The notes under the pieces: generated by a model | The model's database searches: none | The model's input: the letters and a program-made list of their open reading frames with translations, nothing else | Told to the model about the DNA's origin: nothing | NCBI RefSeq assembly: GCF_002954765.1 | Contig: NZ_MTPW01000001.1 | Location: 1,687,501-1,751,500 of the forward strand | DNA: 64,000 nucleotides | Source: Nonlabens arenilitoris | GTDB lineage: Bacteria > Bacteroidota > Bacteroidia > Flavobacteriales > Flavobacteriaceae | Direction of reading: 5' to 3' | Made by a program: the position numbers and the translations under genes | Shown here: piece by piece, positions 1 to 64,000 of the stretch | Numbering within the stretch: the stretch's first letter is position 1 | Layout of the letters: each line of letters starts with the position of its first letter

Positions 1-834
1 GCTTTAAATGATTTAGAAGAATCATCTGGATTTATATCAGATCAACCATTGATTGATTATGAAAATAGTCATGAATTTTGTTCTTTAAGAGCTATTGAGG
101 CTGCTTTAGAAGACGCTTGGTTAGACAGTTCTGATCAACCAGGATGGAGTTTTGACGATTATCAAGAAAATGCTATTAATGTTGATCCATATGAACAAAC
201 GTTATTTAATCCATTTAATGAAATCATGATATGTAATGATATCTATAAATTTATTGAAACAGGCGTTTTAATTATAGATAGCACTCATCCCGATGCTGTA
301 GCGGCGTTAACTGCTTCAAATAACGGTATAAGTCCTGAAGAGCTGGCGATTACTTATGGAGGAAATTCAGAAGATCCAGGAGCTTTGCAGTATAATGAAG
401 ACTTGATTTCTGGAAATTGTATCCTTAAAACTCGTAAAAGTATAGGGATTGATTTAGCTGCTAAATACAAATTAAGAGCGATTCATCAACTAGATAATAA
501 AACTATTAATGGACCATCACTTAATAAGGCTAAAAAGTACAAGGCGTTTACTAAAAATTACCACAGAAAAACAAATAACAGTAAGTGGAAAAAGCGCAGA
601 ATAAAAAGAAGTGCAGGATTTGATGGAAGAAGACACGATGTTAACGACCCAATATTATGTGGGATGTTAATTGATACTGACGTGACAGGAAGATACAAAA
701 AAAGAAGAAGATCTTCTGGTAAGATAAAAGTAGTTTTAGTATCTGGAGGCGCACCTGGTGTAGGCACCGAAACGGGAGAACTTGTTTCAACGCATCGTCA
801 AAGAACTTTTAATGAAACGATCAGTTTTGAATAA
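1..834 (+). CDS. Hypothetical protein, 5' end outside window
   Basis: The frame is open from the first base, so the gene starts upstream of the window; a TTG at 49 is only an internal codon. The visible 277 residues are acidic in the first half (many Asp, Glu, Asn) and strongly basic in the last third, with Lys/Arg clusters such as KWKKRRIKR and RYKKRRRSS. I recognise no domain and see no signal peptide in the visible part. The gene overlaps the next one (ATG at 812) by 23 bases, which suggests co-transcription. The basic tail could contact nucleic acid, but that is a guess from composition alone. Confidence 0.6.
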   Translation, partial: ALNDLEESSGFISDQPLIDYENSHEFCSLRAIEAALEDAWLDSSDQPGWSFDDYQENAINVDPYEQTLFNPFNEIMICNDIYKFIETGVLIIDSTHPDAVAALTASNNGISPEELAITYGGNSEDPGALQYNEDLISGNCILKTRKSIGIDLAAKYKLRAIHQLDNKTINGPSLNKAKKYKAFTKNYHRKTNNSKWKKRRIKRSAGFDGRRHDVNDPILCGMLIDTDVTGRYKKRRRSSGKIKVVLVSGGAPGVGTETGELVSTHRQRTFNETISFE

Positions 835-2332
835 ATATAATTTTCTTAAATACATACTAGCGTTGATATTTATCAACGCTAGTATTTTTATCACTAAAGC
901 ACAAAGAGCAAAGGATAAACAATCCTTTCCATTGGGTATAATGATTGGTGCACATTCTGTAGATTGGAGTAATACAAATGAAAACAGTGCTATTCAGTTA
1001 GAATATCAAGATAGAATTAGCTCTACTTTTGGTTTAAAATATCAATTTTATAACTATAAAAATTTAGAATTTTATACAGGATTTAAAGTAAGGTTGTCAT
1101 CGTCTAGTTTATACTATAAGATCGATTCAGAAGATTTAGGAGTCAATTTAAATTTTAATAGATATGTCATATTTTCTCCTTATTGGACCTATCATCTACC
1201 GTTAGAGGTCGAATACCCAATTTACCAACGAGATAAGTTTAGGATTCAGGCAAAATTAGGTTATGAATTACAATATTATGGAATCACAACAGGTAGCGAT
1301 ACAAGAGTAGCACTTTCGGTAGACAATATTCCACGTTTAGTAGCTGAAAATAGAGAACATCAAAGTTTTATTACTAGCGGAATTAATATCGGTTTAGGTT
1401 TTGATTTTTACACAGAAAAATATGCTCGTTATAGAATAGATTTAATATACCACAATCACTTTCAAACACTAGAAAAAGAAAAAATAACTACTCAAAATTT
1501 AAATATAAGCCCTAATACGACTTCTACACATCGATGGACTGGAAATTACTTAGGATTAGAATTAAGTTATTTTCCAAGACCTAGACAAATAGATCAGGTT
1601 AAAAAAGAAAAAATTAAGAAACAACATGGAGAAATTAAAAAAGGTGCTGAGTATTTATTTGAAGATGTTTTTCCACTAGGGATTGGTCTTACCGCTTATG
1701 ACCATTATTTCACAAATTCAGACTCTTTTGGTTATGCTTACAGCCGTCAACAGAAAAATTCTTTTGGGATTAGCCTTAATTATAACTATTTACAAACGGG
1801 TAAGTTTAATTTTGGAGTTGGGATAGGATATAAAAACATCAGCACAACGGCTAATTTATTTATTCCTGCTGCAAATGCTTCTGAGAGTGAAGATGTAAAC
1901 TTAGGTTTTGACAGAGATTTTGACATATTTAATTTGACTTTAAAAGCAGAGTTTGTTAAGGCTTTAAGTAAAAAGCATTTTTTAAGTGCTTCTCTAGCCT
2001 TAGAAGCAAACTCTATTCAAGATGATGATCTTAATGGTCAGTCATTTGTGTATAGAAATAATGCTGGAGATGATTTAGTTGCTATTCAATTTAAAGAGAC
2101 AAGCTCCATAAATATTCTAACACCAGTATCATTAGGTTATTATTATAAATCTAGTAATGCAGGTTTATTTAATGTGAATCTCACCTATTCACCTTCAGAT
2201 TACTTAGTTCAAGAAGAGCGCTTGATAAATTTAGGTTTAAATACTGGTCAAGGCACTAGTTCTGTACATTCATGGAATGGTAGCTATTTAGCTTTAACTT
2301 TAAATTGGTATCCTAATCGAAAGAAGAAATAA
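812..2332 (+). CDS. Secreted two-repeat protein, probable outer-membrane beta-barrel
   Basis: I chose the ATG at 812 over the TTG at 782 because it gives a clean N-terminus: MKRSV, then a hydrophobic stretch (YILALIFINASIFITKA) ending in AQ, a likely signal peptide. The protein is about 506 residues. It contains two similar halves of roughly 220 residues. Each opens with FPLGI, runs through alternating aromatic/polar strands, and closes with a related motif (HRWTGNYLGLELSYFP near the middle, HSWNGSYLALTLNWYP at the C-terminus). Strand-like aromatic endings suggest beta-barrel or beta-sandwich folds at the outer membrane. The linker between halves is Lys-rich. No known family is recognised. 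It overlaps the upstream gene and converges on rsmA with a 7-base gap. Confidence 0.75.
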   Translation: MKRSVLNKYNFLKYILALIFINASIFITKAQRAKDKQSFPLGIMIGAHSVDWSNTNENSAIQLEYQDRISSTFGLKYQFYNYKNLEFYTGFKVRLSSSSLYYKIDSEDLGVNLNFNRYVIFSPYWTYHLPLEVEYPIYQRDKFRIQAKLGYELQYYGITTGSDTRVALSVDNIPRLVAENREHQSFITSGINIGLGFDFYTEKYARYRIDLIYHNHFQTLEKEKITTQNLNISPNTTSTHRWTGNYLGLELSYFPRPRQIDQVKKEKIKKQHGEIKKGAEYLFEDVFPLGIGLTAYDHYFTNSDSFGYAYSRQQKNSFGISLNYNYLQTGKFNFGVGIGYKNISTTANLFIPAANASESEDVNLGFDRDFDIFNLTLKAEFVKALSKKHFLSASLALEANSIQDDDLNGQSFVYRNNAGDDLVAIQFKETSSINILTPVSLGYYYKSSNAGLFNVNLTYSPSDYLVQEERLINLGLNTGQGTSSVHSWNGSYLALTLNWYPNRKKK

Positions 2333-2339
2333 ATAAGTT

Positions 2340-3182
2340 TTATAATTTCTCAATCTCAGTAGCGAGTTTTACAAAGACATCAACGCTTATTTGTTCTGGT
2401 CGTAAATTGAAGATTTCTTGTTCACGCATTTCGTCGGGTAAATTCATAGATTTTAAAGAATTTCTCAAAGTCTTCCGACGTTGTTGGAAGGCGAGTTTAA
2501 CTACTTGTCTTAAAATAGAGTAGGAGCAAGTGAGATTGTCATAATTATCCTTGCGTTTTAAGATCAACACACCACTATCCACTCGTGGCGGTGGATTAAA
2601 TACTTGTGGTCCTACGGTAAATAAATACTCAGCATCATAATAAGCTTGTGCTAGAACAGATAGAATTCCGTAGATTTTAGAACCGTGTGGTGCGCAAATA
2701 CGTTGCGCTACTTCTTTTTGAAACATCCCACCAAATTCAGGAATCTGCGTTCTGTTTTCTATGGTTTTAAAAACAATTTGTGTACTGATGTTATAAGGGA
2801 AATTACCAATTATGGCAAACGGTTCCTCACCATAAATCTCTTTCAAATCCTTTTTCAAAAAATCTGCTTCTATGACTTGAAAGGTTTTTTCATTGACAAT
2901 CTTTACATGTTCCAGAGGGAAACTGTGCTTAAGATAAATCACTGATTCACTATCTAATTCTAGTGCCGTTACCTTCATGTTTTTGCGTATCACATGTTTA
3001 GTAAGCACACCAGTTCCAGGTCCTATTTCTAGAATTTGGTCATAACCTTCATAGCTTAATACATCAGCAATGCGTTGGGCTACATCTTCATCTTTAAGAA
3101 AGTGTTGTCCTAGATGTTTTTTTGCGGTAACGCCTTTATCGCTTCCTTTATGAGATGATTTATGTTTGTTGTATTTAGCCAA
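2340..3182 (-). CDS. rsmA: 16S rRNA dimethyladenosine transferase RsmA/KsgA
   Basis: RsmA dimethylates two adjacent adenines near the 3' end of 16S rRNA (A1518 and A1519 in E. coli numbering), using SAM, late in 30S assembly. The 280-residue protein shows the family's opening signature [18 protein letters not shown], the SAM-binding motif [11 protein letters not shown], and the catalytic GNFPYNIST motif. The C-terminal helical domain carries [15 protein letters not shown]. The start is TTG at 3182; no ATG lies between an upstream in-frame stop and the first motif, so TTG is the only reasonable start. It gives a basic N-terminal tail of about 20 residues. It is the downstream gene of the leftward run led by ribF. 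Confidence 0.96.
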
Positions 3183-3221
3183 TTGTAGTATTTATTATCA
3201 GTATTAGATGTAAGATTAAAC

Positions 3222-3551
3222 CTAATTTAGATTAGTGTGTACGGTATATTCATCGAGTACGTCTAATTCTGTGCGGAATGATAAAACATTATTACCCCAT
3301 TTATCTAATCCGGCTTTACGCAATGCTTCGGCATGATTTGAGTAATATGTTTCTAAAGTTTCTCTACTAATTGCTTTATATTGAATTGAGAATGTGCTAG
3401 ATCCATCTTGCTCTTCTACAAGCACGCGTGTTAACTTAGCATCTTTAAAAAGACCAGTTCCTAAAACGTGTGCAATATGTTCACGTATCCATTCTAACCA
3501 TTCCTCTTCTAAATGACTTGCCATGTTGCAAGTCACATTATATATTACCAT
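3222..3551 (-). CDS. DUF4286 family protein
   Basis: A small soluble protein of about 109 residues. I place the start at the ATG at 3551 (MVIYNVTCNMASHLEEEWLEWI) rather than further upstream, because the longer version would run into the preceding TPR gene (stop at 3562). The sequence has the pattern of the DUF4286 family, small alpha/beta proteins common next to rsmA in flavobacteria: an N-terminal strand, a helix with WLEWIREHI, then strands around STFSIQYKA and a C-terminal strand. No catalytic motif is visible and the function is unknown. It lies 10 bases after the TPR gene and about 40 before rsmA, so it is probably co-transcribed with them. Confidence 0.85.
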   Translation of the reverse strand: MVIYNVTCNMASHLEEEWLEWIREHIAHVLGTGLFKDAKLTRVLVEEQDGSSTFSIQYKAISRETLETYYSNHAEALRKAGLDKWGNNVLSFRTELDVLDEYTVHTNLN

Positions 3552-3561
3552 AATTATTTTT

Positions 3562-5352
3562 TTAAAAAGCACTGAGGTTGTCATCACCTCTCAAACGTCT
3601 GAATCTTCTGCGTGCATCTACAAAGTGAATACTGTCTGCATAGTCATATATAATACGTTCATACAGCGCTTGTGCTTTACTTATGTCGTTCAGTTTATCT
3701 TCATATAGCAATGCTAGTTTATAAAAAGCATCGTCTGCTAGAATACCATCTGCAAAGTTATCGATGATAGTTTGATAGTTGTTCTTAGCTGCGTCTAGAT
3801 TACCTTCCATCTCATATAAGTTTGCCTGATTGAGCAAAGCCTCATCTTCAATAGGATCTCCCTTATGATTTTGTAGCAATTGATCATAAAGCGATATAGC
3901 TTCAGATCGTTTATTTTGATATTGTTTTAAATCTGCTTTAGCAAAGGCTTTCAAAGCTACAAATGTGGTGTCTTCTAGACTATGATCGTTTATGGTAAGA
4001 CTTAATTCCATGGCGTCGTTTGCGATAAGCTTTGATGTAGCACTGCGCAATACTTTTAACTGTGTAAGACTCCAAGGAAAGTCGCCCTGATAATAACTAG
4101 TGCGTGCTACTCTATATTGAGCTTCTTGAGCAAGCTCATCGTTAGGTAAATCTGTTTGCACCTGACTATACAAAATTAACGCGCGATTGAATTGCTCTTG
4201 TAGTACTAGAATATCTGCGAGCAACATTTTAACTTCAGCTTTTTGAAATTTGCTTAGTCTTTTATTTTCAAGTTCAGATAATATTGCTATTGCGGTATCT
4301 GCATCACCAGCTTTAAAGGTGAGAAAATCTGCATAGTCTAATTGTAGCATGAAAGTCTGGCCATCGCGACCATATTTAGTTAGTAACTGTTCATAATTAG
4401 ATTGAACTGTACTGTAGTCATTGACCGTTGCATTATCTGCATTAATTTTTGCTAGCAAACTCTCAGCTATGTATCGAGTAGTACTTACCTGGGACTCTTG
4501 GATTAAATATTCTAAAATTTCTTTTGCAGCATCAAAATCTTTCTCTTCAATTGCTGTAACAGCTAGTTCTTGTAAGTCTACCGTACTTTCTTTAGAGCGC
4601 ACATAGATGGCTTTCTCTTGAATGAAAGCTTTTTTGAAATCTTTTTGTTGAATAAATAGCCAGCTTAAGAGCTGATTGTATATGGGGTTTTGCTTTTCGC
4701 GTAAGCGTAATAGTAACGTTTTTCTTAATAGTTTATTAGCTTCATTATCAGGATCATCTGTGATGTATCTAAAGAAAATTGCTTGTGCTCTACCGCGATA
4801 GGAAATGTTACTTTCTATCAAATCTATATACTGTACAAACATTTTCTCTAGATTGCCTTGTTGCCCATAAAGATTTGCTAATTGAATTTTGAAATTAGCA
4901 TTGGGATTTGCAGCCATACCTTTTTCGTATGCGGTAATAGCTTCATCTATTAAATTGCGTCGTTCTAATCGATTTGCGATTTGGTAAGTAAAGTTAGGTA
5001 AGGAGTCTATGAGTGCGATAGCCTCTTTATAATAAGGTGCAGCCAGTGAATCCTTACCTTGTAAAGTTAGATTATAACCTCTTTCAATAGTTAGAGTTTT
5101 ATTATTGCGCATCAACTTTTCAGCATCATTAATTAAAGAATCTACCTGCTGGTATTGCTCTAGTTGTTGATGAATATCGATGACTTTATAAAGGTTATTG
5201 ATATTGCGCTTATTTTCTTCATAGATTTTATTATAAATCTTGAGCGCTTTACCATATTCACCTTGATCCATATAATTCTCTGCCAATCTAGGGTTTTGTG
5301 CAAAACCAAAGCTGTTGTATAACAGTAAAAAGAGAATTAATAAATGACGCAT
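3562..5352 (-). CDS. Secreted TPR-repeat protein
   Basis: 596 residues with a short signal peptide (MRHLLILFLLLYNSFGFAQ) followed by tetratricopeptide-type helix pairs over the whole length, for example ENYMDQGEYGKALKIYNKI near the N-terminus and YEMEGNLDAAKNNYQTIID near the C-terminus. No lipobox cysteine is seen, so it is probably soluble in the periplasm. TPR proteins act as scaffolds, and this one has no added enzymatic domain. It lies 18 bases downstream of serS and 10 bases before the DUF4286 gene, which implies a shared transcript. The partner protein cannot be told from sequence. Confidence 0.85.
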   Translation of the reverse strand: MRHLLILFLLLYNSFGFAQNPRLAENYMDQGEYGKALKIYNKIYEENKRNINNLYKVIDIHQQLEQYQQVDSLINDAEKLMRNNKTLTIERGYNLTLQGKDSLAAPYYKEAIALIDSLPNFTYQIANRLERRNLIDEAITAYEKGMAANPNANFKIQLANLYGQQGNLEKMFVQYIDLIESNISYRGRAQAIFFRYITDDPDNEANKLLRKTLLLRLREKQNPIYNQLLSWLFIQQKDFKKAFIQEKAIYVRSKESTVDLQELAVTAIEEKDFDAAKEILEYLIQESQVSTTRYIAESLLAKINADNATVNDYSTVQSNYEQLLTKYGRDGQTFMLQLDYADFLTFKAGDADTAIAILSELENKRLSKFQKAEVKMLLADILVLQEQFNRALILYSQVQTDLPNDELAQEAQYRVARTSYYQGDFPWSLTQLKVLRSATSKLIANDAMELSLTINDHSLEDTTFVALKAFAKADLKQYQNKRSEAISLYDQLLQNHKGDPIEDEALLNQANLYEMEGNLDAAKNNYQTIIDNFADGILADDAFYKLALLYEDKLNDISKAQALYERIIYDYADSIHFVDARRRFRRLRGDDNLSAF

Positions 5353-5370
5353 AGGTCTAAATATAGGGTT

Positions 5371-6642
5371 TTAATCAATGATGTCAAATCCACAGTATGG
5401 TTTCAATACTTCTGGGATTTTTATACCACTTTCTGTCTGGTAATTTTCTAAAATACCAGCTAGTATACGTGGTAGTGCTAATGAGCTACCGTTCAAAGTG
5501 TGTGCCAGTTCTGTTTTACCTTCGCTATTGCGAAAACGTAGTTTCAAACGGTTACTCTGGAATGTTTTAAAGTTAGAGACACTACTTACTTCTAGCCACT
5601 TGTCTTGAGCGGTACTATAAATCTCAAAGTCATAAGTAAGTGTAGAAGTGAATCCAAGGTCACCACCGCATAGTCTTAAAATACGATATGGTAATTCTAA
5701 TTCTTCAAGTATGTTTTTTACATGGACAACCATGGCGTCTAGTGCACTGTCACTATGATCAGGATGCTCTATGCGCAGAATTTCTACTTTGTCAAACTGG
5801 TGTAAACGGTTTAAACCACGTACATCACTACCATAACTACCAGCTTCACGACGAAAACATGGAGTATAGCCTGTCATTGCTATTGGTAAATCTTTTGCCT
5901 CTAGTAAGTCACCACGGTAAAGATTAGTAATAGGTACTTCAGATGTAGGTATGAGGTATAAATCATCAACACCTACATGATACATTTGTCCTTCTTTATC
6001 TGGTAATTGTCCAGTTCCATAACCACTTGCCTCATTCACTAGGAGTGGTACCTGCATTTCTTCATAGCCTGCAGCAGTGTTTTTATCTAGGAAATAGTTG
6101 ATTAGAGCACGTTGTAAACGAGCTCCTTTTCTTTTATATACAGGAAATCCTGCGCCGGTGATTTTTGTACCAAGTTCAAAATCTATTATATCATAATCCT
6201 TAACAAGTTCCCAGTGTGGTTTAGCACCTGCGTGTAAAGTAGGGATCACTCCATGTTGAGAGAGAACTTCGTTATCTTCATCACTATTTCCAGATGGTAC
6301 ACTGTCCTGTGGAATGTTAGGAATTGTATACAGTATATCCTGTAACTCAGTAACAGCTATATTAAGTTCTTCATTAAGTTGTTTGGACTTTTCTTTGAGC
6401 TCACCGGTTTGAGATTTAAGTTCATTTGCTTCAGCAGCTTTTCCAGACTTAAATAAATCGCCTATTTGCTTAGATAGCTTATTACTTACAGCAAGTGTTT
6501 CATCAAGTTGCGCCTGTAGAGAACGTCTTTTTTCATCTACTGAAATAGCGTTTTCTAACAATGGCATGGCATCAATGTTTCTTTTTTTGAGCGCTTGTGC
6601 AAAAGCATCTTTATTCTCGCGTATAGCTGCGATTTGTAACAT
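5371..6642 (-). CDS. serS: Serine--tRNA ligase
   Basis: Charges tRNA-Ser with serine in the cytoplasm. At 423 residues it has the normal length for a class II seryl-tRNA synthetase. The N-terminal ~110 residues form the long Glu/Lys-rich coiled-coil arm that grips the tRNA extra arm. The class II core follows, with motif 2 (PCFRREAGSYGSDVRGLNR) and motif 3 (LNGSSLALPRILAGILENYQ). The ATG at 6642 is a good start because the protein begins MLQIAAIRENKDAFAQAL, as is usual in the family. Confidence 0.97.
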   Translation of the reverse strand: MLQIAAIRENKDAFAQALKKRNIDAMPLLENAISVDEKRRSLQAQLDETLAVSNKLSKQIGDLFKSGKAAEANELKSQTGELKEKSKQLNEELNIAVTELQDILYTIPNIPQDSVPSGNSDEDNEVLSQHGVIPTLHAGAKPHWELVKDYDIIDFELGTKITGAGFPVYKRKGARLQRALINYFLDKNTAAGYEEMQVPLLVNEASGYGTGQLPDKEGQMYHVGVDDLYLIPTSEVPITNLYRGDLLEAKDLPIAMTGYTPCFRREAGSYGSDVRGLNRLHQFDKVEILRIEHPDHSDSALDAMVVHVKNILEELELPYRILRLCGGDLGFTSTLTYDFEIYSTAQDKWLEVSSVSNFKTFQSNRLKLRFRNSEGKTELAHTLNGSSLALPRILAGILENYQTESGIKIPEVLKPYCGFDIID

Positions 6643-6681
6643 GGTTTTCCGTTTTTAATTCTGAGCTTGTAAAATTACCAT

Positions 6682-8010
6682 TTATTCCTTGTTCTCATAG
6701 AGAGAAGATGGTAAAATCCATTCGTGATGTGACCAGTGATTCCATTCTTGAGCAGCTACATCAACTTCTTTATCTGTAAACTGTTGTAGGGGACGACCAT
6801 TAATACTGACTTTTGCATCAATATACACGGCGACATCTTCACCTTCAATAGCGTGAAACTCCTTGAGTTTTTGAGCAAATTGCCACATAAAATCGGGCTT
6901 TGTTTGTACGCTGTAGGATTGTTTTGTTGTTAAGTAATCTTTGTAATTAATTGCTTTGCGGGCGCCAGTTTTTTTATTTTCAACATAGTAAGTTGTAAAA
7001 CCACGCCTGTTGCGCAACATCATACGCCAGCTTAAACGATGACCTTCTTCAGTCCATAGTACATCATCTTTTATAACCCAATGTCTTAATGGTAATAAAA
7101 TCATAAGAATTAAAAAGCTAGTAGTTGCAATAATTAATGGCTTTTTAAATGATGGAACGATTATGTCGTCACCTTCATAAAATGACTTCTTTTTTAAAAA
7201 ACGTTTTTGGATAGTCTTTGGGTTGAAAAAGAAAACTAAGAAAGCTAACGCTAGATACGGGAATATGCCTATTTTAAAAATAATTGAATTGAAGATATGA
7301 AAAAAGAATGACGCGATGACAGCAACCATGCGCGTTCTTTTCCATAACAATAAAGGCACGATTAAAATATCATAACTCAATCCATAAATCATAATTGCCC
7401 AGTGTGCCCATTCTTGTTGAAGGATAGTCCAATCACCAGCTCTTATTTTCATCAAATGCTTAGGAAATGAGGTGTCTATCCAATCAGGATAAAACTTTGC
7501 AACACTCGCATAAGAGTAAACAATAAATAAAAACGCAATTATGAATAAATAAATCCATCTACTCATATGTTCTTTACGTATCCTTGGGTTCCATTTTGCA
7601 TCTAGTGAAACAGATCGATGTGCCGGTAAAAAAATCATGATGTAATTAAGTAACATCAATAGGTAATAGTGGTTGTTGTAAGATGTTTTTTGTAATAAGT
7701 AAACATAAGTCCATGCAATTGCATAAAAAATCATCGCAGTACGGTATTTAAAACCTACCATAACTAACAATCCTGCAATACCCATTATTATAAACAAGCC
7801 ATACATTAATGGCGCAGGTAAAGGTTCTAAAAATTCAAATCCTATGAAAGTAAACGTGAATTTTGGTTGTAAAAAATGCTTATCAACCGCTCCTAAGGCT
7901 ATATGTCCAAATGCCTCGCAAGCCAATAAAAAACCAAAAAATATTCGGAATAAAACCAGAGCAGAATTGTCTACTTGCCTGAACAACCATTTATCCCATT
8001 TGCTGTACAT
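6682..8010 (-). CDS. HTTM / vitamin K-dependent gamma-carboxylase-like membrane protein
   Basis: 442 residues. The first ~290 contain about seven to eight hydrophobic segments with the HTTM pattern (LVLFRIFFGFLLACEAF; TSYNNHYYLLMLLNYIMIFLPAHR; FFFHIFNSIIFKIGIFPYLALAF). HTTM domains are related to the vertebrate enzyme that gamma-carboxylates glutamate. The C-terminal ~130 residues are predicted soluble and include RMMLRNRRGFTTYYV. Whether bacterial members carboxylate anything is not established, so I claim only family membership. The start overlaps the end of ribF by 20 bases, suggesting translational coupling. Confidence 0.85.
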   Translation of the reverse strand: MYSKWDKWLFRQVDNSALVLFRIFFGFLLACEAFGHIALGAVDKHFLQPKFTFTFIGFEFLEPLPAPLMYGLFIIMGIAGLLVMVGFKYRTAMIFYAIAWTYVYLLQKTSYNNHYYLLMLLNYIMIFLPAHRSVSLDAKWNPRIRKEHMSRWIYLFIIAFLFIVYSYASVAKFYPDWIDTSFPKHLMKIRAGDWTILQQEWAHWAIMIYGLSYDILIVPLLLWKRTRMVAVIASFFFHIFNSIIFKIGIFPYLALAFLVFFFNPKTIQKRFLKKKSFYEGDDIIVPSFKKPLIIATTSFLILMILLPLRHWVIKDDVLWTEEGHRLSWRMMLRNRRGFTTYYVENKKTGARKAINYKDYLTTKQSYSVQTKPDFMWQFAQKLKEFHAIEGEDVAVYIDAKVSINGRPLQQFTDKEVDVAAQEWNHWSHHEWILPSSLYENKE

Positions 8011-8926
8011 ATGTTCTGGTCTTTAATTCATCTTCTTTCATCGCTGCTTTTAACTCTTCAATAGAATTAAATCTAACTTCATCTCTTAACCTCTTATGAA
8101 AAAACAGTTCTACTTGAGAGTTGTATAAATCTGCATTAAAGTCTAAGTAAAATGTTTCAATGGTTTTTTGTGACCCGTCAGAAACTGTAGGATTAAAACC
8201 GATATTAGTCATTCCATATACTTCAATTCCATTTATGATGCTACTAGTGATATAGACTCCATTCTTAGGTAATAATTTATAGGTTTCACTCACTTTTAAA
8301 TTTGCTGTAGGGTAATTGATAGTTCTACCTATTGCCTTTCCTTGAACGATTATACCGTTAATACTGTAAGGTCTATTTAAGTAGTTTACAGTGGTTTCCA
8401 TATCGCCATTTTCTATAGCATTACGTATTTTAGTACTACTTACCGTAACTTCTTCCACATCTTTTTTAGAAATCTGTACGACTTTGAAATTGAACTCTTT
8501 TCCATATTCTTCTAGTTCATTAATACTGGCTGCACGATTCCTGCCAAAACGGTGGTCGTAGCCTATAACGACCACAGCAGCTCTTAACTGATCTACTAGA
8601 ATGTTTTTCACATAATCATGTGCGCTTGTTCTTGCAAAATCTAAAGAAAATGGATGCGTCACTATGTTTTCAATACCATTTGCGGCGATTAATTGCTGTC
8701 GCTCTTCAATAGTATTGATTAATTTTAACTCACTATCAGGCTGTAATACCATTCTAGGATGAGGGAAGAAGGTAAGCAATACACTAGTCAGTGATTGTTG
8801 CTGTGCAATTTCAGTAACTCGCTTTAAAATTTTTTGATGTCCGTGATGTACACCATCAAAAGTTCCTATCGTTACTACAGCGCCTTTTTCTGCCTCATAT
8901 GAGGCGATGTTGTCAAATATTTTCAA
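7991..8926 (-). CDS. ribF: Bifunctional riboflavin kinase / FAD synthetase
   Basis: Converts riboflavin to FMN and then to FAD in the cytoplasm. The 311-residue protein has both parts of the standard two-domain enzyme. The N-terminal nucleotidyltransferase carries GTFDGVHHGHQKIL, with the HxGH signature, and a KIRNAIENG element. The C-terminal flavokinase carries GRTINYPTANL and ends with FHKRLRDEVRF. The ATG at 8926 gives the usual N-terminus. It heads the leftward gene run and overlaps the following HTTM gene by 20 bases. Confidence 0.96.
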   Translation of the reverse strand: MKIFDNIASYEAEKGAVVTIGTFDGVHHGHQKILKRVTEIAQQQSLTSVLLTFFPHPRMVLQPDSELKLINTIEERQQLIAANGIENIVTHPFSLDFARTSAHDYVKNILVDQLRAAVVVIGYDHRFGRNRAASINELEEYGKEFNFKVVQISKKDVEEVTVSSTKIRNAIENGDMETTVNYLNRPYSINGIIVQGKAIGRTINYPTANLKVSETYKLLPKNGVYITSSIINGIEVYGMTNIGFNPTVSDGSQKTIETFYLDFNADLYNSQVELFFHKRLRDEVRFNSIEELKAAMKEDELKTRTYVQQMG

Positions 8927-9058
8927 TGTATCAGAGCTCTTTTTTCAGGTAGTTGCAAATTAAAATATTATCGGTGAATTGTGCTAAAAAACAGCATGTT
9001 TATGAAAATGTTTGTACAGACCACAAACATGAAGTATTTTGTAAACTTATTATTCCCT

Positions 9059-12000
9059 ATGAAATATCTTTTTACGATTGTAGTGCTGTTTAATTTCGCT
9101 TTCGCGAAAGCGCAAAATTTCTGGCAGCCTATTCTACAAACTCCTTATGAAAATTTAGAATCTCGCAATTTTGTACCAGAAAATTATTTATTATATAATT
9201 TAAATCTAGATGGTTTAAAACAATCTGTAGCCGCTGCGCCAATGAGATTTACGTCTAGCCATTCTTCAGTGATTGTGTCTATGCCCGATGCTAATGGAGA
9301 TTTCAGAAATTTTGAAATTTTTGAAACTCAGATGATGGAACCTCAATTATCAGCAAAGTATCAAGATATAAGAACATATATAGGATTAAATGTTGAGGAT
9401 GCCGCACATGTTATACGTTTTTCATTGACTTCACACGGATTTCATAATATTGAGTTTGCACCAGGTGTACTGACTGTTTATATCGATCCATTTACTAGAG
9501 ACCATGAAGTTTATATTGTATATGATCGATCCTCTATACCTGAGATCAAGGAAGATTTTGAATGTTTTACTGATGAGGTTGCATTAATAGGGACTGATTT
9601 AAAGAATATAAATACGGTTTCTGAATCTGCAGATGATAGCGTGTTGCGCACTTATCGAGTTGCCATATCCTGTAATGCAGAGTATGGTAATCTATTTGCA
9701 GGGACAGGTACAGATGCCCAAAAGAGAGCAAATATTCAAGCGAGACAGGTGATAACTATGAACCGTGTAAATGGTGTTTATGAGCGTGACCTTGCTGTCA
9801 ATATGATTTTTGTAGCAAATAATGATTTACTATTATATTTTGGAGACACCTCTTTAGATCCTTATACAAATGATTTTAATAATAGAACACAAGATTTAAT
9901 TGATGGTAATCTTGCTGGCCAAGGTTTTCCAGGGATAGGCAATGCTAATTATGATATAGGTCATAATTTTAATACTTCTGGTGGCGGTAATGCTGGTTGT
10001 ATAGGGTGTGTTTGTGTGGCAGGACAGAAAGGTAGCGGTATGACTGGTCGTGCAAATCCTACAGGTGATCCATTTGATATTGATTATGTAGCACATGAAA
10101 TGGGACATCAATTTGGTGGATATCATTCTATGGCCTCTAGTAGTTGTAGGAGTGGTAGTGGTCAGACAGAAGTTGAACCTGGCAGTGGAAGTACTATTAT
10201 GGCTTATGCGGGAATTTGTAATCCTAATATTCAAAACAACTCAGATGACTACTTTCATTATGTAAATATTAGAGATATAACTGCAAATATTAAAACAGGT
10301 CCTTCTAGTTCATGTCCTGTTATTACAAATGTTTCTTTTACTGCTCCTATTGCAAATGCTGGTATTGATTATGTCATACCATTTAGTACAGCTTTTGTGT
10401 TAACTGGTACTGCGACTAATCTAGGAAGTGAGACTGTTGTTTACAACTGGGAGCAAAACGATCCAGAAAACCCAGGAAGTAATAATGGACCAGATCCTAC
10501 CAGAATTCAAGGTCCTATGTATAGATCATTACCATCAGTAATGGTTCCAGAGCGTTATTTTCCTGCATTATCAGATGTTGTACAAGGAAACCTTACTCCA
10601 GCTTATGAAGTAACGCCATCTGTAGCTAGATCTATGGAATTTGCTTTTACAGTGCGTAAATATGATATGAATGTAGGGCAAAATGATTCTGATTTAATGA
10701 ATGTAACTGTTGATGGAACATCAGGTCCATTTACCGTTACGACTCAAGATTCAAATATTAGCTACAATACTGGCGAGGCTGTTGTGGTTGGTTGGGACGT
10801 GGCTGGTACAGATCAAGCACCTATAAATACTACTAGTGTCGATATTTTATTATCTGTGGATGGTGGATTGACTTTTGATACTGTAATGGAGTTGTCTACA
10901 CCTAATGATGGTACAGAAACGGTGGTGATGCCTGTGGTAGTGCCTACTAATCAGGCACGCATTATGGTGCGAGCTAATGGAAATGTTTATTATGCTGTTA
11001 ACTCTTCAGACTTTACCGTTACAAGTGATGAATTTTCATTAAGTACTACAGATTTGAATCAAAATGTTTGTTTACCGGCAAATGCTATTTATGATTTTAC
11101 ATATCGCACTTTTAATGGATTTAGTACACCAACGGTGTTGACATTAACAGGAGCACCAGCTGGTTCCAATGTTGTGATTTCCCCTAATGTTGTTACTAAT
11201 GATAATACACCTGTTAATGTCACTATTAGTGGTCTTAATAATTCTATGGTAGGTAGCTATAATCTTATTTTAGATGGGACAGCTGGTACTGCCATGCGTT
11301 CTGTAGAATTAACTTTAAATGTTTTAGAAAGTAGTCTTGCAGCTGTTACACTAGTTGAGCCAGTTGATATGACTGTTGATGTAGCATTATTCCCAACACT
11401 GGAATGGAGTGCGGCGGCTGGATCTCAAGAATACGATATAGAAATAGCATTAGACTCTAATTTTAGTACAATTATACAAGCTGTTACTGTTTCAACAAAT
11501 ATTATAACACTATCATCCAGTTTGAACGAGGATACACTTTATTACTGGCGTGTTAGAAATAGAAATGTTTGCGGTAATGGAGTTTATAGTTCAATTAGAA
11601 GCTTCAGAACAGCAAATATCATCTGTGTTAATGAGTCTTCAACTGTTGTGCCATTAGCCATAAGCTCTGGTCCGCCATCTTCTTTTGATGCTATAATCAC
11701 TGTGACTGATAATATAGTGATTAATGATATATCTTTAAACATAGACTTATCGCATACTTGGATGAGTGATGTCGATATTTATTTAACTAGTCCATCAGGT
11801 ACACAAATAACCATAATAGAAGATCGATGCAATAATAGAAATGATTTACTGGCTACGTTTACAGATGATGGTGCAGCTGTTCAATGTACTTTTTCTGCGC
11901 CTACCATAAGTGGTACGGTTAACGCGGTAGATATGTTCTCCGTATTTAATGGAGAAAATGCATTAGGTGATTGGGTATTAACCGTTGCAGATGATACAGA

Positions 12001-12316
12001 TCAAGACGGTGGTAGTTTGAACGATTGGTCTTTAGATATATGTGGAACACAGACTCTCTCAGTGCTGGATGATTTAGAAAATATAATAACCCTATATCCA
12101 AATCCCTCAAACGAATTTATATATCTGCAATTAGATCGCGCTGATTATACAAATGCTGGATTTGATATTTACGATACAGCGGGAAGATTTATATTATCTC
12201 AAAGCGTGAATGATGTGCTCACTAAAGTCGATCTAAGCCATTGGGCTAGCGGTATGTATTTAATTAAAATAACTATTGATGACCAAGTAATAATTAAACA
12301 AGTAATTAAAGAATAA
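9059..12316 (+). CDS. Secreted reprolysin-like zinc metallopeptidase with P domain and T9SS signal
   Basis: The ATG at 9059 gives a compact signal peptide (MKYLFTIVVLFNFAFAKAQ); an in-frame ATG at 9029 and a GTG at 8981 are alternatives. The protein has about 1085 residues. A propeptide-like region is followed by a zinc peptidase domain with HEMGHQFGGYH starting at His346, the extended metzincin motif, and a downstream SGSTIMAYAGIC Met-turn. Ig/fibronectin-like regions follow. A proprotein-convertase P domain lies at about residues 880-1000 (LSHTWMSDVDIYLTSPSG). The last ~80 residues form a type A T9SS sorting domain (LYPNPSNEF ... GMYLIKI). It is expected to be exported and released or anchored at the cell surface. 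The 14-bp palindrome encodes the FAKA at the end of the signal peptide. Confidence 0.9.
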   Translation: MKYLFTIVVLFNFAFAKAQNFWQPILQTPYENLESRNFVPENYLLYNLNLDGLKQSVAAAPMRFTSSHSSVIVSMPDANGDFRNFEIFETQMMEPQLSAKYQDIRTYIGLNVEDAAHVIRFSLTSHGFHNIEFAPGVLTVYIDPFTRDHEVYIVYDRSSIPEIKEDFECFTDEVALIGTDLKNINTVSESADDSVLRTYRVAISCNAEYGNLFAGTGTDAQKRANIQARQVITMNRVNGVYERDLAVNMIFVANNDLLLYFGDTSLDPYTNDFNNRTQDLIDGNLAGQGFPGIGNANYDIGHNFNTSGGGNAGCIGCVCVAGQKGSGMTGRANPTGDPFDIDYVAHEMGHQFGGYHSMASSSCRSGSGQTEVEPGSGSTIMAYAGICNPNIQNNSDDYFHYVNIRDITANIKTGPSSSCPVITNVSFTAPIANAGIDYVIPFSTAFVLTGTATNLGSETVVYNWEQNDPENPGSNNGPDPTRIQGPMYRSLPSVMVPERYFPALSDVVQGNLTPAYEVTPSVARSMEFAFTVRKYDMNVGQNDSDLMNVTVDGTSGPFTVTTQDSNISYNTGEAVVVGWDVAGTDQAPINTTSVDILLSVDGGLTFDTVMELSTPNDGTETVVMPVVVPTNQARIMVRANGNVYYAVNSSDFTVTSDEFSLSTTDLNQNVCLPANAIYDFTYRTFNGFSTPTVLTLTGAPAGSNVVISPNVVTNDNTPVNVTISGLNNSMVGSYNLILDGTAGTAMRSVELTLNVLESSLAAVTLVEPVDMTVDVALFPTLEWSAAAGSQEYDIEIALDSNFSTIIQAVTVSTNIITLSSSLNEDTLYYWRVRNRNVCGNGVYSSIRSFRTANIICVNESSTVVPLAISSGPPSSFDAIITVTDNIVINDISLNIDLSHTWMSDVDIYLTSPSGTQITIIEDRCNNRNDLLATFTDDGAAVQCTFSAPTISGTVNAVDMFSVFNGENALGDWVLTVADDTDQDGGSLNDWSLDICGTQTLSVLDDLENIITLYPNPSNEFIYLQLDRADYTNAGFDIYDTAGRFILSQSVNDVLTKVDLSHWASGMYLIKITIDDQVIIKQVIKE

Positions 12317-12952
12317 TTATTTGCCATTGAATTGATTCATCGTATTAGTTAACCCAGCGTGTGTAAAAGATAGGCAAGCTTGTGCTGCTTTATCGATTCG
12401 TTCTGGTAGTGCTTTCTGTTCGTCATTATTCCATTCACCTAGTACATAGTCTACTTGACGACCTTTTGAAAATTCGTCAGAAATTCCAAAACGCAGTCTA
12501 GGATAATTAGGTGTGTTCAATTTTATTTGTGTGTCTTTAAGTCCGTTATGACCACCATCAGTTCCTTTGGCCTTCATACGTAATGTACCGAAAGGTAAGT
12601 TCAAATCATCGGTAACCACTAAAATTTGTTCCTTGGGAATAGACTCTTGGTTCATATAATATTTAATGGCCTTACCACTTAAGTTCATATATGTACTAGG
12701 CTTAAGTAGTGTGACCTTTTTACCTTTATGAGTAATGGTAGCAACATCTCCTAAAGTCAGTGTTTCAAATGACACATCTTTTATCTTAGCTATTTCATCT
12801 AGGATTTTAAATCCTATGTTGTGACGCGTTTCTGCGTACTTATCTCCGATATTACCTAACCCTATGATTAGAAATTTTTTCATGCCATTTTCTTTTTCAA
12901 TGATAGATGTTTTAAATAGGTCCATCCACCATTTTTTCAATTCACTTATCAT
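12317..12952 (-). CDS. pth: Peptidyl-tRNA hydrolase
   Basis: Releases tRNA from peptidyl-tRNAs that drop off the ribosome. The core begins MKKFLIIGLGNIGDKYAETRHNIGF, containing the active-site His of the family. It continues with LLKPSTYMNLSGKA, VVTDDLNLPFG and GGHNGLKD. The total is 211 residues with an extra 23-residue N-terminus starting at 12952; the start could instead be the ATG at 12883. Similar short extensions occur in flavobacterial homologues as I remember them. It converges tail to tail with the metallopeptidase gene with no gap, and follows rplY across a terminator. Confidence 0.94.
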   Translation of the reverse strand: MISELKKWWMDLFKTSIIEKENGMKKFLIIGLGNIGDKYAETRHNIGFKILDEIAKIKDVSFETLTLGDVATITHKGKKVTLLKPSTYMNLSGKAIKYYMNQESIPKEQILVVTDDLNLPFGTLRMKAKGTDGGHNGLKDTQIKLNTPNYPRLRFGISDEFSKGRQVDYVLGEWNNDEQKALPERIDKAAQACLSFTHAGLTNTMNQFNGK

Positions 12953-12965
12953 GCCTCAAAGCTAT

Positions 12966-12998
12966 AAAAAAAGCCGCAAGAAATAAATCTTGCGGCTT
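12966..12998 (-). terminator. Intrinsic terminator after rplY
   Basis: Read on the minus strand: an 11-bp perfect stem (AAGCCGCAAGA with TCTTGCGGCTT) around a 6-base loop, followed by a run of Ts. It lies 20 bases after the rplY stop and 14 before the pth start, so pth probably has its own promoter or depends on read-through. Confidence 0.85.
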
Positions 12999-13018
12999 GT
13001 AAGTATATGAGAAAAGAA

Positions 13019-13657
13019 TTAATCTTCTTTAACTGCAGCTACATCATCTGTTTGTGTAGATGGAACATCTCCAGCGTCTACATCATCATCGTCATCGTCA
13101 TCTGCAACAGCAGTACGAGAAGTTTTGATCATTACTACAACAACGCTATCTGGGTGCATAATTTCATACTCAGGTACACGTAGGTCACGTACATATTTCT
13201 TGTTACCAATCTTCATAGGCGCGATGTCTACTTCAATTAGGTCAGGTAAGTTAGCAGGAATTGCTTTTACTTTTAAACGACGGTTGTTTCTACGTAAAAC
13301 ACCACCATTAAGTACACCACGTGAAGTACCTACAGTAACTACTGGTACTTCCATTGTTACAGGCTTATCATCAAAAATTTGATAAAAATCAGCATGTAAT
13401 AATTGTTCTTTTACTGGGTGCCATTGCATATCTTGTGCAATAGCAGCATATTGACCATCTTTACCTAGGTCTATAACAACTGTCATAGCGTCAGAGGTGT
13501 AAACCAAATTTTTAAATGCTTTTTCTTCTGCTTGAAAATGCACTGGCTCGTCTCCTCCGTAAATTACGCAAGGAACCAATCCAGCATTACGTAGGGCCTT
13601 AGTTGCCTTTTTGCCCACGCTTTCTCTTTTAGATCCGTTGATCGTGATTGATTTCAT
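13019..13657 (-). CDS. rplY: 50S ribosomal protein L25/Ctc
   Basis: Binds 5S rRNA in the large ribosomal subunit. At 212 residues it is the long Ctc-type form. The N-terminal 5S-binding domain ([26 protein letters not shown]) is followed by the TL5 C-terminal beta domain ([20 protein letters not shown]). The tail is acidic with an eight-residue stretch that is nearly all Asp, ending in KED. It lies 27 bases downstream of prs and shares its transcript, a common arrangement in Bacteroidota. Confidence 0.95.
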
Positions 13658-13684
13658 TTGTTGTTTATTTATTAATTATTGAAA

Positions 13685-14626
13685 TTACATGATAAAATTA
13701 GAACTGATGGACTCATTGTTTTGAACGCTAGTCATTACTTCAGCAAATAGACCTGCGCACGTAAGTACTCTAATCTTTTTACTTTCTTTCCTTAAAGGAA
13801 TAGAATCTGTAACTATCAATTCTTCTAATTGAGAATTTTCAATTCTCTCATATGCCTGTCCTGATAAAATAGCATGAGTACAAATAGCTCTTACACTTTT
13901 TGCTCCACGTTCCATCATTACATCTGCGGCTTTTGTTAATGTACCAGCGGTGTCAACCATGTCATCAACTAATACTACATTTTTTCCTGTCACATCACCT
14001 ATAAGTTCCATGTGAGAGATCACATTTGCTTTCTGTCGTTGTTTATAACAAACTACCACGTCGCTTTCAAGAGTTTTAGCATATGCATAAGCTCTTTTAG
14101 AACCACCCATGTCAGGTGAGGCGATAGTAAGATCAGATAAGTTAAGACTCTTTAAATATGGAATGAATAAAGCGCTACCAAAAAGATGATCTACAGGCTT
14201 TTCAAAAAATCCTTGAATCTGGTCTGCATGTAAATCCATAGTGATAATGCGTGTTGCTCCAGCACTTTCTAGAATTTTTGCAATCATTTTTGCGCCTATC
14301 GGTACACGTGGTTTGTCTTTACGATCTTGACGAGCCCACCCAAAATAAGGGATCACGGCAGTGATGTGTCTTGCACTTGCGCGTTTTGCAGCATCTAACA
14401 TTAATAATAACTCCATTAAGTTATCACTGCTAGGATGTGTAGAACCTATAATAAAGATGCGACGACCACGTATTGACTCCTCAAAAGACGGTTGAAATTC
14501 ACCATCACTAAAAGTGGAAAAATTAACTTGACCTAATGACGCACCATACTTCTCAGCAACTGCTTTTGCTAGGTCCATACTTTGTCTACAACCGAATAAT
14601 TTTGCTTCTGTCATGGTGTTGGTCAT
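13685..14626 (-). CDS. prs: Ribose-phosphate pyrophosphokinase
   Basis: Makes PRPP from ribose 5-phosphate and ATP for nucleotide, histidine and NAD synthesis. The 313-residue length is standard. Visible signatures are the ATP-binding loop region YFGWARQDRKDKPRVPIGAK, the metal/substrate segment ITMDLHADQIQGFF, and the PRPP-binding loop VVLVDDMVDTAGTL. The ATG at 14626 is the first in-frame Met. A TAnnTTTG box on the minus strand at 14661-14668 fits as its promoter, facing away from tRNA-Leu. Confidence 0.96.
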   Translation of the reverse strand: MTNTMTEAKLFGCRQSMDLAKAVAEKYGASLGQVNFSTFSDGEFQPSFEESIRGRRIFIIGSTHPSSDNLMELLLMLDAAKRASARHITAVIPYFGWARQDRKDKPRVPIGAKMIAKILESAGATRIITMDLHADQIQGFFEKPVDHLFGSALFIPYLKSLNLSDLTIASPDMGGSKRAYAYAKTLESDVVVCYKQRQKANVISHMELIGDVTGKNVVLVDDMVDTAGTLTKAADVMMERGAKSVRAICTHAILSGQAYERIENSQLEELIVTDSIPLRKESKKIRVLTCAGLFAEVMTSVQNNESISSNFIM

Positions 14627-14660
14627 CTTAAAATGAATTAGACTCCTGATTTTAAGGCTG

Positions 14661-14668
14661 CAAATGTA
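14661..14668 (-). promoter_or_regulatory. Promoter -7 box of prs-rplY
   Basis: On the minus strand the sequence is TACATTTG, a perfect match to the Bacteroidota -7 consensus TAnnTTTG, 35 bases before the prs ATG. The -33 element is not clear (AAGG at the expected position). Confidence 0.5.
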
Positions 14669-14710
14669 CAGATATTTTTATTCTTTGCCTTTAAAAATAG
14701 CTCTAAATAA

Positions 14711-14741
14711 GGTGTGAGATTTAAAATAATATGTACTTTTG
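14711..14741 (+). promoter_or_regulatory. Promoter of tRNA-Leu
   Basis: TACTTTTG at 14734-14741 matches TAnnTTTG. A weak -33 element (GGTG at 14711-14714) sits 19 bases upstream. The tRNA begins 16 bases after the box, the right distance for a start just before the mature 5' end. Confidence 0.6.
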
Positions 14742-14756
14742 CAATCCAATTTTTAG

Positions 14757-14838
14757 GCCTCAGTGGTGGAATTGGTAGACACGTTGGATTCAAAATCCAA
14801 TGCTTCACGGCGTGCCGGTTCGATTCCGGCCTGAGGTA
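14757..14838 (+). tRNA. tRNA-Leu (anticodon CAA)
   Basis: A full cloverleaf can be drawn. The acceptor stem GCCTCAG pairs with CTGAGGT (one G-U), with discriminator A. The D arm carries TGGTAGAC and the T arm carries GCCGGTTCGATTCCGGC. The anticodon stem TTGGA/TCCAA surrounds the loop TTCAAAA, giving anticodon CAA at 14791-14793. The long variable arm (TGCTTCACGGCGT) fits a class II leucine tRNA. CCA is not encoded. Confidence 0.96.
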
Positions 14839-14841
14839 CTT

Positions 14842-14876
14842 AAAAAAAACCAGAACAGAAATGTTCTGGTTTTTTT
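14842..14876 (+). terminator. Intrinsic terminator after tRNA-Leu
   Basis: AACCAGAACA pairs with TGTTCTGGTT around a GAAA loop, flanked by A and T runs. It sits just after the tRNA. Confidence 0.85.
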
Positions 14877-14933
14877 ATTCTACATCAGTAAAAATCCTAT
14901 TTTTGAATTATTACCCCTTAAAACTATATGTAA

Positions 14934-15518
14934 ATGGATGATTTTTTAAGAAATGTGATATTTGGATTTGAACATGTCCTGGATTGGAGAGCTTATGATC
15001 ATATTCTTTTTATCATGTTGCTTGCGGTGCCCTATCTTTTTAAAAGTTGGAAAAAACTATTATGGTTGGTTACCGCATTTACTGTAGGTCATACTATCTC
15101 GTTAATGCTTGTAGCATTTGCAAAGGTTAGTTTTTCAACTACTTATATAGAGTTTCTCATTCCTGTAACTATTGCTATTACAGCTTTATATAACATTTTT
15201 ACTGCAGGTAATAGACATCGCGATAACGCAGCGTGGCTTGCCATATCTATATCATTGTTCTTTGGGTTAATTCATGGACTTGCATTCTCTAGTGCTTATA
15301 AAATGCTGGCAAGCGCCAGCGATAATGAATTTTTACTCCTGTTAGAATATGCGATAGGTATTGAAGGAGCGCAATTAGTTATTGTATTATTAGTGCTTAT
15401 TTTAAACTTTATCTTTACAGGTATATTCCGTTTTAGTAGAAAAGATTGGGTTCAGGTTATTTCAGGTATTGTACTTGGAATGGTGATCCCTATGCTTATT
15501 GAAAGATGGCTTTGGTAA
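14934..15518 (+). CDS. HupE/UreJ-like membrane protein
   Basis: 194 residues with about five to six hydrophobic segments. The pattern matches the HupE/UreJ_2 family: GFEHVLDWRAYDHILFI with His and Asp near the N-terminus, TAFTVGHTISLML, and LFFGLIHGLAFSSAYK. These membrane-embedded His residues are thought to bind or pass nickel or cobalt in relatives. No urease or hydrogenase genes are nearby, so the substrate is open. The ATG at 14934 follows the tRNA terminator; a second ATG at 14938 is out of frame. Confidence 0.8.
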   Translation: MDDFLRNVIFGFEHVLDWRAYDHILFIMLLAVPYLFKSWKKLLWLVTAFTVGHTISLMLVAFAKVSFSTTYIEFLIPVTIAITALYNIFTAGNRHRDNAAWLAISISLFFGLIHGLAFSSAYKMLASASDNEFLLLLEYAIGIEGAQLVIVLLVLILNFIFTGIFRFSRKDWVQVISGIVLGMVIPMLIERWLW

Positions 15519-15539
15519 TTAAAATAAGTCAATTTTTGG

Positions 15540-15561
15540 TTTCGCTTTCGCGAAAGCGAAA
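15540..15561. repeat. Iterated palindrome copy (intergenic)
   Basis: Core GCTTTCGCGAAAGC at 15544-15557, extended by matching flanks to a 22-bp perfect palindrome. It lies between the HupE-like gene and the dCMP deaminase. Confidence 0.9.
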
Positions 15562-15618
15562 TCGTCATCATCATATAATAGTATAGTAATTCAGGACTAG
15601 GTAAAAACTTAAGATAAA

Positions 15619-16044
15619 TTGAAAGATCAAAAACAGCATAAATACGACGTGGCTTATTTAAAGATGGCTACAGAATGGGCTAAGTTATCCCATTGCAAGC
15701 GCAGGCAAGTAGGTGCATTAATTGTTAGAGATCGCATGATCATTAGTGATGGATATAACGGGACACCTAGTGGTTTTGAGAATTTTTGTGAAGATGATGA
15801 AGGTTATACAAAATGGTATGTATTACATGCAGAGGCTAATGCGATTCTTAAAGTAGCAGGTTCTACACAGTCATGCGCCGGCGCTACACTTTATATCACT
15901 ATGTCGCCGTGTAAGGACTGTAGTAAACTCATTCATCAAAGTGGCATTAAACGTGTTGTCTATGTGGAAGGTTATAAAGATGATAGCGGTTTGCAATTTC
16001 TGCAAAAAGCTGGCGTTGATGTAGAACAAATAAATCAACTATAA
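15619..16044 (+). CDS. dCMP deaminase family protein
   Basis: Probably deaminates dCMP to dUMP for thymidylate synthesis. In 141 residues it shows the zinc deaminase motifs HAEANA (His70, Glu72) and PCKDC, plus the stretch LSHCKRRQVGALIVRD typical of the deoxycytidylate deaminase group. The start is TTG at 15619, because the protein then begins MKDQKQHKYDVAYLKMA as in relatives and no ATG is nearby. It ends 2 bases before the S41 peptidase gene. Confidence 0.9.
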   Translation: MKDQKQHKYDVAYLKMATEWAKLSHCKRRQVGALIVRDRMIISDGYNGTPSGFENFCEDDEGYTKWYVLHAEANAILKVAGSTQSCAGATLYITMSPCKDCSKLIHQSGIKRVVYVEGYKDDSGLQFLQKAGVDVEQINQL

Positions 16045-16046
16045 TA

Positions 16047-17621
16047 TTGAAGAAGTCACAAATATACTTTCCCTTGTTTTTAGGAATAGCAGTAGCTCTA
16101 GGTATAGGGCTGGGCTATATGATGCATAGTGGTGAGTCTAGTGACGGATTGCTTATGGCGAGTAATGCAAATAAGCGCAAACTTAATAAGTTAATAGATA
16201 TTATTGATCAACGATATGTTGATGATGTTAATACCGATAGTATCGTAGACATTACCGTAAACGGTATTCTTTCTAATCTTGATCCACATTCTGTCTATAT
16301 CTCTAATGATGAAATGGAGGACGTCGCAGACCAAATGCGTGGCGATTTTGTAGGTATAGGGATTAGATTTTTTGTAAATCAAGATACTATTTCTGTGCTA
16401 AATGTTTTAGAAGGTGGACCTAGTAAAAAGGCTGGTATTAAAGGTGGTGATAAAATTCTTTATGCAGACGGGAAACCACTTTTTGGGTTAAATGCTGTAA
16501 GTACAGACATTCTAAAGGGTGAGGATGGTTCAAAAGTCACTCTAGGAGTTTTGCGTCCAGGTGATAGTGATGTTCAACAAGTTTCTGTAGTTAGAGGTAG
16601 TGTGCCTATCAATAGTATTGAGGCAGCTTATATGCTTAATGATGACCTAGGCTATGTTAAAGTAAATCGATTTGCAGAGTCTACTGAGGAAGAATTTAAC
16701 GATGCAATAGATGATTTAATTGAGCAAGGAGCCCAGCGTCTTACTGTAGATTTAAGAGATAATCCTGGTGGTGTCTTAAGTGCTGCAATTGCTATGGCAG
16801 ATGAATTTTTACCACGTAAAAAATTAATTCTTTTTCAGAAAGACCGTAATAATGTACGTAAGGATTCTTATGCTACCAGTGATGGTGATTTTGAAGATAA
16901 GCCGGTTTACATTTTAATAAATGAAAATAGTGCCAGTGCCAGTGAAGTTGTTGCTGGAGCATTGCAGGATAATGATGTAGGAACAATTGTGGGAAGACGT
17001 AGTTTTGGCAAAGGCCTCGTACAGCAAGAAATCAAACTAGGTGATGGTAGTGCTGTTAGATTAACTGTTTCTAGATATTACACGCCTACTGGTAGAAGTA
17101 TTCAACGTCCCTATGATAATGGTAATGAAGATTACTTTAAAGAGTATATTGACCGTTATAATAATGGTGAATTAGAAGATGCCGCTAATATTGAGGTGAA
17201 TGATTCTTTAAAAAGAACGACGCCTGCTGGTAAAATTGTCTATGGTGGTGGTGGGATTATTCCAGATGTTTTTGTGCCGTCTGCAGATGGATATGTGCTA
17301 CAAACACTAGAATATTTTGCTCGCACAGGATTTGCAGATCAGTTCACAAATAGATATTTGCAAGGCGATGGTATTAACCTGCGCAACATGAGTGAGAAAG
17401 AATTTATGGAAACTTATAGCGTTCCAGAACTAGTGATGGAAGACTTTATACAATACGCTCAGTTATACAATACTAGTATTTCGTTGCCAGGATATAGAGA
17501 TGAAATTTCTACGATTATTAAATCATCTCTTGCAGAACAACTTTTTGATACTGAGGCAAAAATTAAAATCTTGAATCAGCAAGATCGTATGATTCAAAAG
17601 GTGCTAGAGCTCAATAAGTAG
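16047..17621 (+). CDS. S41 family C-terminal processing peptidase
   Basis: A periplasmic or membrane-tethered serine protease that trims C-termini. It starts with TTG at 16047 and a signal/anchor segment (YFPLFLGIAVALGIGLGYMM). A PDZ domain spans about residues 85-180 (GGPSKKAGIKGGDKIL). The S41 catalytic core contains ENSASASEVVAGALQDND, with the nucleophile Ser, and RRSFGKGLVQ, with the general-base Lys. The C-terminal extension to 524 residues is normal for flavobacterial CtpA-type enzymes. It is coupled to the dCMP deaminase gene (2-base gap), though the roles are unrelated. Confidence 0.92.
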   Translation: MKKSQIYFPLFLGIAVALGIGLGYMMHSGESSDGLLMASNANKRKLNKLIDIIDQRYVDDVNTDSIVDITVNGILSNLDPHSVYISNDEMEDVADQMRGDFVGIGIRFFVNQDTISVLNVLEGGPSKKAGIKGGDKILYADGKPLFGLNAVSTDILKGEDGSKVTLGVLRPGDSDVQQVSVVRGSVPINSIEAAYMLNDDLGYVKVNRFAESTEEEFNDAIDDLIEQGAQRLTVDLRDNPGGVLSAAIAMADEFLPRKKLILFQKDRNNVRKDSYATSDGDFEDKPVYILINENSASASEVVAGALQDNDVGTIVGRRSFGKGLVQQEIKLGDGSAVRLTVSRYYTPTGRSIQRPYDNGNEDYFKEYIDRYNNGELEDAANIEVNDSLKRTTPAGKIVYGGGGIIPDVFVPSADGYVLQTLEYFARTGFADQFTNRYLQGDGINLRNMSEKEFMETYSVPELVMEDFIQYAQLYNTSISLPGYRDEISTIIKSSLAEQLFDTEAKIKILNQQDRMIQKVLELNK

Positions 17622-17638
17622 TAATAAAGTTTTTTTAA

Positions 17639-17839
17639 TTATCGCTTCTCGTGCTTATCTTTTATCTTAAGAGATACCTGTAGGATAGCTAGTAAAATAA
17701 ATACACATAAGGATGCTAATATGCTGATGACAGCAATCTGACTATCGCCCTTAAAAATATTAGAAAAGTCTAGTTTTGTAGCGTTAAAGATGATACTGGC
17801 CGCTGCAAGTACCATTAAGATGTATATGATTATTTTCAT
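17639..17839 (-). CDS. Small two-helix membrane protein
   Basis: 66 residues with two hydrophobic segments (MKIIIYILMVLAAASIIF and IAVISILASLCVFILLAIL) and a charged C-terminus (KIKDKHEKR). No family is recognised. Its ATG directly abuts the stop codon of marC (TAA ATG without a gap), so the pair is very likely co-translated. It may be a partner of the MarC protein, which is an inference from position only. Confidence 0.75.
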   Translation of the reverse strand: MKIIIYILMVLAAASIIFNATKLDFSNIFKGDSQIAVISILASLCVFILLAILQVSLKIKDKHEKR

Positions 17840-18442
17840 TTAGAAAAGTTCTTTAATGTTTGTGGTAAATAGCTTTACCGCAATGGCTAGCAAGATAACC
17901 CCAAAAATTTTACGTACTACATTAATCCCTTGTTTTCCGATCAGTTTTTCAATGTACCCAGAGTTCTTGAGAACAATATAGACAAAGATGATGTTAACAA
18001 TAATAGCCGCAATAATATTGATAACTGAGTATTCTGACCTTAAAGATAGTACTGATGTTAAGGTTCCTGCACCAGCGATAAGTGGGAAGGCGATAGGTAT
18101 AATAGCAGCTGTCTCTGGCGCTTCATCTTTATAAAGTTGTACGCCTAGGATCATTTCTAAAGCGATAAAGAAGATAATAAAGGCACCAGCGACTGCAAAT
18201 GAGTTAACGTCAATACCTATTAAATTCAACATTCTTTCACCTACAAACAAGAATACAATCATTAATATACCAGCAACCACAGATGCTTTTTCGCTTTGTA
18301 CATGACCTACCTTACGACGTAAATCGATAATAATAGGAACACTTCCTATAATATCGATTACCGCAAATAAAATCATAGTTGCTGTAAAAAACTCCTTTAA
18401 ATTAAAGGCTGCAAAAAAATCTACAAAAGCGTTGCTTTCCAT
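17840..18442 (-). CDS. MarC family membrane protein
   Basis: About 200 residues with six hydrophobic segments and the MarC/UPF0056 pattern: FTATMILFAVIDIIGSVPIIIDL near the N-terminus and IIPIAFPLIAGAGTLTSVLSL in the middle. The function is unknown; older links to multiple antibiotic resistance did not hold up. I prefer the ATG at 18442 (MESNAFVDFF) over the upstream TTG at 18463. Confidence 0.9.
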   Translation of the reverse strand: MESNAFVDFFAAFNLKEFFTATMILFAVIDIIGSVPIIIDLRRKVGHVQSEKASVVAGILMIVFLFVGERMLNLIGIDVNSFAVAGAFIIFFIALEMILGVQLYKDEAPETAAIIPIAFPLIAGAGTLTSVLSLRSEYSVINIIAAIIVNIIFVYIVLKNSGYIEKLIGKQGINVVRKIFGVILLAIAVKLFTTNIKELF

Positions 18443-18584
18443 CGTCTTGTTTTGAGCGCGCAAAAGTACTGCTATTTAATAGTTTAGTCTTAACTGGTAA
18501 AGGTTAAATATTCATTAACGAATTGTGACTTTTAAGTTGATAACATTTTTAGTCTAAAGCGTTTTTCAACAATGTTCTATTCTG

Positions 18585-18615
18585 TCTGCATTAATAACTA
18601 CTTCTAGTATCTTTG
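18585..18615 (+). promoter_or_regulatory. Promoter of the DUF3109 gene
   Basis: TATCTTTG at 18608-18615 matches TAnnTTTG. TCTG at 18585-18588 sits exactly 19 bases upstream as the -33 element (consensus TTTG). The ATG follows 19 bases after the box. Confidence 0.65.
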
Positions 18616-18634
18616 TTGTTTCAAATTCTCCCTT

Positions 18635-19210
18635 ATGTTTCAATTAGGAAAAACCATCGTGTCAGATGACGTATTAGAAAAAGACTTTGTTTGCAACCTA
18701 ACAGCTTGTAAAGGTATTTGTTGTGTAGCAGGAGAAGCTGGTGCGCCATTAGAGCAAAAGGAGTTAGATATTCTAGATAATGAATATGAAAAGGTAAAGC
18801 CTTACTTAAGAGCCGAAGGTATTGAGGCTATCGAAGCGCAAGGTACGTGGATTGAACGTGAGAATGGAGAATTAGAGACGCCATTAGTCAATGGTGCAGA
18901 GTGTGCTTACACAACTTTTAAAGAAGATGGAACAGCTTTGTGTGGCATTGAGGCCGCTTATCGAGATGGTGCAACTTCTTTCTATAAACCTATTTCTTGT
19001 CATCTTTATCCGGTGCGTATTCAAGAATACACAGATTTTAAAGCGGTAAATTATCACAAGTGGCAAATTTGTGATGATGCGTGTACCTTAGGTGAAGAAT
19101 TAGGAGTGCCGGTTTACAAATTTCTAAAAGAAGCTCTCGTTCGTAAATTCGGAATCGCTTGGTATGATGAGTTGGAAGAAATAGCTCAAAATTGGTCTTC
19201 AAAATCGTAA
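18635..19210 (+). CDS. DUF3109 family cysteine-rich protein
   Basis: 191 residues matching the DUF3109 family by its cysteine pattern: CNLTACKGICC near residue 21, then CAYTTF, LCGIE, CHLYPVR and ICDDACTLG. Conserved cysteines of this kind suggest metal or Fe-S binding, similar to the YkgJ-type zinc/iron cluster proteins. No enzymatic role is known. It is monocistronic, with its own promoter, and diverges from marC. Confidence 0.88.
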   Translation: MFQLGKTIVSDDVLEKDFVCNLTACKGICCVAGEAGAPLEQKELDILDNEYEKVKPYLRAEGIEAIEAQGTWIERENGELETPLVNGAECAYTTFKEDGTALCGIEAAYRDGATSFYKPISCHLYPVRIQEYTDFKAVNYHKWQICDDACTLGEELGVPVYKFLKEALVRKFGIAWYDELEEIAQNWSSKS

Positions 19211-19575
19211 ATCTGCGTTTTTAAAAGTCACTTTTGAACAATTTGCTTTCGCGAAAGCGTGGATAACTTATTCCTATCCTATCACATAAATTTTGTAGGA
19301 ATTAGATTAAATATTGCGGCTTATCAGTGATAAAACGTAGGCTTGTAATACCTTGTTTCTATTAAATACATTGAAAGTTAGACGAAAATTTAATAGTCTG
19401 TTATACAGTGTTTTGATATATTGAATTAATTTATTTTTAACATTTCAAAGTAGCTTTGACGATGTTGAAAACTTGTTTAAAAGCAAATTGTTAAGACGCT
19501 AGATTCCTCTCAATGATTTTTGATATTTGTTACTCTTCAAACCAGAAGAAATAACCGAGAAAATTAAAAGGACAC
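19211..19575. other. Intergenic region upstream of nrdB
   Basis: 365 bases with no gene. It holds one copy of the iterated palindrome (core 19245-19258). A near-consensus -7 box lies about 45 bases before nrdB (GATATTTG, first base off). I looked for an NrdR-type paired box and did not find a convincing one. Confidence 0.5.
19245..19258. repeat. Iterated palindrome copy (intergenic)
   Basis: Exact GCTTTCGCGAAAGC, 35 bases after the DUF3109 stop. Confidence 0.9.
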
Positions 19576-20568
19576 ATGCAGACGACTCAAGAACCAATTT
19601 TACAAGAGAACCCAGATAGATTTGTTATTTTTCCTATTCAACATGATGATTTATGGGAATGGTATAAGAAACAACAAGCCTGTATTTGGACTGCTGAAGA
19701 AATCGATCTGCAAGTTGATATCACAGACTGGCAAAATTCATTGAATTCTGACGAGCGTTATTTTATTAAGCATATCCTTGCGTTTTTTGCGGCTAGTGAT
19801 GGTATTGTGAATGAAAATCTTGCAGAGAATTTTGTGAATGAGGTACAATATTCTGAGGCTAAGTTTTTCTATGGTTTCCAGATTATGATGGAAAACATTC
19901 ATTCAGAGACTTATTCTTTACTTATTGACACTTATGTAAAGGATGACGCAGAAAAAGATCAGCTGTTTAGAGCTATCGAGAATTTCCCAGCTATCAAATT
20001 AAAGGCAGACTGGGCAATGAAGTGGATAGAGAGCCCATCATTTGCTGAGCGTTTAATCGCATTTGCTGCAGTAGAAGGAATCTTTTTCTCTGGAGCATTT
20101 TGTTCTATTTACTGGTTGAAAAAACGTGGTCTTATGCCAGGACTTACTTTTTCTAATGAGTTGATATCACGTGATGAAGGTATGCACTGTGATTTTGCAG
20201 TACACCTACACAATCATCACCTAGTAAATAAGGTGCCTAAAGAGCGCATTACAGAAATCATTGTTGACGCATTAAATATCGAGCGTGAATTTATTACTGA
20301 GTCATTACCGGCTAGTTTAATAGGTATGAACGCAAAATTAATGACACAATATCTAGAATTTGTAACTGACCGTTTATTAGGTGAGCTGGAATGTGATCCT
20401 GTGTATAATGTTACTAATCCATTTGATTTTATGGATTTAATAGGTATGGAAGGTAAAACTAACTTCTTTGAAAAAAGAGTAGGAGAATACCAAAAAGCTG
20501 GTGTGATGAACAGTACTAAAGAAGATAAAAGTTCAATGGATTCTTTCTCCTTAGATGCTGATTTCTAG
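19576..20568 (+). CDS. nrdB: Class Ia ribonucleotide reductase, beta subunit
   Basis: Carries the di-iron centre and tyrosyl radical used by NrdA. The 330-residue ferritin-like protein shows [19 protein letters not shown], containing an ExxH metal motif and the radical-type Tyr as in the eukaryote-like R2 proteins. It also shows [10 protein letters not shown] and a second metal motif [10 protein letters not shown]. The C-terminus ends [11 protein letters not shown], the tail that docks onto the large subunit. nrdA follows after 145 bases that include a 6-bp hairpin (AGCTGC at 20574, GCAGCT at 20589). Confidence 0.96.
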
Positions 20569-20713
20569 TAAGTAGCTGCTAAAACCCTGCAGCTTTAAAG
20601 GCTGTTCCATTATAAAGTATAGAGGATTGATTTATCTGTTCTCGCAAATGTTAACCCAATTATTAGAGAATGGGATTAGAATCCTTATCTCTTAACCCAA
20701 AAACTAGTTCAAT

Positions 20714-23200
20714 ATGTTTGTAGTAAAAAGAGACGGCCACAAGGAGCCAGTAATGTTTGACAAAATCACAGCGAGAGTACGTAAATTATGTTACGGTCTA
20801 AGTAATCATGTAGATCCAGTAAAGGTAGCGATGCGTGTGATTGATGGATTGTATGATGGTGTTACTACAAGCGAATTGGATAATTTAGCTGCAGAGACGG
20901 CTGCAACAATGACCACTGCTCATCCAGACTATGCTCGTCTGGCGGCACGTATTTCTGTTTCTAACTTACATAAGAATACAAAGAAGACGTTCACTGATGT
21001 GGTAACTGATTTGTATGAGTATGTAAATCCACGTACAGATAAAAAAGCACCTATGATCTCTGATGAGGTGTATCAAGTAGTACAGGATAATGCAGACCGC
21101 TTGAACTCGGCCATTATCTATAATCGTGATTTTGGGTACGATTATTTTGGGTTTAAGACATTAGAACGTAGTTATTTATTAAAAATCAATGGAAAAATTG
21201 CAGAGCGTCCACAGCACATGTTAATGCGTGTTTCTGTAGGGATCCATATGGATGATTTAGATGCTGCAATAGAGACCTATGAGTTGATGTCTAAAAAGTT
21301 CTTTACTCATGCAACACCTACATTATTTAATGCTGGTACGCCTAAACCTCAAATGTCTTCTTGCTTCTTATTAACGATGCAAGATGACAGTATAGAAGGT
21401 ATATATGACACATTAAAGCAAACAGCTAAGATCTCACAAAGTGCTGGTGGAATAGGGTTGTCTATCCACAACATACGTGCTAGAGGTTCTTACATTGGTG
21501 GTACTAACGGTACTTCAAATGGAATTGTCCCTATGCTTAAGGTTTATAATGACACAGCACGTTATGTAGATCAAGGTGGAGGAAAACGTAAAGGTTCTTT
21601 TGCTATTTACATGGAGCCATGGCATGCAGATATTTTTGATTTCTTAGATCTTAAGAAAAACCACGGTAAGGAAGAAATGCGTGCGCGTGACTTATTCTAT
21701 GCGATGTGGATGTCTGATTTATTTATGAAAAGAGTTGAGGCAAACGATAAGTGGACCTTAATGTGTCCACATGAATGTCCAGACCTTTATAATGTTTATG
21801 GAGATGAATTTGAAGCGCTTTATACAAAGTATGAGCAAGAAGGGAAAGGTCGTAAAACGATACAAGCGCGCGAGCTATGGGATAAGATATTAGAATCTCA
21901 AATAGAGACTGGTACACCATATATGTTGTATAAAGATGCAGCAAATAATAAGTCTAATCAGAAGAATCTAGGAACCATCAGGTCTTCAAACCTATGTACT
22001 GAGATTATGGAGTATACTTCTCCAGATGAGGTGGCTGTATGTAACCTAGCATCTATCGCATTACCTATGTTCATAAAAGACGGTGCGTTTGATCATAAAG
22101 CACTTTATAAAGTGACTAAAAGGGTTACACGCAACCTGAATAAAGTAATCGATCGCAATTATTACCCAGTAATAGAGGCGAGAAATTCTAACATGCGTCA
22201 CAGACCAGTTGGACTAGGTATTCAAGGTCTGGCAGATGCTTTTATTATGTTACGATTACCGTTTACGAGTGATGAGGCCAAAAAATTAAACTCAGAGATT
22301 TTTGAGACTTTATACTTTGCGGCATGTGAAGCTTCTATGGAGATGGCAAAAGAAGAAGGTCCTTATTCAACATTTGAAGGGTCGCCTATGTCAAAAGGTG
22401 AATTCCAATTCAATATGTGGAATATCAATGATTCAGATTTAAGTGGTCGTTGGAATTGGTCAGATTTAAGAACAAAGGTAATGGAGCATGGTGTGAGAAA
22501 TTCACTTCTAGTAGCACCTATGCCTACAGCAAGTACTTCACAAATCTTAGGTAATAATGAGGCTTTTGAACCATATACTTCAAATATCTATACACGTAGA
22601 ACACTTTCCGGAGAGTTTATTGTAGTTAATAAGCACTTATTGAAAGACTTAGTAGATCTAGGGCTTTGGGATGACAGTTTGAAGAATGCGATTATGAGAA
22701 ATAATGGTTCTATTCAAGCGATAGAAGGTATTCCAGAAGATATTAAAGAACTGTATAAAACAGTGTGGGAATTAAAGATGAAGGATATCATCGATATGTC
22801 TCGTCAACGTGGTTACTTTATTGATCAGTCACAATCCTTAAACCTGTTTATGGAAAACGTGACCACGTCTAAGCTTACTTCAATGCATTTCTATGCATGG
22901 AAAAGTGGTCTTAAAACAGGTATGTACTATTTAAGAACTAAGGCAGCTGTAGATGCTATTAAATTTACAGTAACTAAAGAAGCTAAAAAAGCTCCAGTAG
23001 CACAACCAGCAGTTGCACCGGTACTTATAGAGGATCATTCTCCAGCCGCTGCAAAGGTTATGGAAGCTGCTGCAGATATTATTAATACAAAGGTCGTAAC
23101 AGAAAATGAAGAAATGACGGCTGCAGAATATAAGGAAATCCTATTGCGTGCAAAAGAAGCGGCAAGCAATGGAGATGACTGCGAGATGTGCGGTTCATAA
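20714..23200 (+). CDS. nrdA: Class Ia ribonucleotide reductase, alpha subunit
   Basis: Reduces ribonucleoside diphosphates to deoxy forms. The 828 residues begin with an ATP-cone ([21 protein letters not shown]), the allosteric activity site. The barrel contains PQMSSCFLL and the active-site NLCTE motif (Cys428, Glu430). A C-terminal extension of about 60 residues rich in Ala ends in CEMCGS, the redox-shuttle cysteine pair reduced by thioredoxin. A strong terminator follows. Confidence 0.97.
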
Positions 23201-23226
23201 AACCTACTTATTTACTTAATGTAAAG

Positions 23227-23259
23227 CGACCTTACAATTGTTGTAAGGTCGTTTTTTTT
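23227..23259 (+). terminator. Intrinsic terminator after nrdA
   Basis: CGACCTTACAA pairs perfectly with TTGTAAGGTCG around a TTG loop, followed by eight Ts. The iterated palindrome begins two bases later. Confidence 0.92.
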
Positions 23260-23261
23260 AC

Positions 23262-23275
23262 GCTTTCGCGAAAGC
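23262..23275. repeat. Iterated palindrome copy (intergenic)
   Basis: Exact GCTTTCGCGAAAGC directly downstream of the nrdA terminator. Confidence 0.9.
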
Positions 23276-23457
23276 GTGCATACCTGGCCCATTACTCAAT
23301 TCAAAAGTTAAGTCTTTTAACAAGAATAGATTATATCGACATCATAACCTTAAATCTATATTAAGTTTGATGTAAACCCATGTTAATCGCTCGATTTCAA
23401 CTGCTATCTGTCTGTATATTGTAATAAATTAATTAAATAACCATACAAACTAATATT

Positions 23458-23904
23458 ATGAAGTACACAGAAGAAGTAGCAAACAAGCTAAATGAATTAC
23501 TAGAGAAAAATTATGATGCTGAGGCTGGATATAAACTAGCTAAAGAAAAAGTTGATAGTAAAAGATTAAAAGGATTTTTTGAAAATCAAGCGCAAGAACG
23601 ATATGATTTCGGACATGAGCTTAAAAACGAAATTCGTAGTTATGGAGCAACTCCAGATAAAGGAACTAGTATAAAAGGTGACGCACACCGCGCATGGATG
23701 AATATTAAATCTACCTTCACCTCAGATAATGAAGAAAGCATGCTAGAAGAGGCGATCAGAGGAGAAAAAGCTGCTGTAGAAGAATACAATACCATAATCG
23801 CAGATATGACATTGCCGCCGTCAACAAATTCATTGTTAACCAAGCATCGTGATAACGTGCAAACTGCTTTAAACAAGGTAAGTGCGATGGAAAGCATAGC
23901 ATAA
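23458..23904 (+). CDS. PA2169/DUF2383-type four-helix-bundle protein
   Basis: 148 residues, all helical in appearance, with the ferritin-like DUF2383 layout. The N-terminal helix is VANKLNELLEKNYDAEAGYKLA; the second helix carries KRLKGFFENQAQERYDFGHEL; the third contains ESMLEEAIRGEKAAVEEYNTII. Acidic residues and EKAAVEEY resemble metal-binding ferritin-like helices, but no activity is established. Relatives are often stress-induced. It is a single-gene unit between two terminators. Confidence 0.88.
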   Translation: MKYTEEVANKLNELLEKNYDAEAGYKLAKEKVDSKRLKGFFENQAQERYDFGHELKNEIRSYGATPDKGTSIKGDAHRAWMNIKSTFTSDNEESMLEEAIRGEKAAVEEYNTIIADMTLPPSTNSLLTKHRDNVQTALNKVSAMESIA

Positions 23905-23924
23905 TTTCCGTAGATTATTGATTG

Positions 23925-23959
23925 AAGACCCTTTTGAGACATCAAAAGGGTCTTTTTTT
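23925..23959 (+). terminator. Intrinsic terminator after the DUF2383 gene
   Basis: AAGACCCTTTTGA pairs with TCAAAAGGGTCTT around a GACA loop, followed by Ts. Confidence 0.92.
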
Positions 23960-24166
23960 GATGTAAAATATGATAATCTTTTGTCGCTTTTGTTCATAAC
24001 TACATTTTTAATAAATGTTTCAATCACGTATATTTAAAATTCCGTTTTTAAATTCTGTTCAATTTTTAAACACCTCTTTTTAAGTTAATTAACTGGTTAT
24101 GTATAGCTGGTTTATTGTCTTAAAAATTATAAATAGACGACTCGATAACCCAACACTCTTTCTACT

Positions 24167-27100
24167 ATGTATCTCATCTTTGACACAGAAACCACAGGAT
24201 TACCTAAACGCTGGGATGCACCTTATACAGATGTGGACAATTGGCCGCGAGTCATTCAAATTGCATGGCAATTACATGATGAAATGGGTAACCTTATTGA
24301 GCACAAGGATTATCTAGTTAAGCCAGATGGTTTTGACATTCCCTATGATGCAGAGCGTATTCATGGTATCTCTACAGCACTTGCAGATCAGCAAGGTGTA
24401 CCGCTAGAAGAAATGCTATCTGAATTTAACATTGCACTCAGTAAAGCAAAATTTGTAGTAGGTCAGAATTTAAAATTTGATTTAAATGTTACTGGAGCAG
24501 AGTTTGAGAGAACTCAAATCGCAAACGATTTACAAGAGATCCCAGTACTCGATACCTGTACAGAACACACCGCACAATTATGTCAGATACCTGGTGGTCG
24601 TGGCGGTAAATTTAAGTTACCTACACTTACAGAGTTACACCAGTTTCTATTTAATCAACCATTTGGTGAAGCCCATAATGCCACTGCAGATGTTGAGGCA
24701 ACAACGAGATGTTTCTTAGAATTAATACGTAAACAACAATATTCAAAACAACAACTAGACGTTGCAGATGATTATTTTGTGCGTTTTCAAGAACAGAATC
24801 CGGCACCTATAAGACCTGTAGGGATTACTCATATTAATCTTAAAAAAGCTTCAGATCAACTTAAAGAATCTGCCTCACCAGAGCTTTCTAAACAAGAGAT
24901 AAAAGAGAATCTAGAAGAACTTAATGAAGCACAATTTGCGCATTTACATTCTCATTCTCAATTCTCTATTTTACAGTCCACAGCAAGTGTTCAAGATCTG
25001 GTAATGGCCGCTGCTGCAAATGATATGTCTGCTGTTGCCATGACAGATCATGCAAATATGATGGGAGCTTTTCATTTTGTGAAAGCGGTAAAAGCCTATA
25101 ATGCAAGCCTAGTAAATGATGATGAAAATGAATTACAAAAAAAGCCGCTAAAACCGGTTATAGGTTGTGAGTTTTTTGTCTGCGAGGATATGAATGATAA
25201 GTCCCATAAAGATAATGGGTATCAAATCGTTTTACTGGCCAAAAATAAAAATGGCTATCTCAACATTGCAAAAATGTCTAGTAAAGCTTACATAGATGGA
25301 TTCTACTACGTTCCTAGAATTGATAAAAAATTGATTCAAGAGTTTAAAGAAGACGTTATTGTCCTTACCGGTAATATGTATGGAGAGGTTCCTTCAAAAA
25401 TCCTCAACATAGGAGAAAATCAGGCCGAAGAAGCCCTTCTTTGGTGGAAGGAAGAATTTGGCGATGATTTATATGTTGAAATCATGCGTCATGGACAGGA
25501 AGATGAAGATAGAGCAAATGAGGTTTTGATATCGCTTTCGCGAAAGCATAATATCAAAATGGTAGCGACTAATAATACTTATTATGTGCATAAAGAAGAT
25601 GCAAATGCACACGATATTTTATTATGTGTAAAAGATGGAGAGAAGCAAGCGACACCTATAGGTCGTGGACGTGGTTATCGATATGGATTGCCTAATCAAG
25701 AGTACTATTACAAGTCTGCTGCAGAGATGAAACTTTTATTTAAGGATCTGCCTGAGGCGATTCTTAATATTAGTGAAGTCCTAGATAAGATAGAACCCTT
25801 TGAACTAGCAAGAGATGTACTATTACCTAAGTTTGATATTCCAGAACAGTTTCTAGACGCGCAAGATGAACATGATAATAAAAAACGTGGTGAGAATGCT
25901 TATTTAAGACACCTAACTTATGAAGGAGCAAAAAAACGTTATGGTGAGATTACACCAGAGATTGAAGAACGTTTAGATTTTGAATTAGAAACCATACGTA
26001 AAACAGGATATCCAGGATACTTCTTAATTACTTGGGATTTTATAAAAGCTGCCCGTGAAATGGATGTAGCGGTAGGTCCTGGCCGTGGTAGTGCGGCAGG
26101 TAGTGTGGTCGCCTATTGTTTGTGGATTACAAATGTAGATCCTATACATTACGACTTACTTTTTGAGCGTTTCTTAAATCCAGATCGTGTAAGTATGCCA
26201 GATATTGATATCGATTTTGATGATGAAAATCGATACAAAGTAATGGATTATGTTATTGAAAAGTATGGAGCCAGTCAGGTAGCTCAAATTATTACTTATG
26301 GTACCATGGCGGCAAAATCTTCCATACGCGATACCGCAAGAGCATTAGATTTACCACTTAACGAGGCAGATCATATTGCAAAATTAATTCCTGATTTTGC
26401 TAAGCTTAAAAAGATTTTTGCTCTTGAAGATAATGAAGTGCGTAGCAAATTCCGTGGTGAGGATGCTGACATGGTTGAAGAACTTAGAGGTATCGCAGCA
26501 GGATCTGACCTTGCCGCTGAGACTTTAAGACAAGCTCGTATTTTAGAAGGTTCTGTAAGAAATACAGGAGTTCATGCCTGTGGTGTGATTATAACACCTG
26601 CACCACTTACTAATTTTGTGCCAGTCGCTACAGCAAAAAACTCAGACCTTTATGTGACCCAATTTGATAATGAAGTTGTAGAAAGTGCTGGATTGTTGAA
26701 GATGGACTTCTTAGGGCTTAAAACATTAAGTCAAATTAAAGATACCGTTGCGATTATTAAAGAGCGTCATCATATTGATCTTGATATTGAGTCTATACCA
26801 CTAGATGATGTTAAAACTTATGAGCTTTTTCAAGAAGGTAATACCATAGGGATATTTCAGTATGAAAGTGCTGGTATGCAAAAGTATATGCGTGATTTAA
26901 AACCTACGCAATTTGCAGATTTAATTGCAATGAACGCCTTATATCGTCCTGGTCCGCTTGAATATATACCTGACTTTATTGATAGAAAACATGGTGTTAA
27001 GGAAATAAGCTATGATCTTGATGGTATGGAAGAATACCTTTCAGAAACCTATGGTATTACGGTCTATCAAGAGCAAGTAATGCTACTTTCTCAAAAGCTT

Positions 27101-28519
27101 GCAAACTTTTCAAAAGGTGAGGCAGATGTCTTACGTAAGGCGATGGGTAAAAAACAAATGGCTACCCTACAAAAAATGAAGCCTAAGTTCTTAGATAATG
27201 GTGAGTCTAATGGTCATGACCGTGAAATACTTGAAAAAGTTTGGAAAGATTGGGAAGCGTTTGCGTCATATGCATTTAATAAATCTCACTCTACATGTTA
27301 TGCATGGATAGGTTATCAAACAGCTTATTTAAAAGCAAACTATCCAGCCGAGTTTATGGCAGCAACTCTGTCTAATAACATGAACCAGATTAAGGACGTA
27401 ACTAAATTTATGGATGAGTGTAAGCATATGGGATTACCTGTGCTAGGTCCAGACGTGAATGAGTCTAACTATAAGTTTACGGTAAATAAACATGGTGCGG
27501 TACGTTTTGGGATGGGAGCAGTGAAAGGTTTAGGCCATGGAGCTGTAATGACTATCATAGAAAATAGAAAAGATGGTCCTTATAAAAGCATCTTTGATAT
27601 GGCAAAGCGTATTGACCTGCGCGCTGCAAATAAGAAATCTTTTGAAGCACTAGCCTTAAGTGGTGGATTTGATGGACTAGGTGGTGAGAATAGAGCTCAA
27701 TATTTCCATCAATCTGATAATGGCCAGATTTTTCTGGAGCAAGTTGTTAAATATGCTCAAAAGTTTCAAGAAAACGAAAATAGTGCCCAGGTAAGCCTTT
27801 TTGGTGAGGCAAGTGATGTGCAGATTCCAGAGCCAGAATTACCTATTTGTGAAGACTGGGGAACGATGGAGAAATTGAAACGTGAAAAAGAAGTTGTAGG
27901 TATATATATATCAGGACATCCACTAGATGATTATAAAAAAGAGATGGAATTTTTCTGTAATACAGGACTTTCTAGCTTAAAAGATTTGCATGGATTAGTA
28001 AATAGAGATTTGACCTTTTGTGGAGTGATAAGTGATGTCCAGCATCGTATTACAAAAACTAATAAAGGTTGGGGAATGTTTACTGTAGAGGATTATGAAG
28101 ACAGTTTTGAGTTCAGACTTTTTAATGAAGATTACTTGAAATTTAGACACTTTTTAGTGCCTAATTCTTTCATTCATTGTAAGATTAAAATTAAAGAAGG
28201 TTGGATTGATAAGAAGACAGGTAAACCTACGGATCCACGTATTAATTTTATCGCTATGCAGCAACTACAAGACTTAATGGCTAGTAGTGCAAAAAAACTA
28301 ACCATTCAATTCCATATTAGTGAAGTAGTTGAGAATAGAGTTGAATGGTTAAAGGACATTATAGAGACGCATAAAGGTGATCATCAATTATTTTTTAACC
28401 TTGTGGATCATGAGGAGAAAATTTCTTTAAATATGCCTAGCCGCTTGAAAAAAGTAAATGTGACAAATGAATTATTAGATTTATTAGACCAACAAGGCAT
28501 TAATTATGGCGTGAATTAA
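24167..28519 (+). CDS. dnaE: DNA polymerase III alpha subunit with fused N-terminal proofreading exonuclease
   Basis: The replicative polymerase, 1450 residues instead of about 1160. Residues 1 to ~190 are a DEDDh exonuclease (epsilon-like): YLIFDTETTGLP, GQNLKFDL and EAHNATADVEATTRCF are its three Exo motifs. A linker of about 60 residues leads to the PHP domain (AQFAHLHSHSQFSIL, MTDHANMMG). The polymerase core contains GPGRGSAAGSVVAY and catalytic aspartates in PDIDIDFDD (Asp679, Asp681, Asp683). Helix-hairpin-helix and OB-fold regions follow. Proofreading is therefore in cis. A copy of the iterated palindrome lies inside the PHP-domain coding region (25534-25547) and is read as SLSRK. The ATG at 24167 is the first codon of the Exo I strand. 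Confidence 0.96.
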   Translation: MYLIFDTETTGLPKRWDAPYTDVDNWPRVIQIAWQLHDEMGNLIEHKDYLVKPDGFDIPYDAERIHGISTALADQQGVPLEEMLSEFNIALSKAKFVVGQNLKFDLNVTGAEFERTQIANDLQEIPVLDTCTEHTAQLCQIPGGRGGKFKLPTLTELHQFLFNQPFGEAHNATADVEATTRCFLELIRKQQYSKQQLDVADDYFVRFQEQNPAPIRPVGITHINLKKASDQLKESASPELSKQEIKENLEELNEAQFAHLHSHSQFSILQSTASVQDLVMAAAANDMSAVAMTDHANMMGAFHFVKAVKAYNASLVNDDENELQKKPLKPVIGCEFFVCEDMNDKSHKDNGYQIVLLAKNKNGYLNIAKMSSKAYIDGFYYVPRIDKKLIQEFKEDVIVLTGNMYGEVPSKILNIGENQAEEALLWWKEEFGDDLYVEIMRHGQEDEDRANEVLISLSRKHNIKMVATNNTYYVHKEDANAHDILLCVKDGEKQATPIGRGRGYRYGLPNQEYYYKSAAEMKLLFKDLPEAILNISEVLDKIEPFELARDVLLPKFDIPEQFLDAQDEHDNKKRGENAYLRHLTYEGAKKRYGEITPEIEERLDFELETIRKTGYPGYFLITWDFIKAAREMDVAVGPGRGSAAGSVVAYCLWITNVDPIHYDLLFERFLNPDRVSMPDIDIDFDDENRYKVMDYVIEKYGASQVAQIITYGTMAAKSSIRDTARALDLPLNEADHIAKLIPDFAKLKKIFALEDNEVRSKFRGEDADMVEELRGIAAGSDLAAETLRQARILEGSVRNTGVHACGVIITPAPLTNFVPVATAKNSDLYVTQFDNEVVESAGLLKMDFLGLKTLSQIKDTVAIIKERHHIDLDIESIPLDDVKTYELFQEGNTIGIFQYESAGMQKYMRDLKPTQFADLIAMNALYRPGPLEYIPDFIDRKHGVKEISYDLDGMEEYLSETYGITVYQEQVMLLSQKLANFSKGEADVLRKAMGKKQMATLQKMKPKFLDNGESNGHDREILEKVWKDWEAFASYAFNKSHSTCYAWIGYQTAYLKANYPAEFMAATLSNNMNQIKDVTKFMDECKHMGLPVLGPDVNESNYKFTVNKHGAVRFGMGAVKGLGHGAVMTIIENRKDGPYKSIFDMAKRIDLRAANKKSFEALALSGGFDGLGGENRAQYFHQSDNGQIFLEQVVKYAQKFQENENSAQVSLFGEASDVQIPEPELPICEDWGTMEKLKREKEVVGIYISGHPLDDYKKEMEFFCNTGLSSLKDLHGLVNRDLTFCGVISDVQHRITKTNKGWGMFTVEDYEDSFEFRLFNEDYLKFRHFLVPNSFIHCKIKIKEGWIDKKTGKPTDPRINFIAMQQLQDLMASSAKKLTIQFHISEVVENRVEWLKDIIETHKGDHQLFFNLVDHEEKISLNMPSRLKKVNVTNELLDLLDQQGINYGVN
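25534..25547. repeat. Iterated palindrome copy (inside dnaE)
   Basis: Exact GCTTTCGCGAAAGC in coding sequence, translated as part of ISLSRKHN. Confidence 0.9.
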
Positions 28520-28571
28520 GGTCAAATCACTAAGCAACATATCGCTATAAGTAAGTCTAATGGTGACAGCC

Positions 28572-28602
28572 TGTGAAATGGAATAGGATTTGATTACTTT
28601 TG
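28572..28602 (+). promoter_or_regulatory. Promoter of trxA
   Basis: TACTTTTG at 28595-28602 matches TAnnTTTG. TGTG at 28572-28575 lies exactly 19 bases upstream as the -33 element. The trxA ATG follows 28 bases after the box. Confidence 0.7.
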
Positions 28603-28629
28603 TATATAGAATTTTAAACAGCAAGTAAG

Positions 28630-28950
28630 ATGGCACTAGAAATAACAGATGCAAATTTTGAAGAAACAGTATTAAACAGTGATAAGCCAGTTTTGGTTGA
28701 CTTTTGGGCTGCATGGTGTGGACCATGTCGCATGGTAGGACCTATCATTGATGAAGTAGCTACAGATTATGACGGTAAAGCCGTTGTAGGTAAAATGGAT
28801 GTAGATGCAAATCAAGAGTTTGCTGCAAAATATGGCGTTCGTAATATCCCTACAGTTCTTGTTTTCCAAAATGGAGAAGTAGTAGGACGTCAAGTAGGTG
28901 TTGCACCTAAAAATGCATATACAGATGCAATAGACGCATTATTGAACTAG
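28630..28950 (+). CDS. trxA: Thioredoxin
   Basis: A 106-residue cytoplasmic dithiol reductant with the active site WCGPC (Cys30, Cys33) and the cis-proline segment NIPTVLVFQNG. There is no signal peptide. A physiological partner encoded nearby is NrdA, whose C-terminal cysteines need thioredoxin. It has its own promoter and terminator. Confidence 0.97.
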   Translation: MALEITDANFEETVLNSDKPVLVDFWAAWCGPCRMVGPIIDEVATDYDGKAVVGKMDVDANQEFAAKYGVRNIPTVLVFQNGEVVGRQVGVAPKNAYTDAIDALLN

Positions 28951-28977
28951 ATTTTAATTCAAGATTTATAATAAAAT

Positions 28978-29008
28978 GCCTATTTCTTAATGGAAATAGG
29001 CTTTTTTT
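28978..29008 (+). terminator. Intrinsic terminator after trxA
   Basis: GCCTATTTC pairs with GAAATAGGC around a 6-base loop, followed by seven Ts. Confidence 0.9.
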
Positions 29009-29144
29009 ATGCTCATATCTCAAGGTCTTTCCCGGTAAAGAGGTTTTGGTTTGTAAAAATTTAACCTAATCATCATAAATTTTAATACAATGCTAGTACA
29101 TCGCCCTTAACCATTATAGTATCTTGAAAATAAAAATACAAATC

Positions 29145-30143
29145 ATGAGCAAGACTATTATATTAAAACAAAGACCTGATGGAAAACCAAAGACTTCTGA
29201 TTTTGAAATAATTAAAGAAGGGCTCCCATCAATAGAAACTGGAGAGATTCTTCTTAAAGCAAAATATGTGTCTGTAGATCCATATTTAAGAGGTCGTATG
29301 CGTAATGAAAAGTCTTATATAGAACCTTTTAAAATCAATGAGCCCATCGCCTCTACGGTAGTCGCTGAGGTAGTTGAAAGTAAAAATGATAAGTTTAGCG
29401 ACGGTGACTTTTTAACTGGAATGTTAGACTGGAAAGAGTATCAAGTACATACTGGAGAGAATCTGCGTAAAATAAATGGTGACAACATCTCTCTAAGTGC
29501 TTATTTAGGAGTTTTAGGATTAACAGGATTAACTGCCTACTTTGGATTAAAAAAGATAGGTGAGCCTAAGGAAGGTGAGACGCTGCTGGTATCTGGTGCC
29601 GCAGGTGCTGTAGGCTCTATAGTAGGTCAAATCGGTAAAATTAAAGGATTGCGCGTTATCGGTATTGCTGGATCTGATGAGAAAGTTACTTTATTGAAAG
29701 AGCAATTAGGTTTTGACGCGGCTATTAACTATAACACAACAGATGATATGGCAGCGGCTATTAAAAAACACGCGCCAGATGGGATTGATGTCTATTTTGA
29801 TAATGTAGGCAGTTACACCTTAGACGCTGCAATGGAAAATATAAACCGTTTTGGACGAGTTATTAATTGTGGTGCAATATCTCTTTACAATGAAACCGAT
29901 CGACCTACTGGTCCGCGATTAGAGACTACACTGGTAAAGAAAAGTGTTAAAATGCAAGGATTTATCGTTCGTAATTTTGAGAAAGATTTTCCAGAAGGTA
30001 TTCAACAACTGTCTACATGGCTAAAAGAAGGTAAATTAAAACATGAAGAAACAATTGTAGAAGGATTTGAAACTATTCCTCAAGCCTTTATCAATCTATT
30101 TGACGGGAAAAATAAAGGTAAGATGCTGGTTAAAATCTATTAA
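29145..30143 (+). CDS. Zinc-independent MDR NADPH-dependent oxidoreductase
   Basis: 332 residues. The start is the ATG at 29145 (MSKTIILKQRPDGKP); the TTG at 29124 would add seven unlikely residues. It belongs to the medium-chain dehydrogenase/reductase group close to leukotriene B4 12-hydroxydehydrogenase and E. coli CurA. Signatures are VSVDPYLRGRM near the N-terminus, the Rossmann loop GAAGAVGSIVGQIGK, and FDNVGSYTLDAAM. These enzymes reduce alkenal/enone double bonds with NADPH. The physiological substrate cannot be read from sequence. Confidence 0.9.
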   Translation: MSKTIILKQRPDGKPKTSDFEIIKEGLPSIETGEILLKAKYVSVDPYLRGRMRNEKSYIEPFKINEPIASTVVAEVVESKNDKFSDGDFLTGMLDWKEYQVHTGENLRKINGDNISLSAYLGVLGLTGLTAYFGLKKIGEPKEGETLLVSGAAGAVGSIVGQIGKIKGLRVIGIAGSDEKVTLLKEQLGFDAAINYNTTDDMAAAIKKHAPDGIDVYFDNVGSYTLDAAMENINRFGRVINCGAISLYNETDRPTGPRLETTLVKKSVKMQGFIVRNFEKDFPEGIQQLSTWLKEGKLKHEETIVEGFETIPQAFINLFDGKNKGKMLVKIY

Positions 30144-30176
30144 ATTTTATAGGGTGCAATGAGGGATCAGTATTCC

Positions 30177-30190
30177 GCTTTCGCGAAAGC
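30177..30190. repeat. Iterated palindrome copy (intergenic)
   Basis: Exact GCTTTCGCGAAAGC between the MDR gene and the DUF58 gene. Confidence 0.9.
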
Positions 30191-30264
30191 GAATCTTAAT
30201 CCTTCTTCAGTATTTTAATAAAAAGATTATTTGTAGATAATAACGATACTCTTATCTTCACAAA

Positions 30265-31194
30265 ATGGATATTCAAAAGGAGTTAAATAAAACTACTGGC
30301 TTTAAAAACCTTGCTTTACTAGCCAGTCAGGTGGTGGAAGGTTTTATATCTGGAATGCATAAATCTCCTTTCCATGGTTTTAGTGCTGAATTTGCAGAAC
30401 ATAAGATTTATAATCCTGGTGAGAGTACACGCCACATAGACTGGAAATTATTTGCCAAAACAGATAAACTTTACACAAAACGTTTTGATGAAGAGACTAA
30501 TTTGCGTTGTCATCTAATTATTGATAATAGTCCTTCTATGCACTATCCAGCGATAACTCATCAACAACTGGGTAATCTTAATAAAATAGGGTATAGTGCG
30601 CTGGCGGCAGCTAGTGTTATGAATGTTCTTAAAAAGCAACGAGATGCAGTAGGTTTATCAATTTACAGTGATGCTTATGAATATTATGCACCAGAAAAGG
30701 GAAGTGATAGGCACCATAATATGTTATTAGATCAGTTATCTAATATGGCCGTAAATAAGCCTAAAGGGACGTCTACAAATACTTATAAGTATTTACACGA
30801 GATAGCCGAAAAAATGAAGCGACGATCGCTTATTTTCTTATTTACAGATATGTTTCAAAGTGATGTCCAAGAGAAAGAACTGTTTGAGGCATTAAGGCAT
30901 TTAAAATATAATAAACATGATGTAGTGCTTTTTCATACCTATGATAGTGCTACTGAATTAGATTTTAATTTTTCTAATAAACCTTCTCGTTATACTGATG
31001 TTGAAACAGGGGAACATATAGATTTGTATGCAGACAATGTCAAGGATGTTTACAAAGAAGCAGTAAGCGCTTATTTTGACAAATTAAGAGTGCGTTGTGG
31101 TCAGAATAAAATTAAATATATGCCTGTTGATATACAGCACAATTTTGATGTGGTGCTGATTACTTTTCTTCTAGAAAGGCAACTTTTCAAATAA
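30265..31194 (+). CDS. DUF58 domain protein (vWA-like)
   Basis: 309 residues matching DUF58: YNPGESTRHIDWKLFAKTDKLYTKRFDEE is the family hallmark, followed by a von Willebrand A-like fold with IIDNSPSMHYP in place of a MIDAS motif, and LIFLFTDMF. DUF58 proteins usually travel with a MoxR ATPase and work in chaperone-like complexes. No MoxR gene is next to this one in the window, so it stands alone here. Confidence 0.9.
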   Translation: MDIQKELNKTTGFKNLALLASQVVEGFISGMHKSPFHGFSAEFAEHKIYNPGESTRHIDWKLFAKTDKLYTKRFDEETNLRCHLIIDNSPSMHYPAITHQQLGNLNKIGYSALAAASVMNVLKKQRDAVGLSIYSDAYEYYAPEKGSDRHHNMLLDQLSNMAVNKPKGTSTNTYKYLHEIAEKMKRRSLIFLFTDMFQSDVQEKELFEALRHLKYNKHDVVLFHTYDSATELDFNFSNKPSRYTDVETGEHIDLYADNVKDVYKEAVSAYFDKLRVRCGQNKIKYMPVDIQHNFDVVLITFLLERQLFK

Positions 31195-31204
31195 AATTGA
31201 GACA

Positions 31205-31265
31205 TAAAAAAAGCCCGTCCTAAAACGGGCTACATAACTCTGATTTGAAAAGAGTAAGAGTTACT
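31205..31265 (-). ncRNA. Candidate small RNA or structured terminator, unit A
   Basis: Read on the minus strand: GTAACTCTTACTCTTTTCA, then a loop closed by GAGTTAT, then a GC-rich stem (AGCCCGT with ACGGGCT), then seven Ts. The T run is on the minus side only, so it does not terminate the plus-strand DUF58 gene. The same layout recurs in unit B. It may be a small RNA with its own terminator or part of the 3' end of the leftward sus transcript. Confidence 0.4.
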
Positions 31266-31383
31266 AGAATAATTAATTATTCCTTGTGCAAATTTGTTTA
31301 TTATGCACGCATAAAGATAATAATAATCTTACATTCTTTGTAATATCGTTAAACGGTAAAAAAAATGATTTGAAATGGCATTA

Positions 31384-31452
31384 TAAAAAGAAAGCCTATC
31401 GTGAGATAGGCTTTCGTAACCGAATGAATTATGAAAAGAGTATTAGGTTACA
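31384..31452 (-). ncRNA. Candidate small RNA or structured terminator, unit B
   Basis: Minus strand: GTAACC, then TAATACTCTTTTCA, then GGTTAC closing a first stem, then a second stem (AAAGCCTATC with GATAGGCTTT) and a pyrimidine-rich tail CTTTTTAT. It shares the core ACTCTTTTCA and the GTAAC-stem/terminator order with unit A. Confidence 0.4.
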
Positions 31453-31593
31453 CTTAAATTTGATACTTAAATTTTTAGGGAAAATTTAAGTCCTTTATTT
31501 GAGCACAACAAATATCCCGTTATCATCTTTTATTACTTAAAAATCGTGTGTCCGTAATTGATTAATCGATAAAAAGTGTATTTGTCAGACAAA

Positions 31594-34323
31594 CTACTGC
31601 TTTATAAGCTTAATTTGTCGATTTCCTTTTACCGTTGCCACTTCAGCAATGTATATTCCAGTTGTTAAGCTTTCAATAGAATATGATGGTAGACTCTCCA
31701 TAAAGCTCAATACTCGTTGACCATTCATATTGTAAATATTTATAAATTCAATGTCGTGAGATAATCTAAAAGAGTTTTGAGCAGGATTAGGATACAACTT
31801 TATATCTATTGATAGATTATCAATATTATCATTACTTAAAGGGTCTTGTAGTTGTTGTGTAGAATATACTCTGTATTCTCCTGGTTGTAAACTAATCATT
31901 GCAGTTGTGTTTGTAACGTTAACCGTTGTGTTAGTAAAATACTCATACCAGGTTCCTGTCCGACTAAAATTAGGATTAACGTTTTGAGCTGTAATTCCAT
32001 AATTTGCTACTACTACAGCGTCAAATACAGTCCCATTTAAGTTAATACGCTTTGTAACGCCAGATACGTCTAGGTTTGTATTGTTAGTATTCCATGTATC
32101 TGGATATTTAGTTTTAAAACCTATCATAGTTGCTGTAACGTTGTATAAGTCTATACGATCTTGATCTGTATCATAATTGAGTGTCCATGGTATAGGCTTG
32201 CGACCTGTACGACCGTTTTGGTCAATATCAATTTCATAACCTAGTTCTCCAAATTGCCATAGCATTTTAGGACCAGGAATACTGTATAAAATTGCTGCGA
32301 TAGCCTCTTGTCTGTCTAGAGCTACTGGTAAATTGCGTACATTATGTGATGAGTTTGCTGCGTTACCAAAGTTGAGGTTTTTAAACATTAAACGTTGCTC
32401 GTCATGACTTTCTGCATAGGCAACTAGGTGTTGATCATTCCAGCCTCGGGCTAGGTAGTAGGATCTAAAGACATCGTTATTACTAGAATAGCCCATAGAA
32501 TTTTGATTAAATTGATCAGTCATCTTACCCCAAAGCATAAAGCCGGCATTTGCAAGAGCAGTCTCTTCAGTATTATCACCTAGATGCTCTAGAATCATGT
32601 AGATATCATTGCTATTTGCGTTCCAGATAGTGTTCTTATAATCATTAAGAATATCTACTCGAGATTGATCGTAAGCGCTCCAAGCGCTTATATTACCTAA
32701 AGTAACGTTTTGCGTAAATCCTTTAGATAGATCAAACCTGAAACCGTCTATACGATATTCATCGATCCAATATTGAAGTGTTTGTTTCACATAGTCTCTA
32801 GTCCACTGGCTCTCATGGTTAAAATCATAACCTACATTAAAATCGTGAGTAGGTGAAGGGTTTAAATAAGGATTATTTGTAGCTGGTCTAAAGTTGTTTT
32901 CATCCCACCAAAGTTGACACAATGGACTTTGAGAAAACGCATGGTTGTAAACCACATCTATGACCACTGCAATTCCTCTTGAATGGCACAGATCTACCAG
33001 TTCTTTAAATTTCTCTGGTGTACCGTAGGCTTTATCTAATGCTCCATGAAACTTAGGATTATAACCCCAACTATCTGTTCCTTCAAATTCATTTACTGGC
33101 ATTAATTGGAGCGTATTGATTCCTAATGTTTCTAAATAATCAATACGATTTATTACTTCTTGAAAACTATCGTTCTCTGAAAAATCACGTACTAATAGTT
33201 CATAAATAACTAGGTTTTCTTTATTTGGTTTCTGAAAATTATTAACTGTCCAGTTATAAGGTGTCGCTTGATAAGTGTATAATGAGACATCACCAGTTGT
33301 AAGTCCTGTAGGGTATGTAGGTAAATTTGGGTAATTACCTGGTTTAATATATGGATCACTATCTGGATCTAATATTAATCCAGAAAATGGATCTGCAACT
33401 TTGAAAGTATAATCAACTATGTATTGATATTGAAAAGTCTGTCCAGCAATAAAATTTGAACTAGGAACAGTTACCCAGAAGTAGTCACCATCTTTAAACA
33501 TTTGAAAGCTAGTGTCTAAATTCCAATTTGTGAAATCACCTATAACAGCAGCATCTGTTTTTCCAGGAGCGGCGAGTAAAAAAGTTACACTACCATCTGC
33601 ATTTTCATTGACTCCATTTTTAAGTCCAGCAGGTCTTGTTTGTGTTTGCGTTGCCGCAGGTACAAATACATTCACTACATCCGTGATTTGTTGTGATCCA
33701 TTATCTGCAGTTAATTCAATTGTGTGCCCACCCGTTGAATTAAATGTATATGGTGACATGATGTTCATTGCATTTGTAACAGTAGCTATGGATGCATTAT
33801 TAACTTTCAATTCAAGAGCTGCATTTTGAGATGCATCACCTGATAAATTGACTGTTTGATTTAAAGCAAATATGTCTCCATTTGCAGGTGAAGTTATTAA
33901 TGCATTTAAGCCAGGTTGAAATACTGGTAAGAAGATATCTGGGCTAGTCTGAACTGAAGAGTTTGCATTCCTGATAACTAAGCATATTTCACTAACTACA
34001 TCGCCTGCATTTACACCATAGAAAGCATCTAGACTAGTCCCTAAGGTTAATTGATAAATATTACCACTGGTGTTTATAAATTGTGGAGCAGTCGTATTAT
34101 CAGTGAAACTACTATTTGGAATATTTTGCCATCTGTTTCCATTTATGGTAACTCCAGTATATGCATATAAAGTTCCTGTAGTATTTTCTAACGCAGTCCC
34201 TGTGGCGTCAAATATTAATGTGACTTGATCTGTCTGTGTAGGTGTGGAAGGGTTTGTGGTTACTTGCGCTTTCGCGAAAGCGAATCCCATAATCGCTAAA
34301 AGGAATAGTAAATTGTTTTTCAT
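31594..34323 (-). CDS. T9SS-secreted GH13 alpha-amylase family enzyme
   Basis: 909 residues. A signal peptide ending FAFAKAQ is followed by ~230 residues of beta domains and a CBM48-like module (LLAAPGKTDAAVIGDFTNW). The GH13 barrel shows DVVYNH, nucleophile Asp531 in DGFRFDLS, acid/base Glu579 in ILEHLGD, and Asp641 in ESHDEQ. The order resembles branching enzyme/pullulanase-type GH13 proteins. A T9SS type A domain (LYPNPAQNSF ... GIYIAEV) ends the protein, so it should act on alpha-glucan at the surface or outside the cell. It is the last gene of the leftward susCDE run, separated from susE by a terminator-like hairpin. The palindrome copy at 34268-34281 encodes the end of the signal peptide. 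Confidence 0.93.
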   Translation of the reverse strand: MKNNLLFLLAIMGFAFAKAQVTTNPSTPTQTDQVTLIFDATGTALENTTGTLYAYTGVTINGNRWQNIPNSSFTDNTTAPQFINTSGNIYQLTLGTSLDAFYGVNAGDVVSEICLVIRNANSSVQTSPDIFLPVFQPGLNALITSPANGDIFALNQTVNLSGDASQNAALELKVNNASIATVTNAMNIMSPYTFNSTGGHTIELTADNGSQQITDVVNVFVPAATQTQTRPAGLKNGVNENADGSVTFLLAAPGKTDAAVIGDFTNWNLDTSFQMFKDGDYFWVTVPSSNFIAGQTFQYQYIVDYTFKVADPFSGLILDPDSDPYIKPGNYPNLPTYPTGLTTGDVSLYTYQATPYNWTVNNFQKPNKENLVIYELLVRDFSENDSFQEVINRIDYLETLGINTLQLMPVNEFEGTDSWGYNPKFHGALDKAYGTPEKFKELVDLCHSRGIAVVIDVVYNHAFSQSPLCQLWWDENNFRPATNNPYLNPSPTHDFNVGYDFNHESQWTRDYVKQTLQYWIDEYRIDGFRFDLSKGFTQNVTLGNISAWSAYDQSRVDILNDYKNTIWNANSNDIYMILEHLGDNTEETALANAGFMLWGKMTDQFNQNSMGYSSNNDVFRSYYLARGWNDQHLVAYAESHDEQRLMFKNLNFGNAANSSHNVRNLPVALDRQEAIAAILYSIPGPKMLWQFGELGYEIDIDQNGRTGRKPIPWTLNYDTDQDRIDLYNVTATMIGFKTKYPDTWNTNNTNLDVSGVTKRINLNGTVFDAVVVANYGITAQNVNPNFSRTGTWYEYFTNTTVNVTNTTAMISLQPGEYRVYSTQQLQDPLSNDNIDNLSIDIKLYPNPAQNSFRLSHDIEFINIYNMNGQRVLSFMESLPSYSIESLTTGIYIAEVATVKGNRQIKLIKQ
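34268..34281. repeat. Iterated palindrome copy (inside GH13 signal peptide)
   Basis: Exact GCTTTCGCGAAAGC, translated on the minus strand as AFAKA. Confidence 0.9.
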
Positions 34324-34340
34324 AGCTAATCTTTTAATCT

Positions 34341-34368
34341 AAAAAAGGGCTGTCTCCAGCCCTTTTTT
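34341..34368 (-). terminator. Hairpin terminator between susE and the GH13 gene
   Basis: AAAAAAGGGCTG pairs perfectly with CAGCCCTTTTTT around a TCTC loop. It can work on either strand. Lying inside the gene run, it should lower expression of the GH13 gene relative to susCDE. Confidence 0.85.
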
Positions 34369-34388
34369 AATGATATGAAGTTCAAATA

Positions 34389-35504
34389 TTATTGAACAGG
34401 AATTAATATATAACGACCATCTAAATCATTAAAGAAGATGTCATAAGTTCCTGGTGCGATAGGTACATTAGGGCCATCTTGAGTTCCCTGTCCAGAAAAT
34501 TCTGTGTCGCTTCCCCAGTTAACTGCCCAGTCATCATTTGCTCTAAATTTCATTTCACCAGATATGAGAGTAACGTTTCTTAAACTCCATTTATGAGGAT
34601 CAAAACTAGATTGATTCATCGCTGTACTCGCGCCCCATCCTGCAGGAGTACTATCTCCTATAATACCTACAGTGGTGTAAGTTGTTGCAGTTGCAGCAGT
34701 GCTATTAGCAGTTATTGAAAAACTAGAAGCGCCTTCTGAAGAATTTGTCACACCATCAATATCTACTACAAAATCGTAGTATCCTGCTGCTGGAGCTGCA
34801 AATGAGTTAGGGTCACTACCACCACCGTCATTAACGCCTACAGCACCATTGCGCTCACCATATTGTGGTTGCCAGAATCCTGGTGTAGTAAGTAGTTTAA
34901 ACTCATCACCATTGAAATAACCTGTGTAATAATAAACATTTTCATTTGCCGGATCACGGAATAGCGCTGGGTTGTTGTTGTCATTACTCCATCCAGCCTC
35001 TGTAGCTGCACCAACTAGATATAAATCTGAGAATGGATAAGCTGCAAAAGGAGTAATTATAATATTAACTTCATTTGAAACTATAGGATTAACAGCTGGA
35101 TCTGCTGTAGTAGCTACAACTCTTAATTTATAATTACTAGCAACTGTTGCTTCTCCACCTAGTGCAACCGCTGCGGCATTTAATGTTTCATAAGTAACGG
35201 CAACATTTGTCTCAGTACTAGCTCCTAATACTTGTGGTGCACTATAGTCACCCATGTCAGTATCCATTTGTAAAGTATAGTCTATTTGTACCGGTACTTC
35301 AAGGCTTATGGCGTTCCATGTAAAACGCTCTGCTAGGTCATCACCATTAAATTCTGTTACTTCAAAAGCTCCAGATCCTGGTGATAATGTAATTTCTCCA
35401 GCGGTATTAGTGTTTAAATTGAACTCTTCAGAATCGTTGTCATCACAAGAGGTGATAGCAGCAATTGCTAAAAACGATAGTATTAATATTGAAAACTTTT
35501 TCAT
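34389..35504 (-). CDS. susE: SusE-like surface glycan-binding lipoprotein
   Basis: 371 residues with a lipoprotein signal ending AAITSCDDN (Cys20 as lipid anchor) and the N-terminal SusE Ig-like domain (FTWNAISLEVPVQIDYTLQMD). Two starch-binding-type modules follow, each with a Trp-rich motif (VGAATEAGWSNDNN; IIGDSTPAGWGAS). By analogy with Bacteroides SusE/SusF it holds alpha-glucan at the outer membrane and does not cleave it. It lies 18 bases downstream of susD. Confidence 0.9.
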   Translation of the reverse strand: MKKFSILILSFLAIAAITSCDDNDSEEFNLNTNTAGEITLSPGSGAFEVTEFNGDDLAERFTWNAISLEVPVQIDYTLQMDTDMGDYSAPQVLGASTETNVAVTYETLNAAAVALGGEATVASNYKLRVVATTADPAVNPIVSNEVNIIITPFAAYPFSDLYLVGAATEAGWSNDNNNPALFRDPANENVYYYTGYFNGDEFKLLTTPGFWQPQYGERNGAVGVNDGGGSDPNSFAAPAAGYYDFVVDIDGVTNSSEGASSFSITANSTAATATTYTTVGIIGDSTPAGWGASTAMNQSSFDPHKWSLRNVTLISGEMKFRANDDWAVNWGSDTEFSGQGTQDGPNVPIAPGTYDIFFNDLDGRYILIPVQ

Positions 35505-35522
35505 CGTATTGCTTATTTATAA

Positions 35523-37118
35523 TTAGTATCCAGGATTCTGGATTAGGTTAGGATTTAAATTTACTTCTTGTGCAGGGATAGGTAATAAATTGCGGAATGG
35601 TGCAGTAGTCGTTCCAGATTGAACATTTCCTTTCCAAGCCCAAACTTTACCTGTTGTGAATTTATTAAAACGGATTAAGTCTTGACGTCTATGAGTTTCC
35701 CAGTGTAACTCTCTAGCTCTTTCATCAAGGATGAAATCTAGATCTATATCGCTTGCGGTGATATTACCGCTAGTGTTACCATAAGCTCTTTGACGTAGTT
35801 GATTGATATAACCTTCGGCCACGTTTAAGTCACCACCAGCAGCACCTCTTACGGTAGCTTCAGCATACATTAAATAAGCATCAGCTAGACGGAAAACTGG
35901 AAAGTCGATATCAACAAAGTCACCTACTGTATCGCTACCTGGATTACCATTAATATCTATATTTTTGAATTTTTGAATGGCAAACCCATCTTTAAATCGA
36001 CCTACATCTGCAATTTCTAGATTTTGATCTTGCGTGAAGAAAGTCTCACGCTGGTCTGCACTATTTTCCATTCCTGGGAATAATTCAACAAATTCCTTTG
36101 TGGTACGTATTCCGCCCCAACCACCGTTGATACCAAATTCTGAAGGGTCCATATCTCCACCAACTGGCGCGTGTGTTAAGTAAGTTGTTCCACCAAATGT
36201 TTGTGTATTTAAACCATCAAAGTTTAGAGTCCATATAAACTCGCTTTGTGCGCCATTACTATCATTATCTGCATAGAAACTGTAAGCATATGGTACTGAT
36301 GGAATAGTGTATCCACCATTAATTACTTTATTCGTATAGATTAAAGCATCATCATTTCTTTCTGTTCCAGTATACACTTCGGCATTTAAGTATAATTTTG
36401 CTAATAACATTTGTAGGGCAGCTTGATCTGCTCTTCCATATTCATTCATTCCTGCTGGCATCATAGCATCTTCTATTACCAGAAGTTCAGATTCAATCCA
36501 GTTGAATAAATCGCTTCTATTTATAGCGTCTAATCCATTTGCTACATCTGTATTTTCTGTACTGAAAGGCATCGTCCCAAATAGATCCATACCATGATAG
36601 TAAGAATAGGCTCTTAAGAAACGCGCTTCATTTCTATAATCTGCAACTTCAGCTCTAATATCGCTAGGAACATTGAACTCATTAAGTTTTGCATCTGATG
36701 ATAGTCTTATAAACTCATTACATACAGCTATCTGATAGTTTATTCTAGAAAACATAGCATTAATAAACTCATTACCATCAGTCCATACATGGCCATGTAG
36801 ATCTTTTATAGTCCCATCGTTCCATGCGATGATAGCTTCATCTGTAGTTAGCTCTTGCATGTTCCAGTATAATCTTAAGTAGTTTGAAAAACCACCATCT
36901 ATTCCAGAAATATCTGCGTTTCCATCACCACCAGATTGTCCACCTAGCATTAATCCTGCATAGGCTTTTGCAATAAGACCTCGATATGTAGTAGGGTCTT
37001 TTAATAAATCAGCTTCTGTTAGAGAATCTCCTTCTGGTTCTACAGTAAGTACATCATCACAAGCTGTGAATAGTAGCATACCTAAGAAAACCAAAATAAT
37101 CGATTTATACATTTTCAT
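35523..37118 (-). CDS. susD: SusD/RagB outer-membrane lipoprotein
   Basis: 531 residues. The lipobox LLFTACDDV anchors it outside, where it caps the SusC channel and binds glycan. The SusD fold is shown by TPR-like helices (YRNEARFLRAYSYYHGMDLFG), AKLYLNAEVYTGTERNDDAL, and the C-terminal LDFILDERARELHWETHRRQDLIRF motif typical of the family. It lies 18 bases after susC. Confidence 0.95.
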   Translation of the reverse strand: MKMYKSIILVFLGMLLFTACDDVLTVEPEGDSLTEADLLKDPTTYRGLIAKAYAGLMLGGQSGGDGNADISGIDGGFSNYLRLYWNMQELTTDEAIIAWNDGTIKDLHGHVWTDGNEFINAMFSRINYQIAVCNEFIRLSSDAKLNEFNVPSDIRAEVADYRNEARFLRAYSYYHGMDLFGTMPFSTENTDVANGLDAINRSDLFNWIESELLVIEDAMMPAGMNEYGRADQAALQMLLAKLYLNAEVYTGTERNDDALIYTNKVINGGYTIPSVPYAYSFYADNDSNGAQSEFIWTLNFDGLNTQTFGGTTYLTHAPVGGDMDPSEFGINGGWGGIRTTKEFVELFPGMENSADQRETFFTQDQNLEIADVGRFKDGFAIQKFKNIDINGNPGSDTVGDFVDIDFPVFRLADAYLMYAEATVRGAAGGDLNVAEGYINQLRQRAYGNTSGNITASDIDLDFILDERARELHWETHRRQDLIRFNKFTTGKVWAWKGNVQSGTTTAPFRNLLPIPAQEVNLNPNLIQNPGY

Positions 37119-37136
37119 ATTATTGCTTTTTAAATT

Positions 37137-40022
37137 TTAAAAATTAAATCCTAGACCTAAGATGATTCCTCGATTTCTAGGGAATAAATTGTTGTCAATT
37201 CCATTGAAAACCTCAGGATCTACACCATCATAATCTGTAATTGTTAATAAGTTAGTTCCTGTGATAGAGGCTCTTATGTCCACTTTGTCGCCTGGGAAGT
37301 TATATCCTAACGATACGTTATCTAATTTGATAAAGTCAGCTTTTTGAACATAGTAATCAGAGAACACTTCTTGATCACTAAATCCTGTGTTTAGAAAATC
37401 AGACGGAGTATTAAGATACAGTGGATTTTGAGTATTAGTAGGGAAGATAGTAGCAAGATTTGCTGAATTAGAGCTTACATTATTATAGTTATATCCACCT
37501 GCAGCACCTCTTAAAGTAGCACTTAAGTCAAATCTCTTATATGAGAAGTTAGTTGTTAAACCAAAATAAGCGTCATGATTAGCTTTTTTGTAACGTACTC
37601 TGTCAGCATCATTAATCACATTATCACCATTAGTGTCTACAAAAACACCATCAAGTGGCGCGCCATCTTGATCATATACTTGGCGGTATACATGGAACGT
37701 AGTAGGGTCAGAACCTACCGCCCATTCTTGAATGAAATTACCAACTCCACCAGAAATACCACCTACAGAACTAACAGGATCATCATTTGCACCAGCAAGA
37801 TCAGTAATTTCAATTTCTTGGAATGTAATATTTCCACCTATGTTCCAAGACATGTTTTCAGTCTCTAGAACTTTAACATTGATACTAGTTTCGATACCAC
37901 GACTTAAAGTAGAACCAGCATTTTGAATACTACCATTCTCTAATCCACCAGCTGGTAGCGGACCAAATAATAATAAGTCGGATGTTTCTCTATAGAATCC
38001 GTCTACACTACCAGTAACACGATCGTTAAAGAAACCTAAGTCAATACCAGCATTCCACTGGTCTGTTGTCTCCCAAACTAAGTCTATTGATCCTTCAGGG
38101 CGTATGGTTGTTACAAACTGATTACCGAATTGAACTGCAGCGGTTTGTTGACCTGGAGTAAATGTAGATATAAATGCAAATGGATCATTAATATCTTGTT
38201 GACCAGTCTGACCAAATCCACCACGTATTTTTAATTGTGAAAGAACGGTACTGTTCTTTATAAAATCAGTGTTCGTCAACTTTAAAGCTCCGCTGACTCC
38301 GTAGAAGTTTGCCCATCTATTGTCTTCAGAGAATCTTGAACTACCATTACTAGAATAACTTCCTGAAAGAACTAGCAAGTCATTAATGTCAAACGATGCT
38401 CTACCAAAGAACGTTACAATTGAATTCTCATCTGGTGAAGAAAGGAAATCTACTAGCAACCCATTTTCTAATCCACGGTCAAAAGATTGTCTAAAGAAAG
38501 TTTGAACACTACTACCTAAAGTAAGGTCCATTTGAGTATTTATTTTTTCTAAGTCCTTTTTGTAATCAAAACGACCATCAAGAAGATTATTTCTTCTTAT
38601 ACCACGACTAAAGTTTTTTGAAGCGACACGATCACCTGCACCAGAATTTGCATCTCGCAAAGAATAAGAGTCGAATTCATTATAATCAATACCAGCATTA
38701 CCTGTAAATTTAAGTCCTTTAACAGGTAACTTATATTCTGCATTCATGTTAAGTCTCGCCTGATAGTTATCTAATTGCGAGTCTAAGCTGTTTAAAAGCC
38801 CTAGAGGATTTCTAGGAGCATTAGGCTCAATACCTGTAGAGTTTGTATATTCAAAATATCCACCATAAAGGTCATTACCACTAAATATGGGCTGTGTCGG
38901 GTCAAAAACCACTGCGGCACCTACAGCACCAGTATCTGCATTTCTTATTTCTTCTTGGGCTAATTGAGAAGTGAATGTCAGTTTTAATTTATTATCCAAT
39001 AATTTCTGGATGACATTTAAACTTAAACTTGCTCGTTCATAACCCGAGCGCTGTAATGTACCATGTTCATTATTGTATCCTAGAGAAGCTCTGATAGATG
39101 TGTTATCATATCCCTTTTCAATGGTAAGGTTGTGAATGGCACGAGTACCATTTTGGTAGATAGCATCTTGCCAGTCTGTATTTGCATCACCTAATATAGA
39201 AGTGTCACGACCTTGGTCAGCTACCATTTGACGAAATTCGTCGCCTGTTAATACATCTGTATAGTTGTCTACCTTTTCAACAGCAAACTGTACATCATAT
39301 CTTACCTTAAGATCGCTACTGAAATTAGCCTTTTTTGTAGTAATTAAAACAACACCGTTAGACGCACGATTACCATATATAGCCGTTGCAGATGCATCTT
39401 TTAAAATAGTAATACTTTCTATATCATTAGGGTTAATGGAGTTTAAACTTGCGTTTCTTTGATCTAGCGGCACACCATCTACTACATAAAGAGCATCTTG
39501 ATTACCATCTAAAGTTGATCCAGGACGTACACGTATAACAGGTCCGTCTCCAGGGCGACCACTTGCTGCAGTAACTTGCACACCAGCAGCTTTACCAGCG
39601 ATTAATTGGCCAGGTGAGGTAATGGCACCTTTATTAAACTCTTCAGATTTAATAGTCTCTTGTGCACTAGTAACATTTTCTTGTTTAATGCTACCGTAAC
39701 CTATTAATACAATCGCGTCTAACTCAGACGGATTTTCTGCTAGTGCAACATCAAGTGTACTTTGTCCAGTATATACTACTTCTTGAGTAGTGTAACCTAT
39801 GTAAGAAAAAATGATGACTGCACCATCTGGTACATTATTAAGAGTGTAATTCCCATCGAAATCTGTTGCGGTTCCATTTGAGGTTCCTTTAACAAGTACA
39901 CTGGCGCTAGGGACAGGTAATCCAGTACTTGCATCTTTAATTGTTCCTGTAATAACACTCTGAGCAACAGCTAGCAAAGGTAGTATTAGAAACAGTAAAG
40001 CAGTTTTAAATTTTTGATTCAT
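37137..40022 (-). CDS. susC: SusC/RagA TonB-dependent outer-membrane transporter
   Basis: 961 residues. The signal peptide ends LLAVAQ. A carboxypeptidase-regulatory-like domain follows (VITGTIKDASTGLPVPSASVLVKG). The plug domain carries the SusC signatures ALYVVDGVPL and AIYGNRASNGVVLITTK, and the C-terminal barrel ends in an aromatic residue (GLGFNF). It imports oligosaccharide into the periplasm using TonB energy. It is the first gene of the leftward unit, with LacI-type operators in its promoter region. Confidence 0.96.
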   Translation of the reverse strand: MNQKFKTALLFLILPLLAVAQSVITGTIKDASTGLPVPSASVLVKGTSNGTATDFDGNYTLNNVPDGAVIIFSYIGYTTQEVVYTGQSTLDVALAENPSELDAIVLIGYGSIKQENVTSAQETIKSEEFNKGAITSPGQLIAGKAAGVQVTAASGRPGDGPVIRVRPGSTLDGNQDALYVVDGVPLDQRNASLNSINPNDIESITILKDASATAIYGNRASNGVVLITTKKANFSSDLKVRYDVQFAVEKVDNYTDVLTGDEFRQMVADQGRDTSILGDANTDWQDAIYQNGTRAIHNLTIEKGYDNTSIRASLGYNNEHGTLQRSGYERASLSLNVIQKLLDNKLKLTFTSQLAQEEIRNADTGAVGAAVVFDPTQPIFSGNDLYGGYFEYTNSTGIEPNAPRNPLGLLNSLDSQLDNYQARLNMNAEYKLPVKGLKFTGNAGIDYNEFDSYSLRDANSGAGDRVASKNFSRGIRRNNLLDGRFDYKKDLEKINTQMDLTLGSSVQTFFRQSFDRGLENGLLVDFLSSPDENSIVTFFGRASFDINDLLVLSGSYSSNGSSRFSEDNRWANFYGVSGALKLTNTDFIKNSTVLSQLKIRGGFGQTGQQDINDPFAFISTFTPGQQTAAVQFGNQFVTTIRPEGSIDLVWETTDQWNAGIDLGFFNDRVTGSVDGFYRETSDLLLFGPLPAGGLENGSIQNAGSTLSRGIETSINVKVLETENMSWNIGGNITFQEIEITDLAGANDDPVSSVGGISGGVGNFIQEWAVGSDPTTFHVYRQVYDQDGAPLDGVFVDTNGDNVINDADRVRYKKANHDAYFGLTTNFSYKRFDLSATLRGAAGGYNYNNVSSNSANLATIFPTNTQNPLYLNTPSDFLNTGFSDQEVFSDYYVQKADFIKLDNVSLGYNFPGDKVDIRASITGTNLLTITDYDGVDPEVFNGIDNNLFPRNRGIILGLGFNF

Positions 40023-40071
40023 TACTGAAATTAGTTTAAATTAATAGTTAATATCTTCTTCTCACACGCTC

Positions 40072-40102
40072 CAAAAATATGTAAACCTTATGTTAAGAAA
40101 CC
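40072..40102 (-). promoter_or_regulatory. Promoter of susC
   Basis: On the minus strand TATTTTTG (40072-40079) matches TAnnTTTG, about 50 bases before the susC ATG. The position expected for the -33 element (about 40099-40102) reads GGTT and lies within the first operator. Confidence 0.55.
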
Positions 40103-40109
40103 GTTTTCG
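40096..40109. promoter_or_regulatory. LacI-type operator O1 (imperfect)
   Basis: AGAAACCGTTTTCG matches the perfect site O2 at 12 of 14 positions and overlaps the expected -33 region of the susC promoter. It is centred about 27 bases from O2. Confidence 0.65.
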
Positions 40110-40122
40110 TAATGTAATTCTA

Positions 40123-40136
40123 CGAAAACGTTTTCG
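40123..40136. promoter_or_regulatory. LacI-type operator O2 (perfect palindrome)
   Basis: CGAAAACGTTTTCG is a 14-bp perfect palindrome with the central CG typical of LacI-family sites. It lies between susC and the divergent LacI gene, about 60 bases upstream of the inferred susC start. Confidence 0.75.
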
Positions 40137-40170
40137 GTGTTTTGTAGTAATATTTTATATATTATATTAC

Positions 40171-40184
40171 GCTTTCGCGAAAGC
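40171..40184. repeat. Iterated palindrome copy (LacI gene leader)
   Basis: Exact GCTTTCGCGAAAGC, extended by flanks to a 22-bp palindrome (40167-40188 region), 32 bases before the regulator's ATG. Confidence 0.9.
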
Positions 40185-40216
40185 GTAACTCTTTATATTT
40201 AAATAATTTAGAACAG

Positions 40217-41236
40217 ATGGCTCAAAAGTTAACTCTTAAGAAAATTGCACAAGAATTAAAGGTCTCCATATCAACGGTTTCCAAGGCTTTAAGGGATTCT
40301 CACGAGATTAGCGTTGAAACACGTACCAAGATTCAAGAGTATGCAAAGCGGTATAATTTTAAGCCTAACAATATCGCGTTAAGCTTAAAAAATCAAAAGA
40401 CTAAAAAGATAGGTGTGATTATTCCAGAGATAGTTCATCATTTTTTTGCGACAGTAATTTCTGGTGTAGAACGTGTGGCAAATGAAAAAGGATATCAAGT
40501 AATTATATGCCTGTCTGGAGAAAGTTTTGATAAAGAGGTAGTCAACATGGATATGCTTGCCAATGGTAGTATTGATGGTTTTGTGATGAGTCTTTCTAAA
40601 GAGACTATGGAGCGACAAGACTTTCATCACTTAAGAGAGGTGACTAATCAAGGGATGCCCATAGTGATGTTTGATCGTGTTGCAGATGATATCGCCTGTG
40701 ATAAAATAATTATCGATGATGTTGAAGCAGCAAATAAAGCTACGGATTTTTTATTGCGTAAAAACCGTCGCAAACTAGGTCTTATTTCTACTCCTGATTA
40801 TGTAAATGTGGGAAGATTGCGTACTCAAGGTTTTAAAGAGGCTTTAATGAAAAGAGGTTATGAGATTGATGAAAAGGCTATTTTAAAAGTAGAAGATATA
40901 GAGAATTGTGGAGATATGATAAAGGAGTTTCTTATGGCTGGTAATTATGATGGATTACTTGCTGTTAACGAATTGTTTGCGGTAACCGCTAGCAAGGCGC
41001 TGCAAGGAATGGGTAAGAAAGTGCCAGATGATGTCGCAATCGTTGCTTTTACTGATGGAATGTTGTCCAAGTATGCTAGTCCTACATTAACAACCATAGG
41101 TCAACAAGGTGAGGAAATGGGTGGATTGGCCGCTGCAAAATTGATTCAAAAGCTAGAATCAGATCATCAAGAAGATGAAACTTACGAAACCGTTATCGTA
41201 AAAACTTCATTAATTGAAAGAGAATCTACGCCTTAA
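40217..41236 (+). CDS. LacI-family transcriptional regulator of the maltodextrin locus
   Basis: 339 residues. The N-terminal helix-turn-helix and hinge (LTLKKIAQELKVSISTVSKALRDSHEIS) are followed by the periplasmic-binding-protein-like sensor (KKIGVIIPEIVHHFFATVISGVE; KLGLISTPDYVNVGRLRTQGF). It is divergent from susC and upstream of the transporter/phosphorylase genes, so it most likely controls the locus through the operators at 40096-40136. The effector is probably maltose or a maltodextrin product, inferred from context. Confidence 0.93.
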   Translation: MAQKLTLKKIAQELKVSISTVSKALRDSHEISVETRTKIQEYAKRYNFKPNNIALSLKNQKTKKIGVIIPEIVHHFFATVISGVERVANEKGYQVIICLSGESFDKEVVNMDMLANGSIDGFVMSLSKETMERQDFHHLREVTNQGMPIVMFDRVADDIACDKIIIDDVEAANKATDFLLRKNRRKLGLISTPDYVNVGRLRTQGFKEALMKRGYEIDEKAILKVEDIENCGDMIKEFLMAGNYDGLLAVNELFAVTASKALQGMGKKVPDDVAIVAFTDGMLSKYASPTLTTIGQQGEEMGGLAAAKLIQKLESDHQEDETYETVIVKTSLIERESTP

Positions 41237-41281
41237 TTTTTTAACTTGCGACCGTCTAAAAATGTAAATGATTAGACAAAC

Positions 41282-41321
41282 TATCAAAACTTATCTTCTT
41301 CACACACATTAAGTTTTGATA
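41282..41321. repeat. Perfect 12-bp inverted repeat before the MFS gene
   Basis: TATCAAAACTTA (41282-41293) and TAAGTTTTGATA (41310-41321) are perfectly complementary with a 16-base spacer. There is no T run after it. It could be a regulator site or a leader hairpin for the transporter gene. Confidence 0.55.
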
Positions 41322-41358
41322 AGTCATAAGGCTTATCGTCATTATAAATTATAACGAT

Positions 41359-42819
41359 ATGCAAAAGCCTAAGTTAGGTTTCTGGAATATCTGGAACATG
41401 AGTTTTGGATTTCTGGGTATTCAGTTTGGTTTTGCCTTACAGGGCTCAACCATGTCACGTATTTTTGAGACTTTAGGAGCAAATAAGGATGAGATTCCAT
41501 TATTATGGATCGCTGCACCGCTTGCTGGTTTAATCGTGCAACCTATTATAGGTTATTTAAGTGATAATACCTGGCATAAAAATCTAGGTCGTAGAAGGCC
41601 TTTTTTCTTAATAGGTGCTATTCTTAGTTCAATAGCTTTACTTTTTATGCCATATTCTTCTGAGGTATGGATGGCTGCTGGTCTCTTATTAGTACTAGAC
41701 GCTTCTATTAATATTTCAATGGAACCATTCCGTGCTCTGGTAGCAGATAAATTACCAGAATCACAACGTAGTTATGGTTTTGTAGTGCAAACATTAATAA
41801 TAGGTGTAGGTACTTGGGTAGCGAGTAATTTGCCTAAATGGGTGAATGACACTTTAGAAATTTCTAATGAAGCTCCTTCTGGTGTTGTGCCAGACTCTGT
41901 AAAAGTAGCTTTTGGTGTAGGTGCTTTTGTTTTTATGACTGCTATACTTATTACCATCTTTACTACTAAGGAATACTCTCCAGAGGAATTAGCAAAATTT
42001 GATGATGCTGAGAAAGTTCCAGAAGTGAAAAAAGGAATGTGGGAAACAATCTCTGGCACATATGCATTAATGCCGCTAGTTATGAAGAAGCTAGGTGTTG
42101 TGCAATTCTTTTCTTGGTTTGCATTTTTTGCGATGTGGACACTGGCAAATCCTGCTTTAACCTCTCATATTTATAATGCACCTAAACCCAACGTAGTGGA
42201 GTTTGCACAAACAACTATTGATGATAATGGTGAGACCGTTGCGTTAAGAGATGTAGATGATAAGGTTGTATTTATAAATGATGTAAAAGCGTTAGAGTAT
42301 AAACAACAAGATAAGGCGTATAATGAAGCCTCAGATGATGTAGGTTCTAAAATGGGTATTTATGGGTTAACATCTATGGTGTTTGCATTAGGGCTTACCT
42401 TTTACACAGCATACAATAGTATTAATAGAAAGTATATCCACATGGCAAGTTTAATCCTAGGAGGATTAGGTTTTTTGTATATGTTCTTTATACCTGGTGA
42501 GCCAGATAAATTATTAATTTCATTCAGTTTAATAGGTATTGCATGGGGCAGTATTTTATCCATGCCATATGCTATGCTGTCTAGTTCTGTCGAGTCACAT
42601 AAAATGGGATTGATGATGGGTGTATTCAATATGTTTATCGTAATACCACAAATTATAGCAGCAGTAGGTGGAGTCGTGTTTCTACAAAAATTAATAGGTG
42701 AAGAATCTATACATGCAATGACTATTGCAGGAATATTTTTAATTATCGCGGCATTCTCAAATTTATTAATCGTAAATAAAAAGGCAATTACTTATCAGCC
42801 TTCCATAGATAATGAGTAA
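41359..42819 (+). CDS. MFS sugar (maltose) transporter, SLC45/GPH-like
   Basis: 486 residues with about twelve hydrophobic segments. The N-terminal half has the sucrose/maltose carrier signature GFALQGSTMSRIFETLGA and LSDNTWHKNLGRRRPFF, the cytoplasmic loop 2-3 motif of MFS carriers. A soluble loop of about 100 residues lies in the middle. It is expected to move maltose or short maltodextrins across the inner membrane to the phosphorylase encoded two genes downstream. Its end overlaps pgmB by 8 bases. Confidence 0.9.
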   Translation: MQKPKLGFWNIWNMSFGFLGIQFGFALQGSTMSRIFETLGANKDEIPLLWIAAPLAGLIVQPIIGYLSDNTWHKNLGRRRPFFLIGAILSSIALLFMPYSSEVWMAAGLLLVLDASINISMEPFRALVADKLPESQRSYGFVVQTLIIGVGTWVASNLPKWVNDTLEISNEAPSGVVPDSVKVAFGVGAFVFMTAILITIFTTKEYSPEELAKFDDAEKVPEVKKGMWETISGTYALMPLVMKKLGVVQFFSWFAFFAMWTLANPALTSHIYNAPKPNVVEFAQTTIDDNGETVALRDVDDKVVFINDVKALEYKQQDKAYNEASDDVGSKMGIYGLTSMVFALGLTFYTAYNSINRKYIHMASLILGGLGFLYMFFIPGEPDKLLISFSLIGIAWGSILSMPYAMLSSSVESHKMGLMMGVFNMFIVIPQIIAAVGGVVFLQKLIGEESIHAMTIAGIFLIIAAFSNLLIVNKKAITYQPSIDNE

Positions 42820-43474
42820 AAAAGCATTCATATTTGACCTAGATGGTGTCATTGTAGACACAGCTAAATTTCATTTTGTAGCGTGGCAACGATTAGCCGC
42901 TTCCCTAGGAATCAATTTTACCGAAAAAGAAAACGAGCAACTCAAAGGTGTCTCTAGAGTTAATTCCCTTAAAAAGATACTAGAATGGGGAGATAAAGAA
43001 ATTAGTCCAGAGCTCTTTCAAGAAAAAATGGATCAGAAAAACATAGAATATCTTGATCTTATAAAAACATTGAGTGTAAATGACATCCTTCCAGGTGTTC
43101 ACGATTTTTTACTAGAGCTTAAAAGTCAAAATCAACCTATTGCATTAGGTAGTGCTAGTAAAAATGCCAGACCTATTTTAGAAAAATTAGGTGTTAAAGA
43201 TATGTTTGATGTAATAGTAGATGGAACTAATGTCACTAAAGCAAAGCCAGATCCAGAAGTTTTTCTCAATGCTTGTAACCAGCTGGGCTTTAGTCCTCAA
43301 GACAGTGTCGTATTTGAGGATAGCGTTGCAGGTGTTCAAGCTGCAAATACTGCTGGAATGATATCCATTGGATTAGGAGAGAAAGACATTTTACACGAGG
43401 CAGACGCTGTTTTTAACCATTTTACAGATATGCCACAAGATTATATAAACACACTATTGAATAAGAAGAAGTAA
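42812..43474 (+). CDS. pgmB: Beta-phosphoglucomutase
   Basis: 220-residue HAD-superfamily enzyme that converts beta-glucose 1-phosphate to glucose 6-phosphate. It shows nucleophile/acid aspartates in FDLDGVIVDT, the cap region ARVN-like GVSRVNSLKKIL, ALGSASKNARPIL, KAKPDPEVF and FEDSVAGVQAA. It overlaps the MFS gene by 8 bases and shares one base with the maltose phosphorylase start (TAATG), so all three are translationally coupled. This order (transporter, pgmB, GH65) defines a maltose phosphorolysis route. Confidence 0.95.
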   Translation: MSKKAFIFDLDGVIVDTAKFHFVAWQRLAASLGINFTEKENEQLKGVSRVNSLKKILEWGDKEISPELFQEKMDQKNIEYLDLIKTLSVNDILPGVHDFLLELKSQNQPIALGSASKNARPILEKLGVKDMFDVIVDGTNVTKAKPDPEVFLNACNQLGFSPQDSVVFEDSVAGVQAANTAGMISIGLGEKDILHEADAVFNHFTDMPQDYINTLLNKKK

Positions 43475-45777
43475 TGAATCAGGAATATATAAAACCCAAC
43501 GCATGGTCCATCATAGAAGAAGGATGGAATCCTGGATTAGTAAAGTCTAGTGAGAGCTTATTCTCTATAGGGAATGGAGCCATGGGACAAAGAGCAAATT
43601 TTGAAGAGCAATATAGTGGAGAGACTTTTCAAGGAAGTTATGTAGCTGGAGTCTATTACCCAGATAAAACCAGAGTAGGATGGTGGAAAAATGGTTATCC
43701 AGAATATTTTGCCAAAGTTCTTAATGCACCTAATTTTATAGGTATTGATGTCTTTATTGATGGAGAGCCACTTGATTTACATAAAGTAGATAAAGTTTCA
43801 GATTACAGCCGTGAGTTAAATATGAAAGAAGGCTGGTATGAACGAACTTTTATCGCCCATTTTTCAATAGACAAAGCAGTAAAAGTGGTCGCTCGTAGAT
43901 TTTTATGCCTCGAGGTAGATGAGTTAGGAGTGATCAATTACCAGGTTACCGCTGTAAAAGGGAATATGAAAATAGAATTCCAGCCATATCTAGATGCCGG
44001 AATTACAAACGAAGACTCAAACTGGGATGATGCATTTTGGGAAATAGAAGAATTAATTTCTGAAGATCATCAAGCATTTATACGCAGCCGTACTAATAAA
44101 ACTAACTTTCATGTATGCACCTTTATGCAATCAGAGTTAGTCCAAAATGGAGAGCATTTACAATATGCAAATCATTTAGAGCAGAACAATAAAGTGATAC
44201 GTCACACAGCTGCCATAGAGCTAGAAGAAAATGAAACCGTAACTTTAAGAAAGTATGCGGGATATTGTTCTAGCTTAAATCATCAACAATATGAACTATT
44301 TGATGCAGCAAGAAAAGTATTAACACATGCTACATTAACAGGATATGATGTATTATTGCAAGGTCAGATTGAGCAATGGGCTCAAATCTGGGCAATGGCA
44401 GATATTACTATCGATGGTGACCTTAAAGCACAACAGGGAATCCGTTTTAATATCTTTCAATTAAATCAAACTTACTTAGGTAAGGACGCTCGTTTAAATA
44501 TAGGTCCTAAAGGATTCACCGGCGAGAAATACGGTGGTTCTACTTACTGGGACACAGAGGCATACTGTATACCTTTCTACATGGCTACTAAAGACCAGCA
44601 AGTAGCAAGAAATTTGTTGAAATATAGATATGAGCAGCTAGACAAGGCCATTGAAAACGCTGAGAAATTAGGGTTTTCTAATGGAGCTGCTCTTTATCCT
44701 ATGGTTACAATGAATGGTGAAGAATCCCATAATGAATGGGAAATCACCTTTGAAGAAATACATCGCAACGGTGCCATGGTATTTGCCATCTACAATTACG
44801 TACGCTATACAGGTGACTTTTCTTATGTGCCAGAAATGGGATTAGAGGTCATGATTGCCATTGCTAGATTCTGGCATCAGCGTGCTACTTTCTCTCAAAA
44901 AGCAAATAAATATATGATCCTAGGTGTGACAGGACCTAATGAGTATGAAAATAATGTGAATAACAATTGGTACACTAATTATTTAGCCAAATGGTGTATC
45001 AATCAAGCCTTAGAAAATCTAGATAAGGTAAAAGACGGATATGATGATGACTATAAGCGCATCATAGGTCTTACACACCTTTCAGGATCAGAGACAGCGT
45101 CTTGGAGAGAAGTTGCTGACCAGATGTATGAGCCTATCGATGAAGAATTAGGAATCTATCTACAACAAGATGGCTTCTTAGATAAAGAAATCATTCCTGT
45201 AGAAGAATTAGACAGTAAGCACAGACCTATTAATCAAAAATGGTCATGGGATCGCATTTTAAGAAGCTGCTATATCAAACAGGCAGATGTGTTGCAAGGA
45301 TTTTACTTTTTTGAAGATCATTTTACAAAGCAAGAATTAGAAAAGCACTTTGATTTTTATGAGCCATTAACAGTGCATGAGAGTTCGTTATCGCCATGTG
45401 TACACAGTATTCAAGCAGCAAAGTTAGATCGCATGGATCAGGCCTATGAATTTTATTTAAGAACTTCAAGACTTGATTTAGACGACTATAATAAAGAGGT
45501 AGAAGAAGGTTGTCATATTACCAGTATGGCCGGTACCTGGATGAGTATTGTAGAAGGATTTGGTGGGCTCAAAATAGTCGATGATAAACCTAGTTTTGAA
45601 ACTAAATTACCTGAGCAATGGGATGGCTTTAGTTTTAAAATTAATTTCCGTAATCAGATCTTACATGTTCAAGTAAGTAAGTCAGGTACTGAGGTGATAA
45701 CTTACGGTACAGAGCCCGTTGATGTCATAATTAACGGTAAAGAAATCACACTACAGCCACAATTGATAAATGCTTAA
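43474..45777 (+). CDS. mapA: GH65 maltose phosphorylase
   Basis: 767 residues. It splits maltose with phosphate to glucose and beta-glucose 1-phosphate. GH65 features are SLFSIGNGAMGQRANFEE near the N-terminus, the (alpha/alpha)6 barrel with YWDTEAYCIPFY, and the general-acid Glu490 in VTGPNEYENNVNNNWYT. Other GH65 specificities (trehalose, kojibiose) cannot be fully excluded, but the neighbouring maltodextrin genes and pgmB favour maltose. No signal peptide is present, so the enzyme is cytoplasmic. Confidence 0.92.
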   Translation: MNQEYIKPNAWSIIEEGWNPGLVKSSESLFSIGNGAMGQRANFEEQYSGETFQGSYVAGVYYPDKTRVGWWKNGYPEYFAKVLNAPNFIGIDVFIDGEPLDLHKVDKVSDYSRELNMKEGWYERTFIAHFSIDKAVKVVARRFLCLEVDELGVINYQVTAVKGNMKIEFQPYLDAGITNEDSNWDDAFWEIEELISEDHQAFIRSRTNKTNFHVCTFMQSELVQNGEHLQYANHLEQNNKVIRHTAAIELEENETVTLRKYAGYCSSLNHQQYELFDAARKVLTHATLTGYDVLLQGQIEQWAQIWAMADITIDGDLKAQQGIRFNIFQLNQTYLGKDARLNIGPKGFTGEKYGGSTYWDTEAYCIPFYMATKDQQVARNLLKYRYEQLDKAIENAEKLGFSNGAALYPMVTMNGEESHNEWEITFEEIHRNGAMVFAIYNYVRYTGDFSYVPEMGLEVMIAIARFWHQRATFSQKANKYMILGVTGPNEYENNVNNNWYTNYLAKWCINQALENLDKVKDGYDDDYKRIIGLTHLSGSETASWREVADQMYEPIDEELGIYLQQDGFLDKEIIPVEELDSKHRPINQKWSWDRILRSCYIKQADVLQGFYFFEDHFTKQELEKHFDFYEPLTVHESSLSPCVHSIQAAKLDRMDQAYEFYLRTSRLDLDDYNKEVEEGCHITSMAGTWMSIVEGFGGLKIVDDKPSFETKLPEQWDGFSFKINFRNQILHVQVSKSGTEVITYGTEPVDVIINGKEITLQPQLINA

Positions 45778-45780
45778 GAT

Positions 45781-47690
45781 ATGGGAAAGTTAGTTCAATT
45801 TATAAGTGTTTTTTAATTATCGCTTTCGCGAAAGCGTCTCTAGCACAAGATATACAACGTGTAGAGCCGCCTTTCTGGTGGTCAGGTATGGAGAAGAGCG
45901 AGATTCAAATTATGATGTATGGAGAAGACCTTTATAATTATGAAGCGATATCAACTGATCTTAATTTGATTGAAATTAAAAAAGCTGAGAATGAGAATTA
46001 TCTTTTTATAACAGTAGATACAAAAGGCTTTGAACCTGGAACCTATGTTTTTAATTTAGAATCTGTAGATGGTGAGGTAGAAGTCATGGAGTATGAATTG
46101 CTACCACGAGAAAAGAAATCTGCACAACGTAAAGGATTTGATTCTAGCGATGCTATTTATTTAGTAATGCCAGATCGTTTTGCAAATGGTAACTCTTCTA
46201 ACGATAGTACAGATGACACTACTGAAAAGGCAAACCGTGAGTTTAAAGGTGGACGCCATGGTGGTGATATTCAAGGCATAATAGATCACTTAGATTACAT
46301 CGATGATTTAGGTGCGACAGCTTTGTGGAGCACGCCATTATTAGAAGATAATGATAAGAGCTATTCCTACCATACCTATGCACAAAGTGATGTCTATAAA
46401 ATAGATCCACGTTATGGAACTAATGAAGACTATAAACGTTTAGGAGATGAGTTGCACAAACGTGGTATGAAATTAATCATGGATTATGTAACCAACCATT
46501 GGGGCGCGACACACTGGATGATGCAGGATTTGCCCACACAATCTTGGATTCACCAATTTGATGATAATAGAGGTAAAGATTTTCCAGTTGCCGGATATGC
46601 AAATTCTTCTTACCGACAAACCACTCAAATGGATCCTAATGCTTCTCAGATTGATGAGACTTATGCTGAGAAAGGTTGGTTTGTAAGCAGCATGCCAGAT
46701 CTTAATCAAGGTGAACCATTATTGTTAAATTATCTAATTCAAAATACAATCTGGTGGATTGAGTATGCAGGCTTAGATGGATTAAGAGTAGATACTTATT
46801 CTTACAACGAGAAAAAAGGTATCGCAGCATGGACCAAAGCCGTAATGGAAGAGTATCCAAATTTTAATATAGTAGGAGAAACCTGGTTACATGATCAGGC
46901 GCAAATTGCTTACTGGCAAAAAGACTCTAAAATTGCAGCCATTCAAGATTATAATACTTATTTGCCTAGTGTCATGGATTTTACGCTTCACGATGCTATT
47001 ATGACGGCGTTTAATGAAGATCAGCAAAACTGGGATCAAGGAATGATTAAGGTCTACGATAATTTTGTTAATGACTTTCTATACGCAGATATTGATAACA
47101 TCTTAATATTTGCAGGTAATCATGATACAAATCGTATTAATGGTGATGGATTGTATAATGGTGATTTAAAGAAGTATAAACTTGCGATGACTTTAGTACT
47201 TACTACTCGTGGTATTCCACAAATATATTACGGTGATGAGATAGGTATGGAAGGAAATAGAGATACTGATGGCGATGGCGACATACGTAGAGATTTCCCT
47301 GGTGGCTGGAATGGTGATGAAATAAACGCTTTTAAAAACCCAACAGATTATCAAAAAGGCTTTCAAGACTTCACTAAAAGATTATTGAATTATAGAAAGA
47401 ATAAATCGGTGATTCACGATGGTAAACTGCTTCAGTATGTTCCTGAAAATAACTGTTATGTATACTTTAGATATAATGACGATAGTCGTGTAATGGTTGT
47501 TATTAATAATAATCCAGAAGCTGTAACTTTAAATCTTGATAGGTTCCAAGAAGGAATTGATAAGCGCAAAAAAGGTTTTGATATTCTAACCGGTGAAAAA
47601 GTAAATCTTTCGGACTCTCTTAAGGTACCAAGTAAAACTAGTATGGTTATAGATCTTGATAAAATAAAAAGAAAAGAACGTTTCTTTTAA
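45781..47690 (+). pseudogene. GH13 cyclomaltodextrinase/neopullulanase-like enzyme, reading frame broken in the signal peptide
   Basis: The open frame from the ATG at 45888 starts in the middle of a conserved N-domain: the codons just upstream read RVEPPFWWSG, typical of the cyclomaltodextrinase N domain. Further upstream the same frame encodes LIIAFAKASLAQ, a signal-peptide end with no start codon. The ATG at 45781 encodes MGKLVQFISVF and stops at 45814 in a run of six Ts. One more T would join the two parts into a normal periplasmic enzyme. The barrel is intact, with catalytic Asp at 46791 (DGLRVDTY), Glu at 46878 (VGETW) and Asp at 47124 (GNHDTNR). It probably cuts maltodextrins in the periplasm. 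It is either a sequencing error or a slippage site. Confidence 0.8.
45822..45835. repeat. Iterated palindrome copy (inside signal-peptide region)
   Basis: Exact GCTTTCGCGAAAGC, read as AFAKA in the frame of the GH13 enzyme. Confidence 0.9.
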
Positions 47691-47782
47691 TGCTTTATTA
47701 AGGTGTGTGTTTAAAATAAATTTCAATCAACCTAACAGATGATATCCAAAACTTGTGAGGTGTGGCAGATTAATAAAGTTGT

Positions 47783-50140
47783 ATGAAAAAAATAATAATT
47801 ATCCTCATCGCAATTACCGCAATAAGATGTGGTGAAAAAGAAGAAAAGAATATAGGTGATAATAGACCTAGTATTATCGAGGCAATGACTACGCCTATTT
47901 ATTCATCTACATCGGGAACAGAAGTATACACTTCAGATTATTTACTGGATGTTAATCAATTAGATAGTATCACTTATGGTAAAGGTATTCTGTTTAATGA
48001 GGATACTCGCAATTATAATGAGCCATTAAAAATAAAAATGGACTCTGTGGCGCCATATGTTTCTCATGTGACCTTATGGACTGATGGTGTGCGCAATGAT
48101 ATTCCTGTTTTTAAAAGTAGTTCTAGAGAGATGACTATTGTTTACAAAAGCACCTCAAAAAATGTCAAACTTAAAGGCGAGTTCACAAACTGGTCTACGG
48201 TTGATTTAATAGAAGAGAATGGTCAATTGGTTTATAAAGCAACGATACCACAAGGGAAGTTTCAATACATTTTTGTTGAAAATGGAAAAGAAGAAAAGTT
48301 GACCGGTAGTGAGCCTCAAGTAATCAGTAACGGTATGGGAGGTTTTAATAGAGTTATAGACAACTCAAGAATGGCTGCTCCTGCACAATTATCCTATGGT
48401 GAAATATTAGCAAATGGTTTCACATTTACCACTACTGGAGCACTTGAAAATATTGTGGTGCTCTACGAAAACCAAATGATAAGTGCTTCTCAAAACGGTA
48501 ATTCATATACTGTAGAGCTGCCAGAAAAGGATTTTACAAACCGTAATTCTCAAACACAATTAGTAAGAGTCTATGCCAGTGATGAAAATGGTCGTACAAA
48601 TGATTTGTTAGTACCTGTACAAGATGGAAATGTCGTTCAAGATCCATCGCAATTAGCACGATCTGATTTTCACAATCAGGTATTATATTTTATGATGGTG
48701 GACCGTTTTCTAGATGGAGATCCTTCAAATACAAAACCAGTTCCTGATCCAGAAATTTTACCTAAAGCAAATTACATGGGTGGAGATCTTGCTGGTGTAC
48801 TCGCAAAAATAAAAGACGGTTATTTTGAGGAATTAGGAATTAACACGATCTGGTTATCGCCTATAACGCAAAACCCAGAAGGTGCTTATGGACTGTGGCC
48901 TGAGCCGCGCACTAAATTTAGCGGTTACCATGGCTACTGGCCTATTTCAAATACTGAAATTGATTATCGTTTTGGTGATGAACAATTATTTAAGGAGATC
49001 ATAGAACAAGCTCACAATCGAGATATGAATGTCATTTTAGATTATGTAGCAAATCATGTTCATGAAGAGCATCCACTATACAAAGAACATCCAGATTGGG
49101 CGACAAATCTTTATCTAGAAGATGGTAGTTTGAACACGGAGCGATGGGACGACCAGCGATTAACAACCTGGTTTGATACCTTTATGCCTACCCTAGATTT
49201 CTCAAAACCTGAGGTTGTTGCGAAAATGACAGACTCTGCACTATATTGGGTGACTAATTATGAATTGGACGGTTTCCGTCACGATGCTACTAAACATGTA
49301 CCAGAAGTATACTGGAGAACATTAACTAAAAAAGTGCGTAGCAATACCGATCGCCCTATTTATCAGATAGGTGAAACTTATGGATCTTATGATTTAATAC
49401 GCAGTTATGTAAGTACAGGAATGTTAGATGCACAATTTGATTTTAATCAGTATGATGCTGCTGTTTCCGCTTTCGCGAAAGCGGATGGCGACTTCTCTAA
49501 TCTGGCAGAAACACTTTTTAAAGGTCTAGAATACTATGGGCACCATCACCTGATGGGTAATATCTCTGGAAACCAAGATCGAGCGCGATTTATAAGCTAT
49601 GCCAGTGGCGATGTTTCTTTTGAAGAAGATGCTAAAAAAGCTGGATGGACTCGCGAGATAGGCATGAGTGATACAAAAGCCTTTGATAGGTTGGGTATGT
49701 TACAAGCATTTAATATGACTGTTCCTGGAGTGCCTGTAATTTATTACGGTGATGAATACGGTAGTATAGGTGCAAATGATCCTGACAATCGTAAGATGAT
49801 GAAGTTTGATGGTTTATCACAGCGCGAGTTGGATCTCAGAGAGCTCGTGCACGAATTAGTACAATTAAGACGTAACTCTATGTCATTACTTTATGGGACA
49901 ACTCAAATATTGAGTGATAGTAATGGGATGTTTGTTCTAGAACGATCTTACTTTGGAGAGAAGACGACGGTTTATTTTAATGAAAACGCCATATTACTCA
50001 ATGTTTTTACTAAATCTGATAATTCTGATATGGTAGATGTGCAACACCTTAATGCTGTTGAGACTAATAAAAAAATCCAAGTGAAACCACGTAACTTTGC
50101 GATTATACAAACCAAATTAAAAGAATCAACACAAGAATAA
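47783..50140 (+). CDS. GH13 alpha-amylase family lipoprotein
   Basis: 785 residues with a short lipoprotein signal (MKKIIIILIAITAIRCGEKEE, Cys near residue 16). An N-terminal beta/CBM-like region (KLKGEFTNW) spans about 110-200. The GH13 barrel begins near residue 300 (LYFMMVDRFLDGDPSN). Catalytic residues are Asp501 (DGFRHDAT), Glu531 (QIGETYG) and Asp599 (SGNQDRARF). The last motif has Gln598 where most GH13 enzymes have His. The palindrome copy at 49469-49482 encodes AFAKA inside the barrel. It is co-directional with the flanking GH13 genes, 6 bases before the next. It likely degrades maltodextrins at the membrane. Confidence 0.9.
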   Translation: MKKIIIILIAITAIRCGEKEEKNIGDNRPSIIEAMTTPIYSSTSGTEVYTSDYLLDVNQLDSITYGKGILFNEDTRNYNEPLKIKMDSVAPYVSHVTLWTDGVRNDIPVFKSSSREMTIVYKSTSKNVKLKGEFTNWSTVDLIEENGQLVYKATIPQGKFQYIFVENGKEEKLTGSEPQVISNGMGGFNRVIDNSRMAAPAQLSYGEILANGFTFTTTGALENIVVLYENQMISASQNGNSYTVELPEKDFTNRNSQTQLVRVYASDENGRTNDLLVPVQDGNVVQDPSQLARSDFHNQVLYFMMVDRFLDGDPSNTKPVPDPEILPKANYMGGDLAGVLAKIKDGYFEELGINTIWLSPITQNPEGAYGLWPEPRTKFSGYHGYWPISNTEIDYRFGDEQLFKEIIEQAHNRDMNVILDYVANHVHEEHPLYKEHPDWATNLYLEDGSLNTERWDDQRLTTWFDTFMPTLDFSKPEVVAKMTDSALYWVTNYELDGFRHDATKHVPEVYWRTLTKKVRSNTDRPIYQIGETYGSYDLIRSYVSTGMLDAQFDFNQYDAAVSAFAKADGDFSNLAETLFKGLEYYGHHHLMGNISGNQDRARFISYASGDVSFEEDAKKAGWTREIGMSDTKAFDRLGMLQAFNMTVPGVPVIYYGDEYGSIGANDPDNRKMMKFDGLSQRELDLRELVHELVQLRRNSMSLLYGTTQILSDSNGMFVLERSYFGEKTTVYFNENAILLNVFTKSDNSDMVDVQHLNAVETNKKIQVKPRNFAIIQTKLKESTQE
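49469..49482. repeat. Iterated palindrome copy (inside GH13 barrel)
   Basis: Exact GCTTTCGCGAAAGC in coding sequence, read as SAFAKADG. Confidence 0.9.
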
Positions 50141-50146
50141 TTATCT

Positions 50147-51589
50147 ATGAAAAAATCAACATCAAAATGGCTTATTGTATTATTTGCCGCCATGACCTTA
50201 TTCTCTTGTAAAGAAGCTCTTAAAGACCATGATGAGGTGATAGAAGATGAGATTTCTAGTACTTACTCACCTATTACTAATGAAGACCTAGAAAGTGCCG
50301 TTATTTACGAGGCAAACATTAGACAGTATTCTGAAAAAGGTACTTTCAATGAGTTTACTAAAGATATACCAGAGCTTAAAAAACTAGGAGTGAAAGTAAT
50401 TTGGTTGATGCCTATTTTTCCTATTTCTGAAAAGAATAGAAAAGCAAAAGGCGATTTAATGGTTGACGATATTAAAGACCCTAAAGAACGTGCGAAATAT
50501 TTAGGAAGTTACTATGCCGTTGCAGATTATGAAAAGATTAATCCTGACTTAGGCACAGAGGCTGATTTAAATCGATTGATAGAAACGGCTCATGAAAATG
50601 GTATGTATGTGATACTAGATTGGGTTGCAAATCATACAGGATGGGATAATCTATGGATTGAGAAATATCCAGATTTTTATACTAAAGATGAGAAAGGAAA
50701 TATTATTCATCCCAAAGGAACTGATTGGACTGATACTGCAGACTTAAATTATGATAATAAAAAATTATGGGATGCCATGTCTTCATCAATGATATATTGG
50801 GTTGACACATTTAATGTTGACGGTTTCCGCTGTGATGTTGCTCATGAGGTTCCTACTGAGTTTTGGAACTATGCTGTGAAGTCTATTAGAGATGTAAAGC
50901 CAGTATTTATGCTTGCAGAAAGTGAAAAGAAAGATCTTTTTATAGATGCTTTTGACATGGGATATAATTGGGAAGGCCACCATATAATGAATGAATTAGC
51001 ACAAGGTAAAACAAATGTGAATACCTGGGATGAGTATATGATAAGAGTAGAAGAGAATTATCAACCAGATGATATTTTAATGAATTTTATCACAAATCAC
51101 GATGAGAATTCATGGAATGGTAGTGTGACAGAAAGAATGGGAGAAGCTAGTGATGCTATGTTGGCATTGCAATATGTGATTCCAGGTATGCCGCTTATTT
51201 ATTCAGGGCAGGAATATGGTATGACAGAACGTTTAAAGTTTTTTGAAAAAGATCAAATACCACATGAGAAAGGAAAAGTGTGGAACATGATGGAGAAGCT
51301 GGGAACATTAAAAGCTAATAATCCAGCATTGCACGGTGGTAAAGATGCGGCTTCATATAAGCGTATTAATACATCTGAAGATTCAAAAATATATGCTATT
51401 GAAAGACAGAAAGATGATCATAAGGTGATTTATGTAGCAAATTTCTCAAGTGAATCTGTTGAGTTTAAAGCGCCTACTATAGTCGGTAAAATGACTGATG
51501 CTGTGAGAGGATCAGAATCTAACATTCCTGAAAATTATACGTTTACATTTCCACCATACGGTTATAGGGTATGGGAAGTACGTAAATAA
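50147..51589 (+). CDS. GH13 alpha-amylase lipoprotein
   Basis: 480 residues with a lipobox (TLFSCKEAL) after MKKSTSKWLIVLFAAM. It is a compact GH13 catalytic domain: DWVANHTGWD, nucleophile Asp230 (DGFRCDVAHE), acid/base Glu258 (LAESEKK) and Asp319 (FITNHDENSWNG). A short C-terminal beta domain follows. It lacks carbohydrate-binding modules. It lies 6 bases after the previous GH13 gene and is followed by a terminator that ends the rightward maltodextrin unit. Confidence 0.92.
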   Translation: MKKSTSKWLIVLFAAMTLFSCKEALKDHDEVIEDEISSTYSPITNEDLESAVIYEANIRQYSEKGTFNEFTKDIPELKKLGVKVIWLMPIFPISEKNRKAKGDLMVDDIKDPKERAKYLGSYYAVADYEKINPDLGTEADLNRLIETAHENGMYVILDWVANHTGWDNLWIEKYPDFYTKDEKGNIIHPKGTDWTDTADLNYDNKKLWDAMSSSMIYWVDTFNVDGFRCDVAHEVPTEFWNYAVKSIRDVKPVFMLAESEKKDLFIDAFDMGYNWEGHHIMNELAQGKTNVNTWDEYMIRVEENYQPDDILMNFITNHDENSWNGSVTERMGEASDAMLALQYVIPGMPLIYSGQEYGMTERLKFFEKDQIPHEKGKVWNMMEKLGTLKANNPALHGGKDAASYKRINTSEDSKIYAIERQKDDHKVIYVANFSSESVEFKAPTIVGKMTDAVRGSESNIPENYTFTFPPYGYRVWEVRK

Positions 51590-51607
51590 AATAAGATATA
51601 TTTGTAT

Positions 51608-51640
51608 GAAACCGCTTAGCTGTTGTTGAGCGGTTTTTTT
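51608..51640 (+). terminator. Terminator ending the maltodextrin locus
   Basis: AACCGCT pairs with AGCGGTT around a 12-base loop, followed by Ts. It lies 20 bases after the last GH13 stop and separates this locus from the arsenosugar-type cluster. Confidence 0.8.
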
Positions 51641-51682
51641 ATGCCTTAATGAATTAATCTATTTTAGTAACAAAATAAAATT

Positions 51683-52018
51683 ATGAACAAGACCTATTAC
51701 GATCCTAAGGATCTTAGAAAATTTGGAAAAATTACAGAGTGGAGTGAAGAATTGGGAACAAAGTTTTTTGATTATTATGGCCAAGTTTTTGAAGAAGGAG
51801 AATTAACTGCTCGAGAAAAATCATTAATAGCACTTGCTGTTTCACACGCCGTGCATTGCCCGTATTGTATTGATGCTTATACAGGAGATGCGCTTAAAAG
51901 AGGAATCACTAAAGGTGAAATGATGGAGGCAGTCCACGTTGCCGGTGCAATTCAAGCCGGTGCAACACTGGTACATGGAGTGCAAATGATGAATAAGGTT
52001 AATAAATTAGAGATGTAA
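51683..52018 (+). CDS. AhpD/carboxymuconolactone decarboxylase-like protein of arsenosugar clusters
   Basis: 111 residues with the AhpD-like redox motif HCPYC (Cys59, Cys62) followed by a helical DAYTGDALKRGITKGEMMEAVHVA. Small proteins of this type are a regular neighbour of ArsS and are annotated as arsenosugar-biosynthesis-associated peroxidase-like proteins. The exact reaction is unknown. It precedes arsS by 208 bases on the same strand, so a promoter may lie between. Confidence 0.85.
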   Translation: MNKTYYDPKDLRKFGKITEWSEELGTKFFDYYGQVFEEGELTAREKSLIALAVSHAVHCPYCIDAYTGDALKRGITKGEMMEAVHVAGAIQAGATLVHGVQMMNKVNKLEM

Positions 52019-52179
52019 GGAAATACCTTTCTATTTTTAATGGGTTGAGTTAATCTGGTAATTTAAAAGGAATGAGTATTGTAAATTATTCCTTAAAACT
52101 CATATATATTTCCTATTGATTTGTACTTATGCAGCGATAGTGACAGTTTTGTGAGATTTTCTGACTACATATGCAAAAC

Positions 52180-52198
52180 CGTAGTTTCATATACTACG
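52180..52198. repeat. Small inverted repeat before arsS
   Basis: CGTAGT (52180-52185) and ACTACG (52193-52198) form an inverted repeat with a 7-base spacer, about 29 bases upstream of the ArsS start. It could be a regulator site. Confidence 0.4.
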
Positions 52199-52226
52199 TA
52201 ATTAAATAAAAAAGGGACCATAATTT

Positions 52227-53294
52227 ATGGCTGTAAATACAAAGACCTCTTTAAAGAAGAGAGATTCCGACTTAGCAAATATCAATAAGCAGATGGCTAT
52301 TCTTAATGGAGAGCCTTTTTCTAATGGAGAGCTACCATCATTTGCAAAAAAAATAAAAGATACTACTGACCAGTTTCCTCTACGACCTAAAAAGCTTGAG
52401 ATTATCCAGGTAAACGTAGGTTATATGTGTAATCAGGTTTGTGCTCACTGCCATGTAGATGCAGGACCAGATCGTAAAGAAATTATGACTCGCGATACTA
52501 TGGACAAAATCGTTGAGGTCATTAAAACCACTGGAGCACACACATTAGATTTAACTGGTGGCGCTCCAGAGATGAATCCTGATTTTAGATATTTTGTAGA
52601 ACAAGCAAGTGCCGCAGGTATTAAAGATTTTATTGTACGCTCTAATTTAACCATCATAAGAGCAAACCCTAAATATCACGACCTACCAGATTTCTTTAAA
52701 AAACATAATATTCATGTGGTAAGCTCTATGCCTCACTGGACCAGAGGAAAAACAGATACACAACGTGGTGATGGTGTTTTTGATAAGTCTATAAAGGCTT
52801 TGCAAGAATTAAATGATCGTGGATATGGAATGCCAGGTAGTGATTTAAGACTAGATCTAGTATATAATCCTAGTGGTGCTTATCTGCCGGGTGATCAAGC
52901 GAGTATGGAAAAGGACATGAAAGCTGCATTATTAGAGGATTTTAATATTCAATTTCATAACCTTTTTGCAATTACTAATTTACCTATTGCTAGATTCTTA
53001 GATTATCTAGTGGCTAGTGAAAATTATGAGGATTATATGTATGCATTAGTTGATGCTTACAATCCTGCCGCAGTAGAAAATGTAATGTGTACTAATACCA
53101 TCTCAATCTCATGGGATGGCTGGTTATATGATTGTGATTTCAATCAAATGCTTGATTTAAAAATCGATAATAAAATCCAACATATTGATGATTACAATGA
53201 GGATTTAATTAATAATAGAAAAATTCAAATTTCTCAACACTGTTACGGATGTACCGCTGGTGCAGGTAGTAGTTGTCAAGGTGTTGTTGCATAA
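52227..53294 (+). CDS. arsS: ArsS-type radical SAM enzyme (arsenosugar biosynthesis)
   Basis: 355 residues. The radical SAM cluster motif CNQVCAHC (Cys68, Cys72, Cys75) lies in NVGYMCNQVCAHCHVDAGP, and the SAM-binding GGAPEMNP motif follows. The C-terminal DUF3641 region carries more cysteines (DCDFNQM, HCYGCTAGAGSSC), suggesting an auxiliary cluster. ArsS is known to couple a 5'-deoxyadenosyl group to dimethylarsenite-type arsenic, giving arsenosugar precursors. The assignment rests on the motif set and on the neighbouring AhpD-like and DUF2064 genes. No arsM is seen in the window. Confidence 0.92.
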   Translation: MAVNTKTSLKKRDSDLANINKQMAILNGEPFSNGELPSFAKKIKDTTDQFPLRPKKLEIIQVNVGYMCNQVCAHCHVDAGPDRKEIMTRDTMDKIVEVIKTTGAHTLDLTGGAPEMNPDFRYFVEQASAAGIKDFIVRSNLTIIRANPKYHDLPDFFKKHNIHVVSSMPHWTRGKTDTQRGDGVFDKSIKALQELNDRGYGMPGSDLRLDLVYNPSGAYLPGDQASMEKDMKAALLEDFNIQFHNLFAITNLPIARFLDYLVASENYEDYMYALVDAYNPAAVENVMCTNTISISWDGWLYDCDFNQMLDLKIDNKIQHIDDYNEDLINNRKIQISQHCYGCTAGAGSSCQGVVA

Positions 53295-53295
53295 T

Positions 53296-53981
53296 ATGAT
53301 TGATAGATATTCAAAAACTGCCATTTTACTTTTTGCCCAGTCGGCAAGAGTAGATGCTATCAGTAAATCACTGGTAGACGTTGCGGTGATGGATGTTTTA
53401 AATAATCATGTTCTTAAAACAGTACGCAATTCTGGGCTTGATTATTATCATTTTACAGAAAAAGAACAACGCGGCGAAAGCTTTGGTTCAAGGTTTAAAA
53501 ACTCTATAGAAGATGTTTTCAAACTAGGTTATACATCGGTAATTTGTATCGGAAACGATACGCCATTACTATCTGTTGATTTAATTCATAAAGCAGCAAA
53601 CTCTCTATTCAAAGAAAATTCTGTTTTGGGTAAATCACAAGACGGTGGTTTATATTTAATAGGGTTAAACCGTTCACAATTTCAAGCGCAGACCTTTGAG
53701 AACCTACCATGGCAATCAAGTCAACTGTCTATTTTTTTAATCAATATTTAAAAAACTTTGATGGAAGTGTAACGGTTCTTAAAACCCTTCAAGATATTGA
53801 TTCAACGACAGACTTATATCAGTTCCTCGCTGGTAAAGATGCTCGTGATTTATTAATAGGAATATTGTTAAATACGCTTTCGCGTAAGCGTAATAACCAC
53901 AAGCAATCTACATTTTACAATAAACAGGTATTTCTTTTTCAACCTGCAAATAAAGGCTCGCCAGTACAGATAGCGGCTTAA
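53296..53981 (+). pseudogene. DUF2064/TIGR04282-type glycosyltransferase, broken by a one-base frameshift
   Basis: The start is the ATG at 53296, one base after the ArsS stop; the longer version from 53260 is only overlap. The first part (MIDRYSKTAILLFAQSARV ... CIGNDTPLLSVDLI ... LGKSQDGGLYLIGL) matches the rSAM/selenodomain-associated transferase 1 family. It runs out of frame at a run of seven Ts (53732-53738). The rest (FNQYLKNFDGSVTVLKTLQDIDSTTDLYQFL) continues in another frame to 53981. Adding one T restores one protein of about 228 residues. It would glycosylate the arsenical made by ArsS. Either a homopolymer error or a real mutation. Confidence 0.8.
53876..53889. repeat. Variant palindrome copy (inside glycosyltransferase gene)
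   Basis: GCTTTCGCGTAAGC, one base different from the consensus, read as LSRKR. Confidence 0.75.
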
Positions 53982-54026
53982 TTTTTTATTACCCTATCTG
54001 GGTGTTTTTCAACTTTATTTATTTTC

Positions 54027-57000
54027 ATGAAAAGAATTACTCTATTCATGTTGTTTCTATGTGGTTTAATAGGGACAGCACAATTTACTATTACAGGAAC
54101 CGTTACAGATCATACGGGAGAACCTGTCGCATTTGCAAACGTTGCAGAGCAAGGAACACGCAATGGTACTACAACCTCGTCAAAAGGAACATATATAATC
54201 ACTGTACAAGAAAATGCGGTGGTTACCTTTTCTTTTATAGGTTATGAATCTTACAGTGTAAAAGTCATAAGTTCTCAAACAATTGATGTAATACTACAAG
54301 AAGGTGACTCTCTAGATCAAATAGTAGTCACTGCACTAGGTGTAAAAAGACAAGAACGAGAGCTAGGATATGCGGTGCAAACGCTGGATGCAGACCAAAT
54401 AGAAGAAGTCAAAGCCGTTAATTTGCTGGATAACCTAGCTGGTAAAATCGCTGGTATTTCAGTAACGCAAGGTGCGACTGGAGTAGGTTCTTCTTCAAAA
54501 ATCACTATACGTGGCGAGGCTAGTTTTTCAAACAATAATCCGTTATTTATTGTGGATGGAACGCCAGTAAATAATAATACCGTTTTTAATTTTACAAACG
54601 AGGCCGCAGCTGGATTTCAAGAAGTTGATTTCGGGAATGGCGCAGGAGAATTAAACCAAGATGATATAGCAAGTGTATCTGTTTTAAAAGGACCAGCGGC
54701 AGCAGCGCTTTATGGAACTAGAGCATCTAATGGTGCAATCATTATTGAAACTAAAAATGGAGGAAAAAAGAAAGGATTAGGAATATCTTATAACACGAGT
54801 TTCTTTGTAGACACAGCTTTTCAATTACCACAATTCCAAAACGAGTATGGGCAAGGAAATAGCGGTCAGTTTGAATATGTTGACGGACTAGGTGGCGGAA
54901 TTAATGATAACATTACCTATTCATGGGGACCAAGATTAGACGCCGGTATTAACATTGCCCAATTTGATAGTCCAGTCACATTACCAGATGGTACCGTTGT
55001 GCGTGGTGGTGATACAGCACTTTATAATGGGTTATCAATCACTCCTACTGCTTTTAAAAGCAATCCAGATAACTTGAAGAATTTCTATGAAACTGGTCAC
55101 ACTTTTATTAATAATATTGCGGTCTCAAATGGCTTTGAAAAAGGAGATTATCGTTTTAGTTTTACAGATTTACGTAGCGAAAGCATTATTCCTGGAGTTA
55201 ATTTAGACAGGCAAAGTGTAGCTGCAAAGCTCAACTTTACACCTAGTGATAAAACAGCCATCCGCACTAGTATCAATTATGTAAATAGTGCATCTGACAA
55301 TAGACCGTCAAATGGTTATGGAAGTGAAAATGTAAATTATTCACTAGTCGCATGGGGACCACGATCTTTAAATATTGATAATTTAAGAAACTACTGGCAA
55401 CCAGGCCTTGAAGGTGTACAGCAGTATTCATTTAATTATACTTTTTTTGACAATCCTTATTTTATATTGAACGAGAATCGCAACAGTTTTGGTCGTGATC
55501 GTTTGTATGGGAATGTTTCTTTGACTCAAGAGTTAACGTCAGAGTTGACAGCTACTGTAAGAACTGGAATGGACTATAGTAATGAAAAGCGTCGTTTCTT
55601 AAGGTCATATTCTACAAACAGATTTAGAAACGGTGCCTATGCAGAGCATGACGTGACTTACCGAGAAATCAATACAGACTTCTTACTGAATTATAAAAAT
55701 CAGTTTGACGATATCACATTTGACGCTAGTATTGGTGGAAATAGATTGAGTCAAAAGGCCTCAACTACACAGGCTCAAACGACTAGTCTTGCACAACCAG
55801 GTATTTTTTCTTTAAATAATGCCGCTAGCCCTATTGAAAGTTTTGGTTTCCGTTCAGAGAAGAGAATTAATAGTTTATACGCTTACGCGAAAGCAGGCTA
55901 CAAAAACTTCCTGTATCTAGACATTACTGCTCGTAACGATTGGTCCAGCGCTCTAGCTACACCTTTTACAGCAGATAATACTTCATTCTTCTACCCATCA
56001 GTATCGACTAGTTTTATATTGAGTAACATAGTAGACTTACCTAAAGTTATCGATTTTGCAAAAATCAGAGCCAGTTATGCACAAGTAGGAAATGATACAG
56101 ATCCTTATCAAACCCAAGGAACTTTTATATCACAAACACCTGTAAATGCACAACCTACTTTTACAAATCAAGATTTTATCCCTAATCAGAATTTAAGACC
56201 CGAAACGACTTCTAGTGTTGAATTAGGGTTTGATATGCGATTCTTAAAGCAACGATTGAATGTAGATTTTACCTATTACAATGCTGTAACATCAGATCAG
56301 ATACTTTCTTTACCTATCGGGATCTCTTCAGGTTTTAGTCAGCAAGTAGTAAATGCAGGATCTGTTAGAAATACAGGTGTTGAGGTTGTTTTAAATGCGA
56401 TTCCTGTGCGTACTGATGACTTTCAGTGGAGCTCAACAGTAAACTTTGCGACTAATCGAGCAATTGTTGAGGATTTACCACAGGATGAAGGACGTTTAAC
56501 ACTAGCCTATTCAAGAGTATATGATAGTCAAGATCAAACAGTCTGGCATCAAGTTGAAGAAGGTGGCCGTATAGGTGACCTTTATGGAACTGGTTATTTA
56601 CGTAATGAAAATGGAGATTTTGTTCTTACGGCAGATGGTCGTTTTATCGCAGATCCGGAGTTGAAAAAGCTAGGAAACTATAATGCAGATTTTACGATGG
56701 GATTCAATAACAGTTTTACTTATAAAAACTGGGACGCATCTTTTTTACTGGACTGGAGACAAGGAGGAATTTTAGTTTCTAGAACTCTCGCTCTAGCTGC
56801 AGTAGGTGGACAGCTAGAAGAAACAGCTAATAGACCGGATGCCGGAATAGTTGCAAATGGTGTGGTAAACACGGGAACAGCAGCAAATCCGGTTTATGTT
56901 CAAAATACGACCGCAGTAAGTGCTGAGAGTTATTACCGTCAGTTCTATGATCGTAATCACGAAGAAAATAATGTATATGATGCGAGCTATTTAAAGCTGC

Positions 57001-57236
57001 GTCAGTTCTCTATTGGGTATTCTTTTGATTTAAATAAAGGTGCTTTAGGTCTATTTAATGGTGGTGCAGAAATGAGAGTTTCTCTAATAGGGAGAAACTT
57101 GTTTGCAATCTCAGAAATTCCTCATTTTGATCCAGAGCAACTTGCAGTGCAAGGTCAGGGATTTGTCAGTGGTGTAGAAGATATGTCATATGCATCTACC
57201 AGAAGTATAGGAATTAAAGCAGGAATCCAATTCTAA
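54027..57236 (+). CDS. SusC/RagA TonB-dependent outer-membrane transporter, second system
   Basis: 1069 residues, somewhat longer than the first SusC. The signal peptide ends LIGTAQ. A carboxypeptidase-like domain (FTITGTVTDHTGEPVAFANV) precedes the plug with LFIVDGTPVNNN and ALYGTRASNGAIIIETKNGG. The barrel ends GIKAGIQF. It is only 45 bases after the glycosyltransferase remnant and co-directional with arsS, and no glycoside hydrolase is next to it. The substrate is therefore unlikely to be an ordinary polysaccharide; an organo-arsenic compound or nucleoside-like molecule is my inference. A variant palindrome lies at 55881. Confidence 0.95.
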   Translation: MKRITLFMLFLCGLIGTAQFTITGTVTDHTGEPVAFANVAEQGTRNGTTTSSKGTYIITVQENAVVTFSFIGYESYSVKVISSQTIDVILQEGDSLDQIVVTALGVKRQERELGYAVQTLDADQIEEVKAVNLLDNLAGKIAGISVTQGATGVGSSSKITIRGEASFSNNNPLFIVDGTPVNNNTVFNFTNEAAAGFQEVDFGNGAGELNQDDIASVSVLKGPAAAALYGTRASNGAIIIETKNGGKKKGLGISYNTSFFVDTAFQLPQFQNEYGQGNSGQFEYVDGLGGGINDNITYSWGPRLDAGINIAQFDSPVTLPDGTVVRGGDTALYNGLSITPTAFKSNPDNLKNFYETGHTFINNIAVSNGFEKGDYRFSFTDLRSESIIPGVNLDRQSVAAKLNFTPSDKTAIRTSINYVNSASDNRPSNGYGSENVNYSLVAWGPRSLNIDNLRNYWQPGLEGVQQYSFNYTFFDNPYFILNENRNSFGRDRLYGNVSLTQELTSELTATVRTGMDYSNEKRRFLRSYSTNRFRNGAYAEHDVTYREINTDFLLNYKNQFDDITFDASIGGNRLSQKASTTQAQTTSLAQPGIFSLNNAASPIESFGFRSEKRINSLYAYAKAGYKNFLYLDITARNDWSSALATPFTADNTSFFYPSVSTSFILSNIVDLPKVIDFAKIRASYAQVGNDTDPYQTQGTFISQTPVNAQPTFTNQDFIPNQNLRPETTSSVELGFDMRFLKQRLNVDFTYYNAVTSDQILSLPIGISSGFSQQVVNAGSVRNTGVEVVLNAIPVRTDDFQWSSTVNFATNRAIVEDLPQDEGRLTLAYSRVYDSQDQTVWHQVEEGGRIGDLYGTGYLRNENGDFVLTADGRFIADPELKKLGNYNADFTMGFNNSFTYKNWDASFLLDWRQGGILVSRTLALAAVGGQLEETANRPDAGIVANGVVNTGTAANPVYVQNTTAVSAESYYRQFYDRNHEENNVYDASYLKLRQFSIGYSFDLNKGALGLFNGGAEMRVSLIGRNLFAISEIPHFDPEQLAVQGQGFVSGVEDMSYASTRSIGIKAGIQF
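55881..55894. repeat. Variant palindrome copy (inside second susC)
   Basis: GCTTACGCGAAAGC, one base off; it is the reverse complement of the variant at 53876. Read as YAYAKAGY. Confidence 0.75.
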
Positions 57237-57276
57237 ATTTAAGTTGAACTTAAATTTTAATAGCAAAACACACATT

Positions 57277-58728
57277 ATGAAAAATATATTTATATACTAT
57301 TCTTTAATTACCTTCCTAAGTATAGGGATGACATCTTGTACAGCAGATTTTGAAGAAATAAATACTAATTCAAATGCACCAGTAACAGTACAACCTAGTT
57401 TATTGTTAAGGCAGGTCATTTATAATTATGGAGAAGAGATGTCTTATGAAGGTTTTGTCGCTGGTGGATTATTAGGCCAGCACATGACAGCGTTGGATTT
57501 TAATCTTTTTGATAGACATGCTTTAAAAAGTCCGCAATTAGGTGGTGATCCATGGCCTATTTTTTATCGTAATTTAAGAGATAATGAATTGATTATTAAT
57601 GAGTCTAGATCTAGTGAAGCTTTTAAGGTGTATGAAGGTCCAGCCTTAATCTTTAAAGCCTATATGACCGCAGCACTTACAGATATTTATGGAGATGTTC
57701 CTTATAGTGAAGCATTCCGTGGTTTAGATGGAATAGTTCAGCCTCAATATGATTTACAAGAAGACATATATCTTCAAGAAAATGGGATTTTGGATAATCT
57801 TGACAAAGGGATTGCAGCCATTGAAAATTATACAGGATCTATTGCTTTAGATGGTGATGTATTGTACAATGGCAATCTACAAGCTTGGGTAAGACTAGCA
57901 AATAGTCTTAAGATAAAGGCGCTAGTAAGAATCTCTGATAAAGAAAATATAAGCACTCGTTTACAAGAATTATATGATGATGGAAATTACATAGCAGACA
58001 ACACTCAAAATGCCATTTTTAACTTTACAGATAGTGAACCTAACAACTTCCGTATGGCACGATTGAGAGCTGGAGATTTCAATAATTTTGTGATGAGCGT
58101 GACGATGGAGGAAATCCTAGAAGGATTAAATGATGCGCGTATCGACATTCTTTTTAGACCTAGAGGAAATAATGGGAATGGCGATGATTATGAAGGATTG
58201 TTAAACGGTATTGACGCTTCATCAACCTCTGTAAGCCTTGCAGACTATTCACTGGCAGGAACCATTTTTAGAGAAAATACAGGAATGCTAGATGCAAATT
58301 ATATGACCGCTTGGGAAACCAACTTTTTACTTGCTGAAGCTGCTGAAAAAGGATTGATCACAGCACCTGCACAAACCTTATATGAAACTGCGGTAACTCA
58401 AGCCTTTGAATATTGGAATACAACATTGCCCGTGGATTATTTAACTACCACAGCCGCTTATGCCGCAAATGGAAATGATCCTATTGAGCAAATCATCACT
58501 CAAAAATGGATTGCGAGTCTTATTAATGGTTATGAAGGATGGATTGAATATAGAAGAACTGGTTTCCCAGTTTTAAAAAACATATCGGCTAGTTTAAATA
58601 ATAATTTAATACCGGTAAGAATGCCTTATCCTGCAGAAGAAGCAGCGCTCAATGCAGATAATTATAATGTTGCAGCTAGTGCGACTAATAATAACGATAT
58701 TAATGTGCCTGTGTGGTGGGATGAGTAG
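57277..58728 (+). CDS. SusD-like outer-membrane lipoprotein, second system
   Basis: 483 residues from the ATG at 57277, which directly opens a lipoprotein signal (MKNIFIYYSLITFLSIGMTSCTADFEE); the TTG at 57244 is less likely. It belongs to the SusD-like_2 group: helices such as FKAYMTAALTDIYGDVPYSEAF and the C-terminal ITQKWIASLINGYEGWIEYRRTGFP. It partners the SusC gene 41 bases upstream and would hold the ligand at the surface. Confidence 0.93.
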   Translation: MKNIFIYYSLITFLSIGMTSCTADFEEINTNSNAPVTVQPSLLLRQVIYNYGEEMSYEGFVAGGLLGQHMTALDFNLFDRHALKSPQLGGDPWPIFYRNLRDNELIINESRSSEAFKVYEGPALIFKAYMTAALTDIYGDVPYSEAFRGLDGIVQPQYDLQEDIYLQENGILDNLDKGIAAIENYTGSIALDGDVLYNGNLQAWVRLANSLKIKALVRISDKENISTRLQELYDDGNYIADNTQNAIFNFTDSEPNNFRMARLRAGDFNNFVMSVTMEEILEGLNDARIDILFRPRGNNGNGDDYEGLLNGIDASSTSVSLADYSLAGTIFRENTGMLDANYMTAWETNFLLAEAAEKGLITAPAQTLYETAVTQAFEYWNTTLPVDYLTTTAAYAANGNDPIEQIITQKWIASLINGYEGWIEYRRTGFPVLKNISASLNNNLIPVRMPYPAEEAALNADNYNVAASATNNNDINVPVWWDE

Positions 58729-58832
58729 ATAAAAATAAAAGTAACAGGAAAAACAAATAAAGAGCAAATGTCAGTTCGAGCAGAGTTGAAAATAGTTTAA
58801 TAGCATTTTTAAGTTTAAATCATATTCCAACA

Positions 58833-60179
58833 GTGGATTTTCTAACCCAAACATCAACCTTACAGTGGTTACTTATTATAGCGAGTAGTGTGATATTTTT
58901 CATATTGGCGCCATATGCTAAAGATGTAGAGACATTTTTTAAAGCACAGCATCGTGGTAAGAAACCTAGTATGGTAATGCTTACTGGTAGTTTGATCATC
59001 TCGTGGATTTTTGCAAAAAGCATTACTAATGCTGCAAATTTAGGACTGGCGTTTGGTCTAGTAGGTGGTGTGGCTTACGCTGGTTATTACCTGTCATTTG
59101 CGGTAGCAGGAATTGTAATTTATCAATTGAGAGTTCAAGGTGGATTTGAAAGCATCCATCATTTTTTGAGTTCTAAATTTGGTAAAAGTGCTGTAAATGT
59201 ATTCTCGATATTAATTAGTTTTAGACTATTTAATGAAGTCTGGTCTAACACGATGGTGATAGGAACCTATTTCGGTGACATGGGGACTACGGCTTATTAT
59301 GCCGCCATAATTGTATTTACATTGCTTACACTAGCTTACACTTTAAAAGGCGGACTGAGCAGCTCGATATTTACTGATGCGATACAAATAGTGTTATTCT
59401 CTATTTTACTGGTAATTATTTTGGGCGTTATTTTTACAGAACCAGATGTTCAGGTAGGGGAAATGTTTACTAGCGGAACTTGGTCTATGGAATTAGGTTT
59501 GAATTTATTTTTTGCGGCCATTTTGCAAAGTTTCAGCTATCCCTTTCACGATCCCGTGTTAACAGATCGTGGTTTTATTAGCTCGCCTAGAATTACTAGA
59601 AAAAGCTTTTTATGGGCAGCGGTTTTAGGGGCGATTTGCATTGTTCTTTTTAGTCTAGTAGGTGTGTATGCACAACAAGCTGGATTAGAAGGACAGGCAG
59701 CTGTTGAAGTGGCTAAAAAATTAGGTGTTGTCTTACTACTTATCATTAATTTTATAATGATTACTAGTGCAGCCAGTACCCTAGATAGTACATTTTCTAG
59801 TTTCTCAAAGATGCTTACTATCGATTTAAATTTGGGTAAAACGGTCAGTTTTGGTAGAATAATGATGGTTATTGTAGCCGTTTTAGGAACCATTCCTGTT
59901 TTTCTGGATGCAGAGATTTTAAGTGCCACAACGATTAGTGGTACAATGGTTATAGGACTCACGCCAGTATTTTTATTATGGAAAATGGACGCTCCTAAAA
60001 TTAGTTATTTCCTATCTGTCATCGCTGGATTGTTTTTTGGTGTATTATTGATTTTTGAGCTTTTTCCAGAACAACTCATTCATACCAGCGGTAAATATTC
60101 TTTATTACTATGGATTAATTTTTATGGTATAATCGTTAGTTTTATTCTCTTTTTAATTCCCACATGTTTCAAAAAGTAA
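58833..60179 (+). CDS. Sodium:solute symporter family protein
   Basis: 448 residues with about twelve or more hydrophobic segments and a GTG start at 58833. Features fit the SSS family: the sodium-site region near LTGSLIISWIFAKSITNAANLG, and SFSYPFHDPVLTDRGFISSP in the middle. It is expected to carry the substrate delivered by the SusCD pair across the inner membrane with sodium. The stop overlaps the start of the phosphoesterase gene by 16 bases. Confidence 0.88.
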   Translation: MDFLTQTSTLQWLLIIASSVIFFILAPYAKDVETFFKAQHRGKKPSMVMLTGSLIISWIFAKSITNAANLGLAFGLVGGVAYAGYYLSFAVAGIVIYQLRVQGGFESIHHFLSSKFGKSAVNVFSILISFRLFNEVWSNTMVIGTYFGDMGTTAYYAAIIVFTLLTLAYTLKGGLSSSIFTDAIQIVLFSILLVIILGVIFTEPDVQVGEMFTSGTWSMELGLNLFFAAILQSFSYPFHDPVLTDRGFISSPRITRKSFLWAAVLGAICIVLFSLVGVYAQQAGLEGQAAVEVAKKLGVVLLLIINFIMITSAASTLDSTFSSFSKMLTIDLNLGKTVSFGRIMMVIVAVLGTIPVFLDAEILSATTISGTMVIGLTPVFLLWKMDAPKISYFLSVIAGLFFGVLLIFELFPEQLIHTSGKYSLLLWINFYGIIVSFILFLIPTCFKK

Positions 60180-60988
60180 AAGATTTAGGTCATAAACGAG
60201 GTAAAATGCTCCTTTTTGGTGGCGTTTATAGTAATTTTCAAGCATTGGAAGCAGTGATGGCATTGGCTCGTTTGCACGATATAGAGCCAGAAAACTGTAT
60301 TTGTACCGGTGACATTATAGGTTACTGTGGTCAACCACAAGAAACTCTAGATACTTTTCAAGAGTGGAATCCATACAGCATTTTAGGTAATGTAGAAATT
60401 CAATTGCGTGATGATCAAGAAGATTGCGGTTGCGATTTTACAGAAGGTTCTCGTTGTGACGGATTTAGTGATGTTTGGTACGCTTTCGCGAAAGCGAACT
60501 TACACACCAACTCAAAAGATTATTTCAACACCTTACCAGATCACATCACTTTTGAATATGGTGGAAGAACTGTAGGAGTGGTGCATGGTAGCGCAGATTA
60601 TGTATCACAATTCATATTCAAGTCCAGCGATTGGGCAGAGAAAATAGAAAGTTACCAAGATCTAGTAGTAGACACTATCATAGCTGGTCATTGTGGATTG
60701 CCATTTAAAGATCAATATGAAAATTTATTATGGCTCAATCCAGGCGTGATAGGTATGCCTGCAAATGATGGAGTAACACACACATGGGCTATGATATTAA
60801 ATGATGAAGATGGTTTTGAAGCACGGCACATTCCAGTGGTTTATGATCATCAAACTGCGATTGTTCAAATGAACAAGCACAACTTGCCACAAGAATATGC
60901 ACTAACACTAGAAACTGGAATATGGGATAATATGGAAATCCTACCAGATGAGGAACGACTATTGCTAGGAAAACCACAAGCGTTTTAA
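60164..60988 (+). CDS. Metallophosphoesterase-like protein with altered metal motifs
   Basis: 274 residues, calcineurin-like layout (YfcE/MJ0936 type) but with key positions changed. The first motif reads GGVYSN (residues 19-24), where the usual form is SDIHSN, so both the Asp and His ligands are replaced. CTGDIIGY (Asp50) is kept. GNVE (75-78) replaces GNHE, and AGHCGLPF replaces GHTH. A cysteine cluster CGCDFTEGSRC (Cys88, Cys90, Cys98) is added. From memory, homologues share GG.YSN and the Cys cluster, so this is a family trait, not decay. A start at the internal ATG (60206) is possible. The palindrome copy at 60482 encodes AFAKA. Confidence 0.8.
   Translation: MFQKVKDLGHKRGKMLLFGGVYSNFQALEAVMALARLHDIEPENCICTGDIIGYCGQPQETLDTFQEWNPYSILGNVEIQLRDDQEDCGCDFTEGSRCDGFSDVWYAFAKANLHTNSKDYFNTLPDHITFEYGGRTVGVVHGSADYVSQFIFKSSDWAEKIESYQDLVVDTIIAGHCGLPFKDQYENLLWLNPGVIGMPANDGVTHTWAMILNDEDGFEARHIPVVYDHQTAIVQMNKHNLPQEYALTLETGIWDNMEILPDEERLLLGKPQAF
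60482..60495. repeat. Iterated palindrome copy (inside phosphoesterase gene)
   Basis: Exact GCTTTCGCGAAAGC, read as YAFAKAN. Confidence 0.9.
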
Positions 60989-60991
60989 TCT

Positions 60992-61474
60992 ATGAAAAAT
61001 CTAATCTTCTTCATATCATTTTTATCCATTTCTACCAGCATTCAAGCTCAAGAAATCAATGAATTATTACATCAATATAATAGGATGTCCGTGCCGTATA
61101 TCACGGTACAGACCTTAAAAATGGAATATGATCAATATATCATTTTGGACACTCGTAAAAAACCTGAGTATGAGGTAAGTCATTTACCTGGTGCCATTTG
61201 GGTAGGTGAAAAGTTAGATCTAGAGTTGATTGATGACATTTCTACAGATAAGCCTATCGTGGTTTACTGTTCAGTAGGTATACGTAGTGAAGATTATGGA
61301 GAGGAACTTCTCAACGCAGGTTTTGAAAACGTATATAATCTTTACGGTAGTATTTTCTCATGGAAAGATGCCGGATATAATGTGGTAGATCCAGAAGGTC
61401 ATGATACAGATCAAGTTCATGTATTTTCTAAAGCATGGGAGAAGTATTTAAAGACCGGTGAAAAGGTTTATTGA
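60992..61474 (+). CDS. Periplasmic rhodanese-like protein
   Basis: 160 residues with a signal peptide (MKNLIFFISFLSISTSIQAQ) and one rhodanese domain. The active-site loop is YCSVGIRSE with Cys93; ILDTRKKPEYEVSHLPGAIWVG precedes it. It could transfer sulfur or bind an oxyanion such as arsenate in the periplasm. It lies 3 bases after the phosphoesterase gene. A rhodanese near arsS recurs in this type of cluster as I remember it. Confidence 0.88.
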   Translation: MKNLIFFISFLSISTSIQAQEINELLHQYNRMSVPYITVQTLKMEYDQYIILDTRKKPEYEVSHLPGAIWVGEKLDLELIDDISTDKPIVVYCSVGIRSEDYGEELLNAGFENVYNLYGSIFSWKDAGYNVVDPEGHDTDQVHVFSKAWEKYLKTGEKVY

Positions 61475-61477
61475 TAG

Positions 61478-61945
61478 ATGAAAGAATCTATAGATTTAAT
61501 ATGGAAGACTATTAAAAACTATTATTGGCTGCTTATTATTCCCATAGTTGTGTTCTTTTATGTCGAATCTTTACAAGAAGAAAGAGAGCTTAATAAATTA
61601 TATAAATGTACTTATGCTCAGGTGATTCATTCTTCACCTGTTTACAAGAAATATAGTAAGCGTTCTTATCATTATGATTTTTTTGTAGAAGGGAGAAAGT
61701 ATGTAGGAAGTTCTAGTGCTTACATATCTGATGATATTAAAATAGGGAACTTCTATCAAGTGAAATTTGCTTCAAATAATCCTCGTAATAATAAAATTGA
61801 TTTTACAACTCAATACTATCAGATTATAAGCGGTTTTGAATCTGATAAAATAGACACCGCATATATCGATGTGTCAAAATATAAGGTTGATTCAGTAGAT
61901 TTAAAAAATCGATTAAATCGAGTGAAAGCATTAATTGAAAAGTAG
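61478..61945 (+). CDS. Single-pass membrane protein of unknown function
   Basis: 155 residues with one N-terminal hydrophobic helix (YYWLLIIPIVVFFYV) and a soluble domain with several strands (YDFFVEGRKYVGSSSAYI; FYQVKFASNNPRNNKIDF). This resembles DUF3592-like proteins, but I am not certain. It is 3 bases downstream of the rhodanese gene and closes the rightward run. The minus-strand terminator of metK follows. Confidence 0.7.
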   Translation: MKESIDLIWKTIKNYYWLLIIPIVVFFYVESLQEERELNKLYKCTYAQVIHSSPVYKKYSKRSYHYDFFVEGRKYVGSSSAYISDDIKIGNFYQVKFASNNPRNNKIDFTTQYYQIISGFESDKIDTAYIDVSKYKVDSVDLKNRLNRVKALIEK

Positions 61946-61948
61946 GAT

Positions 61949-61982
61949 TAAAAAACAACGCCTCGTGAAATCACGAGGCGTT
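61949..61982 (-). terminator. Terminator after metK
   Basis: AACGCCTCGTGA pairs perfectly with TCACGAGGCGTT around a 2-base loop. Ts follow on the minus strand only, about 34 bases after the metK stop. Confidence 0.85.
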
Positions 61983-62015
61983 ACAGATTTAAACTACGTT
62001 TTAGTTTTTAGGATT

Positions 62016-63272
62016 CTATAAAGAAAAAGCTTTCTTTACTTCGTCCACATAATCTAATTTTTCCCATGTGAATAACTCTACAGTCTTTTCTACACGACCA
62101 TTATACGGTGATTCAAAAACTAGTGTTTCTGTACGAGGCTCACGACCCATATGACCATAAGCAGCCGTTTCAGAATAGATAGGATTTCTTAGTTTTAATC
62201 TACTTTCTATCGCAGCAGGACGCATGTCAAAGATTTGAGCAACTTTTTTAGAGATTTCTCCATCGGTTAAATCTACAGTTGATGTCCCATAAGTATCTAC
62301 ATGTATAGAAGTAGGTTCTACCACACCTATTGCATAGGATACCTGTACTAGAACTTCAGTAGCAAGACCAGCGGCAACTAGGTTTTTTGCCACGTGACGT
62401 GAAGCATAAGCAGCACTACGATCTACCTTAGAAGGATCTTTACCCGAGAAAGCTCCACCACCATGAGCACCTTTACCACCATAAGTATCTACAATAATCT
62501 TACGACCGGTAAGTCCAGTATCTCCATGCGGTCCACCGATTACAAATTTTCCTGTTGGGTTAATGTGGTAAGTGATTTTGTCATTAAAGAGCTTTTGAGC
62601 ATATGCTGGTAATTGCTCGATAACTCTAGGGATTAAAATTTCAACAAGGTCTTTTTTAATCTGTGCTAGCATCGCATCATCATCTTCATTAAAAGGATCG
62701 TGCTGTGTAGAAATAACAATAGCATCTATACGTTGCGGTATGTTATCATCATTATACTCAATCGTTACTTGTGATTTTGCATCTGGACGCAAGTAGGTTA
62801 TCTGATCCATTTCACGACGCAATTTTGCTAGCTCGATAAGTATTTTATGAGAAATATCTAAGGCTAGTGGCATATAATTATCAGTCTCTGCCGTTGCATA
62901 ACCGAACATCATTCCTTGATCACCAGCACCTTGTTCCTCTTTATTCTCACGATCAACACCTTGATTAATATCTTGTGATTGTTCATGGATTAAAGAAATT
63001 ACACCACAAGAATCGCCGCTAAACTGGTAAGCACCTTTGGTATAACCTATCTTGTTAACCACTTCACGAGCAATGTGTTGTGCGTCTATATAGGTGTTTG
63101 ATTTTACCTCACCGGCAAGTATAACTTGACCAGTAGTCACCATAGTCTCACAGGCTACTTTAGATTCTGGATCAAAGGCTAAAAAATTATCTAATAAAGC
63201 GTCACTGATTTGATCAGCAACTTTATCTGGATGTCCTTCACTTACGGACTCACTTGTAAATAAATATGGCAT
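62016..63272 (-). CDS. metK: S-adenosylmethionine synthetase
   Basis: Makes SAM from methionine and ATP. 418 residues; starts at the ATG at 63272 ([25 protein letters not shown], with the conserved His/Asp). Other signatures are [12 protein letters not shown] and [19 protein letters not shown]. It is led by a leader of about 165 bases with a SAM-II-like riboswitch and its own promoter. It supplies SAM for the radical SAM enzyme ArsS encoded nearby, among many users. Confidence 0.97.
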
Positions 63273-63283
63273 TTAAGTATTGC

Positions 63284-63297
63284 GCTTTCGCGAAAGC
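63284..63297. repeat. Iterated palindrome copy (metK leader)
   Basis: Exact GCTTTCGCGAAAGC ending about 11 bases before the metK ATG; it would form a hairpin just ahead of the start codon in the mRNA. Confidence 0.9.
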
Positions 63298-63365
63298 GAA
63301 CTTAAAAATCGCTCTCGACATTAATAATTTTAGAAGATAAAAAGGGCTGTATGCTCGAGTGCGGT

Positions 63366-63431
63366 ACACTGTTTTAGCGTTTATGTTTTCTAATTTGAAA
63401 ACGAGGTCGCAAGCAGCCAAATCTTTCCCCT
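63366..63431 (-). ncRNA. SAM-II (SAM_alpha)-like riboswitch upstream of metK
   Basis: On the minus strand the core reads GATTTGGCTGCTTGC, then GACCTC, a hairpin (GTTTTC/GAAAAC), then ATAAACGCTAAAACAGT. This matches the SAM-II order as I know it: GAUUUG, CUUGC, an AUAAA-type stretch and GCUAAA. GGGG pairs with CCUC (P1) and GCUG pairs with CAGU (pseudoknot P2). Transcription from the -7 box at 63442-63449 would start just before it. Confidence 0.7.
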
Positions 63432-63441
63432 AATTGAAGTG

Positions 63442-63449
63442 CAAATGTA
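63442..63449 (-). promoter_or_regulatory. Promoter -7 box of metK
   Basis: TACATTTG on the minus strand matches TAnnTTTG. The expected start lies right at the 5' edge of the SAM-II-like element. The -33 element is weak (TGCA). Confidence 0.6.
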
Positions 63450-63667
63450 ATAAAATGAGCGCTATGTGTGCATTGTTATTATAGCTTTATTAACTATTTC
63501 TATAGAGATTAATGATTGCTTTTAATTTTAACGTTTGATTTAAAAATATGTAATTCAGTTTGTTAGGTCTAATTCCTATTGTGTTAGTAGGAATTTATTT
63601 TTTAAAAAGTTTGGTAGTCTCAAAAAGTTTTATGAATCTTTACACTCACGTTCATAACCATATTGAA

Positions 63668-63775
63668 ATTATCAAGAAAGGACGAGGGAACAGACCCATC
63701 GACTCCTTAGCAACCCTTAACGCTCGTTAAGAAGGTGCTACATTCTGCCCATTAAATTGGGATGAGATGATACAC
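63668..63775 (+). ncRNA. SAM-I (S box) riboswitch upstream of metY
   Basis: Conserved SAM-I blocks appear in order: TATCAAGAAAGG, GAGGGA, CAGACCC, TTAGCAACC, AAGGTGCTACATTCTGCC and GGGATGAGATGATA. Helix P1 is TATCA (63670-63674) with TGATA (63768-63772). Confidence 0.93.
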
Positions 63776-63798
63776 ATGTAAGTAGGTTATACTAACAA

Positions 63799-63897
63799 GT
63801 TTCTTTTTTGATTTTCTATCTGGGCTGTAGGTCTGGACAGGAAGTACTTTTTCAATTTGGTTTTGTTCTTAAATCAATTTTTAATTTAAAAAGAAAC
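63799..63897 (+). promoter_or_regulatory. Possible expression platform of the metY riboswitch
   Basis: GTTTCTTTTT (63799-63808) is perfectly complementary to AAAAAGAAAC (63888-63897), which ends 3 bases before the metY ATG. Pairing would hide the A-rich translation-initiation region. No clear intrinsic terminator is seen after the aptamer, so control at translation is plausible. Confidence 0.4.
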
Positions 63898-63900
63898 AAA

Positions 63901-64000
63901 ATGTCAAATCAAAAATTTTCAACAAACGCACTTCATGCAGGTCATGACTTTAAAAATAATGGTGGAACTAGAGCAGTACCATTGTATCAAAGCACGGCAT
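63901..64000 (+). CDS. metY: O-acetylhomoserine sulfhydrylase-type PLP enzyme, 3' end outside window
   Basis: Only 33 residues are visible: MSNQKFSTNALHAGHD followed by FKNNGGTRAVPLYQSTA. This is the opening of the Cys/Met-metabolism PLP family, and the form typical of O-acetylhomoserine aminocarboxypropyltransferase, which makes homocysteine. The SAM-I riboswitch directly upstream supports a methionine-pathway role. The rest of the gene lies beyond the window. Confidence 0.85.
   Translation, partial: MSNQKFSTNALHAGHDFKNNGGTRAVPLYQSTA

Follow-up and report, generated by a model that had tools for sequence, protein, structure and literature searches.

In Flavobacteriaceae genomes that carry it, an importer cassette lies beside arsS, the gene of the arsenic-adenosylating radical SAM enzyme, and consists of a divergent DUF2064 gene, susC, susD, a divergent gene of the sodium/solute symporter (SSS) family and a metallophosphoesterase-like gene (MPE). 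This link is real, and because the carriers are often without ArsM, the arsenic methylase of the pathway, it suggests uptake of preformed organic arsenic in place of synthesis by the cell. The specific proposal that the cassette serves to take up a methylated organoarsenical which feeds ArsS, and was added to the arsenosugar operon of this family, is one to which we give about an even chance. The core arsenosugar operon is already known; the importer cassette did not turn up in the literature searched. We are aware of no outer-membrane importer dedicated to organoarsenicals, and among the papers listed in a search of titles and the opening lines of abstracts, mainly in the open literature, none linked SusCD systems with arsenosugars.

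The cassette and its place beside arsS

The window, a 64,000-nucleotide stretch of the Nonlabens arenilitoris genome, contains on its + strand all eight of the genes named in the original prediction. The arsenosugar cluster was defined by the NCBIfam models for ArsM (NF038099), ArsS (TIGR04167), the AhpD-like protein (TIGR04169), the transferases (TIGR04282 and TIGR04283) and the rhodanese (NF045521). The AhpD-like thiol protein of arsenosugar clusters (51683..52018; 192 bits, cut-off 120), ArsS (52227..53294; 428 bits, cut-off 300) and the cluster rhodanese (60992..61474; 195 bits, cut-off 145), which has an N-terminus that looks signal-like by eye, all exceed the curated cut-offs, and the whole cluster is present in relatives. 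The window departs from the known cluster in its inserted cassette, in the location of PNP elsewhere in the genome, and in ArsM, which was not found in that genome. The genes run in one direction, as had been claimed, but the gaps between them are not uniformly short, since about 200 bases separate the AhpD-like gene from arsS.

The first cassette gene (53260..53981, PF09837), previously called a DUF2064 transferase, is present but is frameshifted in the window, where it is split into two open reading frames in different frames (53260-53751 and 53709-53981) whose overlap contains seven consecutive T. Its counterpart in a Nonlabens metagenome-assembled genome (L002) is a single 228-aa frame, and the TIGR04282 scores of both (78.7 in the window and 93.3 in L002) fall below the cut-off of 134. 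It is followed by susC (54027..57236), susD (57244..58728), the SSS gene (58833..60179) and the MPE gene (60164..60988). For the last open reading frame of the region (61478..61945), profile searches gave no family match and the 81 loci searched held no counterpart.

The original prediction depended on the SusCD and SSS genes being kept next to arsS in relatives, and they are. In the main sample of 397 Flavobacteriaceae genomes, MPE occurs in 51 and ArsS in 289, including every MPE carrier; SSS is present in all 51 carriers and in one further genome, susCD adjoins in 48 of them, and the cassette and arsS lie within one retrieved stretch in 50. In a second sample of 33 SSS regions taken around Polaribacter, the cassette shares a stretch with arsS in 28, while four cassettes have no ArsS within about 29 kb. 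The arrangement is more than chance, because tens of other genomes carry the same set of genes. The Polaribacter homologues of the SSS protein (72-76% identity) had raised the possibility of a function outside arsenic, which was rejected on finding the same cassette there. The 80 named loci used for comparison are the best matches to the ArsS of the window and not a random sample.

Sugar and nucleoside enzymes usually adjoin the cassette, and a PiT-like transporter gene, scoring below the cut-offs of the named models, appears in 7 of 81 loci. Among 17 loci whose genes were inspected one at a time, by eye and through their matches to listed genes, no glycoside hydrolases were recognised with the SusCD pair, unlike in a polysaccharide utilization locus for glycans. 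One locus scored as lacking both the cassette and ArsM (L007) has, between ArsS and the rhodanese, a susD-like remnant of 50 residues.

ArsM and ArsS in cassette carriers

ArsM of either type was undetected in 30 of the 51 carriers as against 15 of 238 cassette-free ArsS genomes, a comparison for which the Fisher tests ignore kinship. The genome of the window belongs to the ArsM-less carriers: its best match to the arsenosugar ArsM is 35% over 115 residues, and a search for a general ArsM found none at E 1e-15. The search for general-type ArsM covered the 64 ArsS genomes that lack the arsenosugar type (31 carriers and 33 others), and the enzyme passes the cut-off in 18 of the others but in only one carrier, G151, whose match holds one stop; two genomes, G183 and G378, have weak matches under the cut-off. 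The general-type enzyme was rejected as a stand-in in carriers. ArsM is retained in 20 of the 51 carriers, so that the cassette is not always a replacement for it. The 15 ArsS genomes which have neither ArsM nor the cassette include six that are less than 90% complete, and an ArsM match is present in each of the five genomes with SSS-MPE but without SusCD.

In the best gene tree, the cassette and the absence of ArsM are associated repeatedly and independently, with about 10 contrasts for the association and 0.2 against; on supported branches alone the test does not reach significance (median p 0.25 for 6 pairs and 0.125 for 8). A second tree was made without L131, which forms a long branch. 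The association is strong; the cargo of the importer and the role of MPE are what we infer from it and from the proteins described below.

Decay of the pathway was checked by dN/dS on 12 pairs, several of which are saturated at synonymous sites and some of which gave rows that could not be computed. The ArsS ratio lies between 0.005 and 0.063 in six ArsM-less pairs, with saturation in a seventh, and by this sequence measure ArsS is under constraint in ArsM-less carriers.

The proteins of the cassette

SusC (TIGR04056, 591 bits), a TonB-linked outer-membrane channel, and SusD (PF12771, 291 bits), a surface lipoprotein lid, are encoded by adjacent genes and form a SusCD importer. The nearest solved SusC chain is by far BT2264 of the Bacteroides pair BT2263-BT2264, with 422 bits against 122 for the next, while SusD, which matches both PF12771 and PF12741 and has an N-terminus resembling a lipoprotein signal by eye, is matched more weakly by BT_2263 (46 bits, the top SusD match having 127). 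The window pair differs in having arsenosugar genes, SSS and MPE as neighbours.

The SSS protein shares with SLC5-type symporters 11 hydrophobic segments, a number obtained from a hydrophobicity count used in place of a membrane prediction, an A-S-T-L-D-S stretch, and a Pfam SSF domain that is only just over its cut-off (23.9 against 22.8 bits). It is nevertheless very divergent, scoring 32 bits against TIGR00813, far under the cut-off of 184, and among solved structures it matches a choline transporter best, but weakly (E 3e-5).

MPE (PF12850, 42 bits) has a calcineurin-like fold according to a fold comparison of its predicted model. The three metal ligands of site 1, which we take to be those of D-x-H and the final H of G-H-x-H, are replaced in all 105 MPE loci, a set in which some genomes are counted twice, whereas they are kept in all seven distant relatives. 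Because these ligands are gone, MPE is probably not an ordinary two-metal phosphoesterase. Five cysteines are invariant in the 105 loci, and three of them (C45, C55 and C98) are missing from the seven ordinary relatives; the loss of the ligands and these cysteines also separate MPE from the SapH-like small metallophosphoesterases, such as the Ap4A hydrolase 3qfm. In 9 of the 51 carrier genomes MPE and the arsenosugar AhpD-like protein are joined in one fusion protein (the fusions in L005, L012 and L013 were aligned), and by eye it has no evident signal peptide.

The proposed route and its alternatives

In the route that we propose, SusC and SusD would capture a methylated organoarsenical at the outer membrane, energised by TonB, and the SSS protein would carry it into the cytoplasm, presumably coupled to Na+. 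The cysteine-rich, degenerate MPE and its AhpD-like partner may then hold the arsenical or reduce it to trivalent dimethylarsenic, after which ArsS would attach the 5'-deoxyadenosyl group, and a phosphorylase and transferases would complete the arsenosugar. ArsM would be dispensable, and often lost, because the incoming arsenic is already methylated. The import of organoarsenicals, which had been predicted from the neighbourhood, is thus strengthened by the ArsM counts, with its cargo still a matter of inference: no residue or structure evidence names an arsenical, and this analysis found no specific evidence for the arsenolipid fragments or nucleoside-like precursors also predicted. SusCD systems usually carry cargo larger than dimethylarsinate, which counts against the proposal.

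An unlikely alternative is that the cassette imports finished arsenosugars or their glycosides, of algal origin or the cell's own, which the transferases and phosphorylase of the operon rework, ArsS having a separate or salvage role. The sugar and nucleoside enzymes beside the cassette fit this, and SusCD-type pairs can take small sugars, as in the sialic acid system described in PMC3969230; but finished arsenosugars would not require the ArsS that is constrained in ArsM-less carriers, and no glycosidase accompanies the cassette in the loci whose genes were read.

Somewhat less likely again is the scavenging of organic phosphorus, the cassette lying next to an arsenate-detoxifying operon because cells starved of phosphate take up more arsenate, and ArsM being lost as a consequence of lower arsenate influx. 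According to PMC8115612, the Flavobacterium PusCD systems are induced by phosphate depletion and, like the cassette, combine a SusCD pair without glycoside hydrolases with a nearby phosphoesterase-type gene; the predicted phosphoesterase fold of MPE and the occasional PiT-like gene point the same way. Against this, MPE lacks both the site-1 ligands and, by eye, an evident signal peptide, the window SusD belongs to PF12771 and not to the PF07980/PF14322 of PusD1 and PusD2, the only two compared (PMC8115612), and ArsS would be left without a substrate in the very genomes where its dN/dS is low.

A little less probable still is a non-arsenical cargo, namely a cofactor, metal or peptide for the arsenosugar enzymes, with ArsM-less carriers gaining dimethylarsenic passively. 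The nearest solved SusC belongs to a pair that is a peptide carrier, and the weak choline transporter match of SSS is also compatible, but such a cargo does not predict that ArsM absence should track the cassette. A coincidental neighbourhood, in which the importer belongs to another nutrient locus or to the alpha-glucan-type genes upstream, is very improbable and was rejected, since the three GH13-like genes (judged by eye) directly upstream, two of which have relatives at the same place in L002, are matched in only 3-4 of 81 loci, while SSS, MPE and ArsS occur together in every carrier.

The import of methylated arsenic to feed ArsS can be set in a wider reading, which we hold more tentatively than the route itself and would not call probable: organic arsenic may be a scavenged building block, imported by the TonB-dependent SusCD pair and the Na+ symporter from algal surroundings and handled by a repurposed cysteine-rich phosphoesterase, for the synthesis of arsenosugars, and perhaps arsenolipids, rather than for the detoxification of inorganic arsenic. 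If this is true, arsenic compounds would be among the cargo of SusCD systems and methylated arsenic would be recycled by marine flavobacteria. The question of why organisms make arsenosugars would also become a testable one, because the usual detoxification argument, in which ArsM is followed by ArsS, fails in carriers that are without ArsM.

The operon and the locus in the window

The standard arsenosugar operon has a common gene order in a comparison set of 80 loci containing the best matches to the window's ArsS, running AhpD, ArsS, rhodanese, TIGR04282 transferase, purine nucleoside phosphorylase (PNP), arsenosugar ArsM (NF038099), an OlsE-like protein, a DUF547-type protein and TIGR04283 transferase, where the OlsE-like assignment lies below the cut-off and the DUF547-type name was given by eye. 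Since NCBIfam already labels several of these members as arsenosugar biosynthesis proteins, the core operon is known. The substrate of ArsS is the dimethylarsenic produced by the methylase ArsM. In oxo-arsenosugar biosynthesis arsenic is adenosylated by a radical SAM enzyme (PMC12159101, citing Cheng et al. 2021 on ArsS). A PiT-like transporter gene, scoring below the cut-offs of the named models, occurs in 7 of 81 loci (L022 and six others), hinting at a link between the operon and phosphate uptake.

The genome that holds the window (3.32 Mb, 99.96% complete) has Nonlabens records as its nearest named relatives among the searches made; its ArsS is 97% identical to that of the metagenome-assembled genome (MAG) L002, and its phosphoesterase-like protein (MPE) is 96% identical to an entry named Nonlabens ulvanivorans. 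The locus spans 51683-61474, with all genes on the same strand, and encodes in order an AhpD-like protein (TIGR04169), ArsS (TIGR04167), a DUF2064 protein whose coding sequence is divided between two frames, SusC, SusD, an SSS-family sodium/solute symporter, the MPE and finally a rhodanese, the N-terminus of which is signal-like. A 155-aa ORF behind the rhodanese matches no family, and a tblastn search of the 81 loci gave no match to it. The frameshift in the DUF2064 gene, at 53709-53760 near a run of seven T, may be a true mutation, a slippage site or a sequencing error.

Directly upstream of the locus are three genes that are GH13-like by eye (45888-51589), two of which have relatives at the corresponding position of the Nonlabens MAG L002. 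On the other side, a SAM-II riboswitch at 63364-63436 (45.4 bits, cut-off 44) lies on the reverse strand, which is that of a MetK-like gene assigned by eye at 62016-63272, and a SAM-I riboswitch, a different class, lies about 230 bases away on the opposite, forward strand at 63666-63773 (67.8 bits).

Distribution of the cassette and its linkage to arsS

The cassette of divergent DUF2064 gene, susC, susD, SSS gene and MPE gene is present in 14 of the 80 loci, with identities to the window of 65-71% for susC, susD and SSS and 50-57% for MPE; it lies behind ArsS in 10 loci and ahead of AhpD in L005, L012, L013 and L023. Locus L063 has the SSS and MPE genes only, and in L002 the contig end falls within susD. 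A family of 1037-1043-aa proteins near arsS in four cassette-free loci (L016, L024, L037 and L062), TonB-receptor-like by eye and with no NCBIfam match, is perhaps an alternative outer-membrane partner.

A search for MPE with a profile built from 16 sequences (E below 1e-110; next matches 4e-33) found it in 51 of 397 Flavobacteriaceae genomes, and ArsS, present in 289 of the 397, occurs in all 51 of these carriers (Fisher p 3e-8). SSS at E below 1e-100 is found in 52 of the genomes, namely the same 51 and G272, a member of the window's genus whose SSS relative (59%, locus L156) has neither ArsS at E 1e-60 nor MPE in its genome; the cargo context of this symporter could be informative on the symporter's substrate. 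Stretches of 16.5-20 kb around each MPE, the window included, contain SSS in 51/51, susC and susD in 48/51, the DUF2064 gene in 47/51 and ArsS in 50/51, and one genome (G117) has a complete cassette 180 kb away from the operon. A second sample covers the genus to which a Polaribacter porphyrae genome belongs; SSS is present in 33 of its 146 genomes, and these 33 regions contain MPE in 33, susD in 32, susC in 31 and ArsS in 28. One of the five regions lacking ArsS is on an 11.6 kb contig. The other four have no ArsS within about 29 kb, and PNP, transferase and ArsM adjoin the cassette in three of these. The cassette is very likely linked in function to the arsenosugar operon; a SusCD-SSS-MPE cassette tied to that operon did not come up in literature searches covering open-licence PubMed Central papers.

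Absence of ArsM in cassette carriers

No ArsM can be recognised in the window's genome: the best match at protein level reaches 35% over 115 residues, and there is no general ArsM at E 1e-15. Arsenosugar ArsM, scored at a threshold of E 1e-40 among the 289 ArsS genomes, is absent from 31/51 carriers versus 33/238 others (Fisher p 2e-11). The general ArsM model, run on the 64 ArsS genomes without the arsenosugar type, exceeds its cut-off in 1/31 carriers (G151, with one stop inside the match) versus 18/33 others. Neither type is thus found in 30/51 carriers versus 15/238 other ArsS genomes (p 2e-16), or 29/50 versus 9/206 at a completeness of at least 90% (p 3e-17). In a subset of 30 from the 80 named genomes, made up of all 16 that have a full or partial cassette plus 14 others, arsenosugar ArsM is absent in 9/16 versus 0/14 (p 0.0009); it is absent in six of the other 50, which were all scored as cassette-free. 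One of these six, the Lacinutrix MAG of L007 without detected ArsM, carries between ArsS and rhodanese a susD-like remnant of 50 residues (L007:2993-3142), which suggests a decayed cassette.

Reading 17 ArsM-less carrier loci gene by gene, the window among them, places PNP in 11, where the next gene is OlsE-like or DUF547-type with three exceptions: an unassigned 387-aa protein (L111), a 108-aa ORF (L123) and, in L102, an unrelated gene of 1001 aa that lies on the opposite strand. In L028 (genome G436) ArsM is broken in two, and its match contains a TGA. SSS and MPE occur without SusCD in five genomes (G198, G151, G032 and those of L063 and L184), and every one of them has a match to ArsM, in G151 to the general type and with the internal stop; a comparison made after seeing the data, with only these five genomes, two of them from other samples, gives ArsM absence in 0/5 versus 30/48 SusCD carriers (Fisher p 0.012).

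Kinship was controlled for with trees, whose counts score arsenosugar ArsM only. The ArsS tree (115 rows) requires a minimum of 23 changes of state for the cassette and 22 for ArsM absence, and its supported branches provide 6 pairs, 3.3 for and 0.1 against the association (median p 0.25). The ArsS+AhpD tree (114 rows), many branches of which are poorly supported, provides 21 independent pairs that contrast in cassette state; on average ArsM absence goes with the cassette in 10.1 of them and against it in 0.24, while 10.6 do not differ, giving a median p of 0.002 (range 0.0002-0.07). Restriction to its supported branches leaves 8 pairs, 4.5 for and 0.1 against, with a median p of 0.125. The direction is thus consistent, but the strict test is short of power.

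The ArsS dN/dS is 0.019, 0.005, 0.020, 0.063, 0.023 and 0.007 in six of seven ArsM-less pairs and 0.027, 0.045 and 0.016 in three of four ArsM-bearing pairs, one pair in each group being saturated, and 0.037 in a mixed pair. SusC, SusD, SSS and MPE are constrained too (0.02-0.22 where computable), and none of these five genes is decaying; the window's own DUF2064 gene is either broken or affected by a sequencing error. Neither the degenerate phosphoesterase of the cassette nor the link between cassette and ArsM absence came up in literature searches covering open-licence PubMed Central papers.

Possible cargoes of the importer

If ArsS acts here as known, its presence without ArsM means that methylated arsenic is needed from outside. 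That the cassette instead takes up finished arsenosugars is unlikely; there is precedent for a SusCD-type pair with a small sugar as cargo, in the uptake of sialic acid (PMC3969230). Scavenging of phosphorus is slightly less likely still: PusD1 and PusD2 of the phosphate-regulated Flavobacterium systems are PF07980/PF14322 proteins (PMC8115612), whereas the window's SusD belongs to PF12771. The SSS protein is divergent, and its best solved match, a choline transporter (E 3e-5), is too weak for naming a cargo. The nearest solved chain to SusC is BT2264 (422 bits; next 122 bits), of the Bacteroides pair BT2263-BT2264, which carries peptides. A cargo that is not arsenical at all is improbable.

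The gene set that accompanies the ArsM-less state is a two-membrane importer together with a cysteine-rich partner of the operon's AhpD-like protein. On the simplest reading, which stands about an even chance of being right, a methylated organoarsenical would be imported across both membranes, MPE and AhpD would reduce it or hand it over, and ArsS would then act on it.
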